Below, in pieces: positions 1-64,000 of a stretch of DNA of 64,000 bases. A program made the translations under genes and the position numbers. The notes beneath the pieces were generated by a model. It did no database searches, was not told where the DNA came from, and saw nothing but the letters and a program-made list of their open reading frames with translations. The DNA comes from Patagioenas fasciata (lineage: Eukaryota; Chordata; Aves; Columbiformes; Columbidae). Location of the stretch: assembly GCF_037038585.1 (NCBI RefSeq), contig NC_092525.1, positions 24,138,867 to 24,202,866 of the forward strand, read 5' to 3'. Every line of letters begins with the position of its first letter. Positions within the stretch are counted from its first letter, which is position 1.

Positions 1-1067
1 AAGCAGTTACAGCAAAGACTGTATATTTTTATCCGAAACCTCAAGAAAGAACAAATTCAAGTGCTAAACGGCAGATACAAAGCATGGTGGGAGCAGGGCT
101 GTGGTGAGTGCCTTACCAGGGTAGCACCGTTTAGGGGTCCTCATTAATCCTCTTGGGCTTTTGAGTTTCTTTCTGAGCAACTCCTGCCTGAGAAATTATT
201 TTAACGTGCCAGTTTTCCCAGCTGTGCCTGAGTCTAGCAGTGGGCTCAGAAGAGCAATGTGGGGGTCCTGGGAGCAGGTTTTAAGTTCACTGCTAAGGTT
301 TGCTGAGCACCATGTCTCACCTGCCATGTCCTTTGGGAACCAGGGCACAGGTACCCTCATCCCTGGTGTCCACCTGCTCAGGCACATGTCAGATCTGGCT
401 CTGAGTAATCTGGCTTCCCACTTTTTCTTCTTTGTTGTTCTTCTTCCCCCGAAGCAGGAGAGAATCCATCTTTTATTTAAATGAGGTCTCATAAACATAA
501 GCAGCTGCAATACACTTGCCTGTGCAAAGTAGAGCAGGTTTTCAATGTCTAATGCTTGTTCTCTGCTCTCTTTTCCAGGGATGGAGGGATGCATGTGCAG
601 CTGGGAGCAGAAGGAGCACAGCACAGCCCTGTGGGGATAGGTGTGAAGGTGGTTCTTCGTGAGGACTCAGCAGGACCCCCACAAATCCCAGAGGAACGCA
701 GGGTGTCACTGGGGAGAGGAGAACTCCCCTCCCTGCTGCCCAGTTGCCTCCTGCCTTTCCAGAGATCTGTGCCAGGATTTGGGGCTCAGCCCCCGAAGGT
801 GCATTAGTGCTATAGGATCACCGGAGACCCTGACAGTGATGGGGGACCTACCACGGAGGAGAGACATCCCTCGAGGAGGCCGTGCACCTCTGTGAACCCT
901 GGCTGCTGGTGGCAGAGGCTGCCTGGGGCTGGGGGCAGAGCTGTGGTGCCTTCAGGGCACAGCCAGCAAAGGGCCAAGAGCTGGGGACAGCTCCTCTGGG
1001 GACCTCTTCCTGGGACAACCTAGGTCCCCAGGCTTGCCGTGGATGTCCCCTTGTCCCTCGCTGGCAG
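1..1067 (+). other. TMEM121 upstream intron or 5' flank
   Basis: No supportable coding sequence. The stretch ends in a good 3' splice site, a pyrimidine-rich run leading to CTGGCAG with the AG at 1066-1067, so much of it is probably the intron ahead of the TMEM121 coding exon. A second acceptor-like site, CTCTTTTCCAG ending near 578, could serve an alternative 5' UTR exon. The short ORFs here look like chance openings in GC-rich DNA. That TMEM121 has non-coding 5' exons is recalled family knowledge; their position in this genome is not visible. Confidence 0.5.
1054..1067 (+). other. Predicted 3' splice site before the TMEM121 coding exon
   Basis: A C/T-rich tract (about 1047-1060) precedes GCTGGCAG|GAC. 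If it is used, the exon starts at 1068 and leaves a 47-nt 5' UTR segment before the ATG at 1115. Spliced RNA reads would settle it. Confidence 0.5.
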
Positions 1068-1081
1068 GACTGCTCCCCTAG

Positions 1082-2053
<972 letters not shown>

Positions 2054-2440
2054 GGAATGACCCCCAGCCAGTGTCGGTTCAGACAGCCTCGTGCCGAGCA
2101 GAGCAGGGATGCTGCTTCCCTGCTGCACGGGGCGAGCACGATGGACAAATCCTGGCAGCGAGGGCTCTTCTAGGCACAAAACACCAACCATGTTTTGATT
2201 GAGCTATGGAGTGTCCCCTAGACGTCTTCATCTCAGGTATAACCCTAGGAGTCCTCCAGACAAACCAAATTAACGTGCAAAGGACCTGAACCAGCTAACC
2301 CTCTCCCTCCTTCCTACCACCTTGTCCCCTCCCGAGCAAAGACCACTATGGTTGCAATGTCCCTTTTTACTCCTTGAGCACCTCACCTTTACTCCAAGCC
2401 TGGAACGAAGATTTTGTTACTGGAGACCTTTTTATGGAGT

Positions 2441-2476
2441 GGGGACAGGGCTGTATGGGTTGAGGGGGAGGGTGGG
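2441..2476 (+). other. G-quadruplex motif in the TMEM121 3' UTR
   Basis: Six guanine runs lie on the sense strand at 2441-2444, 2448-2450, 2457-2459, 2464-2468, 2470-2472 and 2474-2476, with loops of 1 to 6 nt. The last four runs alone meet the classic G3+N1-7 rule. Because it is on the coding strand it could fold in the mRNA as well as in DNA. Confidence 0.6.
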
Positions 2477-3165
2477 AGATTTGAACCAGTAAACCCTGTG
2501 ATTGTAGGTGTCTCTTATCTCCAATGGTTGTGTTTACAGTTTCCTATTTATATCAGCTCCCAGGGGCTCCTGGGCTGCCCTGGGGGCCGGTGTCCTTGCA
2601 GTGGATGAGAGCAGCAAGCCCTGCAGTGGGGAGTGGGACTGGAGGCCAGCATGGGCCCCCGACCCCAGGACAGGGGGGGACTGCACCCCCACCAGCGCAC
2701 TGCGCCGACTCTGCTGGCAGCAATATTTGACAACCTAAAGCTAATCAAATGCTGGTGTTTTACGTATTTCATTCACTTCAACGACTCAGCACAATATTTC
2801 TATTTTTAGAAGGGTCTCTCTTGCTCTCTCCCTGCCTGCAGCCGCTGGTGCGGCCCCCACGGGCACTGCCGCAGGCAGGCACAGACACCCAGGACAGCTT
2901 AGGCGTAAGAATGGCAATGATGCACTTCACTCCGGCATCGAGTGTTTATAAAGAGGGCTGCTTTCCACAGCTACTATATTTTTAAAATAAAATATTAAAA
3001 AAGAAAAAAAAAGAACCAACAAACAACCCAAAAAAGGGCCGGGAAGGACGTGCTGCCCCGGCAGGTGGCCGGGCTCAGGGCTGGGCAGGGGGCTCCCCTG
3101 CTGATGTGTGCAGTGGCAAGGGGCTTAGCCGGCCGTGGGCAGTGGGAGGCAAGCGCCAGCTGGAC

Positions 3166-3171
3166 AATAAA
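3166..3171 (+). terminator. Best candidate TMEM121 polyadenylation signal
   Basis: AATAAA with a G/T-rich downstream element about 20-30 nt later. It is preferred over 2986-2991 and 3484-3489 because of that element; several of the three may be used. Confidence 0.5.
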
Positions 3172-3190
3172 AGCCCCTTGAGAGCAATGG

Positions 3191-3840
3191 CTTCTCGTGG
3201 TCTCCTTTCTGCCAGTGTGGGGAGGGATGGGGGCAGCTCCCACATGGCCCAAATCACTTGTCTCCTCCTATATCCACCTTGCTGCCCCAAGTGCTGTGCC
3301 AAGGTGCTGTGCCCTGCGAGTAAGTTGTTTTTCCAGCTCAAAGGCTGCCACTGGGGTTTGGGCACATCTCAGCTGCCTGGGGGGAGGCACAGGGGAGATA
3401 AGCAGAAAAACTGCATCTCAAACACGCTGAAATGGGATATTTTTGCTTTTTCTAAACCAAACATTTCATTTTGAGTACACAGGAATAAAATGCCTGATGC
3501 TGTTTATGTTTCCGTTCCTCATTTTCTCCTGTCTCCACTCACCAAATTTGACATAAATCCACAAAACCATTTTAGTCTCCATCTTTTCAGCCCATCATGA
3601 TCTGTCCAAAACATTTCACCCAGCCCTGATCCAGTCTTCCAAATTTAGGACCAGGCAATCACAGCCCTGCTTGGTCACCCTGTCACCCAGGCATGACTTT
3701 GTGGGCTTTCTCTGCTGGGAATAAATACACTGAGAAATAAAAAGATATCTTTGCCAACAAAAGTGAGTTTGCAATAGATTTAGCCAGCTGGAAAAGTTTC
3801 TTCCTCCTTTCCCTCAGAGAACATGATAGGAAGAAGGCAG
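3191..3840. other. Intergenic, nothing recognised
   Basis: Mixed-composition sequence just past the likely TMEM121 end. Contains the distal AATAAA at 3484-3489, which could extend the 3' UTR to about 3510. No repeat or gene identified. Confidence 0.4.
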
Positions 3841-4020
3841 GTGATTCAAAAGGTATTAGCAGAAATTAATTAAATGGCTAAATTATTCTGGAATACCTAT
3901 GGAATTACATATTACATCTCTACTGATGCCATTAAAATACACGCGATTAACATCAGTACAATTAACTCCCAAGTATCTAATAACATCCTGCCACTCTTCT
4001 AGGTAATTAATTTATGAGCC
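3841..4020. promoter_or_regulatory. AT-rich block, possible conserved non-coding element
   Basis: An abrupt AT-rich island in GC-richer surroundings, dense in TAAT/ATTA homeodomain cores (AATTAATTAAAT at the left, GGTAATTAATTT at the right), without homopolymer decay or transposon ends. This is the usual look of a conserved enhancer, but conservation cannot be seen from one sequence. Confidence 0.3.
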
Positions 4021-4145
4021 TTTGTTTTACAGCTCTTCCCCAGAGCTGAGCGGAGGGAATCCTGCAGGCACTGGCACCGCGGTGCTGCCGGCTCCGGCAC
4101 CATGCAGCTCGGGCAGCACCCAGCATGAGGCTGGGCCCACAGCGG

Positions 4146-4168
4146 TATTTTATCCTGGAGATAAAATA
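4146..4168. promoter_or_regulatory. Perfect hairpin made of inverted GATA-factor sites
   Basis: TATTTTATC (4146-4154) and GATAAAATA (4160-4168) are exact reverse complements around a 5-nt spacer, CTGGA. Each arm contains a GATAA core in opposite orientation. Binding is inferred from the motif only. Confidence 0.4.
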
Positions 4169-4199
4169 AATTACCCAGGGGTTACTCTGAGAGGTTGCT

Positions 4200-7100
4200 G
4201 TGTGTATTTTTGTCCTGTCTCCGCCTGATATCTAGCTCTCCAGCCATGCCTTATAGTGGAGTAAGTAAATATTTCCTTGAGCTTGATCTGTTGCTAAGGT
4301 TGCTTGGGGGGATAGACCCTGCATGGAAAGGGAATAGTGCTTTATCGTCCTGGTGCCGTAACCTCCCAGCAGGCTTAGGAGTCCCCACAGCCTTTTCCCG
4401 AAGACTGCAAGGCCCTGCTTTCCACTGCTGAAGTGGGGCTGTCATCTTCAAGGGCTGCCTGAGCCCCAGTATTAGCAGCAGGAGCAGGAGAGGTCCTGGA
4501 GGTGATGCTCACCTGGGATGCTGTGCACAGCATCACTCCCATGAGGCACCTGAGTTCGCTGATGCTCAAAGCTCACTCTGTGGTGAAGAGAGGGAGGAGA
4601 TGCTTTTCTCCTCTTCTGCTGTTTGACATCCCCCTGGGGCTCTGTGTGGTTCATGTTTCTTATTCAGCAACACAATCCTCTCTTTTTAAAGCCATCCTGA
4701 AAGCAAGTGTTGTGAGCTGGCCCCTCCACAGCAGGCAGGGAAGCTGGGGAGAGGAGAGCGAGCTGGGAATGGCAGCATGAGGAGCATTTGGGGACAGAGG
4801 GGACAGCCAGCATGGCCAGCAGAGACCTCGGAAACACGGAGATGATCCAGCAATGGGAGCACTGTAACTGTTCCTTGCCTATTGCTCGCTGAGGGCAATG
4901 CAAGCTGCTGCTGCCTCCTTCTTCCCAAAATCCAGCCGTGCCCAGCAGAGACAAGAGCCCTCGGAGCCCTGGGATGGACAAGAGGGATGGCACGGGGGCG
5001 GTGGCTGCACAGGGTGACTGGCTTCCAGCTTGACTGTTCAGGGAAGGGGATACTTTGCTGTGGGCAATAAGAACTAAAGGAAACAATTAAAACTAAATAG
5101 GCAATATTTCAGTTTTCCACTGAGATGGTGGGTTGGCAAAAGGCTCCTTTGTGAAATGTGAAATTCTCCTGGCAAGCTACAGACTCCCACCTGCTCAAGT
5201 GAAAGCAGCACAACAATAATGCAGAAGAAGGGACGCAAATTCCCAGCCCTCCATTGGAAAACCCATGTGAGCAGCATCCCCCACTGCCATTTGTAAACAG
5301 GCCACAGGCACAAAGAAGTCCTTGCCCGTGGTGAAGAGAGGCAGATGGTACTTTGGGGACCCAACTAGTGCTGTCCTACCAGTTACTGGCCTGCTGGGCA
5401 GCGCTGAGGTGAATACCTCCTTCCAAACCAAGCAACAGACCCTGGAGGAGCCAGGTCTGCCCTGTAGCTCCCACCAGAGCAATGACAGTCCCTGGAGATG
5501 CAAAATCCAAACTTCTCTGATCCTTCCTGTCAGGTTGGTCCTGAAGGGCAGCAAATTGTCGCAGCACAGCCATAGATGATCTGTGATCGCTCCCCAGGCA
5601 GTAGGGATGGGCGGGGCTGGTCTCATCCCCTTCCCAAGCATTGGAGAACTGCAGAACAGGAGCTCACAAGTGAAGCAAAGCAAGACATAGCAGGCTGTTG
5701 CAAAGCATCGAGCCCAGGCAAATCCATCTGTGTCCCATACCCCTGCCAAACATTTGGATGAAGAGGCAGCAATGTGCTTGAGCTACTGCATGTCTGACAC
5801 TGTCTGTGAGAAGAGCCTGGATCCAGCTTTTGTGTCCCAGCAGCCTTGTGGTACCTGAACTATCACTACCCTTCTTGCCACCTTGGGCTGAATTTTACCT
5901 GGGAGCTTCATGCATTTGCCACTGCGTTGACCTGAGTGCTCCACAGCCAAGGGCAGTGGGGAGGCCAGTGGGATGTGAGTTGTAGCTTTTCTTGGGTCCT
6001 GGCAGCCCTCACATGTCCTTCTTGTCCTCTGATGATCTCCTTTTGGCAGCTGAAAATATCTGATGCTGCAGCCCCCGTGCAAGGCTCAGAGAAGGGTGGC
6101 TGGCATCAGCCACCGAGCCAAAAACCTGTGTTCCTGCAGCCAGATTCTCTGTGTCACCACAATACTGATGTCTTTGCAGGGTCCAGAAGTGCTCAGGAGC
6201 ATTCAGAAGAGGAAAGCCACCCGCTGGGTCATTGCGGCACAAGGGTGGCCCTGTGGTCAGGCTGACTCCCTGCAGTGCAAGACTTTGCAAACCACGCACC
6301 GAGAGAGGGTACCTGGGGACAGGTTGCTCTCCCAGCCCAGCACCTGCTCCCTTTCATGGGGTTTAATTACTCCTTCCACCCTGGTCCTTCCCAGAGCACA
6401 GGCTTCCCCATAGCCCTGTGCACTGACACCTCGGACCATATGCAAATAAATATTTTGTTTTCTTTTGTTCAGTCTGGGTTGATTTATTGAGTAGAGGAAG
6501 GCTGAACATTCACACCAATAACTGTTTTCCTCCTGCCTGTCCTAGATTCGTTGCATTTCTTTAGCTCAGGCCAAGGCTGCAATAAAAACAAAGGCCAAGT
6601 GTCCAGAGCACCATAACAGCAATTCCCATCTGTCTAAATTCCTCCTGCCCAGGCTCTGTGGCAAAAGTTTGAGTTTCTCATCAATTTTATCCTAACTTTG
6701 AATGCCTTGGATTTTTCAGCTGTGTCTGGTTTTTAGGTCTGGCATCCTTGAAGGATAATATCCATTTAAGTTACTGATTTGGCCTTGCTCATTTAATTTC
6801 ACCTTAATAAAGATTTTATGTGTTTTTGACATGTTTAGTGTCTCAAATGTATTGACACGGCAGCCTGAAGAAACATTATGACCATTATGGCTCAGGAAGC
6901 ATTAAAAAGACCCTGGCAAGGTATATTGATTGCCCTCTTTTACAGTTGTTTGAAGACAAAAACCAGTCAAAAGGAAGAGCTAGTACTGTAGTTTGTTTTT
7001 ATGTGAGCTTCTCTGATTTTACAGCATTTCATGTGTGCAAAAGGCATTTGCAAAGATATATCTGCAAATTCTTCATCGGGATGTGAAGAAGTGGCGGCCC

Positions 7101-10100
7101 TGTTGTTGGAGCTGGGGTGCTGCCAAGAGGGGATTATTGAAGGAAAAATGCTGCAGATTGCAGAAAAACCACCCCTAAGGAAGGAACATCAAAGTGTAAA
7201 TAAATAAATAAGTGAAGAAGATGCCCAGATCCTCCCCACTGGTGCATCCCAGAGGGAAAACCCACAGGCTCACTGGGAACTCGCTGTAACACATTGAGGG
7301 AAATGGTAAATCATCTTCCCAAATCTGGCTTTACAGCTGTGGGCTTCTCCATCGACTCTTCCCAGCTAACATACCCTCAACATCTATGCGAAAATGCAAA
7401 CACATTATGGGCATAGTACACTAAATGCAGTGGATATAAAAATTAGTAGAATCATCCACTGGTAGGGGTAGGAATGTTCTTGACACAGGAGAGGAGGATA
7501 ATCAGTTCTTCATGGCAAATATTTGCATACAGATACACCCTCCAGAGGTCCCTGTGCAGCCACCTGCCCAATTACTAATGGGAGGAGTTTTTGAAAAGAC
7601 ATTTTACTAATTGCAACCAACTGCAATCCTCCAACCTGAGCAACAGTAACTTCTGTTCAGAGGAGCTCATGTTCCAAGGAAGAAAACTGGCTCCAGCAAG
7701 ACAGCATCACCTCTAGCAGCATGACCATGTGTTATTTTGCTGTGTGATGCTGGTCCAGGCTCTACCCTCTGCACTAGCCCAGCATGAGGGTGCAGGAGCC
7801 AGTGCTGGGTTCCTGCTGAGCTTTTGGGTAGGGCAGAGGGTAGGAGGGTGTCTCGAGAAGCAGGTCAACAAGACATGAGCAATGAGGGGACTGGGTGAGG
7901 TTGAGGTCAAGGAAGGACCTTCCTCCTTCAGCCTTAAAGCATAGCATAGCAGAAAAGATATTGCTATGACACCAGACCAACACTGTGTGTGCTGGAGCCA
8001 AAACCCCATTTCCTAGTGCCTTTACATTGCTGTAGCTGAGTGGTCACCTTTGCATTTGTCTCCTGGGCTCCCTTGTTTCTCCAAATCTGCCGTGAAATAA
8101 CAACCCATTGCTCACAGGAGCTTGCAGGGCTGAGGATGCTGAGAAGCAGAGCACGGTGCCTTGAGCATGCCAGGCACATCCTCCCACACCCCGGGTGTGC
8201 CGTGCTGGCAGCATCAATAACCCAGCATCTCAGCTCCTGAGGCTTTGCACATGGAGCCCGCTCTGCCCAGCAGAATAAATACCTCTAGCAGAAAAAGGCA
8301 CTGTTTTCCTTTTTTTTTGCACTAGTGCCAGGAAGAATTTAATATTCAAAAACTGTTTTCAGATGTTTCACTTCACAGCTGGTGAATGAACTCGGAAAAC
8401 TCAATAAACCTCCTTGTAAGAAATTATCTCTCATTAATCACTCTGGTGAGGCTGACACCTGGGATAGCATAAATCTTTACCTGCACATCCTAAGAGACGA
8501 GGGAATGGACCATAGGTAGTAAGTGTGTTACACTGCAAGAGTCCCAAACACCAGCTAAAGAATAAATCCTTATAAAATTTTCCTCCTGGAAGGGGGACAT
8601 CATCAGCACTTGGAGGAGATGAAACCTTGGTGGAAGGGCTTTTAGCAGGAGACAGGGCAGCACAAGGGCCTCGAGCGGTCTGCACGTGTTTTGGGGGAAA
8701 CCTCTCCTCCTTTCCATCAGACATCTCAGGAAATGTCCAAAAGCTTTAAATGGTGCTGCCAGCTCAGGAACAAACTGCTCTGCAAGGATTGCCAGCTTGC
8801 AGCTCCCAGTAAGCTGGGCTGGCTGTGCTGCAGCGCGCCTGCACCTCCAGCACGTACCATCACACTCCTACAAGTCTTACAACTATCCAACCCATCTCCC
8901 CGAGGCAGGACACCTCTCAGAAGTGCTGCATTTGGAAAGGAGAAACATGATCTGAGCAAGCCTTGAACAGCTTGTCATAGAAGCAGCATCCAGATTTTTC
9001 TCCCTTGCAGGGGATTTTGAAGTTTATTTCAGTGTCCTTTGCCTCAGTGCAACAGATGGCAGGGAGATGTGGTGGCCTGGAATACTAATGCCTTCCTCCA
9101 GCATCTGTGTCCTTAGAGCAACCAGCATTTCCCTGCTCTTGCTGAGCACCATGCAGCCTTGTCTTCTGTCTCAGGACCATGCTCTTCCCATGTCAGCTAG
9201 GAATTAAAATGTGTGCCTCTGTCCACAGTGCCCCCCACTCAGGGATGGGGCATTTTGCATCAGGAAAGCTGCAGGGCAAAGGCTGGGGCTGGGAAGCAGG
9301 GATGTGGTTATAGCAGAGGTATCAGCCATCTTGCCCAAGTGGAAAACAAATGAAAAAATAAAACCACAATGAAGCAAATCTGTTTCGCAACCATAACCGC
9401 CACATCACACTGGAAAGACTATTCAGCCCATATTTTAAGAATCATCTTTTACTGATGCCTAGTGTCCCACGACCAGCATCCAATGAGGTGCAATTAAGCG
9501 TTTGCTTAGATAAAATATGTCTTCAAGTGACAACTAGGCAAAGGATCTTCCACCATAATGTAAATATATGATTTTGTACCACAGAAATAAGCATGTCATA
9601 AAAATCCTTCCCCTCCCTGGCTGCCCTTTCCCTGCTCCCGGCACGTGGCAGCAGCTCTTTGCACGCCAGGGCTGGAAGCATCGCCCGGCTCAGTCTGCCG
9701 TGGTGCTTCAGACATCTCCGCCTGACAGGCTGTGGCAAAGGACTGTGAGCCACTCAGAAAGGATAACATTATAGAGCTCCGAAGTTTAATAATACGAGCC
9801 CCAGCAATCACAAAGATAAATTTCACAGTGACCACTTGGAGACCTGCTGACTGTACTGTAATATTTGATGAGATGCTGAATAATATGCCAGTCTTTTTCA
9901 GACCCAGGGAGTCCCATAAAAGCCAGTGGAATGGAGACCAGCATTTCAGCCCTCTCCAGCTCTGTGTAGGAAGGAGCTGGCACTACGGTGCCCATGAAGT
10001 GTGGATGGCAGCGAGTCTTACACCTCCCAAGCACATCACTGCCAAAGGGCCAGGTGTTTTCCGCTGGGAAGGCAATGCCACCAGCCCCTGGTACCCTGCA

Positions 10101-11080
10101 GCCTGTGCTTCCCCTGTTTGGGGCTGTTGGGACTTCTGAGCACCACTTTTCATGGCTGGCTGTGCCCTGCAAGATCCTGTCTTTGCTGCCTCACACCTCT
10201 GCTAGGCACTTGCCAGGGGCTCCACTTGATGGAGTTCTTCCTTTATTCATTTTTCTTAAAAGTAGGAAATTACATCCGTAGTATTATGAGCAAAGAACAC
10301 GAGCACTGAAGGGTTTAAAAGGCAGCGAATGCTCGTAGTAACTATGCCTGTGCCATCCCAGCATACGCACTGTAAACACACTTTGATTTTTGTTTCAGGA
10401 AGAGCAGCACCAGACTCAGCACGCGGACTTGCAAGGGAAGGGATGTCCTTTAATAGCTGGCTTTGTTGTTCTTCCACAGGTTCAGGTGGAATGCTGGAAA
10501 GGTTGCCAGTACCTGCAGTCAGTTAATATCTGGGGCCTTCTGGAGGAATCAGAAGCTGTGCCGGGAATGCCACGCGGCAGCAGGTGTCCTTGCTTAGAAA
10601 TTCAACCTTTCCAAAGTTGCTTTTGTCAGGATCAAGCTTACAACAGGCTTCTTCTGCCTCCTCTTTTTCCTAAACATCCCTCTGCAAACCACCCCACAGG
10701 CAATGGGACATTTCAGATTTCCAGTCTGTACCTGCCCCCATCCTGCTTAAGCCTTACCTTGGTGCCAATTTAACCACACCTTTACTGGGCTGAGCAGCTT
10801 GCCATACTCATCTCCTTCAGCCCAAACCTTCCCAGGACACTTTCCCAGCACCCTGCTGGCCCCAGGTGGGGTGAGGTGCACCTACCACCCTAACAAGCTT
10901 GGCATTTAATCTGCTGCAGCACCAAGTGGGATTTAGCAAAAGATCTATCTGTAATTGTCAGTGCCTAAAGAACTTTTAAGTATGTCCTTTAAGCAGCTCC
11001 TGAAGGACTTGCGCTATTTTAATGAGCATCTTAGGAAAGAAAATCTCTCTGTAGAGCATTAGCTTTGAGAACCAAAAGCA
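4200..11080. other. Intergenic DNA without a supportable gene
   Basis: Only short ORFs that lack codon bias, start context and recognisable domains. It holds octamer motifs at 6440-6447 and 7521-7528, a short AAAT tetranucleotide run near 7198-7210, and AATAAA strings with no transcript evidence. No intact transposon recognised. Confidence 0.5.
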
Positions 11081-11084
11081 ATCT

Positions 11085-11215
11085 CACTGACACACAATAT
11101 CAGGTTTGATTGACAAGGCCGATAGCCATAAACCATGTTGATTGACATTAATTAGTCTGTCAGCCTTTAATTGCTTCTGATCATGTCCTACATCACTCTG
11201 ATTAAAAAATTAGTC
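11085..11215. promoter_or_regulatory. AT-rich element with two PBX/TALE-type sites, possible enhancer
   Basis: Contains TTGATTGACA twice in the same orientation (about 11106-11115 and 11138-11147), 32 bp apart. TGATTGACA is the classic PBX/HOX/TALE composite sequence. The second copy runs directly into TTAATTAG, a homeodomain core. The block ends at an A15 tract. Confidence 0.35.
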
Positions 11216-11221
11216 CCATGC

Positions 11222-11236
11222 AAAAAAAAAAAAAAA
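11222..11236. repeat. A15 homopolymer
   Basis: Uninterrupted A tract; no retrocopy body or target-site duplication is recognisable beside it. Confidence 0.8.
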
Positions 11237-11239
11237 TCA

Positions 11240-14200
11240 ATACAGCAGGGGGTGGTTTGAGAAGATCTGAACTGGGGCATGGGATTTCATGCTCAATGCC
11301 TTTGCTCACGGACAGATATTTTCAAAGGAACATCATGGAGCAGGGTCAGACAGGCAGGGAAGAAGTCTTTCAGCCTAGTAGTTATAGCAAACCTCTCCTG
11401 CTTCAGGTATTTTTTCTTCAGAAGAACCTAAATTCGAGAAGAGCGGCTAGCCAGGACGAGGTGATAGCACGTCAGTAGCCAGAGCTGCAGTGTTACAGGA
11501 GCAGGTATGCAGGCAGGATGCTGAGCAGGAATGCTGAGCAGTCGGTGGAACTCAGACCCCTTGTCCCCTGGGTCACCCACAACCATGCATCATCACAACC
11601 CCTGCATGGAAGCTGGACTTTGGTCTCTTGCTGCAGAAAGATGGTAACACACTTGGCAGAGAAACTTTCACCCAGGTTCCATCTAACCCAGACCCCATAT
11701 CCCCACAGCTGTGCTCCACATCCGGCCCAGCAGACACATATTCCCCCATACCAAATTCTGACCTTTGTAAGCTCTGATGAGCTGGGGAGAGGCTGATGAG
11801 GCACAAATGAGGCTAATTGCTGCTCCCTGTAGTGCAGAGTGTGGGAAGTCAGGCCTGGGGTCAGCTCACCTGGGCTCAGTTTAATCGCCAGCTTTCTGAG
11901 CTTGAGCCAGCTGGCTGGATGGAGCCAGATGAGATGCACTCCAGCCCAGGTGCACCTGGAGCCCACAACATCCTGCCAAGCTTAAAACACTAACAGCAGC
12001 CAGAAGCAAGTAATATCTCTCTGTCTTTTCTCCTTTTGCATTAGATTGTATTTGCATATACAGCCCAGACTGTATCCCCTCTGCTGGGACAGGCTGATGA
12101 GGGTGCAGGCTGCAGCTCCTGCTCTCCTCTTCCCTCCTTGCTGCCCTGCCTTTGGAGGACCTGGGCAGTGCCTCCCTTGCCCTGCTTCTCTCTCTCCCCT
12201 CAGATAACTTTCAGGAAGCTTCTCCTTTTCGTGTCCCACAGAGGCACTGCACCAACAGGAGAGTCCTCACTTTTCTCTCTGCTTCCTTTCTCCATCACTC
12301 CTGCTTTCACCCAGCCCAGCTGCAGCAAGTGGCAGCAGGTGGGCAGCAGGGCAGGAGCCTCCTGAGACACAAAGGGAAATGCCGAAGAGCAGCCTTGGCT
12401 GAGAAACAGGGGGTGAAAGAGTCCAAATGGATGGGTCTCTGGAGAGAACAACTCACCAAATCCTTGCAAAACAAGGTCATTTTGGGGGTTCATCATCTTC
12501 CCTTCCCTTCTTTTGATGCATATGAACCAGACCTGAGGAGCTATGTGAAACACACAGTTCCCATGGCAGCCAGCAGCAGCTCCCAGACCGATAAAAGCCA
12601 GGATATGATCACACTCTATTAGTTTGATAATATCATTTATAGTTGACTTAGAGCTGCGTCCCATCTAATTAAAAGGGAGCTGCTCGTGAAAAGCACGAGA
12701 GCAGAAAAAGGCAGAGCAGATCATTGCCCTGAGCCCCATGCCTGCGCAGCTGTCTTGTCAATGAAAGGCTTTTTATTTCGCATTTCACATTGGAGCTAAT
12801 TTCATCCATCACCAGAACCAATGTGACTCATGCCCCCAGCTAGAGACCAATGCAATGAGAAAACACCAAGAGGGAGGGGAAAGCACCGTTCTCTAGAGTT
12901 AGTGTCATCTGGAGCTCCTCTTTTCCTTAATTACATTGTTCGGTCTCCTGGGTTTTTCAGGGGCTTGTGTTTCTGCAAAGCTATGGGAAGCAGGCAGTGG
13001 AAACACAGAATCCGGCCCAAATCTGACCCCTCTTCCTCAGTGCAAGCAGAGGGCAGCAGGGGCATTGCGGGGCTGGTTCCAGAGCGCTGGTTAAAAGGGT
13101 TCAGGCTGGAGCTATAGGAGAGGGCAGGGATTCCTTAGAGATATGTCTTCTTGGAAAACTATCAGTATTTTGGAAAAAAAAAATGCTGCATTTTACCTTA
13201 CAGCCAAAATACAGAATTCCCCAAAATGCCCCTGAATTAGGAGAGGAAAGATAGCAGTTGCATATGCAAAGGAGTAAGAAATTACCAGATGCTATTTCCC
13301 AACTGGGTGGCTGGGTTCCTGAGGCACCTCTCAGCCACTGGAGCAGTCAGGATGAGGCATTTTCTCCCCGAGCCGTGCAGGTGCAGGGCAATTGAGTGGG
13401 GTTATGATGCTCAGATACTGGATCAACCCATGGGCTAGCTAATAGTCTCCAGTCCCTCAGGCTGTGGTGGGTCTCCTCGTGTCCTCCTGGAGGCGACAAG
13501 GAGCTAAGACACAACTGGGAGCTCTTTGAAGCCCACCTTAGCTGGTCAGAGGATGCTCTCCTGTTGTTTCACAGCAGGGTTCTGCAAAGCTTTCCCAACA
13601 TGGAACAATCCAGCTTCCCTACTAAGAAAGTCATCCTGGGCAGCAGCATTGCTGCTTTCACAGGCAACTAATTGCCAGAACTGGAGATGTGCTGGAAAAC
13701 AGTTGGAGGGTGTAGGTCATAACAATGAAGAAAATGCAGACAGACAGGTCCCCAGCATCTCATGGTGGTTGCTGCTTTGCTTTCCTTGCAAAGGGAAGGA
13801 GAAATGGCAGGCTCTGGAGCCTGTTCAGGTCCCTGGATCTATCACTGTCACTATGGGGTATTTGTACAACTGTAAGATTCATGTAGGGACCCGTGAAGGC
13901 CACAACCCCCGCAGACCGGCCACAAGCCCTTCCTTGCTCACCTCCAGGCTGCCTCCCAGGCTGGGTTTTCTCTGATTTCTGGTAAATTATGGAGTGCAGC
14001 ATTCTGCTCTCCTTCAGGGTGATCACCAGTTCGACTGCTCCTGCTGCTCCTACACTTACAGGTGAGATTTTCTGGGCCATCAAAGCATGCAGGGTTGGCC
14101 AGCAGTCCTCATTTAGAGAGCAGAGACCTGCTTGCCTTTCAGAGCGTGGTAATAGAGCTGTGAAATTTCAGCTGCTTTATTCTTCAGGCAGCCTCCAGCA

Positions 14201-17200
14201 CACTGTTGTTCTCAGAGAGATTGCCAAGTTGTCGGTTCTCACACCGCATTAAATGTGCTCATTGCAGGCTCTCACCTCTCTCTCCTCGCAAGCGCCAGCA
14301 TCTCCCTGATGGATACAGGGTATGCTTGTCAGAAGTCCAGCTGCAAGCCCGGGGTGCTCAGCCTCCAGGCTATGCAAAGACTATCTCCCCAGTGCCTTTT
14401 TTCCTAGGTGCTCAACCTTAATCTTGCATGCTCTGCATCTTCTTGAGATTCAGTGTCTGATGTACATTAGAAAGATGCTACCGTCAGCCTCTGGCTTGTC
14501 CTCCACTGGGCAGCCTGGGCACTGTCTCCCAGCAGCGCTGCACATCCCTCAGCACCGGAATGCTGGCCTGGGAACCTTCCCTACTACCTGGGCCGGTGCT
14601 TCTCCCCTTTAACTCATAATCACTATGTTGCATTAAACGTCTTCTTAATTTAACATTCCATCTAATCCATGTATATATTGAAATCCAGGATGATCTTTCC
14701 ATTGAAGCCATCACCAGACTTCATTTCACAGCTTTCAAACTCAGCCATTTATTCCTTCTATAAACCACTCCTTTCCTGGGCTTTTAGCATCATACTGCTG
14801 CTGTCCTGCCCAGACATCAGACACCTGACCAGAGACACACCATCTCCCAAAAAAGCTGTCCCCAGGGCTGGCCGAACTGTCCGTGAGTCACACCTCAGAC
14901 AGGCTGCAGTTGGTGGGCAGGGTGCTTTCTCTAAGCCCCTACTTTTTGCGAGCTGCCTCTGCTGGCTTCACTGTGATGCTTTGAGGGGACACACTGAGAT
15001 CCCAAGTCATACCAGGGAGCAGGTTAAAAACCCTGCAAATTATTTCACCTCTGTCCCTGCCTGTTCCTTTCCCCAGAGCCAGGTGGCAGCTCTGCTGATG
15101 GGGCATGGACCACAAGTGGGGTTTCGTAGCTTGGGGCTGTTCTCTGCTGCCGCATCCTCCCTTTGGGTGCTGACACAAGGAGCACAGTCAATAATCAGAG
15201 CTGATGAGCTGTTTAAAGCAAATACTCTGTCTCCATGTTAACACACCGTGCCAGGATGCAGGAAAATTAAGCAAACTCATGAAGCAGAAGCTGAATTATC
15301 TCCAAATGGGTTTTCTTTCCAGCGTTGCCTAAGAGGTGTCAGTCACTTTTCAAATTACTTTCCCTAGCTGGGGATGACGAAGGAAGACGTCTGGGATAAA
15401 GGTGCCTTCTGCTGCCATCAGGCAGAGCGGCTGTGTGACAGCCTCTCCACCTGACAGGCCTGAAGAATCAGATCATTTTTCTGCAAAATCAGCTTTCACA
15501 GTGATATCCCCAGGAGCCAGGGACGAGGGGCTGGCAAGGAGTGTGTAGCCATGGCAGGATGAATGCCAGTGATGGGCAGAGCAGCTTGCAAAGCATGTGA
15601 GACCACCCTGACTGGTGGCCTGTACCCTTTAATGGAAAATTAATTCCAGTCTATACACTTTAATGGAAAACAAATCCTGTCAAGCCTTGCATGTTGTTTG
15701 GTTATTTTGTTTGGTTTTGTTTTTTACCATGTAGTTAGCTAAAAGTTTGACTGATAAAAGCAAATGTGTTGACAGTACACGTAGGCACCTGCCATGTTAT
15801 CACCCATCAGCTTGATTAATACATGCGTGAAGTACAGATGTGTGCAGTTTAGAGACTGAAAGTTGGCTCACAGATAGATCTCAAAGTACTTGGAAATGGA
15901 AAGGCATCACCCCATGGTGGTAATTCTGGCGGCACCCCAGAGGTACCAGTCTTCTGTTGTATAGTTTTCTTATTGAAATAGTTCAAAGTGAGCAGGAACA
16001 CAATTTTAAATAATAAACAGGCAGCAGGGCGATCCCGCTGAAGGCAGGAGGCAGAGAGCCAGCCGCCTCCAGGGCTGGGAGCTGCTCCGTGAAGCTCCAC
16101 GCTTATTCCCCATGAGCTACTGCCAGCAACATCCATTACTTCGTGAGATGCTGCAGCAGGACAGAGAGCAGGTTGAGCTGTGCTTTGAGACACTGATGCT
16201 ACCCTAAACCCTGTGTCCCTCCAGCCTGGAAAAGGGCAGGGGCTCTGATACAGCCTCTGCAGCACAAATCAAAGCAACCACATCAAAGGAGACACAGCAG
16301 AGGAGAAAGGAGCCTTCAAAGGCAGCTTGGCATGGGGCCAAAGAGAATTTATTTTTTATCACTTTCTGCTGCAAGGGAGAACATCCTGCCCGCCGCACTG
16401 GGCTCTCCTTGCCTGCGGCACAAAGCAAGTGGGGGCAACCTCTGCCACATCCAGAGTGAATCAGGAGAGCAAGGGTGTCTCCCAGAGCCATGGACACGTG
16501 GGGAGTTCAAATCCACAAAAATAAGGGACCTCTGACATTTCCCCATGCCAGAAAGCCCAGATATTGGGCAGTCAGGGTGGTCCTGCCCGCTTCAGCTGTG
16601 CCCAGGCGGCAGGAGGCTCCTGCCCATGGTGGGATGCTCCTGCAGCAGATACCCAGTGTATCACCCAGCCCTTCCAAAGGCAACAGCAAGATTCCCACCA
16701 GTGCCATCAGGAGGCCTTTTCGACCACGACATTTCCCCCTGGGGATTACTCTTGATGTCTGGCTTCACTGCTTCTGATGCCAACGTCCTGCTGCTGCTCC
16801 CCATGCTGCTGCCCTGGCTCGAGTGCCTGAGACCTTCACCCATCCAGCATTTACCTGCATTGATGGGTTGCTTCTGAGAAGTTTTTTCCCTCTGCCAGAC
16901 ATATTTAGTTCCACCAAAAAACCTGCTTGGGACAAAACTCAGATGTGAGACCAAAAACATCCAAGCGAGGAGTCAAGATGCTTTTCATCCAACCTGCCCT
17001 GAGGAGCCTTCAATCTCATCAAACAAGGTGAATAAAATGAATGCATCTGCAATACTATTGCAAATGAACCGAGCTGGTTTGCCTTTTCAGTATTTATGAC
17101 CCTTTTTATTTGTCAGTGTTCGAGAATATCAGCTTATGCTCACAAAGTGTTGATGGAAAGGCAATGCATCATGTCTGTCTAAGAGCAACAAATAGGGAAA

Positions 17201-19370
17201 GAATTTGCCTGCCATTTGGAAAAGTTCCTTTTATTATCTGTGTAATAAATGTACAGACTTCCAACCTGCAGATAATTTGCAAAGGACCAGGTACTCTCAG
17301 TAAGGGTAAAAACTCATCTGAAATAAACCTCTTTTGCCAGAAAAGTATTTAATTTGGATTTGGGTCAGGATTTCAAGCTCATGCTAAGTGCCTTTGCAAA
17401 TCACACCCCATGCACACAGTACTGTCTTTCAGATGACCACAATGAATGGGCCAGGAATGTCTGTATCTCAAGGGTTCAAAGGAATTCATAGTTTTCAACA
17501 TTAAAAAATGTTCTGATGATTTTTCAGATGAAATGTATGAGTTCTTTTAAAAGCTTGATCTCTTGGGGCAGAAGGCCATTCTGGTAACCCCTCCGATTTC
17601 TTTCTGAATGTCTACCATGCAAATTACGCCAGTGCACACACAGGCCCACAACTGAAAACACATCTGAGGATGATGATGGTTGGGGCATTTACTGAGAAGG
17701 CAGCTCACAAGCTCCAGGTGCTTCAGAAGATGGAGACCATGCAGTCTGACCACATCCATCTTGCTGCAAAACCAGTCTGTGTGCTATCATAGAAGCTTGC
17801 TGGTCCAGCCTGGGCAATCCCACACTAACTGCCTTGCACGGTGGAGCATGTGTTCCTCAACAAGCTTTGGCTGGCAGAGAATCCCTGGGGTGCAGAGCTG
17901 GTGTCTTCTGGATCAGAGAGACAAGCTGATGGACATGTCCTCTGCTGAAGCCAGGAACGACCTGCCTTATCTTTAGTGCACTTATAACATGCAGGGTCAC
18001 TTCTTAACTGCTCTCTGTTTCATCTATAAGTGTGTTTAAGGAAGACATAAGACACGTCTGCTGCTGGTGTTGCATTCTTCACCGCTCAGCTCCTTCCCTC
18101 TGAACACCACCCCTGGTCTCCCCATGGCCCTCACCAGCTGGCAGCTCTTTCCTTTCTGCTCCCAAATCAGTGCAAAGCGGAAAGCAGCGGGACAGATTTC
18201 CATTTGAACACTTTGAGGCTGATTACACTGGAAAAGCAACTGGGAATAGGGCAAACATAATCACAGGTAGCAGTATTAGCATCACAAAATCAGGCTCCGA
18301 AAGGGAAGCCTCTTCTAAAAAACTTCATTTCCTTTAATTCCTGCATTTTGCTGGGCCGCTGAGGTATTTATAGTGCCTTGTTCAGTGCAGAATTAAAATC
18401 CCTGCTTGGTGCAAGCAGATGCTGTCTGCGAAGCAGCATCCAGGTTTGGTGCCTGATATCTTGTAGATTAATACCAACCTATCATATGTCTAATGTGTCC
18501 AACTATGTAGGTGTAATTGCTCTGCAGAGGGGACAGCGTGTAAGAACTTCTCCCCAGTGCTGTTATTTTGTTTATGTTTTCTCAATTATATAACAGGTAA
18601 GTGAAATATTGAGGAGGCAATAAGCTTTCAGGAGCACAATGCAAAGACTTTCTTCATCACAGTGATGAAAAGTCCTTATGTACTGAAGCTGTCAGAAGGA
18701 TAGCCTGAATTATTTAGGGGGAACTCTGTGATGCCTTCACACAGTGCAGCAAACCTCTGTAACCACAAGCTGTATGGAAAGCAGCTGCACTGGCATCTGA
18801 CACCTGACATCACGAGGGGGCCCAAACTGTCAGTGCTGGTTTTACAGCATCACTTAGGGATGCTGCTCCAAGCATCCCCTGGCAGGTACCCTCTGCTCCG
18901 AGCCTTGCTGCTCCTTGAGCTATGCCACAGCATCAGCAGAGGGGTGCAGGGGCGGCATGAGAGGGCTTTAGATGAGGCTGGGGTCTTGGCTGGTACATGC
19001 ATGTATTTTTCATATGTCAGCAGGCTTGCCCTCGTGTGGGGATGCATCAGTGTGGCTGGATTGCAGGACCAGCTGCACTCCCAGGTTTGGGTGGGCTCAG
19101 TTTACTTGAGCATTTCGGACCTTTCTTTACTTTTTCTTTAAATGTACACTAAGCCCTCAGCAGAGAGGATCTTTCTTACTTCAGCATTTTTCATGTAAGC
19201 TTAATTCTTGATTTTACTAGAAACTGGTGTTCTCTCTGGAGTTGCCATAGTTACTGATGCATGCATTTCTGATTTCACACACTAATGACTACCCCAACCT
19301 CTTGTTTGTGGAATAAACTATGTAACCCTGAAAGCAACAAAAAATGAAATAATAAAGCACTTATGGTTCA
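11240..19370. other. Intergenic DNA without a supportable gene
   Basis: Alternates GC-richer filler with AT-rich stretches, for example 16990-17350. Contains an octamer at 12050-12057, a bulged hairpin at about 12681-12703 (CTCGTG/CACGAG arms) and a diverged direct repeat of CTTTAATGGAAAA near 15627-15670. ORFs are short and unlike known proteins. Confidence 0.5.
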
Positions 19371-19379
19371 GAAAGCAGA

Positions 19380-19445
19380 CATCATGAATCAGCGATCGGA
19401 ATTAATCGCATTATCAAGCCTGGATTAAAATAATCCAAGCCTATG
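19380..19445. promoter_or_regulatory. Inverted K50-homeodomain (OTX/PITX-like) sites
   Basis: TGGATTA (19421-19427) and TAATCCA (19431-19437) form an exact inverted repeat with a 3-nt spacer. GGATTA/TAATCC is the OTX/PITX/bicoid-class core. Another ATTAATC lies just upstream (about 19400). Possible enhancer, from motif reading only. Confidence 0.3.
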
Positions 19446-22400
19446 GGCCAAGCAAGAGAGCAGGACAGCCCCCAAACTAGATTTGTGGAGGATGCTCCAA
19501 ATCCAAGGGGCAGTGTGGAGCTGCGAGGAGTGTCACCCTGTTCCTGAACACCAGCACCAGCCAGGCAGCTGCTCTGGCTTCACCACTCTGTGAAACAATG
19601 CTGGAAGAGACCTGCCAGCCTGGCACCGCAGAGGCAGGGGCAGAAGCCGTGCTCTGGAGCAGCTCAGCATGAAGAGCAGCATCCCTATGTGAGATACCAT
19701 CCCACTTCCAAGTTCTGGTTTTTTTCCCACAATGAGGAAAGAGGAGAAGTAAATATCTTCTGGAGAGCGTTTAGAGCTGCACTGGCCATGGGAAGTGATG
19801 CACGGGCATGGGGGGAGTGCTGGTTTTGCAGCAAAGCCCTGAGGGACAGCTAGAAGTTCTCATATGTCCCTGTGCTAGCCCTGCCAGCGCCTGATAGCCA
19901 ATGGCCCTGTCCTTAGAGAGGTCACTGGACAACAAGGTGTCCTTGTCAAGGGCAGTCTTAGTACCTGAGGACATGTGGGGTGGGTGAGCAGCCAGCAACA
20001 GGCAGGAATTGCATTTCGCTGTGCTGGTGCTGATACAACTCATTATGCACTTGTCTGGCTTGAGACTAAATTATATTAAATGCATAATGAAATATTTACG
20101 TTTCCAGCAATAGGATGGAAGTGCAGCATCTTTTGTCCTGCTGACACCGGGCTCTGCTAGCGGCTGCCCTTTCCCCCTGGCACTGCAGAGCCCATTGCCT
20201 TGTCCCACACAACACCCATGTTCCCCAGCAGCTTGCGGGAACCAGACCAGGCATGGCAGCTCTCACTGGGAACCGGCTGTGGTGGGCTGACCTTGGCCAA
20301 CTGACAATTAAAATAGATTTGGATAGTTAAAATTAAAACAAACACAAATTAAAACAAAGACTGGAGTAGCAGAAGCAGCAGCTTGCCCTGGACACCCGTC
20401 TGTTTGCACGTGTCGCCCAAGCAGCCAAGCCAGCACTGCCCGCTCCATCCGCCGGATATGTACCTGTGTCCTGTGGCAAGAAGAGAGCCTGCCAGCCCCT
20501 GGTCAGGGGCTGGAATCCTGATGCCAGGGGCTGATGATGCCAAATTAAAAAAAAAACCTTGCAAAACCTCGCCTGGCCTCTGGCATGCACTATCTCCTGC
20601 TCCATCGTTCAGTAGCACGGCCGTGTTTTGCTCAGAAGCGGTTTTGAGACTCAGTCCTGTGGATGCAGGGTTATTTTTAACCCACTCTCCACTCTGGCAG
20701 ACGCTGGCTTTGGCAGGAGATTTTTGCAGTGTCACAATGCCAGGCTAAGCTTGGAAATATCCCATTGGGACCACTGGATAGATGGATAAATGGAAGAGAG
20801 GCTCTTGCAAGCTGCAGCCCCACGTGTGCTATGGCAGAGGTGCGCAGGTGAGCATCCCTCTGGGCGAGCAGGAACTCTGAGCCAGGCTGCTCCTCTGTGC
20901 TGTCTCAGCTATTGCGGTTTGGGCAGCACAAATGGAAGGCAGCAAGGAGGTTCCTCCTTGTCTCTGCCACTTCCCTGAAGCTTTCCTAACCCATTTAGAG
21001 GCCAGAGGCCAAACAGAGATGAGGCTGCACCACTGCAACCAAACCATGGGCATCTTTGGTGTATCAGGGTGAGTGAAGCATCTCTTCCTCCCCACTGCTA
21101 TTGGTCCTGCTGGAACACCTAACCCTGCTCTTGGGCGAAGACAGCAGTGAAATCCAGGGTCCTTCTGGTGGGGCTGAGAGCCTGGTGGGTGCAATGGGTT
21201 GCAATGGGGAGGTTCATCCCAGAGCCATGCTCTGCTCAACACTGCTGACTGCTACTGGCCTCAGTGTGGGGACCCCAACCGGGGTAAGCTGGAGAGGCTT
21301 CATCTTTCTGTCAAGGACCTCTCGGTAGCCAGGGCCAGCATCATGCTCCACGACGTGCTCATCTCAGGCTAGCTGCTATTAACTCATGATTGATACCTCC
21401 CTTGGCAGGGTGCCCTTGGTTTGCCAGCACTGTGGGTGGCACGCAATAAACCCAGGGCTAACCACCGAAACTGGGGTGCAAAGACCTCTCTCATTACAAC
21501 TGGGAGGGTTACAACTGCCAGATCCCTGCACCCTGATGGCTTCCAGCATGCATCTCCGTGGCACCATGTCCCTCTCACAAGTAGGGTTGTAACAGGCTGA
21601 GATGAGGAGGATGGGGTTGATGGGCATACAGACAAGCAATAGGCAAACAGCCCAGGTGTGTGACTGCAGTTTTGCTTAGGAAGCCCAGCTAGACGTCACT
21701 TCTGCTGAGCTATGGTCATGTTGCTTTGGGTCCTGAGCCCTGCCTTCAAGGTAATTAGCTCTCTAACTCTCTTTGATTTAAGGAGCTCCATTAGTTTAGC
21801 TTATTGAAGAGCTGGGTAAAGAAGAAACTTGATCACAGTCTTTAAGCACCTGTGCAGGGAGATGATGTACAATATTTAAATAGGTCTTTGTAGTAGCTGA
21901 TGAAGACACAATGTCCAACACTGAAAATTCAGCAGTTTTCAAGCTGAAAATGCAATGAGCACTTTGCTTGTAAGAGCAGTTGCCTGTCTAGGGGATTACC
22001 AAGAGACCTGGTGGGCTCAGCACCACTTGGAGTCGGGTCACCCACAAATTGTTGGTGTCCTCTGCAGATGAGCAGGGAAACCGCCTTGTTTGGCCTCATG
22101 CAGGTGCTCAAATGAGCAGATTTACACTGTAATCTGCAAGTATGCAGAGCAGTGCAGAAGGGCAGACCCTCAAAGAAAGAAAGCAGTGCATGGAGAAGGA
22201 GGAGAACCTGGAAGTAAAGATAATAGATATAAAGGAACCAAAACTAGAGAAAGAAGTTGAGCAGAAGTCCTTTGAAAAAAAGGCACAGGAGAAGGTGTGC
22301 TCCAGGCAGGCTTTCACAGCGTGCTCCGGCACAGAACTAATTGCTTTTCCTTGTCATCTCTGTGGGCACAAACCTACTCTGAGTTCTCCCATCATCATTG

Positions 22401-24780
22401 CTTCAAATTCTTCAGCTTCACTCTGAATCATTGTTTTACCTTATCTCTGTAAGTACAAAGGAGGAAAAAAAATCGTACATGGAGGAAAGCAATTAAAAAT
22501 GTTCATTTTTTGTGAAGTTGTTGAAAAGACAAAACTGACATAATTTCTTAGCACAGTATGTGCTCAGGGAAGATGCTCTTCAGGACATGGAAATACGTGA
22601 TGGCTGCCTCATCTTCAGGACCAGCAGCATGGACCTGGCGACGTCTGGCAGCTCCTAGCTTTGTAGAAATCCAGAGGTCCATGACACATAAAGACCCTGA
22701 AGGAAATGTAAAGCAACACTTAAACAGTAGGAGATGCATTTTGTGAGATAGCCCAAGCAGTGCCGGGCACTCAGTGCTCCTGCCACCTGTAGTGGTGAGG
22801 CCATGGGATCTTACAAGTCATGGGGAGCTTGCAGGTCTCTAAATTGGCCTGGCAGTGCCCTGTGAAAGATGCATGAGCACCAAGGGCATCCAGACGCATT
22901 TTCTGCTCCTTGCCCTGTGAGCCTTCACACCTGGCTAGCCACCCGGTTGGCAACTTGGTCCAGAGATTTCTCAGTAATTCTTGGAGGTGTTTACTTTACT
23001 GTCTCATGCTATGTATTTGCATACATCAAATTTACAGTTCCCGTCATCTAACTGCCTTGGTAATTGGGCAGCTGGTCTCAGAAATGCTGATTTACTGCTC
23101 TGCTGATGACATAATGTGTGTTTGCACTTGTGAGAGGCAGACGTGAAATCCCTCCCTCCTGAACTGAATTCCACTATTGATTTTGCTATATTGGATTAAT
23201 TTTATCATGAACACTGTTTTACTCAGCATGTTTAATACACCAGCAAGAATGTACTCATACAGGTCTTCTGCCACAAACTGCATTTCCCGTATGGGGCACA
23301 TGCATCTCCCCTGCCTTGGCACTCTTGCAAGGAAATAATAACCCCTGCCTGCTGGGAACAGCAATGAGACTGTAGCTGGGAGAGCAAACAGTAAATGCGA
23401 CTTCGAAATATTTCTGCTTGGGTTGTGTTTTGCTTTGCCAACACCTGCCCAGGATGGGAGCAACTTTGCTGCCGCCTCCCCACCTCTCCCCATGCCTGCT
23501 GCCGGCCGCAGGATCGAGCACAGTGGCCAAGTGAATGGCTTCATGGTGACTTGTTCAGGTGGCCACATGTTGGAACCCCTCCACAGCCACATGCATCCCT
23601 GCCAAGCCCCATGCACCAGCCATGGCCAGTGCCAGCAATGGCAGAGGTGCCTGAGCTGCTCAAGGCACATCATCAGGACAGTTGACTCAGCGGGGACAAT
23701 GTGCAGGACAAGTGAAAATGGAAATTAAGCATTTCTGTTGCCGAGCAAGAGCGCTCAGAGCCAGCTTCCCACACGGCCAGCTGCCTCGTGGGCTTTTTAC
23801 ATTTGGTTTCCGTCCAACCTGAAAGAAGAGCAGTCCCTGAAGGAAGCCATTTGTCACTGCCCAGAAGGACTCGCAAGCAAGGTCAGCCTGGACAGCCGCA
23901 GCGCAGCTTGCTGGAGCCTTGTGCTGAAGAAGGGCACAAACGTACTGTCCCCAAACCTCCGTCCACATCCCTCCTCAGCCTCCAGCTGCATGCCAAAGGA
24001 AACACCTACAGCACAGGACTGGTACAAATAAAAAGAGCAAGAAAGCAATTTTGCTTATAAACATCCTTATTCTTGCAGGCCAATAATACGATTTTTTTTT
24101 TTTTCTGTATCTGTAAATTCTTGCATTTGCTTATTTCCTGAAAGAAAGCTTTCTCTTTAAGACAAGAGATGACAAATGCCGGTGTTCCCTTCACGCAGTG
24201 CTTCAGAGTTGGCACATCCCCTGTGCAGCCTGCCATGGCAGGGAGCAGGGACCTGGGGGACACTGTGTCACTTTGCGTCACCCAGGGGCAGGGGACACCC
24301 AGCAACAGAGCGCAGGACCTCTCCCCCTGAACTGCCCTTTAAGGCTTTCTAACCACAGTATGCAAAACCTGCCAGCAGGGACACACAGAGGGAAATGTTT
24401 TCTGAGAAGAATTCAAAACCCCAGTGCAGCCCCTATGTACTGGGACTTACAGTAAGACTCTTTCTTTCCAGCGCTGCACAACACAATTGACTCGTACATT
24501 TCCCTTAATGTGTGAATTTGTGTAGCAGAAAACAGGCACCAGAAAGATAATTTCGAGAGAGCAAATGATGAGGAGAACACCACAAAAATGAAAGGCACTG
24601 GAAGGAAAAATACTTGCAAAAAAGCAAGTTGATGCTGCCCAGAGGGGACTGAGCAGTGGATCTCCATCTCTGTGACAGATAATATTAACTTTTCTCCTCG
24701 TTCTTGAGTTGCTTTTATTACCGTGGAGCAGCAGGAACAAGCTCCGACTGTGCCCTCCATTTTCCTACCAGGGAGTCCCA
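19446..24780. other. Intergenic DNA without a supportable gene
   Basis: Contains an octamer at 23015-23022, a T13 tract at 24092-24104 and a purine-rich segment at about 22150-22290 that opens a highly charged but unconvincing ORF. No transposon or RNA gene recognised. Confidence 0.5.
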
Positions 24781-24798
24781 GGGGAGGCAGCAGCAGCC

Positions 24799-24830
24799 GG
24801 GGACCAGGGGGGCCGGGGACCAGGGGGGCC
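24799..24830 (+). repeat. Two perfect 16-bp tandem units forming a G-quadruplex motif
   Basis: The unit GGGGACCAGGGGGGCC occurs at 24799-24814 and again at 24815-24830. Its four G-runs (4, 6, 4 and 6 Gs) are separated by loops of 4, 2 and 4 nt, a textbook G-quadruplex pattern. Confidence 0.7.
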
Positions 24831-25255
24831 GAGGACACCCCCGCACTGATGAGTCCCAATCACAAGCTCCACGCGGCAGATGGGCTCAAGCGTATTCAAA
24901 TGCCAGTCTTCCAGCTACACCCATACTTATTTTCTTCTGTCTCTTAGTAACTGGCTGGTATAGGTTATGTTAATATGGATTTAAATTCTCCAAAGAGCAG
25001 AAAATTAAAGAAATTATGAATCAATTTACATTTCTTCTGATTCATAAACCTACACACTCTACAAAATGAGTTGATTTCAAATAATTAAGGTTAAGAATGT
25101 CCTCATCACCTCTTCAATAATCTTACTAGATGTTCTGCATTTTCCCTGTCTTTGCTCTCTTTAGCATTTCAAATTACATGTTTCCCTTTGTGGTGTTTTG
25201 TTTTGTTCTGTTTTTTCAAGTGATCGCAAATTCACCAGGCAATTAAAAAGTGCTA

Positions 25256-25293
25256 TATAATAATAATAACATCAATAACAATAATAACAGCAA
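25256..25293. repeat. Imperfect AAT trinucleotide repeat
   Basis: Runs of AATAAT interrupted by AACATC and AACAGC; a degenerate microsatellite. Confidence 0.75.
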
Positions 25294-25433
25294 CAGGCTG
25301 CCTTTGCAGCAGGAGGAGCAGAATGCTGAGGGAAGGGAGATGAACAGGGAACTCCTGCTCAGATATTGCCCTTTGCAGAGCAACCCCAGCGCATCCTATT
25401 TGTCAAGCCAGGGGAATCAGATTATTTATAAGC

Positions 25434-25451
25434 CCTTTCACATGTGAAAGG
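25434..25451. promoter_or_regulatory. 18-bp perfect palindrome centred on a CACATGTG E-box
   Basis: CCTTTCACATGTGAAAGG equals its own reverse complement. The core TCACATGTGA is an E-box with the flanking T and A favoured by MiT/TFE-type bHLH-zip factors. The outer TTTCACA/TGTGAAA arms also resemble diverged inverted T-box half-sites. Confidence 0.45.
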
Positions 25452-25712
25452 TGGGCATGGCAGTGGGATTCCTCCTCTGCAAGCAGGTTCTCCCTGCTGC
25501 TTCAAAACCCTCCCCGGTGCAGCAGCCCCCGGCTTTAGCCAACATCTTCCTTTGCCTTGCAGACACCCATGCTCCACTGCAAGTTTCTTCTACAGAGCTG
25601 TGAGGACAAGCACTCCAGCCTTTCTGAGGATTTCTCATTAAGGTTTTTTTTTTTTTAACAGCGGATTTTATTATAAGGATGATACATTTAAAGCAGCTCA
25701 ACCACAGTTGAC

Positions 25713-25722
25713 TCACATGTGA
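25713..25722. promoter_or_regulatory. Second TCACATGTGA E-box palindrome
   Basis: The same 10-bp core as the palindrome at 25434-25451, 275 bp away, in an AT-richer block (25640-25740) that begins with a T13 tract. Confidence 0.4.
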
Positions 25723-25739
25723 ATACCCCCTAATGAGGA

Positions 25740-28700
25740 GCAGAATCCTCTCATCACAGGGAAATAGAAAAAGGATTTTCCCATCACCTTAGACCTGGCA
25801 TGATATGTTCCCCAGGCCATTCAGATACTAAGATGACCCAACTGGGTCTGAGACCCCACAGTACAAACGCATGGCAATTTTCTTTCCTGTTTGAAGGTAA
25901 AGGAGGGGGAATGGCTGTTTTGCTGGATACATTTCACTGGAATGGGGTGCGTTGCTCCAGTATGTGGTTGCTTCCATTGCTGCTTTTTATGGATAATTAT
26001 CAGTTTGTCAGTAGTTACTGTAATTCTCTTCATTGAGAAATAAACATCAACTACATGCAACTATGTGGCGGTAGCCGTGTTTTGCTCCAACAGACGACTG
26101 CTATCTGTCCAGATTGTTCCAGTGATAAAGCAGAAGGAAAACGTCATGCATCCCCCATAACACTTCCAAAGGTCTCCAGGGAGTGACGATGTGTCCTTCC
26201 CCACCTGACCTCAGACAAAAACGTTACAGCATGGATTTGCAAACAGGAATTGCCACATCCTCTGCTGGGAGTCAGGACATAGGAGGCAGCATAAGACCTG
26301 AGGAGCAGGGCCCGTTGCCATGAGAAGGCAGTGCCTGGTGCCAGCTGAAGGGCTTCACAACACTTCCAATGGAGCAGAAAGGCTCTGCAGGCACTGACGT
26401 GTGATGTTAAATAGAAGTGAATTGTGCCTTTCTGTGCCTTGCCTTGCTGAACCTTTCAGTGCTTTGCAAAGGAGAGGGTGTTTGAATTGATTGGGGTGAC
26501 ACAGAAGCTCAGTCATTTCCTTTGTGCATTGATCTGGCTCCATCCACTGCAAGGCAGAGCGGTTGCTCCATGATGGGTGACACTATGGCTGGTGACCAGC
26601 TCTGCCATCTCAGAAATAGAGCCCAGTTTGAGTCCATGCCTCCAGTTCAGGAGAGACATGGAGCAACCAAAAGCTAATAAGGTGGTCGTGGCCAGGTCTA
26701 GTACTGGCCATAGCCCTGCCCCGCATCAGGGACTGTGCTTGGGACCAAACAGCAAAAATTGAGGACTGTGGAATCTGACGTGAAGAGCCTTCCCTGCAAG
26801 GGAAGGACCATAACACCTTTGGGGAAACAAGCATGTCACTTCTTGGCACGCTTTAGAAACAAGCTGAAGATACTGAACCCCCATGAATCATAGTCTGAAT
26901 TTCAGCCCTGCCAAACAGACTCAGCCACATTTGAACGTCAAGAGAAATGTCCAGGGGTGATGTCAGACCCTGGGAAATGCAGAGCAATTACAGCAACACC
27001 TGACGAGGCCAGCCTGTGGCTTAAGAGAGTAGCTGTGCTTTTCTCTTCAAGCCTTCCAATTTGTATTGCATCTCAGGAGCTATTCCTCCTCCTCCTCCCC
27101 ACGGTGCGGACCAGCAGCTTGCATCCCACTTGTTGACACAGTTGTAAATCACTCTTGACAAATTTAACAATGACTCAAGGGCAGCAAAGAAACAGCAAAC
27201 AGCAAAAAATAAAATGTTGTTCCTGCCAAAAATCAGTGCGTGGCCTGGTACCTCCTCCCCCAGCCACCTGCGCCTGCCTCCGTGGGGCCAGGAACACATA
27301 CTGACCACAGCCAGAAGGGTCACTCACCCCCACTTAGAGATAAAATACCAAATCACAGCTGACATTTAGCTGAAACTCGCCTTGCTGAGTGTGCTGCAAC
27401 AGGCAGGGGAGCTGCTCTGGGCAGGGTCATACCAGCGAAGGTGAGAGAAGCCGCAGCACCGTTGCAGTTGGGCTCACCTCTGCCACATCCCTCCTAAATA
27501 AAGTCATGGGCACTGTCAAGAGCCCAAACCTGCAGTCTGGCAGCTAGGATACCCTTTTTTTTCCCTGCTCCAGTCCTCACTGGTGTGTGCCAAGACCACA
27601 GTGAGCACCCAAATGTGGGTCCTGGGGACCTACAACCAGGTGGGTCTGTGACTTCCCCCTCCAGCAGCACCAAAGCCAGCACTTGTCCGCCAGGATACCT
27701 GGCTCTAGTCATCCATGCCCTGCAGCTACCCCCTGGCCCCGGTGCAGGGGTTTTGGGTAGTGCATGAGGTTGTGGAGGGCTCCTGTCACTGACATGTCTT
27801 GCCTTGATTTGTGTCCCAGCAGTTCTGCTTTCCAGACTCCTGGGTTGTGGATGCTCCATGTGCTCGCAGCAGGACCGTGTCAGCCAGAGAAGCAGGCAGG
27901 GCTGGGAGAAGCCTGACAGGCTATTTGCATTTATAGGAGGAGATATGACGGGAGTGAATATCAAACTGTCAACTCCATCATCTTGTGGCCAAGGTAACGG
28001 TGGGAAGTGGGTTCGCCTTGTTGAATCCCTCTTCAGATGAAAAATAGCTAACATCAAGCTGCTCTCATTCACAGATTCCTCCTGTTCGGTTTCTAATATA
28101 ACGATCCAATTTGCTCAACACAGCTGCAGTTTTTGGGCTCTTTCCAGCTTCTGTGTCTGCTACAAAATTCTGCCTCCTGTGCAGAAACAAGCTATCCATC
28201 CGTACACAGGATCCGGCCCCTTCCCCCTTCAATTCTCCCTGAACATGCTGTCCCCCTTTGCTCCAGGGTGCAGGACAGGAACTGGCACACATGGGAATCT
28301 TTTCTGTGATTTTCTGTGATACTGAGATTTTAAGGTTTTGCTGCCCACGGCAAAGAGCCTGGAGAGCGCAGACCTGAGAGGGGATGCCCAAGCTGACAGC
28401 GTGCAGTCACATCATCCCCTCCCCATAGCCACAGCATTTTCCCAAAGGAACTGGGAGTTCTTCCTTAACTGGGCTCTCTCTTTAACACAGGTAGTTTGTT
28501 CCCTGAATTCTTTTGTTGCAATATCGAGGCATATGACAAAGAAGCAGAGCTGCCCAGATTGCGTGGCTTTGCTCGCAAGAGAAGAGCGTCTGGAAGTCTT
28601 CTGAGACCTGCTCGCCTGCACGTGGGGGCAGCCCAGAAATCTGACCATCTTCCCTCCAAAACATCCTAAATATAACCTTGCCCTGGGCAATGGCATACCA

Positions 28701-30204
28701 AGCTTCCCCCATGCTGCAAGAGCTGTGTGGCTGTGACAGTTCTGGCACACAGACCCCCCAAAATTTTCCCTTCTTGCTGACCAGCCCTGGGATAGGGACC
28801 AGACTTCAGCATCCCCCTGCAGAAGAGCAGCAACCTCTGCACCTCATCCTCCATCTGTGTGGGGCAGCAGGAGTGATGCAGAGGGAGCTCTGACTTTTTA
28901 AAAGAGGATGTGCAGGTGGCACAAGCCCCACACCTCTGCTGCCAGTGAAGGCTCATTTCTGCTTCACTGATGGCAAGAGAAGAGACATGTAAAGGGGTAG
29001 AAATCAGACCAGACAGATGCATGGCACAGCTCTGGCCAGGCAGTTTGCTCATGCAGTTCCAATTCAGCTTCTTGAAAATGTTGTCCTACTTATTTAATCT
29101 TTCAGAAAGATGCCTGACAGGTTTTTCAAAGTGTCTGAGTGCAGTTTATGCTCTTGGGTTACAGGAAATTAAATGCCTTTTGGTTTTCTCTGAGGGTAGT
29201 AAAGAAAGTTCAGGAGCCTTATTAGACTTCATTTCCATTTCTCTCTGTGTTGAAGGCATGCTAAATAACTCTATCTGGGAGGATGTGGAGTATCTGTCAT
29301 TCATTTATCTGCAGGACAAACAAAAATACAGAATATTATAAGTTCAAAATCATAAAGAAATCTTACTAATTTTCTCATTTACTTAATTTTTACACTTTTT
29401 TTCCATGCCTATCATCTTGCAATTGTAAACAGCTTGGGCAGTTGAACTATTCATTCTTCTTGGTTTCACTGACCCCATCCCAGGCCCTGAGACTTTAAAT
29501 GCATACTGGAAGTCAGACAAGAAACTGCTCCCACAAATTCTTTCACTAGCGTCACTTTTCTGCAACTCTAAGTTTCCTGGAATAAGTGTATCATATTTCT
29601 TCTTAATTCTGGGCTCAGAAGGGTTTTTCTCCCTTGTGTTTTGGACCTGTTTCTCTGAACAGAGCAGCCTGAGGAAGACCAAGCACAAAGCAAGAGTAGG
29701 ATGAGGCTCCCAAGTCATCAAATCTGCCTTTAAATTGGTTCCTTAGATTCTTCCACTGAATTGTCACACCCAAGAAGGCTGCAAGGCATCCAGACTCCAG
29801 AAATTGGGCACAAAGGTAATCACCGACTTTCGGTGAGGAAAGGCAGTTTTCCTTTAGACCTCTGTCTGGTGCTACACCCGTGCTTGTACTGTCACTTCTC
29901 ACTGCACACCTGCTACCAAGCAGGTTGCAAGCTGTAGGGGTTAGTGGAGAGAGGGATGTAATCTGGGTTAGGGAACGGGGCTCCTGGGAACCTGGAGAGC
30001 AAGAAGGGATTTTTCTCATTTCTCTTAAAAAGCACTTCCATCACGAAAAGCCACTTGGTTTGCTACAAGTGGCAGAACTGATGCTCTTTGACATTTCTGT
30101 TTCCCTGGGACCTTTCTATTTTACATTCTGTATATTAAAATACATCATAAATGATTGTTATGTCACAGGGAAATGGCATAGCTATTTTAGTAATTATGTG
30201 CTTT
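25740..30204. other. Intergenic DNA without a supportable gene
   Basis: No coding potential recognised. Contains an octamer at 27923-27930 that runs directly into TTATAGG, and a short direct repeat TTTTCTGTGA (about 28301-28320). Confidence 0.5.
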
Positions 30205-30415
30205 ATAGATTCATAAGCTTTAGGGCCAGAAGGGACTATTATGATCTGCAGAGCAACGGCCAGAGAAGCTTGCCTGATGATTCCTCCCTCAAGTCCAGCA
30301 TTTCTGGCTGAGCGACAATCCATCTTTGCACAGAGAGAAATCCAGTCAGAACTAGAAAGCATCCAGTGCTGTAGAATTTACATCACCAGCAGGCACCCCG
30401 TTCCTACATGAGTTG
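30205..30415 (-). mobile_element. Ancient CR1-type LINE 3' fragment (relict)
   Basis: The + strand reads TATAGATTCATAAGC, then AGGGCCAGAAGGGAC, then TTATGATC, the reverse complement of an old amniote CR1 3' terminus (…GATCATAATGGTCCCTTCTGGCC… ending in ATGAATCTATGA). Diverged similarity to my recollection of that family's turtle and archosaur copies continues rightwards for about 200 bp (AGAAATCCAGTC, GTAGAATTTACATCACCA), so the element is on the minus strand with its 3' end near 30205. The body is truncated and non-coding. The right boundary is approximate. Confidence 0.6.
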
Positions 30416-33400
30416 TTTGGCAGTTCTCCTCCCCAGCCATTCGGGAAGCAGCAGAGGGGCAGCCCATGCTCCGCTGTGGCCAGCTCACTCTTGTTAAACC
30501 AGAGCTTTGTTTATGCCAGAAAAAAACAAACCCTCTCTCCTTCAACCATTTCCTTCTGAATGTCTGGAGCAGTTCAGAGGAAGAATGAGCTCAGGCTGCT
30601 GCCACCTGCAGTAAGAGTGCCCATCACTCAGGGCCATGCTGGCCCCAAGAGCCCAGCCAGGTGCACCGAACAGGGATCCCCTCCTCACCCCAGCCATTGC
30701 CTCCCTTCTCCATACGAGCATCAGTGTCTGTAACATACAGGGCAGCACAACTGGAGATCATAAACCCTGCCAAAGTCCTCGAGGCTTTCATTTATTATCC
30801 TTTCCTTTCTCATGAGGAGAAATGCCTGGACATGGGACCAGGAGTCCTTCGCAGAAGCAGCAGATGCTCCAGCCCCCAGAGTGTGAGAACCGGTTAATTG
30901 CTCTGATGTGAGTTGACGATTTTTTATCTCCAATCTCTTGTTTTGGGGCTGTGAAGAGTTTTACAAGAGATTGATTCATTCTCTGCAGCCCACGGCTGCA
31001 CAGGAGCCCCCAGCCCCAGTGCCGGATCCCCAGCAGCCACTGCACAGCAGCTGCAGGTTGTCATGGCACCATGAGCTGTTTCACCTGCACGTCACAGTGG
31101 GGGACTGGGAATTAAGTGGACTCTAATTTAATTGTCAAGGTTCATTAGGTTAATTAAATACTATGGACGAACTCTGTTAATCAGCTTTGCAATGGGAGAG
31201 TGGTTTCAGCAGGAGTCAAGGAGCTGCTCAGAAGCCGCTTGGCTAATGGTGCTAAATCCAATTTCATGCACTGGCACAGCGCTGGGGAGATGATTAACAG
31301 GTTGCGTGTCCCCTCATCTGTGGGGGCTGTCCCTAGCTCCCCCTGGGGATGGAGGGAGCGGGCGCTGGGCCAGCCCACAGGCAGCTCGCGGATGGCTCGC
31401 TATGCGGCAGAGCCCCGCACAGCTCCATGAAACAGTCCTGGGATGCGGGCAAGGGAGAGAAGTTTCTCAGGGCCAGTGTCAGCATGTCGGTGCCAGGCGG
31501 GGCAGCCCAGGTGCTCAGGTGAGCCTGTATGGATGCCCTGGCAGCACCAGCCCCCCATGCCGAACCAAGTTTCAGCCACCAGGGAGATGCCAATTCAGAG
31601 CTGTCAGAGCAGAGAGCATTCCAATGCTACACTGAGACAGGACAATGATTTCAGGGACTGATAACAAATTCAATGTACAAATATATTGCTGGATTAAATG
31701 ATCTAATGACATTTGGAAATTATTTGCATTTTTATATGTCTGAGAGGAATATTAGAGATATCACCTTCAAAAAAGGTCTCATGGGCTATTCCCTCCTCTC
31801 TCCTTGGTACAGAAGAAGTGACTTTGAAATATGAAAAGGTGTTGACTGAAAATTAGTTGAAATAAAAGTACTTTTCTGTGATCCAAAGGTTTTTTTTTCT
31901 GGAGAAAATTGTCAACCGAAAAAGTAGGAGGACATGACTGGTGGTGGCTCAAGTTCCGGGCTCCATGCAGAGTAGTGACACAGGTGTCCCCATGCCAGGG
32001 GGTTGCCCCAGGCTGCTGAGCACAAGCAGAAGGGGGTGATCAGAAATAAGTCTGTTTTCCCACATGGTAAGAGAGGGACGAGAGAAGAGGTGGGTGCCAG
32101 CCAGGCTTGTTGACTAAAGGGCCATAAAGGAGCTGGTGAAGGACTAGACTGGGTTAGTACTGGGGGATAGCATCTGTTGTAACTTCAGAGCAGCAAATAA
32201 AGGACAAGTTTACTGGAATTCTGTGATTTTAGAGTGGGTGTCACAAATAAAGTTCATCCCCATCCTCTGGCTTTTACAGGGACTCAGTGTTCATCAGATA
32301 ATCCTGATTTTGCTCTTTGATGAGATGATGACTTTGGCTGGTAAAGGTAATGGCATAGATGTGAAATCCTTGGGCTTTGCTGGCATTTGAGTCTGGACAC
32401 CACAACAGTCTGATTTTAAAAGTTATCAGGAAAAGACACATTAGGGGAATGAAAACATAGCTGACAAGCTCATTTTAAGAAGTCAGTGTAAACCAGAGCC
32501 TTCAGCCGGTGGTGTCGCTGGGGTCGGCAAGGGCTGGGATTTGGAGTTTCTGCTGGTGGCATCACCACTGGCAGCATTTTCCACAGGGCCAGGACAAGTC
32601 ATGTGGTCACAGGCTGAGCTCCACAGCCTGTGCCGAATGCGGAACACAGGGTGGAGGTTTTTTGGATGGTTCCCCTTCCCCAGGCTGAGCTAATGTAGCT
32701 CTTGGCTTCTTGTATAGCCTGTGCTCCCACTTCAGCCACCTCACCAGCTTCACTCCAGGATGTCACTGTGCTGGTGCTGGGGAGCCCAAACCAGCCAAGG
32801 TCTGCAACTGGGAACGGGCATTTTCTCCCCATCATCTTGTAAACTCAGGTGATGCTATTTTAAAAGCATAAATATGTCTGTGTGTACTTTTCTTATGGAC
32901 AATAATTTCAGCATCTGTTCAGGCTGCTGAAGCCCCTTGTAGCACTGGAATAGTGTGCTCCAATATTTGTTAAAGCACAGGACTAATTTCCATTGATTTT
33001 AGGCTAATCACACAGAGAAAAGCAACATCTGTTGAGCGAATGGGCTCCCAAGGAGAATTAACCACTCTCACACAGAAAACAATGGGAAATAGTTGAACCA
33101 GCAAGATTCTCTTTAGGAATAAGAACATTTATTTTTAGCCCCTTGTGTGGCCCCATCCCTCCCTCTTTTCTGCCAGCGCCTGTCAGAGGGGGTTGAGTAC
33201 CATCAGCACTGGCTTTTCTCCTTCCTCCCCATCATCCCCATCCCCGCATCTTGACCCCCCTCACTGACTGAGCCACTCAGAAGAAAATACAATTTCTAGT
33301 GTGTCATCCATCTATGGTGAACATGAACTTTTTTGCCAGCGAAATGAGTGCAACAGAGATTATTTGAATCCATGCCAAGGTTACCCATAAAATACAAGTT

Positions 33401-33900
33401 CAGCTGCACAAAGGTGGAGTGGGGAGCCCTGGTAATAAGATGGAAGCAATATAGGAAACGATCCTAACAAGAGCACAGTAATTAGAATTGGGCTGTTTGT
33501 TTCCCATCACATGAAGAGGCAAGCCATAAATCAGGAAGGCATCTGCCGTGCAGGATCCAAGGGCTCTCAAAGCAGTAGGAAAAAGCCATCCATCACTGTT
33601 AGCAGAAGGAGGATTTGAGTTTAAATTACAGAATCTTGAACTATGCATTTGCAATTGTTTGGAAACAAAGTCCTATTTAATTTCTCCCTCGGCACTGGGA
33701 AGGGAGTGAGCCAGCTCCAGCAGGGTTCAGCTGATGCCTAATCAGGTTCCACAAGGAAAAGAAAAGGAAAATTGAGGGGGGACGCAGGGGACCCATCATG
33801 CAGCCTGCAGCCCCAGCCCCATGTCGCCCTCTTGCCCATCTGCATGCTCAGCACATTTTCTCTCCAGTGGCCCCAGACATGCAGGTGCCAGCACAGGGAC
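30416..33900. other. Intergenic DNA without a supportable gene
   Basis: Includes AT-rich blocks at 31100-31195 (TTTAATTGTCAAGG, GGTTAATTAAAT) and 31650-31760 (with an octamer at 31722-31729) that look like conserved non-coding sequence. The rest is unremarkable. Confidence 0.45.
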
Positions 33901-33927
33901 ACCACGCCATCCAGGGTGGCCTGCCAC

Positions 33928-33940
33928 CTCCCTCTAGTGG
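33928..33940 (-). promoter_or_regulatory. CTCF-like core, minus strand
   Basis: The minus strand reads CCACTAGAGGGAG, matching the CTCF core CCASYAGRKGGCR with one mismatch (A for C near the end). Confidence 0.35.
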
Positions 33941-34159
33941 CACTGGGGATGCGGGGGACCAGCCACGCCCCGGTCCCAGTGGGCAGTGGGTGGGCAAGGG
34001 GGGCTCTGAGCATCCCCCACCCCTCTCCAAGGAGCCACTGGAGCTCAGGGCATGCTGGTCCCCCTGCCCCCTTCCATCCATCCATCTGTCCATCCTGGCA
34101 GCAGCAAGCAGCTGAACACCCAGGCACCCACCTGAGCTGTTGGTCCCTCCTTCCACCAG

Positions 34160-35200
34160 TGTCCAGCCATGGTGAAATTATGTAAATTCTGCAATAATGA
34201 CAGCCGGGGCTATTAACTGTGCTGCTTTAATTCCTCCCTGGGCATTTGCCGTCACTGGGATTTGATATATATATTATTTTTTTCATAGGAATATATCTGC
34301 AGGCAAGAAAGCTGAGCAGCAAACAGAAACATTCATTGCTCAGGTGTGAGAGGTCCCTTAGGAGAATATATCAGAGTTACGGAGTTAGCATGTGAAATGT
34401 GGGAGTGAGAGTGAAATATTGCCTTTGCAGGCCATCGCCTATCCACAGGCTTTGGGAGAGGGGCAGAGCAGTTTTCCAGGTGGGGGTAGGGGCCGGCATG
34501 TGTCCCCGAGGGTGTATGTGAGTGCCAAGGGAGGTGTTTGCCGTGGACTTTGCCTCGGTGGGGCTGGGTGCGGGGAGTATTTTCCTGGGAATGCTGTACC
34601 CATCGGGAGGCACTGGCACAGGTACTGCACAAGCACAGCTGTGGTTTGGGAACCCATGGGATTTTCAGGTCCCCTTGCACAGGGAAAGGGGTGTATGCCC
34701 ATGTGTTTACCAAGGGTGAGGAGCAACTGCTTGCACCTAGCAGGAGAGGTGGTCCCCCAACCTGGTGGGCTGGACGGGGGTGTCGCCACCCTCCTAAATC
34801 ACGGCATGTTGATCCCCAGATAAATGCAGGCTTGTGTCAGAATTAATCATCCTGGCAGTTTACAAGGCAATTAAAAGAAAGGGTCATGTGTCTGATTATA
34901 CAGCAAATAAGCCTTGGCAAATTACAAACATATCAAAGGTTGCAATTAGCTGCAGTGATTCACGGGGGAGAGCACCCAGGATAGTGGCTCCTCCTCAGTT
35001 TGGTGTCCTGCACTCGGGAAATGAGCAATAACATGTCTCAAGATCATAAGCTGCAGTCTCAAATGAAGAATGCCAAGTATTGTCTTTATTTATCAGCCGC
35101 AAGTGGGGGATTGCTACAAGGAGCTTGACAGTTAGATGCGGCAATTAACATATCATTTGAATATGGCTACTGGCTTGTCATACAAATGAAGAATATGCTC
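34160..35200. promoter_or_regulatory. Cluster of AT-rich, conserved-looking blocks
   Basis: Three AT-rich stretches (34170-34400, 34830-34960, 35035-35195) flank a GC-rich core. They carry homeodomain cores and an ATCAAAGG TCF/LEF consensus near 34933. No coding potential is recognised. They resemble a compound enhancer upstream of the NOS1AP-family promoter; this is inferred from composition only. Confidence 0.3.
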
Positions 35201-38200
35201 CTTGCTCCTTGGTACAGAAGCTGAGAAAAGCTCTATTTCTCCAGATTCCTTCTTGTCTCTGGTGCAAAATAAAAGCTATGGCCAAAATCGTGCCCTCTGG
35301 ACCGAGATCACAGGGACAAGGCTGGCCTGCAGTCCTGGGTGCCCTGGGTTCTTCCTGCAGGGAGGGGAAGTCTTGCTGTACAAATTCCCATACATCCAGA
35401 GAAAAACAAACCCAAGACTTTTCCTTCTGCAGTGATTCTCCCTTGGGAACAGCATCATGATAAACCATAAATGAATTTCAGACTGATGGCTGGCAGAGGC
35501 AGCACCTTGTGGCATCACACACCTCCCTGCTGCCCTGGGATATCAGCCCAGCTCCCTCTCACTTCAGGTCTTTACCCTCATACTCTTGGGGATCTGCACT
35601 CAGCAATTCCCACCCCCCTTGCTGTGGGCAGCTCAAGCCTTGTGTGGCATGGGGGACCTGCCAGCCACTCAGAAACTAGCTCACTTGTTGGCTTCTTCTA
35701 CTTTTGCACTGTTTTTTTCCTCTCTGGGGTCTGGCAGGCAGTGTGGGACAGCTTGTGTCACTCATTGGGAGCACCTGGGGAATGGTGATTTAAGGGGATG
35801 TGTCTCATCTTGTAGGGAAATGGTCTGGACTGACACAGGAGGTAGCAGGGTCTCTTGGGTGGGTGATGGTGGAGGGAGCTGTGCCCTGTGTATAGCCCTG
35901 AGCAGCCTGTTGCAGATGTTTTTCAGCTGTGTTGAGGTGCAACCTCAAGGTTCTGGGAGCAGAGCTGTGCTGTGGGACTGGGAAACACTCTACTTTGAGG
36001 AGGTAAGTACTGATTTTTATAATAAGTAACTGTAAATACATTTATTGATAACTTTACTGGCAACTATTACAACTGAGGGTGGTTAAAAGTTATGCAATGG
36101 GTGTTTCTCATAACACCGTTTAGGCATATTAATCATTAATGGGCAAGTGAGATTAAAACAAGATGCATATTGTATGGGACGGCTCCTGTGTGGCTGTGAA
36201 ATGTTCAGTGGGTGTAAGCATTGCTTCAGCCTGCTGCAGGAGTTCTCTGGCTACTGGGCCTGGGTAGTTCCCATGTATGGAGCCCTTGGGAGGCTCAAAA
36301 GGATGGGCTTCCACTGCCACCACCTCCCTGCTGTGGCAATGGGACCATGGGTGCCCCAAACCTTCCAGGCTCTTATGGCTTACTCACAGACTCTGATGAG
36401 GCTGGCAAGGAGGAGTGTTAATTTTAGACAGCACCTGCTCTGCTCCAGGGAGTGTATGTATTTTAGAAGCACCATGTGTTTGTCTTTCTGAAACAAAAGT
36501 ATTTCAAGACTTGGGGTTTGTGGAGAGCTTTCAAAAACCTAGAATAATTGCAAATTGAAATAAAATGACAGTGCAGGGATTCAAAATGTCTATGAAGGCA
36601 AAATCTGAGTTTTCAGATGGTTCCATTAATAGCCAGTCTGCACCCCAGTGGATATGAAATATGTGTCTGTGTTGTTAAAAAACAGCTCTGAAATTGTTCC
36701 TAGTCCCACCTCTAGAATAATTAAATGCATACATACATGTGGGCCTGATGAGAATGAGCTCTGCCAGCTCATCAGAATAAAATGTCAGCAAATGCCAGCA
36801 ACTTCCTGACCTTAATTCCAGCAGACTTTCCTTCCTCCCCTTCCTGAAGTTTCTGCTTCTTTCCCAGCCCTTGCTATTTAGATGTTAATCACCAAGATTT
36901 ATCAGGCAGACAAGGTACCTGCTTGCTGTTCTGACCTTCCTGTTTTGCTTAACACTTCTTCCCCCTGGGAGACTGCAGGGATAAGGTGGCTCCCTACCCA
37001 GCCTACCATGGCTGCACAGGCAGCAAGCCGTGGGGTGCTCTGTGCCAGCTGGGCCTTGATGTGATACAGGTGTGTGCTCCAGTGCACTCCTCAACTGCAG
37101 GACCATGACCCTAAAAGTATCTGCTACTATAGGATTTCATGGAAGGACATTAAGGCAAACTAGACCACCAGACTGAGCTGGATCATACCTTTCCGAGCTG
37201 AATGCCTGCCTGAGAGCCAACTTGCTTTACAATTTATTGCTTAGGGCTGCAAAAGTTGCCATCTGCTCATTTCCTCTCATTGCCATGCTCTGTGATGTTT
37301 CTCATTCCCACCCACATCCAGCACAATAAAAAAATATTTGCATACCTGGCCAAAAGCCCTTTTATTATTGCTTTCCAGAGCAGGGGCATCCTGAGCACAA
37401 ACAGTGTGCTGTGTGTTTTCCCCAAAATCACAGTGCCACACTATTGCTGCAGAAGCAACATGTGCAGTGATTGAGCAATCAGACATGGGTATGTGGAACC
37501 ACTTGCTTTGAGCGCACTAGCAGCAGGAAAAGGGGGACACCAGCCTGCTGAGGCTGTGGTGGGGCTCCCCATTGCCCTGTTTGCAGGTGGCTGTGCTCTC
37601 CTACTGCAATGCTGCAGCCCAAGAGTTGCAGGGAAAGGTGCAGCTTTGTCATCCTGGCACAAACTGTGCTTGATGTACAAAGTGCTCTGCGAACTTTGTT
37701 TGCTAGCTAAAGGATTGCCAGTGGTTTAAGTTATAGGCCATGGATGTTACAGTAACAAATGTGTCTTTCTGCTGGTAATACTACAATACTTTCCTAGTGT
37801 GGTTTTGGTTTGGTTTTGTTTCAAAGGGCAAGACTAGACAATGCATGCTGACACTTGTAGGCCAGGCTGCCTTCCCAAAATATTTGCACAATATCAGCTC
37901 TTTTCTAGTCCTGAAAGCTTTGTGATGCTTTGAAAAACACTACTGGCAAACTCAAAACACTCCTCACCAACTCTTCCAGGTCAGCTGCTTTTGGGTATGT
38001 TGCTCAACATAAGCCAAAGCACGAGCGTGCTGCCAGCAACATATCCAACGTGAGCTGGTGGAAGAAGGTGATCGCCTCTCCGGTCTGGGCTTTCTGCGCT
38101 GCATTTCACAGCATCCCCAGGAGATGGCAGGGCAGCCTCAGAAATCTCCAACCCGCGGCTGTCAGCCGGCAACCTGCACCCCGAGAGGGCTGGGCAGGAC

Positions 38201-38490
38201 CCCCGGGTGCCCCCGCTGTCCCTCTCCTGCCCCCACCGTCGAAGCTGCCCAAAATTCTCTGGTTCATGGTTGGGTCCTTTAAAATGTCCTTCCTCTTCCC
38301 TCAAGTTTGCATGGGCGGCATCCCCTGTCTCCCTGGCTTTAGCGAGGTCCCCTCCTGCTTGGGTGGTACACAGGACCTTTGTCCCAGGCCGTCGTGCCAC
38401 TGTGTCCTTGCACGGGGCGGAAATGGATGAAACTGCCAAAACAAGCAAACCGGTTACACAACTTCAACGTGTAATTCCAGAGCTTATAAT
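35200..38490. other. Intergenic DNA without a supportable gene
   Basis: Contains ATTAAT-C-ATTAAT (36128-36140, paired homeodomain cores), an octamer at 37336-37343 and a TTTGG-rich run near 37800-37820. No gene or dated transposon recognised. Confidence 0.45.
38117..38129 (+). promoter_or_regulatory. CTCF-like core, plus strand
   Basis: CCAGGAGATGGCA matches the CTCF core CCASYAGRKGGCR with one mismatch. It faces away from the minus-strand site at 33928-33940. Confidence 0.35.
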
Positions 38491-38493
38491 TAT

Positions 38494-38496
<3 letters not shown>

Positions 38497-38526
<30 letters not shown>
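38497..38526. repeat. T30 homopolymer
   Basis: The longest homopolymer seen in the window. It could be the reversed poly(A) tail of a minus-strand retrocopy, but nothing recognisable follows on the right, and the nearest ATTAAA on that strand is about 48 nt away. Confidence 0.85.
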
Positions 38527-38529
<3 letters not shown>

Positions 38530-38530
<1 letters not shown>

Positions 38531-40385
38531 GGAGGAAACAGGTTCTGGGCTTAGACAAACATAAGTGTGAGAGTTTAATCCTCTCCCTGTTCTTTGGGGA
38601 TCTCCTGTACCTGCTGGTGGTGCTGGACTAGACTCAATGTCCTGGGATCCAAGCCCAGAAAGGCTCTCCTAGGAAGAGGTGGTGGTTTGGCAGGCATAGT
38701 GCAAAGGCAGGGAGATTTGGTCACCGATTCTGGAAAAAGAGACACAATTAATTTTTGTAACATACCAGGAAGGTGGAATCATGTGAAATGCCACAGGTAT
38801 CCTAAGCAGCTGTGGGACCTCTGTCCCTAGAGACACTTGCAGCTCACCTAGATACAGTATTGTGCTGCTGCCCTCATTTTGAAGCTTGCCCTGCTTGGAG
38901 TAGGTGTTGGATGAGAGACCTCCAGGGGACTGCTGCAGTGACTGCATCATTCTCAGCAACTGGGACTTCAGTGTTGTCGAACAAATCTTTGGCAGATATA
39001 AACAGAAACCTTCAGTGAGAACCTGGACCATTAAATACCACATAACAGATCCAGGTTCAAGACTGTCCTGCCACTGCCATCTGCCTATGTGAACTGGACC
39101 TGAGTGAGGCCAAGCACCTCATGGGTGTTCAGTTCTCTGCATCTTTTTTGTCCAAGGATCTCCGCAAGTGCAGTCCCCAAGCTGCTGCAATGCACAGCAC
39201 AGATCCTCTGCCTGCTTCCCAAACAAGGAGTAAAGGTTTTCAAGAGCCCAGAGCTTGCTGACATCTTGCCTTCAGTGGGAAATCAGCCCTTGATTCACCT
39301 GCCCAAGTGCTGACAGCTCTGTGTGAACTTGCCCAGAGGCTGATGCAGGGGAGCTGGCAGCACAGCAGCCATCCCCATGCACCTCTCCTGGGCATGGCTT
39401 GAGCTCAGAGGTTTCTCAGCTTGTCATGTATTCATCTGTGCCCAGCTCATTATTTGAGCCTCTGGGGGCTGTGGAAAGCCCACTCCACTTTGGAAAGGAA
39501 ACAACAATTTTTCAGATGTGGCTGAAATGCTGTGGATGGCTCTGAACTATGTTATAAGCTCAAAAGAAGTTTCACCACATTGATCCAGTCTAAGAAATAA
39601 ATGGCTCCGAATCTGTTATGTTCATGGAAGGGTCAACAGGCAGCACTGCTGTTTGCATTGCAGTCATTTAGAAACCTGAGGGAAATGTGCTCTGGTGTGT
39701 AGGACCATTCAAACAGAGCAAGGCAAGGCCTTTGGGAATTGTGGGTCTCCTGTGGAGTGGTAGTGCACATCTGTCCTGGGAAAGGCTGGTCACAAGTAGT
39801 GTCTCTGGCACGTGTGAAGGCCAGAGCAAGCTTTTCAGCTGTGCTGCAGTGAGGTGAGGTCCACTGATGTCATGCAGCATCTGTGGGTGTTAAAGCACAG
39901 AGGGTTGGAGCCCTACCTGAGGGTGTGCTGCATACGTGGGGATAAGGTGTGAAACAGCCTGGACTTGCAGTCAGAGCTAGGTGAGTGGGTCCCTGCACAT
40001 CTGGAAAAGCAACTTCAGGGTGCTTTCAGTGGGTGGGGGAACACACTCACAATTTTCAGGACATTTACAAGGCAGGGCACAGTAGGGTTGGATCTGGTCA
40101 CAAGGACTGGGCTTTCATTAAGAACGAGATACAGATTTTTCACCCCCAGCTCATTTAATTTCCACTGTGTCTGGTGTTGATATAGAGATGTGGATACAGA
40201 ACTCCCTGGCCTGGGCGTTTGCAGCAGCCCACGCTCTCCCACCGATGAGGGGCACGTTTGTCAGGTTCCACTCCCAGCCAAGGTTTGCCCTGTGTGCCCC
40301 GGGGGGCGGCACAGCGCTCCCCATGGCTCAGCGCACCCCTGGGCTGGGCCCCCATCACCGCAACCACTTGCGAGGCACGTTTTTC
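38530..40385. other. Intergenic DNA upstream of the NOS1AP-family CpG island
   Basis: No supportable gene or repeat. Could contain proximal regulatory sequence of the downstream gene. Confidence 0.4.
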
Positions 40386-40390
40386 TGCCA

Positions 40391-40421
40391 CCCCCCCCCA
40401 TTTTTAAAAAAAAAAAAAAAA
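40391..40421. repeat. C9 tract, T5 and A16 tract
   Basis: Adjacent homopolymers (C at 40391-40399, A at 40406-40421) about 290 bp upstream of the NOS1AP-family start codon, at the left edge of the CpG island. Confidence 0.8.
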
Positions 40422-40707
40422 CTTTGGCGAGGCCGGGTGCAGACCTGGCACCTCGCACTAGATGTCACCGGTGCCTTCCCTACCGCCCCTTTCGGCTCCT
40501 AATTTTTTCACGCTTCCCGGCCCCTCCCCGTTGGAAGAAAGGGGGGGGATACGGAGACCCGCGCTTACAGACCCCCCTCCCCGCCCTTCCCCAGCGCTCC
40601 GCGGCGGCGCGTCCCCGCCCCGGGGCTGGCCGAGGGCGAGGGGCGGAGGTTCCGCGGCGGCGGCGCCGGGCGCGCTGCAGGGGCAGCCCGGCCGCCGCGG
40701 GGCCGCC

Positions 40708-40812
40708 ATGCCCGCCAAGTCCAAGTACAACCTGGTGGATGACCGGCACGACCTCCGCATCCCGCTGCACAACGAGGACGCCTTCCAGCACGGCATCTGC
40801 TTCGAGGCCAAG
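40708..40812 (+). CDS. NOS1AP-family adaptor, coding exon 1 (residues 1-35)
   Basis: Encodes 35 residues beginning [20 protein letters not shown] and ending HGICFEAK, the start of the PTB domain of the carboxyl-terminal PDZ ligand of neuronal nitric oxide synthase (NOS1AP/CAPON). Family members link nNOS, through a C-terminal PDZ ligand, to PTB partners such as DEXRAS1 and SCRIB at synapses. The exon ends AAG|GTGGGC (donor GT at 40813-40814, phase 0). The start has an ideal Kozak context (GCCGCCATGC). The frame stays open upstream to an ATG at 40462, but the family N-terminus supports 40708. Compared with my recollection of vertebrate NOS1AP (MPSKTKYNLVDDGHDLR…), this differs at residues 3, 5 and 13, which is notable in a very conserved region and favours a paralogue. 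The symbol is left blank because orthologue and paralogue are unresolved. Confidence 0.9.
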
Positions 40813-40814
40813 GT

Positions 40815-40855
40815 GGGCAGCGGGCGCGGAGGGGGTCGGAGGGGCGTCCGCGGGG
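40815..40855 (+). other. G-quadruplex motif at the 5' end of intron 1
   Basis: G-runs on the sense strand start 2 nt after the donor GT: GGG, GGG, GGGGG, GGGG and GGGGG, with loops of 4 to 7 nt. First-intron G-rich tracts are common in vertebrate genes and can affect elongation and splicing. Confidence 0.5.
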
Positions 40856-43800
40856 GTCCCTGTCTAACGCTCGCACCCCGAACCCTCGGGATTCCCTGTT
40901 TTCTATCTCTCATTTGGCATAGCCTTGGGTTTTCTCCACTTTCACCAGGAGACCTTCCCCTTGGGGTTGCCTGCTCTCCCTCAAACTCAGCTGCAAAGAG
41001 TCGGGCGAGGCTTCCCACCCATCCCCTAAGGATGGCGAAGCTGGTCGGGTGAGTCCACCTGGAGCGGGGGTCACCCTTCTGCTTCACCATGGCATCCCTC
41101 CTTGGCTCTGCATCCTTCCTTGGCTCTGCGTGGTGTTGCCTGGGGACGCTGGCCCAGGAGAGCCAGGGACTGTGTGCATCTGCCTAGAAAGAGCGGAGAG
41201 CTGGGGCTTTGCTCTGCATTTCCAGCGACTTGGGTAGTGCTGCTGTGATGGGGGTCCAGTTGGTGTCTGCAGGATGCCCTGGTGCTTCTCTAATGGGATA
41301 AACTCATTATGTGAGTGGAGGGAGGAACTGCATGCCATTTGTGGTGCAGTGCAAGAGGTCAGGGCTGCCAGCCTGAAATAAATTTCTCCTTACATATATA
41401 AACCATTCTTGCTAGTGGATTTGGCAGGAAGCAGTCTTTTTTTTTTCTTTCTCCTTCCTATTGGAACCTCTCAGTCTTGTACTCTGCTTAGGTTGTGGCT
41501 TTCCACAGTGTGAGCCCTTGTGATCTCGCAGCAGGCTGGGAAAAATCTCAGCTACCCATCATTGTTGCTGAGCCCCAAGCAGGTAGCACTGGCTGGCAGT
41601 GTACCGGGGAGTAGCTGGGCATGAAGTTTGAAAAGGGGAAACATAAAATTCTACTCCCTTTGCTGCTCCTGAGGGATATGGTTGTCACGCTAGTGAGAGG
41701 CTGACTTGAAAAAAAACTGGTGTAAAACAGTTCTGAGTGGCAGGGAGGCAGGCATCTGTTGCACACCGTTTTCCTTGGAGCACGTGTGCTGTCAAGGGAA
41801 AAAAATCACAGATTTGGCATCTAATTGCATGCAGTGCCCTGGGGGCAAGGTTGTGGCCCATTGGAGGGTGTCAAAGTGTTATTTTCCCCCTTTTGTCATG
41901 GCTGGGAGGCTTTCTCTGCAGATGCCATTGCCTTCCTGATGGGCACTGTGCTACAGAGAGCAAAACAGCAGAGGAGTTGTTTACGGAGCAAACTTAAACC
42001 TGCTTTGCAACTCTTTCCTGGGAAAGACTCTTCAAATTCAGCTTTGCAGCCTTTTGCTTCTGGATTGTTGGAGATGATTGCGGTTTTATGGCCAGCACCT
42101 GCTCACGCCTCACCTGTGGGGAGGCTGCAAAGCATCTCCAGTACTAAATGCTATGTACCTCTTCCATGGCAGGTTTGGATAGCCCAGCTTGGGGGGTGAG
42201 GAGTGGGGTAGGGCTTCAGCTGCCCCCTCGATCTGCTCACAGCTCACCTCTTTTCCGTGCTGCTGGTCTGGCTGCATGAATGGGGTTGTGCATGTTAGTC
42301 TTTGTTAGCTCTTCTCTCTCTCATTTGGTATCCCGTGGCACGCGTTAATGCCAAGCACAATCCATACAAAACCCAGCTTCTGAATTTGTGGGTTTCTCCA
42401 GCAGTTCCTGATGCCAGATGTAGAATGCAGATGGCTTAGGCAATTACTCCATCCTTTTATTAGATTGCTGGAGATTAATTAAATGCTTACACTCCTTTAG
42501 TTCCTTTTATCCTCAAGAATCCCAAGTGCTTAAACCAGCACAGCTCTTGTTTTGGCTAGGCACCCAGTGCAAGTCACAAAAATGAGGAACTCTGATTTAG
42601 AGCAGAGCTTTGGGGGAAAATTAAAGAAGAATGCTCATCTGGGACAGTAGGTTTCATGTGCCTGTCTCCTAGAAGGCTCCTAGGACTGCTGATAAAGCAG
42701 GCAGCGTGGATCCCAGTGTTCCAGCCCTCAGCAGCTGGATCAGCGGTCTCTGCTCCAGCAGCCCAGGATTCCTGTCGAGCTTGCTTGGGGCTCACTGCAG
42801 GGGGGTAACGTGGGCCTGAGTCGGTGTGCGCTTGTTTATTATTTTAATTTTACACTGAGACCTATGCTGTCTGGTGCTGTCTTTACATGGCGCATGGAGG
42901 ATGTAACAGGTGCTTTGGTTCATCAAGTAGCTGCTGGCATCTGTGCTGTTGTGCCCCTTGCCTCTCTCCCAAGGGAGTGCAGGCACCTTGGGGTGGGTCG
43001 CCACAGGCAGTTGGGATTTGGGCCCTTTTCAAGCACAGAGCGATGGACTTGCTCTGAAGCAAGAGGTGGTGTCACATGCGATGCCATCAGGAGACTTGAG
43101 TTGCTTGTCCCCACTGCAGCCATATGCTCTGGCACAGGGATGCCAAGTCTGAGTGCAATGTCCCCTAAGGATTATGTTAATCCATTTTCTGGAGATAAAT
43201 CCAATAGTTGGAAAATCCTATTCCATCTTCTTAGGAATAGTAATGCATTTCACACTTTTGGATCTGTTTTCATTGGCCACCTCTCTTGGCACCAAATCTG
43301 TCTGTGTCCATGAGGCTCCTCAGCCGGGCTGCTGGGAATCAGAGATGCTGGCTCTGAGGGAAGGCAAGGCATTCACCTTCTACTATGTCTTGTGATCTGA
43401 ATTGTTGAATAAAATCAAAAGCCAGGCCTCCTGTGTTAGATGAAGCAATCAGATGAAAGATGTGGAAGCTGCAGCGTGGCACAGGAGAGCAGGTATAAAT
43501 TGCCACTTGTGCAATGGTTTCCTCGTTAAATAAATGGGTATGTAGAGAGCAAAGACTCCTTCTGTCCTCCTCCACCTCTCTGCCCAGCACTTTACCAGTT
43601 GGGGTGAGGAGGAGGGGGATGTGAGTTTACTCCTTATCTTCCCAAAGCTGCAGGACAAAATACAAGGGCCAGTTTGTGCAACACCAGCAATTCTGCACAT
43701 TCAGAAATCATGACTCAGGCTACTCCAATGCCTACAGAGAGATCAGCACATAAAGGCAATTAAATGGAGTGATGGAACCTGTCACTGGACTGCCGGACCC

Positions 43801-46556
43801 CCAGTCCATTCAAGTGCAGGGGTGCTGCTGGGTTTGCATGGGGAAGCTGTTGCTGGCCTCTGTCATTAGAGCTGATCTCAGGAGCCCCCTGGGCTGGACT
43901 CTCCTCAAAAGCAGCAAGAGATCCCTCCTGCCCTGGAGATCTTGTGGTCTAGAGCAAGGTCCCACCTCCCAAATACCCATTATTTGGAAACAGCTCTTAA
44001 TTCTTCAGTGCTGAGACGCACTAATCTATTAACAGTGCCATGGCATACATGGTTCGCAATGAAGGGAGGAGATGGGGAGATGCTGCCCATCTGCAGGCTG
44101 GGGGAGATGGGCTGTCCAGCCAAACCTGGGTCCTGGGGCAGACCCACCACCTGCAGTCCCGGACTGCCATGGACTGGGACAAGATGTGCTGAGAACTACT
44201 TTTCCTGATATCAGACCTGTCTGGAGATAAATGTGGGACTGGAGGTTTGGGAGGATTGCTGTCCTGGGCAGCAGGTGGGATTTCTGGGTTTGGGTGGTGG
44301 TGTGTTGTTTTTTTTTCTCTCTTAAAGGATCTTGGGAACCAGGCACTTTCTCTCATATTTGTCAGTACTTTTCTCTGCTTTTGTGCGTGGGAAACTGAAG
44401 TTGAACCGAACATCTGCTGCTGTCTCTGTTTGCAGATGGGACATGAAGGAGACTTTAGTGTGATCCAGTAAGTTCCTTCCTCTGAAGCCCTCCAGCTCAC
44501 CTGCTGCCACCTTCCTGAGCCTAGCAGTGCTGGCAGTGCCTGCCAATTGCTGAAAAGATAAATCCTTTATCAAGAAAAGGATCATGACCTCAGATGAACG
44601 CTAAGCAAGAAGTGCATGTGTGTTTCCATTCTTGTGTATATTTTTATGTGTGTAGGGTCCGTACATAAAAGCATTTGAAGTAAGTTGGATTGCATGCAGC
44701 TGTGATCAGGGTCTTCATTTCCCCCCTCTGCTGCAGGCTCCCTTCCCGCTGAGATTCCCTTTCCGGGAGGGCTGCGAAGCCAGAGACGGGTTGTGTGAAG
44801 CTCTGCACCTCTTTAGCTGACTGGGAGAGACTTGGCAGCTTTATTTGGGGGCTGTTCGTACTGGCAGCTCTGGAATAGGGCATGCTGTGTCAGGGCTGCT
44901 CAGCCTAGAGCAAAGCTGCAGTGTGATTTAGCCCAGGATTGCTTGCTTGAGGCTATAAATAACCTTCCCGAGTGCCACAAAAGTTCTCGTTTGAAACGGT
45001 GGCATATTTCTGCCATACTTGTTAAGTCAGTTCACAGGCTGCTAAGTGAAGCTCTTAGCAAAAAACAATCCTCTGCTGGGATTTGGCAAAGCTGCATGTG
45101 CCCAGACTGTGGGTACTGACCGGGTAGCATGTGGGCTCAGCAGATGCCAGAAGGTCCTGAGAAAGGAGTGATGGGGGTGAGATGCTCTCAGCCCTGCTTT
45201 CTGGCCGCTGAAGTGCTTGGATCTTGCACAGCCCATACATGAATGCCTGCTAAGACTGTAACTGGGTGTAGGTGCAGGAATCTTCGTCCCTGTGTGTGGG
45301 GCAGCTGCAGGCAGCATGGCTGGATGGAGTATGGAAATTGGGGCAAGTGGACAGCCTTGCTTTATTGGCATGGAAAAATATCAGCTCTCCTGCTGCACCC
45401 CCTTGCTCTGTGTCCTGCTGTTCCTACCGCAGGGTCGCATCCTGCTACAGAGGTGTCTCCCCTTATTGCCCAAGCCCCATTTTGGCTGGGGAGAGGGGAG
45501 GGTGGGTGCAGTGCATATGGCTCTGGTGGGCACTGGGGTCTTGTGGCTGGACCCCCATTATTGCTGGTGCTCGAGCCCCTGTGCAGCTCATCAGCAGTGC
45601 AGGCATTTCTAGGATCAGCAGGCAGGTGAACACCAGTATCCTTAGGGCATTGGCTCGGCCACTGCTGACTGGCATGAGGTGGCCCTGCATTGATGCCCGC
45701 TGGCTGGTTGTGTAGCTCTGGACAGATCTGACATGCAGCATTAAACTACCCGGCCTCCAGAGCTGGACGCACCCCAGTGTCTTTAGGGTGCAGAGTCCCA
45801 TCACAGGAGGGCTGGAGCCCTCCGGCACAGCGGAGAGCCTGCTACACCCATCTGTTGGGCTCGGGCTGGAAAGCCAGGGCTTTTTTCCGTTGAAGTCAGC
45901 TGGCATCCCAAATTTCCGTTGCTTTTGGCCTCTGAGTCTGCACCACCGCAGTCTGAGTAAACTTCCCCCCTTTCTCCCAGCGAGGCTGCGTGTTCCTGGG
46001 GTGCGGGGCAGAGCTGGTGCCGCACCAGCCCAGCCCCGTGGCTTCCCGGTGGAGACTGTGCGTGCGTGAGTGGGAGCACTGAGACAGCAAAAGTCCCAGG
46101 AATTTGATTTCTCCTCGCTTTCCCTGATGGCAGCAGCCCCAAGAGAAGCCCTTATCAGCCAGGCTGGGTGTTTCCCTGAGCACTGGGGAAAAAGAGAAGT
46201 TTCAGATATTGGGGCACCTGGCTGGGGTCTGATGCCCAAGCACTTTGGCCCTGCAGTTCCTCTGCAGAAGCAGTGGCTCATCATCTGTGGCAAGCTCCCT
46301 GACTCCGGGTGGCTTTCCATGCTGGAAGCCCATCGGCCAGCCCATCTAGGCTCCCCTGTAAGCTGGGTATGATTCAGCCCTGACCTTTGCACGCAGGATG
46401 GGGCTGGCGGGGAGGCAGCGTTCCTCCCTCGGGAAGGCGGCAGCTCTGCTCGGGGAGGCTTTTGCTGCCCACTGCCTGCAAGGGACCTCATCAACACCCC
46501 TTGAAAGGTGTCCCCCAGTCAGGGATGCGGCTGGCCTTTGGTTTTCAGAAAATATC

Positions 46557-46569
46557 TGCCACCTGCTGT
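46557..46569 (-). promoter_or_regulatory. CTCF-like core in intron 1, minus strand
   Basis: The minus strand reads ACAGCAGGTGGCA, one mismatch from CCASYAGRKGGCR (A for C at the first position). Confidence 0.35.
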
Positions 46570-49500
46570 CACAGAAAAAGCACCTTATCAAGAAAATCCA
46601 TTTCTGACAGAGCAGAAAACAAGCACTATTGAACAACCTCAAGGAAAAATGAGAAACTAAGTGACTTGTGCAAATATTGCTTTGGCAAAATGCTCTCCTT
46701 TGTTTTCTGTGTGTGGGTTTGTTTTGATTTGTTTTTTTTTCCCTCTGTCCTGGGGAGGACTGGTATTTCCCTGAACTAGACGGGTCTTGTAAGCCATGGA
46801 AGCAGGGTGCGTAGCGTGGGCTGTGTCTGGTGGCCCCTTCCAGCCGTGCCCAGGACAGATGACCCTGCTTGCATGGGAGGGGGACAGCAAGCAGGCTCCT
46901 TTTGGGTGCTGAGAAGCCCCGATCTGTGACAGCCACCATGCCTGTGCCATGGCAGGGTGAGGGGCTGCCCTTTCTGGGGGCCCGGGAAGGACGGACAGAA
47001 GGCTGGGTCCCACACATGGGGATGAGGAGCAGCAGGGTGTGCAGGGACTGAAAGCGTCCTGCAAAATAGGTGCTTTGTGCCTGCCTGTGCCACTGGGCAA
47101 CACAGCCCCGAGCGGATCTGGCCACATGCAATGCAAGGGCAGCCTTTGTGGGGCTGCCTCCTTACAGGAGGGACCCCCTTGGCTGCCCATTCATTGGTGC
47201 TCTAAACAGGCAGCCTTTCTGCTCCTAATTGGGCTGGGGAGGAAGGGGGCTGCCTGGGACTGCCCTCCCCACTGAGATTGGTGACCCCCTAATCCCGCCT
47301 GGCTCTTGGGTGCAGGTGGGGGTCTCCACCTCAGCCCCCCAGCCCCTGGCAGGATGATGGGGATACAGATCTGGAGGTGATTATTTGGGAAAGCTGTGTC
47401 CTGCATATGTGCGTGTGGTTTCCTTCTTGGATCCTGGGGGCTTGGGGAGGATGGGTTCTTTCATGGGTTTATTTTCTTTGTCAGCTCTCTTTCACACAGC
47501 TTTCTTTTCCTTCCTTTTGTCTGGAGCGCCTTCCTTTCTCCTCCCCAGGCTCAACCCTGGGCCCACTGCCTCCCTTTCCTGTGGGGCTGACCTGCTGGCA
47601 TGGATGCTGGCGGAGCCCTGGGAGCCTGGACATTGTCCCCTGCAGGGAGCAGGGTCACCTCACTTGAAGCACACAGGTTTTAGAGGAAGGCAAAAGCCCA
47701 TGTACCTGGGGTCTGGGAGCTCAGTGTTCAGGGCTCCCTGGGGCTCCTGTCCCAGGAGGAGGAAGCTGTGTCTCAGCATTTCGGTGGGATGAGGGGAGAG
47801 TCTCCTGCCCTGGAGGCTCCTGCTGCTGTGCTGATCCTCACCTCTGCATCGCCTGCTTTTGCCCACAGCTCTTCCTGAAATGAAGGTTGGTGCTGTGAGT
47901 AGGAGGACTGGAGGAGAGCAGAGCAGGAGCAACCTTTATCACCTGTAAATCACTAATAAATACGGGTGGTTTCTCAGCCCGTCCTTACTCCTTGCCTGGG
48001 AAATAGGCAAGACTGACCTCTAAGTCCACATTTTTGGGAGGATACTCATCACATTGTGAAGAGTTACTCCTCTGCAGTGCCGTTCCTGCTTATGGTTTCT
48101 GCCCTGAAGGCAGAGATAATCTGGAGACACTTTGTCCATCTGTTGAGTTTAGTGAAATGTGCACAAAATACCTGCCTGCAGAGTAGGGGGAGAGGTGGGT
48201 GTTTTTGGAGCTGTGATTACAGTAACTGCGTGAAGTGAGCCCACACTGGGGCTGGAGGTGCTCTGGGCTCTGGTGGAGCCGCGCTCTGAGTGCGGGGTGC
48301 CGCAGGGTGTCCTGGAGCCCAGGTTTGGAGCAGAGACAGATCTGTATGGTTTGTGACTGGAGGACCATCCAAGGAGGCCCAAGGTGGTGTCTGGTTTCTG
48401 CTGGGGAGGCTCAGAGAGAGAGATGCTGTGGAGCCAGGATGTCCACCTGACAGCAGAAGGCAGGGAAAGGTTTCTCTCTTACATGCTGCATGGTGACTAT
48501 GTGCCCAGGGCTCTGGCTGCCTCAGCCCTCTTCCTCACCACCTACTTTTTACTGGTGGCTTCCAGACTTTATATAAGAAAAGTGAATTGACTGATGTCAA
48601 AGATGCCTCTCTTAATATGACCTGAACATTTGAAGGGGCAGGAAGGCTCTATTTAGGGGATGTCACTGAAAACTTATAAAGACTTGTGCTTTTGTGGCTG
48701 GGGTTTGAGCATCTGGATCTGGGCAACTGATGCCACCTTTGCTGGCAGTGTGTATGGTGGGCCTTAATTCCCAGTTACGTAAAGCTGCCCTGCGCCATTG
48801 GCAGTCTGTTCGGCACGTGATGGGCTCACCAGCTGTTTGGTGTTTATTTTTATATCCCCTCTATTTGCATCTCCTTGCAGCACCAACTGCCCAGTGCTGG
48901 TTGCTGAATGCCTGCCTCCATCTGCAGCCAGGGCAGGAGCAATGTAGCTGGGGGTGGCTTTGCCAAGCTGGGGGGGTCTGCTCGAGTTTGGGGTGCAGAG
49001 GGTTTGCATGGAGAGCTCCTGGGGACAGCACACACACAAAACACAGGGATGGTCATGCAGCCTCTGAGCTGTGTCCTCAATGGAGGTGACAGCAGCGTCC
49101 CAGCAGAGAGAATCTGGGAGTCCCGCAGTGATGCTGGGTAAGGAACAGCCCTTTGCCTGCACCATGACCCCGCGCACATGTTTGGGCATCTAAACACCCA
49201 TCTCAGCGCTAGCAACCAGTGACCTGCATTTTCAGGGTGTCAGCAAAGGCTGCGGTCGCGTTCGCAGGAACATACAACCCTGCAGGGTTTGGTGGCCGCG
49301 CTGTGCTGCTGGGGGTTACGTCAGCACTCGTGTTGAGATGAAGCGTGGGAGCACAGAGGGCTAGTAAATAGACTCTGAATGCTTTTCTTCTGACTACGTG
49401 TTTTTAGCGCTCTGCATTGACTCTTCATCACTTGTCTGTTTTCTGATCCTTCTTCTGAATCTGCCCTCTTCCATTTTACTTCTTAAAGGGTTTTTGTTTG

Positions 49501-50031
49501 GCAGCTCTCCATGCTGGGTCGCAGCGGTGCTGCCTTTGGTCCCCTTTGAATAGCAAAGTGGCTCCTTTATTCTGCAGGCTTGGCCTGGAGGCTCAGCATC
49601 GCTGTAAGAACAGCCAAGGGTTTGGCAGGGCTGTAACTGAATAGTGAAGGGCCTGTCACAGGACAGGTTGCCCCAGCTATTTTAAGGATATTCCAATGTC
49701 CAGGTCTATAATAGATGACTCAGTGCACCCGAGGGCATATTGGCTTATACCTATGTACTTTGATCATGGCATAGATGAATGAGTCCTGCTGGCCTGATTA
49801 TTGAAGTTATTTTATTGTTAGAATAGGGACTGCTGAATCCTTGAAACATTGCAGTGGGGGAACAGCTTTGTGGTGGGAGACATGCAATGCTTCAGTGCAG
49901 TGGGCAAAATGCCTCTTGTTCCCCAGAAGTGATGCTGGGTTCTCTCCAAGGATGCCATCAAAGCTTTGGTGGGACCATGAGGTTCCCAGTGCCATGGAAT
50001 CTTGACTAATCTGTTCTTTCTTCCCCTACAG

Positions 50032-50103
50032 TACATTGGGAGTCTGGATGTGCCACGGCCGAACAGCCGGGTGGAGATCGTGACGGCCATGCGGCGGATC
50101 AGG
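50032..50103 (+). CDS. NOS1AP-family adaptor, coding exon 2 (residues 36-59)
   Basis: Seventy-two nt encode 24 residues, YIGSLDVPRPNSRVEI followed by VTAMRRIR, which continue the PTB fold. The YIGSLDVPRP segment is the PTB β-strand that follows the N-terminal helix. The acceptor is CTACAG|TAC and the donor AGG|GTGAGT, both phase 0, matching exon 1. The recalled NOS1AP has YVGS and VAAMRRIR, so there are conservative changes (V to I, A to T) in an otherwise fixed segment. The next expected residues, a YEFKAKN-type lysine-rich segment, are found nowhere downstream in the window, so exon 3 lies beyond 64000. The gene is therefore truncated by the window edge, not broken. Confidence 0.9.
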
Positions 50104-53100
50104 GTGAGTGTGGCAAGGATGCTCCTTCCCCTTGTGCATCAGGGTGACAGGGGCACTGCTTCTCCATCTCTGCTTACAGCCTTGTCCCACGTAAGTCTCA
50201 TCCTCGAGGTTATTCATAACTCTTTATTTTTCACCATCACTCTGTCCATGGGGATCTCTGTGTAACCCCAACTCGGTGCCTGCAACTTTGTACCACACTG
50301 TCGCTTCTGGAGCATCCCCACTGCTGACTGTCCTCTGTGGTACCTGGGCTGCAGCCCCAGCAGGGCCATCTCTGTGCTTGTGGGGCTGCGGGATGGCGTG
50401 GAAGGTGGGTGCAGGATGTGGGACTGCTGGTGCCAGATGGAAACCACAACGCGTTCACAATTCAGAGGATTTCCTTATGTGTCAGTCCCAATTCAAAGGC
50501 AACAGCAAGCTACTTATGGAAGAAGTATGTTTGTTTTTTACTGTTTGCATAAGCACTTCATCTGCGTGAAAATTTAGACACTGCCTGGATACGCCAGCAG
50601 GCTAGTGCCCAGTAAATGGCAACGTACAAATTAAAGTGCTGAGTAATGAGCTGTGGGGCCAGCCAGCAGCAAGCTGGTTGAACAGCAAATAGGTCAGGGA
50701 ATGTCAGCTGGTGATGAAGTCATCTGGCTTCCCAGAACACTTGCAGTCAGGATATGGGGCGCTCTCGCTGTATAATGCTTGGCCGGTAGCCAGGAGAGGA
50801 GCTTTTCCTCAGCTTCCCGGCCCCGCGCCTGCACAACTGGAAGGTGTCCAAGGGCGAGCTGGGGGGTGATGAGCAAACCACACACCCGGTGAGCTTGCTA
50901 CCTTCAGGCTTAAAACAGCAGGAGCTCGACTGCTCTGCAACACACAAGACAGGTAATTTGGTCTACTCTGTGGGTCACAGTAAGGGGTCTGCCCTGTCTT
51001 CCAGGGACGGCTCTCTCCTGGAAATAACACTCTATAATGGAAGGAGCTGAGGACACTGGCAGGGACCTTGAGTGATGGATGAGCTGTGTTTCTGGTGGCC
51101 TCGTGGCATCCTGCAAGCCCTGGACCTGCTGGTGTGGCCAAATAGCCTTCCCGGTGCTTCTCTCTCAGCCCCTCCTGTTGCTGTTATCTCATTTTTTCTT
51201 TTCTCATTACCAGAGGAGGAGAGAAGTATCATATCCCAAGGACAGAGATTGCAAGGTTCTTCTGTTTCAAACTCTCAGGGTGTAAATAGTTTGTGTACTT
51301 TTCTCAGCAGCTTTTCTACCCGCTGCCCGGTCGTCTCAGTGGTGGTTAATGTTGCTGTCAGTGCACAAGTTGAAAAGTCCTTTATGGCTTTAGGTTTGCT
51401 CACCATGGTTCCAGGTGAGGTTTGGGACAGAACAACTCTTACGCTGTCAGGAGCTCTTATAAACAACTGCTTCCTCTGCTGCCTTTCAAGATAAAACTTT
51501 TGAAAGAATGCATCTCCAGCCCCAAGATTGCACAACTCCACATCAGCATGGGAGGATCGGCAGAACTTTGAGGGCCTAGGAAGGAAAAAACCACCAAGCA
51601 CCAAAACATTATTGTTGACCAATATAAATAAACTTAATCATAGTCTAGAAAATTCATAGATAAAGCTCTGAATGGCAGGGAAAGAACACAGATTTGGGTA
51701 AAATAACGATTTCTGATGGTGAATGATGTGCTTGAAATGTGTGCTCAGTCTTCTTTGATCTAGTGCAAGACAGGAGAGATACAAGTCGTTGAAAAGCCAT
51801 GAGTTTGCAGATCTGATCTGCCAGAGAGGCTTTCCATATCTGTTTACTTGTCAAGGGGTGCTGTTTGTGAAGAGGATGCCAGGATGGTTTGTTTGATGGG
51901 ACTTTACGTGCATAGCCCTTCCCTGATTCCCCGTGCTTTGCACTGGCCTTGCACCCAGCAGCAAGGCGTTCTTGCCGTGTTGCAAGGGCATTTGCCAGCT
52001 GGGCTGGGTGCCGAGGCTGGTTGGAATTTGGCTGGAGGTCAAGGAATGCGCGTCCTTCTTAAAGCAGAAGGGTAGTTGTGTTCTTTAAGGAATAAAGTAA
52101 TCCCAAAATATTGGCATGGGGAAACCAGAGGAAGAAAAAGCTTATTTAGGCAGAGAAAGTGAGCAGCGGGAGATCCTTGAGCGCAAGCTGCAGCGGTTCT
52201 GTGTGCAGCCTGTGAAGCAGCTGCAGACCCTGAGGTTTATACAGTTTTTAATGCGGTCCCTGGTTTAGGGAGAATGTGGTGTGTCCCAGCGTGTTCTGAG
52301 ATCCTGCCAGTGCAGGAGGAGGACCCTCGCTGTTCCCCCTGCTGCTGCAGCCCCCTTTCAGTGCTGCCTTCGCACTAGTTGCTTACCGGGCTTTGGCTTC
52401 ATGTAATAATGGCTAAAACAATGGTCCTGCAAAGAAGTGAGGAAGCACCCTGCCTGACAGCGAGGGCCCCGAGGGGGGACAGTGCCCTGAAATTCCCCCA
52501 TAACTGCCCACACTGGGGATGGACGGGGCCATGAGCAGCAGCAGCTCCTCCAGCAGCACTACCTCATCTCTCGTCCTCAGTAGCCAGGACTGGTAGCCGA
52601 GCACCCTGGATCTGGCTGATCCCAGCTTCCTGTTCAGATGGAGCCCAGACCCTTTGGGGGCAAAGAGGAGGACACGACATAACTGGCATTGCTGGGATTC
52701 CTGCTCAGCTGGGTTCTGCTGCCCTGTGCTGCTCTCCCAAGTGTGGGCAGAATGACTCCATCAGAGGCAGATGTATATATTAAAGCCCAAATTTGGTCCT
52801 TTTTGTGGATCTGGATTCAGAGAGACTTTATGCAGGGAGTCAGCGTTACCATCCCCATCCTCCCCCTCCTGAACGGCTGCCAGCAGCATGGCCCGAGGGA
52901 GGGTTTTTGTCCAGAATCAGGAGGATATTGGAGAATTCCCCGGATTCTTGCAGCTGGGGTGTTAGGAGGGAAGGGGGGCACTGAGCTGGCTGCCTCTGCC
53001 TCCCTGCTTTTCCTGCCTGCACCGGCTGGGCTGACTGGGGACACAGCCTTGTCTTGTCCTGCTTCTTGGTGCAGATCCCTGGCCCTGAAAGAAGTTGGTG

Positions 53101-54387
53101 GAATGGGACATTGACCACACCAAAGATGCATTTGGACTGCAGTTTTGTGAGCATTTGCTGAGACTTTCCTGCAAAGCCTACATCTTCTGACTTCCCTGCA
53201 GAATACTGATAAGCACATCAGTACTAGTGAATACAATAGGCCAGGGCTTATTTTCCTTGGCAAATGGGCCAAGGAATGTTTGTACAACTGAACCCCTTCT
53301 CCTCCTCATTCCAAAGCTGGGTGACCTGGTCCATGTAGCTTCATGCCTTAAACTGCTGGGGTAGGTTTACCATCAAAGTGTTCCTTGGCTCCTCTGGATG
53401 CAAGGTATGTAAGTCCAGATCCTTACCCTTGGGCACCTGAATGTCAAACGATCCTAAACTCAAGAGTAATTAAATGCTCATTAAAGCTGCAGCCAGCCGG
53501 TCCTGTTGGTGTGAGCCCAGGGCACCTTCCTTACCCAGGCTCCCCTGGGAAGCAGCAGCCCAGAGGCCATGGTGCTCTTCTGCTCTGTGCCCATCAAGGG
53601 CAAAGCATGTTGTCAGAATGGAAACCTATGCAAATGCTTTCCGCTGTGCTCCTGGCATGTCTCCAGGGCAGCCAGTGCTACCTGGCTGTGGCTTGCTGCA
53701 GTCATTCTAGAGAATTTTTAATCCTTTTTTTTTTTTTCGCTACTTAGATTGCTGAGTGCAGCTTTAATCCAGGTTTTCTTTGGTGCCAGAAAGGACGAAA
53801 TCCTATATAGGTACTTTTTTAAAAGCTACTTCTCTGGAAGTCTTCTGCAAGCCTGTTTCTGGTAAGTGTCCAGCTGAGTTTTGCAGGCTCAAAAAAAGGA
53901 GGCATTTCGAACACTTTAAAAATCTAGCTCTCTACACCTCCTACTCTGTCAGGTACATCTGATTTTGTGAGGCTTCTGGTGATTTGCATAGCTGAGGTCT
54001 ATTTTAGCAAATTGGCAAAATTAACTGAATTTCAGCAAGCTGGTTTAAAGCAAGATTTTTTTCTCATCCTCTGCAAGCCACATGCACAGTTGGACTGGTG
54101 TGAAAATTGATGCATTTGGCCAGTTATTTGTGTAGAGTGCTTGGTGTAATTTTGAGCTCATTTAATTAAAATGTTTCCAAGATAACCTCAGTTCCTGCCA
54201 TGGTGATTTTTTTAAATTGTTAGGGCATTTACAATGATGCAGTCTCTTTCCTTTTTTTTTTTTAAATTTCATCATGCAAGGAGCAGCATGGCTGTTCCTG
54301 CTGTAAAACAGAGCAGGATTTGAAAGCAAGCCGGCCCTGCACATTTGGTCCCTGCTTGGGGACAGCAAACAGTGGCCTGGCTGGGGG

Positions 54388-54801
54388 GGCCTGGATCACA
54401 AGTGTGATGAGGAGCGGCTGGGGGAACTGGGGCTGTTCAGCCTGGAGAACAGGAGGCTGAGGGGAGACCTTGTCGCTGTCTACAGCTACCTGAAAGGAGG
54501 TTGTAGCATGGAGGTGTTGGTCTCTTCTCCTAAGTAGCAAGCGATAGGACAAGAGGAAATGGCTTCAAGTTGCACCAGAGGAGGTTCAGATTGGATATTA
54601 GGAAAAAATTCTTCCCGGAAAGGGTTTTCGGGCATTGGAACAGGCTGCCCAGGGAAATGGTGGAGTCACCATCCCTGGAGGTGTTTAAAAGGTGTTCAGA
54701 CGAGGTTCTTAGGGACATGGTTTAGTGCTAGACTTGGCTTATGGTTGGACTCGGTGATCCTGAGGGTTTCTTCCAACCGAAACGATTCTATGATTCTGTG
54801 A
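54388..54801 (+). mobile_element. CR1 LINE, 5'-truncated 3' end
   Basis: Nearly continuous match to my recollection of the avian CR1 3' region: GATGAGGAGCGGCTGGGGGA, CTGTTCAGCCTGGAGAACAG, CTACCTGAAAGGAGGTTGTA, GGAACAGGCTGCCCAGGGAA and CATCCCTGGAGGTGTTTAAA, ending in ATTCTATGATTCTGTGA. The terminal 8-bp repeats and the lack of poly(A) are diagnostic of CR1. Only the non-coding tail of the element is present, so the ORF opening inside it is not a gene. It lies sense to the host intron. Low divergence suggests a fairly young bird subfamily. Confidence 0.95.
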
Positions 54802-57800
54802 GATGCTCATGCTTGGCTGCCTGAAGAGCGCAGCCCGCTCCTTGCCAAGTCACAGCACTCGGTGCTAGGTGAGCTATCATCGAGCTTAATGACTTGACGT
54901 GATCATCCGAGATGAACAAGATTACGCTGTATTAGATCTGAGAGGAACCAAAGGGGTATTTGTAATAATTTCAGATGCTCTTTCAGTGCTCTGATAATTG
55001 CAGTAAAAAGGGTGAAGGTTTCTGAGCAAATTTGTTTTTTCTACCAGTGCCATTAGTGCCACTTAACATCTTGATAAAATAATAGCTAGTCCGGCATTGC
55101 TACCAACATGCCACCTAGGTCAGGATCTTATCTTGTGGTTAGTATTTAATCAATAAAGTAGTTAAATTAGTACCCAGATTTGCTGGAGCAGCTTTTTGAC
55201 CAGGACAGCCTGCAGGGAAGGGACAGTTTCCAGGAGAGCTGGCCGAAGCATGGTGGCCCTGGCTTTGCTCTCTGTAGTACCAGAGCCAGGATGCGGCAAG
55301 TGTTTTCCAGCGAAGCTTTGTCTGTTACTGGCAACATTAAGTAATGCAATTGTAGGTACGCTCTGTTGTAATGCACGTGTAAGTACAATTACAAGTGTAA
55401 GGAGGTAAATGACTCCATGCGGCAGAGGACAGACACCTGGGCTGATAAGAAGTGTGAGCCAGTAACACTGGGAAGTGAGGTCTGAGCCCTGAGGGAGCCA
55501 GGTGGGGATGGGGCTTTCAGCACTGCTCACCAGAGGGACTTTGAGGAGGAGTTCCCTAGCAGATATGAGCAAGTGCTGTCTGTCTGCTGGGCTTGCTGGT
55601 TCACACCGTGGCAGGAATGACTGGGCTCAGCTGGACATGTGACATCCACAGATGAGGGCCATGCAGAATCCTCTTCCCTCAGTAGCTGGCCTGATAGATA
55701 AGTCATGGTAATCTCATTGCCTTTTGGCTTTAACAGTGCCCTAGCTAAGCATTCTCTGCTAGGCTTGAGGTGACAGCATATCCCTTGTGGCTTGGGTTCC
55801 AGACTGCGGTGGGGAGAGCCTGGTGGCAGGCGTTCCAGCCTGGGAAGGAGCAGTGAGTTCCCAGCTGGACAGAGAGCTTGGTTGTGGAGTCAGCGAGGAT
55901 GAAGGAAACCGTAACTCAGAGAAGAGAGTGTGCTTTGGGAAGGCTCATGAGCCGAACGTGCATGATGGTGCATGGTGGTCCCCATGTCTCCTGTCTCTCT
56001 GGGATGCTCAGCCCTTCTGCTCTGGGCAGGTGTCCCAAGGGTTGGTGGTGCTCAGGGCTCTGGCAGGAGCACATGGGCTGACGCTGGACATGCCAGCGTG
56101 AGCAGCAGAGCCTGTGGTGGATGATGCTGACCCATAGCTAGGCGAATGCCTTTGAGAAGGATGGGAGCCAGGTAGGCATTGAGCCCGTGGCAGGACTGGA
56201 GCTGCTGGCAAAAATATGGGAGGCAACAGTGCCCTGTGTCTCCATCACGCATCCTTGCCCTGTGTTTGCTTGCATTAGCCTTTCCTTGGTTCGCCTTTCT
56301 TCCTTCTCTGAGAGCTGACAGCATCTCCCCATGACTCATCTTGCTCCCTGGCTGGGGGCTTTCCCCACTGGCACTCGCTGTGAGTCACGGTACTGGCTTC
56401 CTGGTGCCATCGACTGCGCCATCAGCAAATATCTGCTGGGAGCTCAAGGGAGAGGGCAGGGAATAACGTCTGCCAGGCTCCCTGAACATGGGGGAGAGGG
56501 AAAAGACCTTCATCATCACTCCTTCCCAGCCAGGGAGTGCTCTGCTGGCCCCATCCTTTTTCTAAATTCAGGGCCAGCCTGTCAAATAATTTCACAAATG
56601 TCTGTTGCCTTTTGTGCCTTTGTGCTCCCTCCTCTTCCTTCTGCTTCACACTTGTTCTTCCTCAGCAGTGTTTCTTCAAGCAGTCTAAGCATTGCACAAA
56701 TGGGTTGTGTGTTCACTGGGCTCAGCAGAGCCTGTGCAAGGGGGTCGGTGCCCGCTGGAGAGGTGCCCCTGGCTTTCCGTGGCTCCTTTGAGGCTCTCCA
56801 TGTTGCACACACATTTTTGGTAGCACAGCAGGCCCAGTTTGGTGCCAGGGCTCAGCTGCACTAGAAGCAAGGGAATCCGGTGCTGCAAACCTTCTTTTCC
56901 ACCGGAACACAGGGCCGCTGGAGCAATGATGTGCGAAACATCTGCAGTGCCACAAATGCTGTGGAAGCTGTGGTGGTGCTGAGGTGGCTCTCCTGCTGTG
57001 CCCATGCCTGCTCTGGTTTTTCCTCCTGCCAAGAAGGGAGTGACGTATTGCATGCTCTGGCTCACAGACATGATTGAATTGAGCCTGCCTGTCAAGGTGG
57101 AGGTCTGCAGCTTGTTCTGGGAGATCTGGGGTCATGAGAGCACTGATAATTGCTGCTTGTGAGGGTTTGAAGAGTTCTTGCAGAAACCATTGTCCTTTGA
57201 TAGCTCTCTGCTCCTTCTGCAAGGTGACAGAGCTGCCTTTGATTGCCTGACCCTCTAACTCACATAAGCCTCTGCAGAAAGTCCTGTTATCGAGGGAAGG
57301 GGCTGTGTTCAGCATCACCAGTCATAACTTAATCAGCTTTGTGCACTCCAGCCCCATCACTGTCATGAAGAGGTGGCAGGCTCTTCTTCTTCTAGAAACT
57401 TGCTAGTGAAGATAACCACTTCCACTTATCTTTGCATTTTAGAGTAAATACCTACGTATAAGAATAAGGTTGTGGGGCACCTGGGAGACTGTTGAGGGGA
57501 GGAACACTACAGAAAATGGGTTTGAGAGGGGTACGCTGAGGTGTGGCTGATTTCAGGGTTTGCAGCTCATCCTGGCACCTTCCTTTTTTAATCCCCTTGA
57601 GTTTGTGTCTCCTCACACCCATGCGATTGCTTTTATTTGGAGTTTTTTATTTCCCTTTGGCTTACTGCAACATTGAATTTTCCTGCATTTTTTAAATAAA
57701 TCAGGGCTTCATCAGTTTGCTGCCATCACAAACAGCTTTTTACTCTTGGGATGGAGTGGGTTCCAAACACTCCCTTGTGCTGACCACTGCAATGACCTTG

Positions 57801-57972
57801 CATGGACATGAGAAGAAGAGACACGGGCAGCTGCCTCTTCCAGCCAGACGTGTGTGTCCAGAAATGGTACCTGGCTCTTGCTCTGTGATTAAGGAGAGAA
57901 ATCACTTAGGAAAAGGAGAGCAAAGAGTAAGAAAACCTCACAAGCAGGGAGTCAGGGGTCAGGCAATATTTG

Positions 57973-58024
57973 TCTGTTTTATGGTTGAGAAGCTGAGACA
58001 CAGGGAGACTAAGTGACTTGTCAG
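57973..58024 (+). mobile_element. MIR-type core-SINE fragment
   Basis: GTTTTATGGTTGAGAAGCTG, then AGACACAGGGAGACTAAGTG and ACTTGTC, parallels the MIR central-to-3' region (CATTTTACAGATGAGGAAAC, GAGGCACAGAGAGGTTAAGT, GACTTGCC). A very old amniote SINE remnant. The edges are approximate. Confidence 0.55.
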
Positions 58025-61000
58025 ACTCCTTCCGAGGGAGACATCCCTGTGCAGTGAACCAGACTGAATTAAAATTGAGCTAAGCTGAAGTCAACACTTT
58101 AAATGCTACTCTTGTGTATGATACTTTCTGCTCTTGTGCTTCTCTGCTGGTCCTCGAAGGCCAAGGACCCCTTGATTTAATTTTTTGAAGTGTTCTCCTC
58201 TGCTGCATAACTTAAGAAGAGAGGCAAAGCACAGAGCTGCAGCCTTGGGAAAAAAAAAAAAAACCAAAAAACCACATCCTCAAATCTCTTCACTGCTAAA
58301 ATTGATTCTTGGTGGTTTTGGCTTGGTGCAGCAGGAAGATGTTCCAGGGGATGCTGTACACCAAATGGCCAAAGGGGGAAGAGCAGCACCAGAGCCTGCC
58401 TGGCAGCCTGCAACAAGGTGAGGAGGGTTTTGGCACAGGTTTAGTGGCTGTGGGAGCTGTACGGGTGTGTGTGTTACGGCGTGTTCCTGTGGTGTGCGGG
58501 AGCAGAGGAAAGGCTCACATCTGCTAAAGATGAGAGGCTGCAAAAGGTATTGTGTGAGCTGGTCTGGGGAATGGATCTCATTTAATTAGGGAGCTGGAGG
58601 GAAGGATGTGTCTATTGTCGGACAGCAGAACAAGAAGCACAGCTGAGAACAAGATAAAGGAGCCGAGTGCTCTCCCAGTCCCAGATGGGCTGTAGTGTAC
58701 AAAGCACAATGAAAGCCCTGCGGGATGATAGTTGGTGGGTGATGTGCTTCAGCTGGGATTTTTTGGAGGAACTGGGCTTTCCCAGGCTGGAGTGAAGTCT
58801 GCCCAGAGGAATGTAGCCAAATTCGGATGTTTTCTGAGAAGAAAGTGTTTCCCTCTCAAGCCAGGCTTCCCTGATGGAGAGCAAGGATCCTGGTGATTCT
58901 TCAGCTGTCACTTGGTCTTCACCAGCATGAGTTTAACATGGTGGAAAAAAAGTCTATGCTTCCCTATAGAAACTGCTGATCTATTTCACTGGATACTGAA
59001 ATAGGTGGTTAAATTTCAGCTTAACTCTTTAACTGAAAACAGCCCCACCTGTGATGTTTTACAGTGTTGTTCTTGGATTGCAATAGTGATGTGCATTGTA
59101 GGGAGCCATCTCTTTCTTTTTCCCTTCAAGGCCTCTGGTTTTGTTTTGGCATTTTGCTCCAATGACGTTTTCTTATTCCTAGTAGCATGACAGATGGGGA
59201 TGGTCTGGACTTGTTCAAACCTCGGAAACTTTGGGGATGTGTGTGTATCTCTCCAGTATTGCAAACACAAAGAACACATCTCTGCTGACCTCTAAATACC
59301 TGCTTAGAAATCCTCAGTATTTAAAAGAGAAATCTGGAGTAATTGTCCCAAAGCTGGGGTGAGTGTGATTCAGGGTGCAGGACCCATTGTGCTTTCTGTG
59401 GTTTGAGTGGATCCAACTTCAGGTCCCAGCTAGTCGATCTTCTGTGTTTGCCTGAAGTCAAAGAGCCTTCAATGTGAGGAAGCTCTCCCCATGTCTGAGC
59501 TGCAGACAAGTCTACTCCAGCCTGCTCTTTAGATAAACTAAATAGAAACAGTTTGTTTTAACCTCTGGGACTTAGGAGTCTGAGAAACCTGCCTCATGTT
59601 CTTGTTGCTTTTTATAAATTCTCTTCCATTGCTTCTTTGAAGTGTATGGTAAGGCAGAACATGTTATATCAGGATGGATTATATCAGTAGTGATTTCAAC
59701 GGTGCTATGTTTTGAGATAAAGTCACATTTCTCTTTTGCTGCATGTTTCCCTGCTCACACTGCCCAGGACCATGCTCTCTTCATAGTGTCCTTTCCTCTG
59801 GATGACACCCTTTGATGTCTCCAGGGTTCTTTTTTTTTACAATGCATTTCAGCATTTTGTGGATGCAGCTTCCGTTCCTTTTTCCTTTAGGAGGATGCTT
59901 GGCCAATGCAATATAAAATCAACCTGAAATGAGTAGATGCCAAATTCCTGTACAGCTGACCTCAATAACAAATACTCTTTTTCTTCCAGACCTGCGTAAA
60001 AATGAACATTGCTGTGCTCTCCTTCTGTGGGGTTTCATGGAAAGACAGCAACATTCTGTCATCTCTCTGTGATGTGTCTGTCTGTTATTGCTTCACTGGG
60101 GCTCCACCAGGGAGGTGTATTTAAGCCCCTTAATCTGGGCTGTGTGGTCACTTCAGATGACATTTTTGTCAAAATGCACGCAAAGGAGGAAATGGCAACG
60201 TATTCTCTAAGTTTCTAAGCCAGCATAATAGCTCTGTGAAGTACACTTTCAATTTTGTTGAGACAATTTAAGATTTCAACTTGCACAGAGCTGGTGCTGT
60301 GGGCAGTTGTACTGCAATCCTTTGGCTTGATGTTAAGTCCTATATTGGCCATTTTCTAACTCCACTTAAAATCTTGGAACTTTTATTAGCTTGGAATTTT
60401 TTCTATAATTCTTTCTAAATCTCTCTGAAGGACATTATTCTGACTTGTCGACTTCAGCATTAGTTATTACTGAAATAGGAACCATGAAACAAGTGTGATA
60501 TGAATAATTACCTCTTCTCTCCAGTTACAACCCAGAAACATTGGTGAGCACCGCCAGCATCTAATGAGCCCCACAGGGCTGGCTTGTTGCTGATGTGCTA
60601 AGTGTTTAATGCTGGTGCTTATTTATTCTTTATTAATTGTCTGAATTCTGTAATTGCTGATTTAGTTACAATATTACCAGCTTCCCTTCCTTCACTTTGT
60701 CACTGTTTTTCTGCCTGGCTGTTCTCATCTGCTTTCTCAACTGGTCTTACTCAAGCTTTTTATGGAACTGTGGGAGAGCAGCTCTTTAGCAAGCAGTAAA
60801 AAAAAATAAAAATAAAAATCCTGTATTTCACAACCCGAGGCGTAAACCTTGCCGTGTTCTGATTTAGTTTGCTGTGCCGCACTGACACCTTCCCGAAGTG
60901 CTGTGTGGGTATGTGCTTGCGATGCCCCTCTCTTTGCCACCTGCCCTCGGGGTGGAGTTGGGGTATCTTTTAGCTCCAGCGTGGGTGACCGTGCTCCTCT

Positions 61001-64000
61001 GTGGCGCCAGCCCTGCCTGCGGCCCCTCCATGCAGGGGAGGTGATCTCAGCTGCCTTGAGGCAGGGTCTGTCTGAGAAGGAAAACATTTTGGGAAGAAAG
61101 CTGATCGTGAACTCAGGGGTTTTTGTTTTCCTGGTAGGATGGAGGAGGGTGCCTGGCTGGGCTCTACCTGCCCTACTCAGCACCCCCATGGTTGCCAGGG
61201 CATTGAGTCTCACCTGTGCCTGAAAGAGGCAGGAGTTCAATTAGGGATTACCCTAAACTGCTGCAAATGACAATGCTTTTCTTTAAGTGAAGCTCTGTCT
61301 AGCACATGGCTCCAGAACTGCTTCAGCCTGGATGAATAGAGACCATTCCTAGACTCCTGTAGCCTCTTACCCCCTTCAAAGGCTGATCACAAGGAGCCGT
61401 CACCAAGCAGCTTGTGCACCCACTGCCATTGCCTGCATAGGGCGAACTGATGCATATCTAATTAAAAATACCACAAATTCCAGTCAAATGTGGAGTTTCC
61501 AAGGAATGTGCTTCTGCTTATTTTAGCAACAGGTGGTATATATTAAAACATGTACAGCTCATCTCTTGTCTTGTGTCTCCTGGGCTCCAAAAGCGGTGGC
61601 TGCAGATGCACGCAGAGCATGCTCCTTGTTTTTATTAACCCAAGGGAGCAGCTCAAAACCTGGTTATTTTTGCAACCAGTTCGACCAGTATCCCGTACGC
61701 ACCCACGCACAGGTTAGTTCATACACACCTCGCTCGGCCATCGCAGATGGCAGCATGTGAAGGCAGGCGGGAGCTTGCTGCTCCCACGCAGCTCCGGCCT
61801 GTGCTGGTATTGCTTCCAAGCCTTTCTGAAAAGGGTTCAGAGATGGTTTCACAGCTGGGGGCTGGACTGCAGTGCGGTCTCCACTGACTTTCTCTCCTGC
61901 CTGAGAAGTGCTGCTTTTCCCAGCTCAAGAGCTGTTGCTCCCACTCAGAGCCATTGCTGTGTGTGCCCAAGCTGGAGGAGAAATGATGTGGCTGTGCTGG
62001 GATGGGGTTCCCCAAATTTCTCTGATAATCTTGGTATTAGCTAAGCCTCAGTGAAGTGAACAGTAACATGTACATAGAGACCTGTTGGTGTCTTAATGAG
62101 CTGCTGGTTGGAGCTGAGGGACGTTTCTGGGAAGCTTGTTCCTGCCACTGCATCCCCCTGCAGAGTGCTGGGCTTCCATGGCACACAGAGTGGCTGCAAG
62201 CTGCCTTGGGAGATAGGCTGATGTGCCTCCGGTCTCCTTTGAATTCTTATTTTAAGTTTATTTTTTAAAAAATGAGACTTCAAGACTGGGATAAAGAGGT
62301 ATGGAAGCACTATTAATTTCTTGTATGGTAGATAAATCATCTTGTAAATAGAAGTCTGCAAAAGAGAGGGTGAGAATAAGCTGTTACCTAGAGGATCTTT
62401 ATCCGTTTAACCCCATGATTAATATTGATTTAATATTTACCAGTTCTGATTCCTCTGAGATTCCTGTGAAATTGCTTAGGCTGAAGATGGCTTGTTTGGC
62501 ATCCCAGTTTGGCAGCTCCACTCGAGAAACTTGGAGGTAGTGAGAGGAGGTTGGAGGAGGTGGATTGAGGCAGCTCCCTGATATCTGGTAGGAAATAGCA
62601 AACCGAGCAGAGGGAATTTATTGTGAGATATTCAGTGTTATTGGAAAACATATTTAGTGTGATAAATGGTTATGCAGTAATCCGGGGATTGTTTCAAAGC
62701 AACAACCTTAGCTCTGCTCCGCTGCTCTCACAACATGGGTATTTTTAGGCTGATTCCCATTTATACCCATCAGTACTTATGACCGTCACAGACAGTTACC
62801 AAAATTACACCTGAAGTTGGATGGGAAAATAGGCACTGACCTTGTCAGTACAAACCAAAATCATATCTTATTTCAGTTGAACACATGCACCTCAGAGACA
62901 CATTTTCCCATATGTTCGAATGCAAACTCTGAGGAACTGTTGAAGAGTTTTAAAAAGCATTGTTAAGCCCAAGAACGAGCATCCAATACTTTATTACTCC
63001 TTCCCCCTTTCAAAATTGCCATGCCCTTTGGCTAAAGTCTAGCTACTGGCAAAACCACCAGCACTGGGATGTAGACAGGATGACATGGGAAATTTAAGCC
63101 TGAGGAGCAGCTCAAAACCAAGGTGGCAGGACAACAGAGGTGTGAACAGTGGCTTTGCCAATAGGAACCTTGGTCCTGTTCCCAAACATCTCTGTGACCC
63201 CCTGTGATGAGAGCCGTCCCCTCTGCAGGCACAAGTGCTGCAGGCTGCTCTAGTCACAGCTTTTGGCAGCAGGAGAGGGGAACACAAGCCGAATGATGGT
63301 GCCATGGGGGTCTCCAAATCTCCCCGCTGCCTCCCAGCCCTGGGAGGGTGAGCACCCTGCAGATGCTGGGGCATGCCTATGCCTGGGTGTACCTTGCAGC
63401 TGCATGCAGGGATCCGGGGGGGCAGTGTGTGCTTACTGGAGAGATGGGATTACATGCCCGTGGCAAAAGAGAGTCATTGATAGACACAGGTAGGGTGGCT
63501 TAAGGCAGTTTTCTAAAACCGAGGTTTAGTCTGTTTATTGCTGATCAGATTATCAGGCTAAACAGGTATTCCAGTGTACTCCCCTCCACCAAGCTTGAGT
63601 CCTCTGTGGGCTTAAAGTGCAGCCCAGAAACAGCAGACTGTCAGATATTTTGAAGCCTTGCTCACGAATACCTCTTGGATGAGCCTGACCACCCTCCTGG
63701 GAGGTATCCTGCTTTCCACCAGTTTTATCCGCTGGCATCTGCTGCTGCCCCGGTGGAGTCTGGGACAATGCACAAGGGAGATGCCAGCTGGCAGGTGCCT
63801 TTCTGCTTTCGGGGCAGCAACCGACAGCAAGGGCAGTGATGCTTCATGCCCAGGTAGCCCTGGCTCTCTGCTGCCCTCCCAGTCTCACAGACGGGCTCTC
63901 AGGAGCGGTGGTGCTGGCTCTCCTCCCTGCCGTGTGGCAGCCCGTGTCTGCTGGACACCATCCCGCTGTTCCCTGTAGATGAGATGGTCGGGAACTCTCT

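Follow-up and report, generated by a model that had tools for sequence, protein, structure and literature searches.

A probable NOS1AP orthologue beside TMEM121 in a rearranged segment of the Patagioenas fasciata genome, with a putative ohnologue on a second contig

NOS1AP (CAPON) is an adaptor of nNOS and a QT-interval gene. In human it is located in an order that we take to be ATF6-OLFML2B-NOS1AP-C1orf226-UHMK1-UAP1-DDR2 on 1q23.3, and the genes MTA1-CRIP2-CRIP1-TMEM121, and likewise AKT1, are presumably at 14q32.33. The human NOS1AP, TMEM121 and marker proteins used here are working sequences rather than database records, and the human gene order is likewise a working one; the human positions taken from a published source are those of homeobox genes only (PMC2211742). 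Among the matches listed in a search of the open-licence literature, no paper dealt with a NOS1AP paralogue or with a TMEM121-NOS1AP neighbourhood.

According to one paper (PMC5350102), efficient docking onto the PDZ pocket of nNOS depends on an ExF motif (residues 429 and 431) together with the C-terminal IAV, and likewise on a structured element within NOS1AP residues 400-506. In a second paper (PMC3276551), the EIAV PDZ ligand is given as identical across vertebrate NOS1AP orthologues, and the binding of nNOS by NOS1AP is argued to be a vertebrate gain. In a third paper (PMC11607453), human NOS1APc takes in the exons of C1orf226, and SCRIB, VANGL1 and KANK1 are among the partners of NOS1APc in human cells.

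The window, that is, the whole stretch of 64,000 nucleotides analysed here, corresponds to C6:24138867-24202866 in the genome (C6 being the contig that holds it), and no Rfam match at the gathering score was found in it. A NOS1AP-type gene begins in the window and was completed with 20 kb past its end, where exons 3-10 are located (C6:24207415-24214909):

C6:24179574-24179678 (window 40708-40812), + strand: coding exon 1, 35 codons, donor GT, ending in phase 0
C6:24188898-24188969 (window 50032-50103), + strand: coding exon 2, 24 codons, AG/GT borders, phase 0 to 0
C6:24207415-24207507: exon 3
C6:24207859-24207932: exon 4
C6:24208532-24208640: exon 5
C6:24208828-24208969: exon 6
C6:24210180-24210343: exon 7
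C6:24210894-24211061: exon 8
C6:24213786-24213951: exon 9
C6:24214503-24214909: exon 10, with the EIAV end

All 10 exons are intact and bordered by GT-AG, and in an uninterrupted reading frame they encode 499 amino acids with a PTB domain (Pfam PF00640, E = 1.7e-30, residues 32-174 of 499), a Q-rich/coiled-coil stretch and the C-terminal end SLEDEIAV, which includes the EIAV looked for in a NOS1AP orthologue. The two exons in the window encode, as the earlier note had read them, 59 residues of a NOS1AP-type PTB domain in phase 0 on the + strand; a PDB search with these 59 residues gave one weak match, to PTB domain-containing engulfment adapter 1 (E = 0.64). The sequence around coding exon 1 is rich in CpG. 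Two further exons downstream of the gene (C6:24219806-24220073 and 24220171-24220657) match the Pfam family DUF4628 (PF15429, 174 bits) and belong to a gene that we take to be C1orf226. These exons are in frame after exon 9 of NOS1AP, so that a long form of 615 amino acids is possible, and by analogy with human NOS1APc they could be spliced onto the gene in the window.

In a tblastn search with the human NOS1AP working sequence, pieces of the window gene were 69-94% identical. Over exons 1-9, 309 of 361 residues are identical to the human working sequence (85.6%), and over the PTB exons 1-6, 179 of 198. At least five differences from canonical NOS1AP had been noted in the first 59 residues, and against the human working sequence there are five (S3A, T5S, G13R, V37I and A53T). 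They had been read as a mark of paralogy, but this reading fails, because identity over exons 1-6 is as high as 179/198; five changes in 59 residues fit an orthologue, and the second copy described below differs from human at 10 of the same 59.

The genome (1.454 Gb in 359 contigs) was searched with the PTB region of this second copy, only the best candidates being scored, and the 12 candidates, all of them scored, yielded 10 exon matches at two loci only, one on C6 and the other on contig C27, which speaks against a chance likeness; a very divergent NOS1AP-type copy could escape such a search. Chicken proteins, also in working versions, were compared with the genome: the best alpha-globin gene matched at 66% (query 30-125, where intron may be included) and 80% (query 94-142), ovalbumin-type genes at 68, 61 and 60%, and lysozyme at 55%, values compatible with a bird though no proof of one. 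The gene on C27 (C27:10353206-10377991) is intact, with 11 exons, GT-AG borders, 640 amino acids and a PTB domain (Pfam E = 1.2e-30). The 200 kb of C27 that were fetched contain 300 N letters, none of them in the exons of the gene, whose translation has no unknown residue. Its exons 1-9 have the same phases as those of the window gene, and seven of the nine have the same length: 105, 72, 93, 59, 109, 142, 161, 168 and 166 bases on C27 against 105, 72, 93, 74, 109, 142, 164, 168 and 166 on C6, the exceptions being exon 4 (59 vs 74) and exon 7 (161 vs 164). By the NG86 method, dS and dN between the two genes are 1.29 and 0.11 in the PTB exons and 1.44 and 0.27 in exons 1-9, values which indicate that the protein is under constraint and that the split is old.

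The 3' parts of the two genes differ. Only 207 bases separate exon 9 of the C27 gene from its next exon, too few to accommodate an exon of 407 bases, and the protein ends in RVPP, without EIAV. The sole end found consists of two C1orf226-type exons, which are related to C1orf226 by one 20-residue match (11 of 20 identical, E = 0.007) and by their shared phase and position; a Pfam search of these exons at E 0.01 found no family, DUF4628 included. The first of them barely resembles that of C1orf226.

Over exons 1-9, the C27 copy is identical to the human NOS1AP working sequence at 235 of 353 residues (66.6%) and to the window gene at 232 of 354 (65.5%). In 351 gap-free columns of these three sequences (human, window and C27), all three agree at 225 and all differ at 35, while human and window alone agree at 74, human and C27 alone at 10, and window and C27 alone at 7. 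The human-window share of the pairwise sites (74 of 91, against an expectation of one third) has a binomial probability of 6e-21 if the sites are taken as independent. The C27 gene was also considered as the true NOS1AP and was rejected, as it is further from human, lacks EIAV and has 9q33-type neighbours.

Within 200 kb of the start of the C27 gene there are a PTGS gene closer to PTGS1 (145.7 bits) than to PTGS2 (139.3), a GPR21 gene (664.8 bits vs 513.1 for GPR52), and two genes that we take to be ZBTB6 and ZBTB26, all four having been picked out among the long reading frames of this region. PTGS1, GPR21, ZBTB6 and ZBTB26 presumably form a set at human 9q33.2. In C27:10353100-10553000, none of RPL35, ARPC5L, PSMB7, NEK6 and UHMK1 was found at 1e-3 (0 of 5), the first four of which we take to be markers of human 9q33.3. 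PBX3-type, OLFML2A-type, UAP1L1-type and DDR-type genes, whose assignment to a family member is putative, are also located on C27. The C27 gene is thus in a region paralogous to 1q23, and it has the common exon structure and an intact frame, as would be looked for in a 2R ohnologue. To our knowledge it has no human counterpart, and NOS1AP is single-copy in human.

The simplest reading of these sequences is that the C27 gene would be a 2R ohnologue of NOS1AP. It is more likely than not an undescribed ohnologue of 9q33 origin that was retained intact here, probably in a bird lineage, and lost in mammals, its one end being the long, C1orf226-type one. The comparison is one of three sequences only, of which that on C27 is the most changed; a later, lineage-specific and fast-evolving duplicate, unrelated to the early vertebrate genome duplications, would also yield many sites at which human and window agree. 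Nevertheless, such a late origin appears unlikely: sites at which window and C27 alone agree are not in excess of those at which human and C27 alone agree (7 vs 10, p = 0.63), dS is high (1.29 and 1.44, as above), and C27 carries counterparts of several C6 genes (the UAP1L1-, DDR-, OLFML2A- and PBX3-types). In addition, PMC2211742 places PBX1/PBX3 at 1q23.3/9q33.3, LMX1A/LMX1B at 1q24.1/9q33.3 and PRRX1/PRRX2 at 1q24.3/9q34.11, that is, pairs at 1q23-24 and 9q33-34, the last of which is said there to share a paralogon.

The neighbourhood of the window gene on C6 is as follows, percentages being identities:

C6 15.7 Mb: PBX1 (best exon 84%)
C6 23.87-23.89 Mb: MTA1 (75-91% over 5 exon matches)
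C6 23.957-23.960 Mb: CRIP2-type gene
C6 23.974 Mb: CRIP1
C6 24.140 Mb (window 1115..2053), + strand: TMEM121, single-exon CDS, 312 aa
window 2054..40707 (38.7 kb): joint-bearing interval, where the TMEM121 segment meets the NOS1AP block
C6 24.180-24.215 Mb: NOS1AP
C6 24.220 Mb: C1orf226 (DUF4628)
C6 24.223-24.227 Mb: UHMK1 (exon 1 72%; further exons 86 and 92%)
C6 24.239-24.240 Mb: UAP1 (78, 63 and 52%)
C6 24.254 Mb: DDR2 (94, 88 and 86%)
C6 24.300 Mb: OLFML2B-type gene, with a split OLF domain
C6 24.364 Mb, minus strand: ATF6 (90 and 70%; a copy on C41, 61%)

These names are matches to the human working sequences, and the checks independent of these sequences concern DDR2, DUF4628 and TMEM121. 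In a PDB search, the DDR gene of C6 was closer to DDR2 (174 bits) than to DDR1 (99). The TMEM121 CDS of the window belongs to Pfam PF14997 (CECR6_TMEM121, E = 3.9e-65), and its protein is identical to the human TMEM121 working sequence at 241 of 312 residues (77%, against 62% for a copy on C3); the genome has three PF14997 genes, on C6, C3 and C1, and human is taken to have two. A PDB search with exon 1 of UHMK1 gave no match. Some exon matches point to other contigs. UAP1 residues 211-289 match C27 at 71% and C6 at 63%, both over a stop and hence with an intron included, and residues 279-348 match C6 at 78% vs C27 at 57%. PBX residues 179-222 match C39 at 74%, C27 at 71% and C6 at 61% (the last over a stop). 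The best match of AKT1 is at C5:62.0 Mb (95% and 87%) and not on C6, one exon being slightly closer on C3 (88% vs 87% on C5) and the other favouring C5 (95% vs 78%). The assigned loci are supported by the other exons of UAP1, PBX1 and AKT1. OLFML2B rather than OLFML2A is inferred for C6 from the split of the OLF domain at profile position 55-57, which occurs at C6:24.30 Mb and C27:11.18 Mb; among the other OLF loci, that on C16 is split elsewhere and the remaining matches are single pieces.

C1orf226, UHMK1, UAP1, DDR2, the OLFML2B-type gene and ATF6 lie within a stretch of at most 190 kb of C6. Compared with the human order given above, the block from NOS1AP to DDR2 is inverted relative to OLFML2B-ATF6, and the window spans the joint between the MTA1-CRIP2-CRIP1-TMEM121 segment and this inverted 1q23-type block. 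Since C6 carries 14q32.33-type genes but AKT1 matches best on C5, the window holds a rearrangement joint, and relative to the human arrangement it is the TMEM121 segment, and not NOS1AP, that is displaced. TMEM121 is on the same + strand, as had been noted, and its stop is 38,654 bases from the ATG of NOS1AP, slightly more than the 37 kb given earlier. The flanking blocks are presumably on different human chromosomes, so an assembly error merging two chromosomes might be suspected; this is very unlikely, however, because the window contains no N letters, and a single 56 Mb contig continues into MTA1 and CRIP-type genes upstream of the joint and into 1q23-type genes downstream of it.

Of the two copies, that in the window resembles human NOS1AP more closely and has 1q23-type neighbours, and it is therefore to be regarded as NOS1AP and not as a duplicate. 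Judged by one human working sequence and by gene order, it is almost certainly the NOS1AP orthologue, TMEM121 adjoining it by rearrangement and the putative ohnologue being the separate gene on C27; what the window contains is a known gene whose surroundings have been rearranged. That it is an ancient duplicate with the true NOS1AP elsewhere is highly improbable, even though a second NOS1AP-type locus exists and TMEM121, presumably at 14q32.33 in human, adjoins it, because it is closer to human than the C27 copy (85.6% vs 66.6%, exons 1-9), carries EIAV and is followed by C1orf226, UHMK1, UAP1, DDR2, an OLFML2B-type gene and ATF6, and because the copy among 9q33-type genes is that on C27.

The earlier note had taken the window gene for a NOS1AP paralogue, which its 1q23-type neighbours and 85.6% identity to human contradict; it lies not in a region paralogous to 1q23 but within the 1q23-type block, and the OLFML2B-type gene that was expected near a true NOS1AP elsewhere follows the window gene itself. 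In the comparison of three sequences, that of the window goes with human NOS1AP, an outcome that the note had set against its own claim; the single NOS1AP-type locus that it had set beside this was not what was found, the genome having two. An ohnologue may well exist in this genome, as the note proposed, but on C27 and not in the window.

The window gene probably acts as the family does, namely as an adaptor whose PTB domain would bind polarity and adhesion partners and whose last exon would dock onto the PDZ region of nNOS. The final exon of the short form contains the entire nNOS-docking stretch, which at the place of ExF reads ECY, with F changed to Y relative to what we take to be human ECF. 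The long form of 615 amino acids would act like NOS1APc. TMEM121 would adjoin NOS1AP here by the joining of a segment found at human 14q32.33 to the 1q23 block. The C27 protein has RVPP as its end and no part encoded by an nNOS-binding exon, and should for this reason be without nNOS binding of the ExF/EIAV type. By analogy, it most likely works like NOS1APc, although its first terminal exon is hardly C1orf226-like, Pfam gives no DUF4628 and the likeness is one 20-residue match.

The locus in the window is itself of little weight, and the side result on C27 matters more. If the reading of the C27 gene is true, the PTB-based polarity and adhesion role of NOS1APc would be kept in it and nNOS docking absent, and two functions that in mammals come from the splicing of a single gene would here be partly divided between two genes. 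With an intact second copy that lacks the nNOS-binding exon, the functions of NOS1AP would be naturally separated. Such a copy would also bear on whether that exon predates the genome duplications or came later, and so make the timing of the vertebrate gain of nNOS binding testable.

In short, the window gene has the PTB domain, the coiled-coil stretch and the EIAV end in common with human NOS1AP (isoform a and NOS1APc), and also the adjacent C1orf226 exons, which in human are spliced into NOS1APc, and the presumed 1q23 neighbours of the human gene. Unlike human NOS1AP, it adjoins TMEM121 and has ECY in place of ECF. The gene on C27, in turn, has the same exon phases as the window gene, but is only 65.5% identical to it and has no nNOS-binding exon.

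The segment between window positions 2054 and 40707 contains the joint between a block of the human 14q32.33 type, carrying TMEM121, and one of the 1q23 type, carrying NOS1AP; the human TMEM121 gene is followed by the IGH locus. The two NOS1AP-type loci considered here lie on contig C6, that of the window, and on contig C27.

C6:24214503-24214909, last exon of the window NOS1AP
C27:10353206-10377991, NOS1AP-like gene, intact, 640 aa

The window gene reads ECY at the ExF nNOS-docking motif, versus ECF in human NOS1AP. The motif positions are those given in PMC5350102. The C27 gene, with neighbours like the human 9q33 set, is without the nNOS-binding exon and ends in C1orf226-type exons.

Three further genes belong to two other families.

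C27:2877576-2881973, discoidin-domain-receptor gene
C3:14255579-14256487, PF14997 (TMEM121-family) gene
C1:151217292-151217879, PF14997 gene in a 663-aa open frame

The first is about equally near DDR2 (105 bits) and DDR1 (102 bits); DDR2 itself lies on C6 and another DDR-type gene on C41, and human has two such receptor genes.

Separately, a tandem cluster of clade-B serpins (C2:88784473-88961295) matches chicken ovalbumin at 12 places, three of them at 60-68%.

Identity of the C3 gene is 66.8% with TMEM121 of the window and 62% with its human counterpart, and the C1 gene is probably TMEM121B; human has two PF14997 genes.
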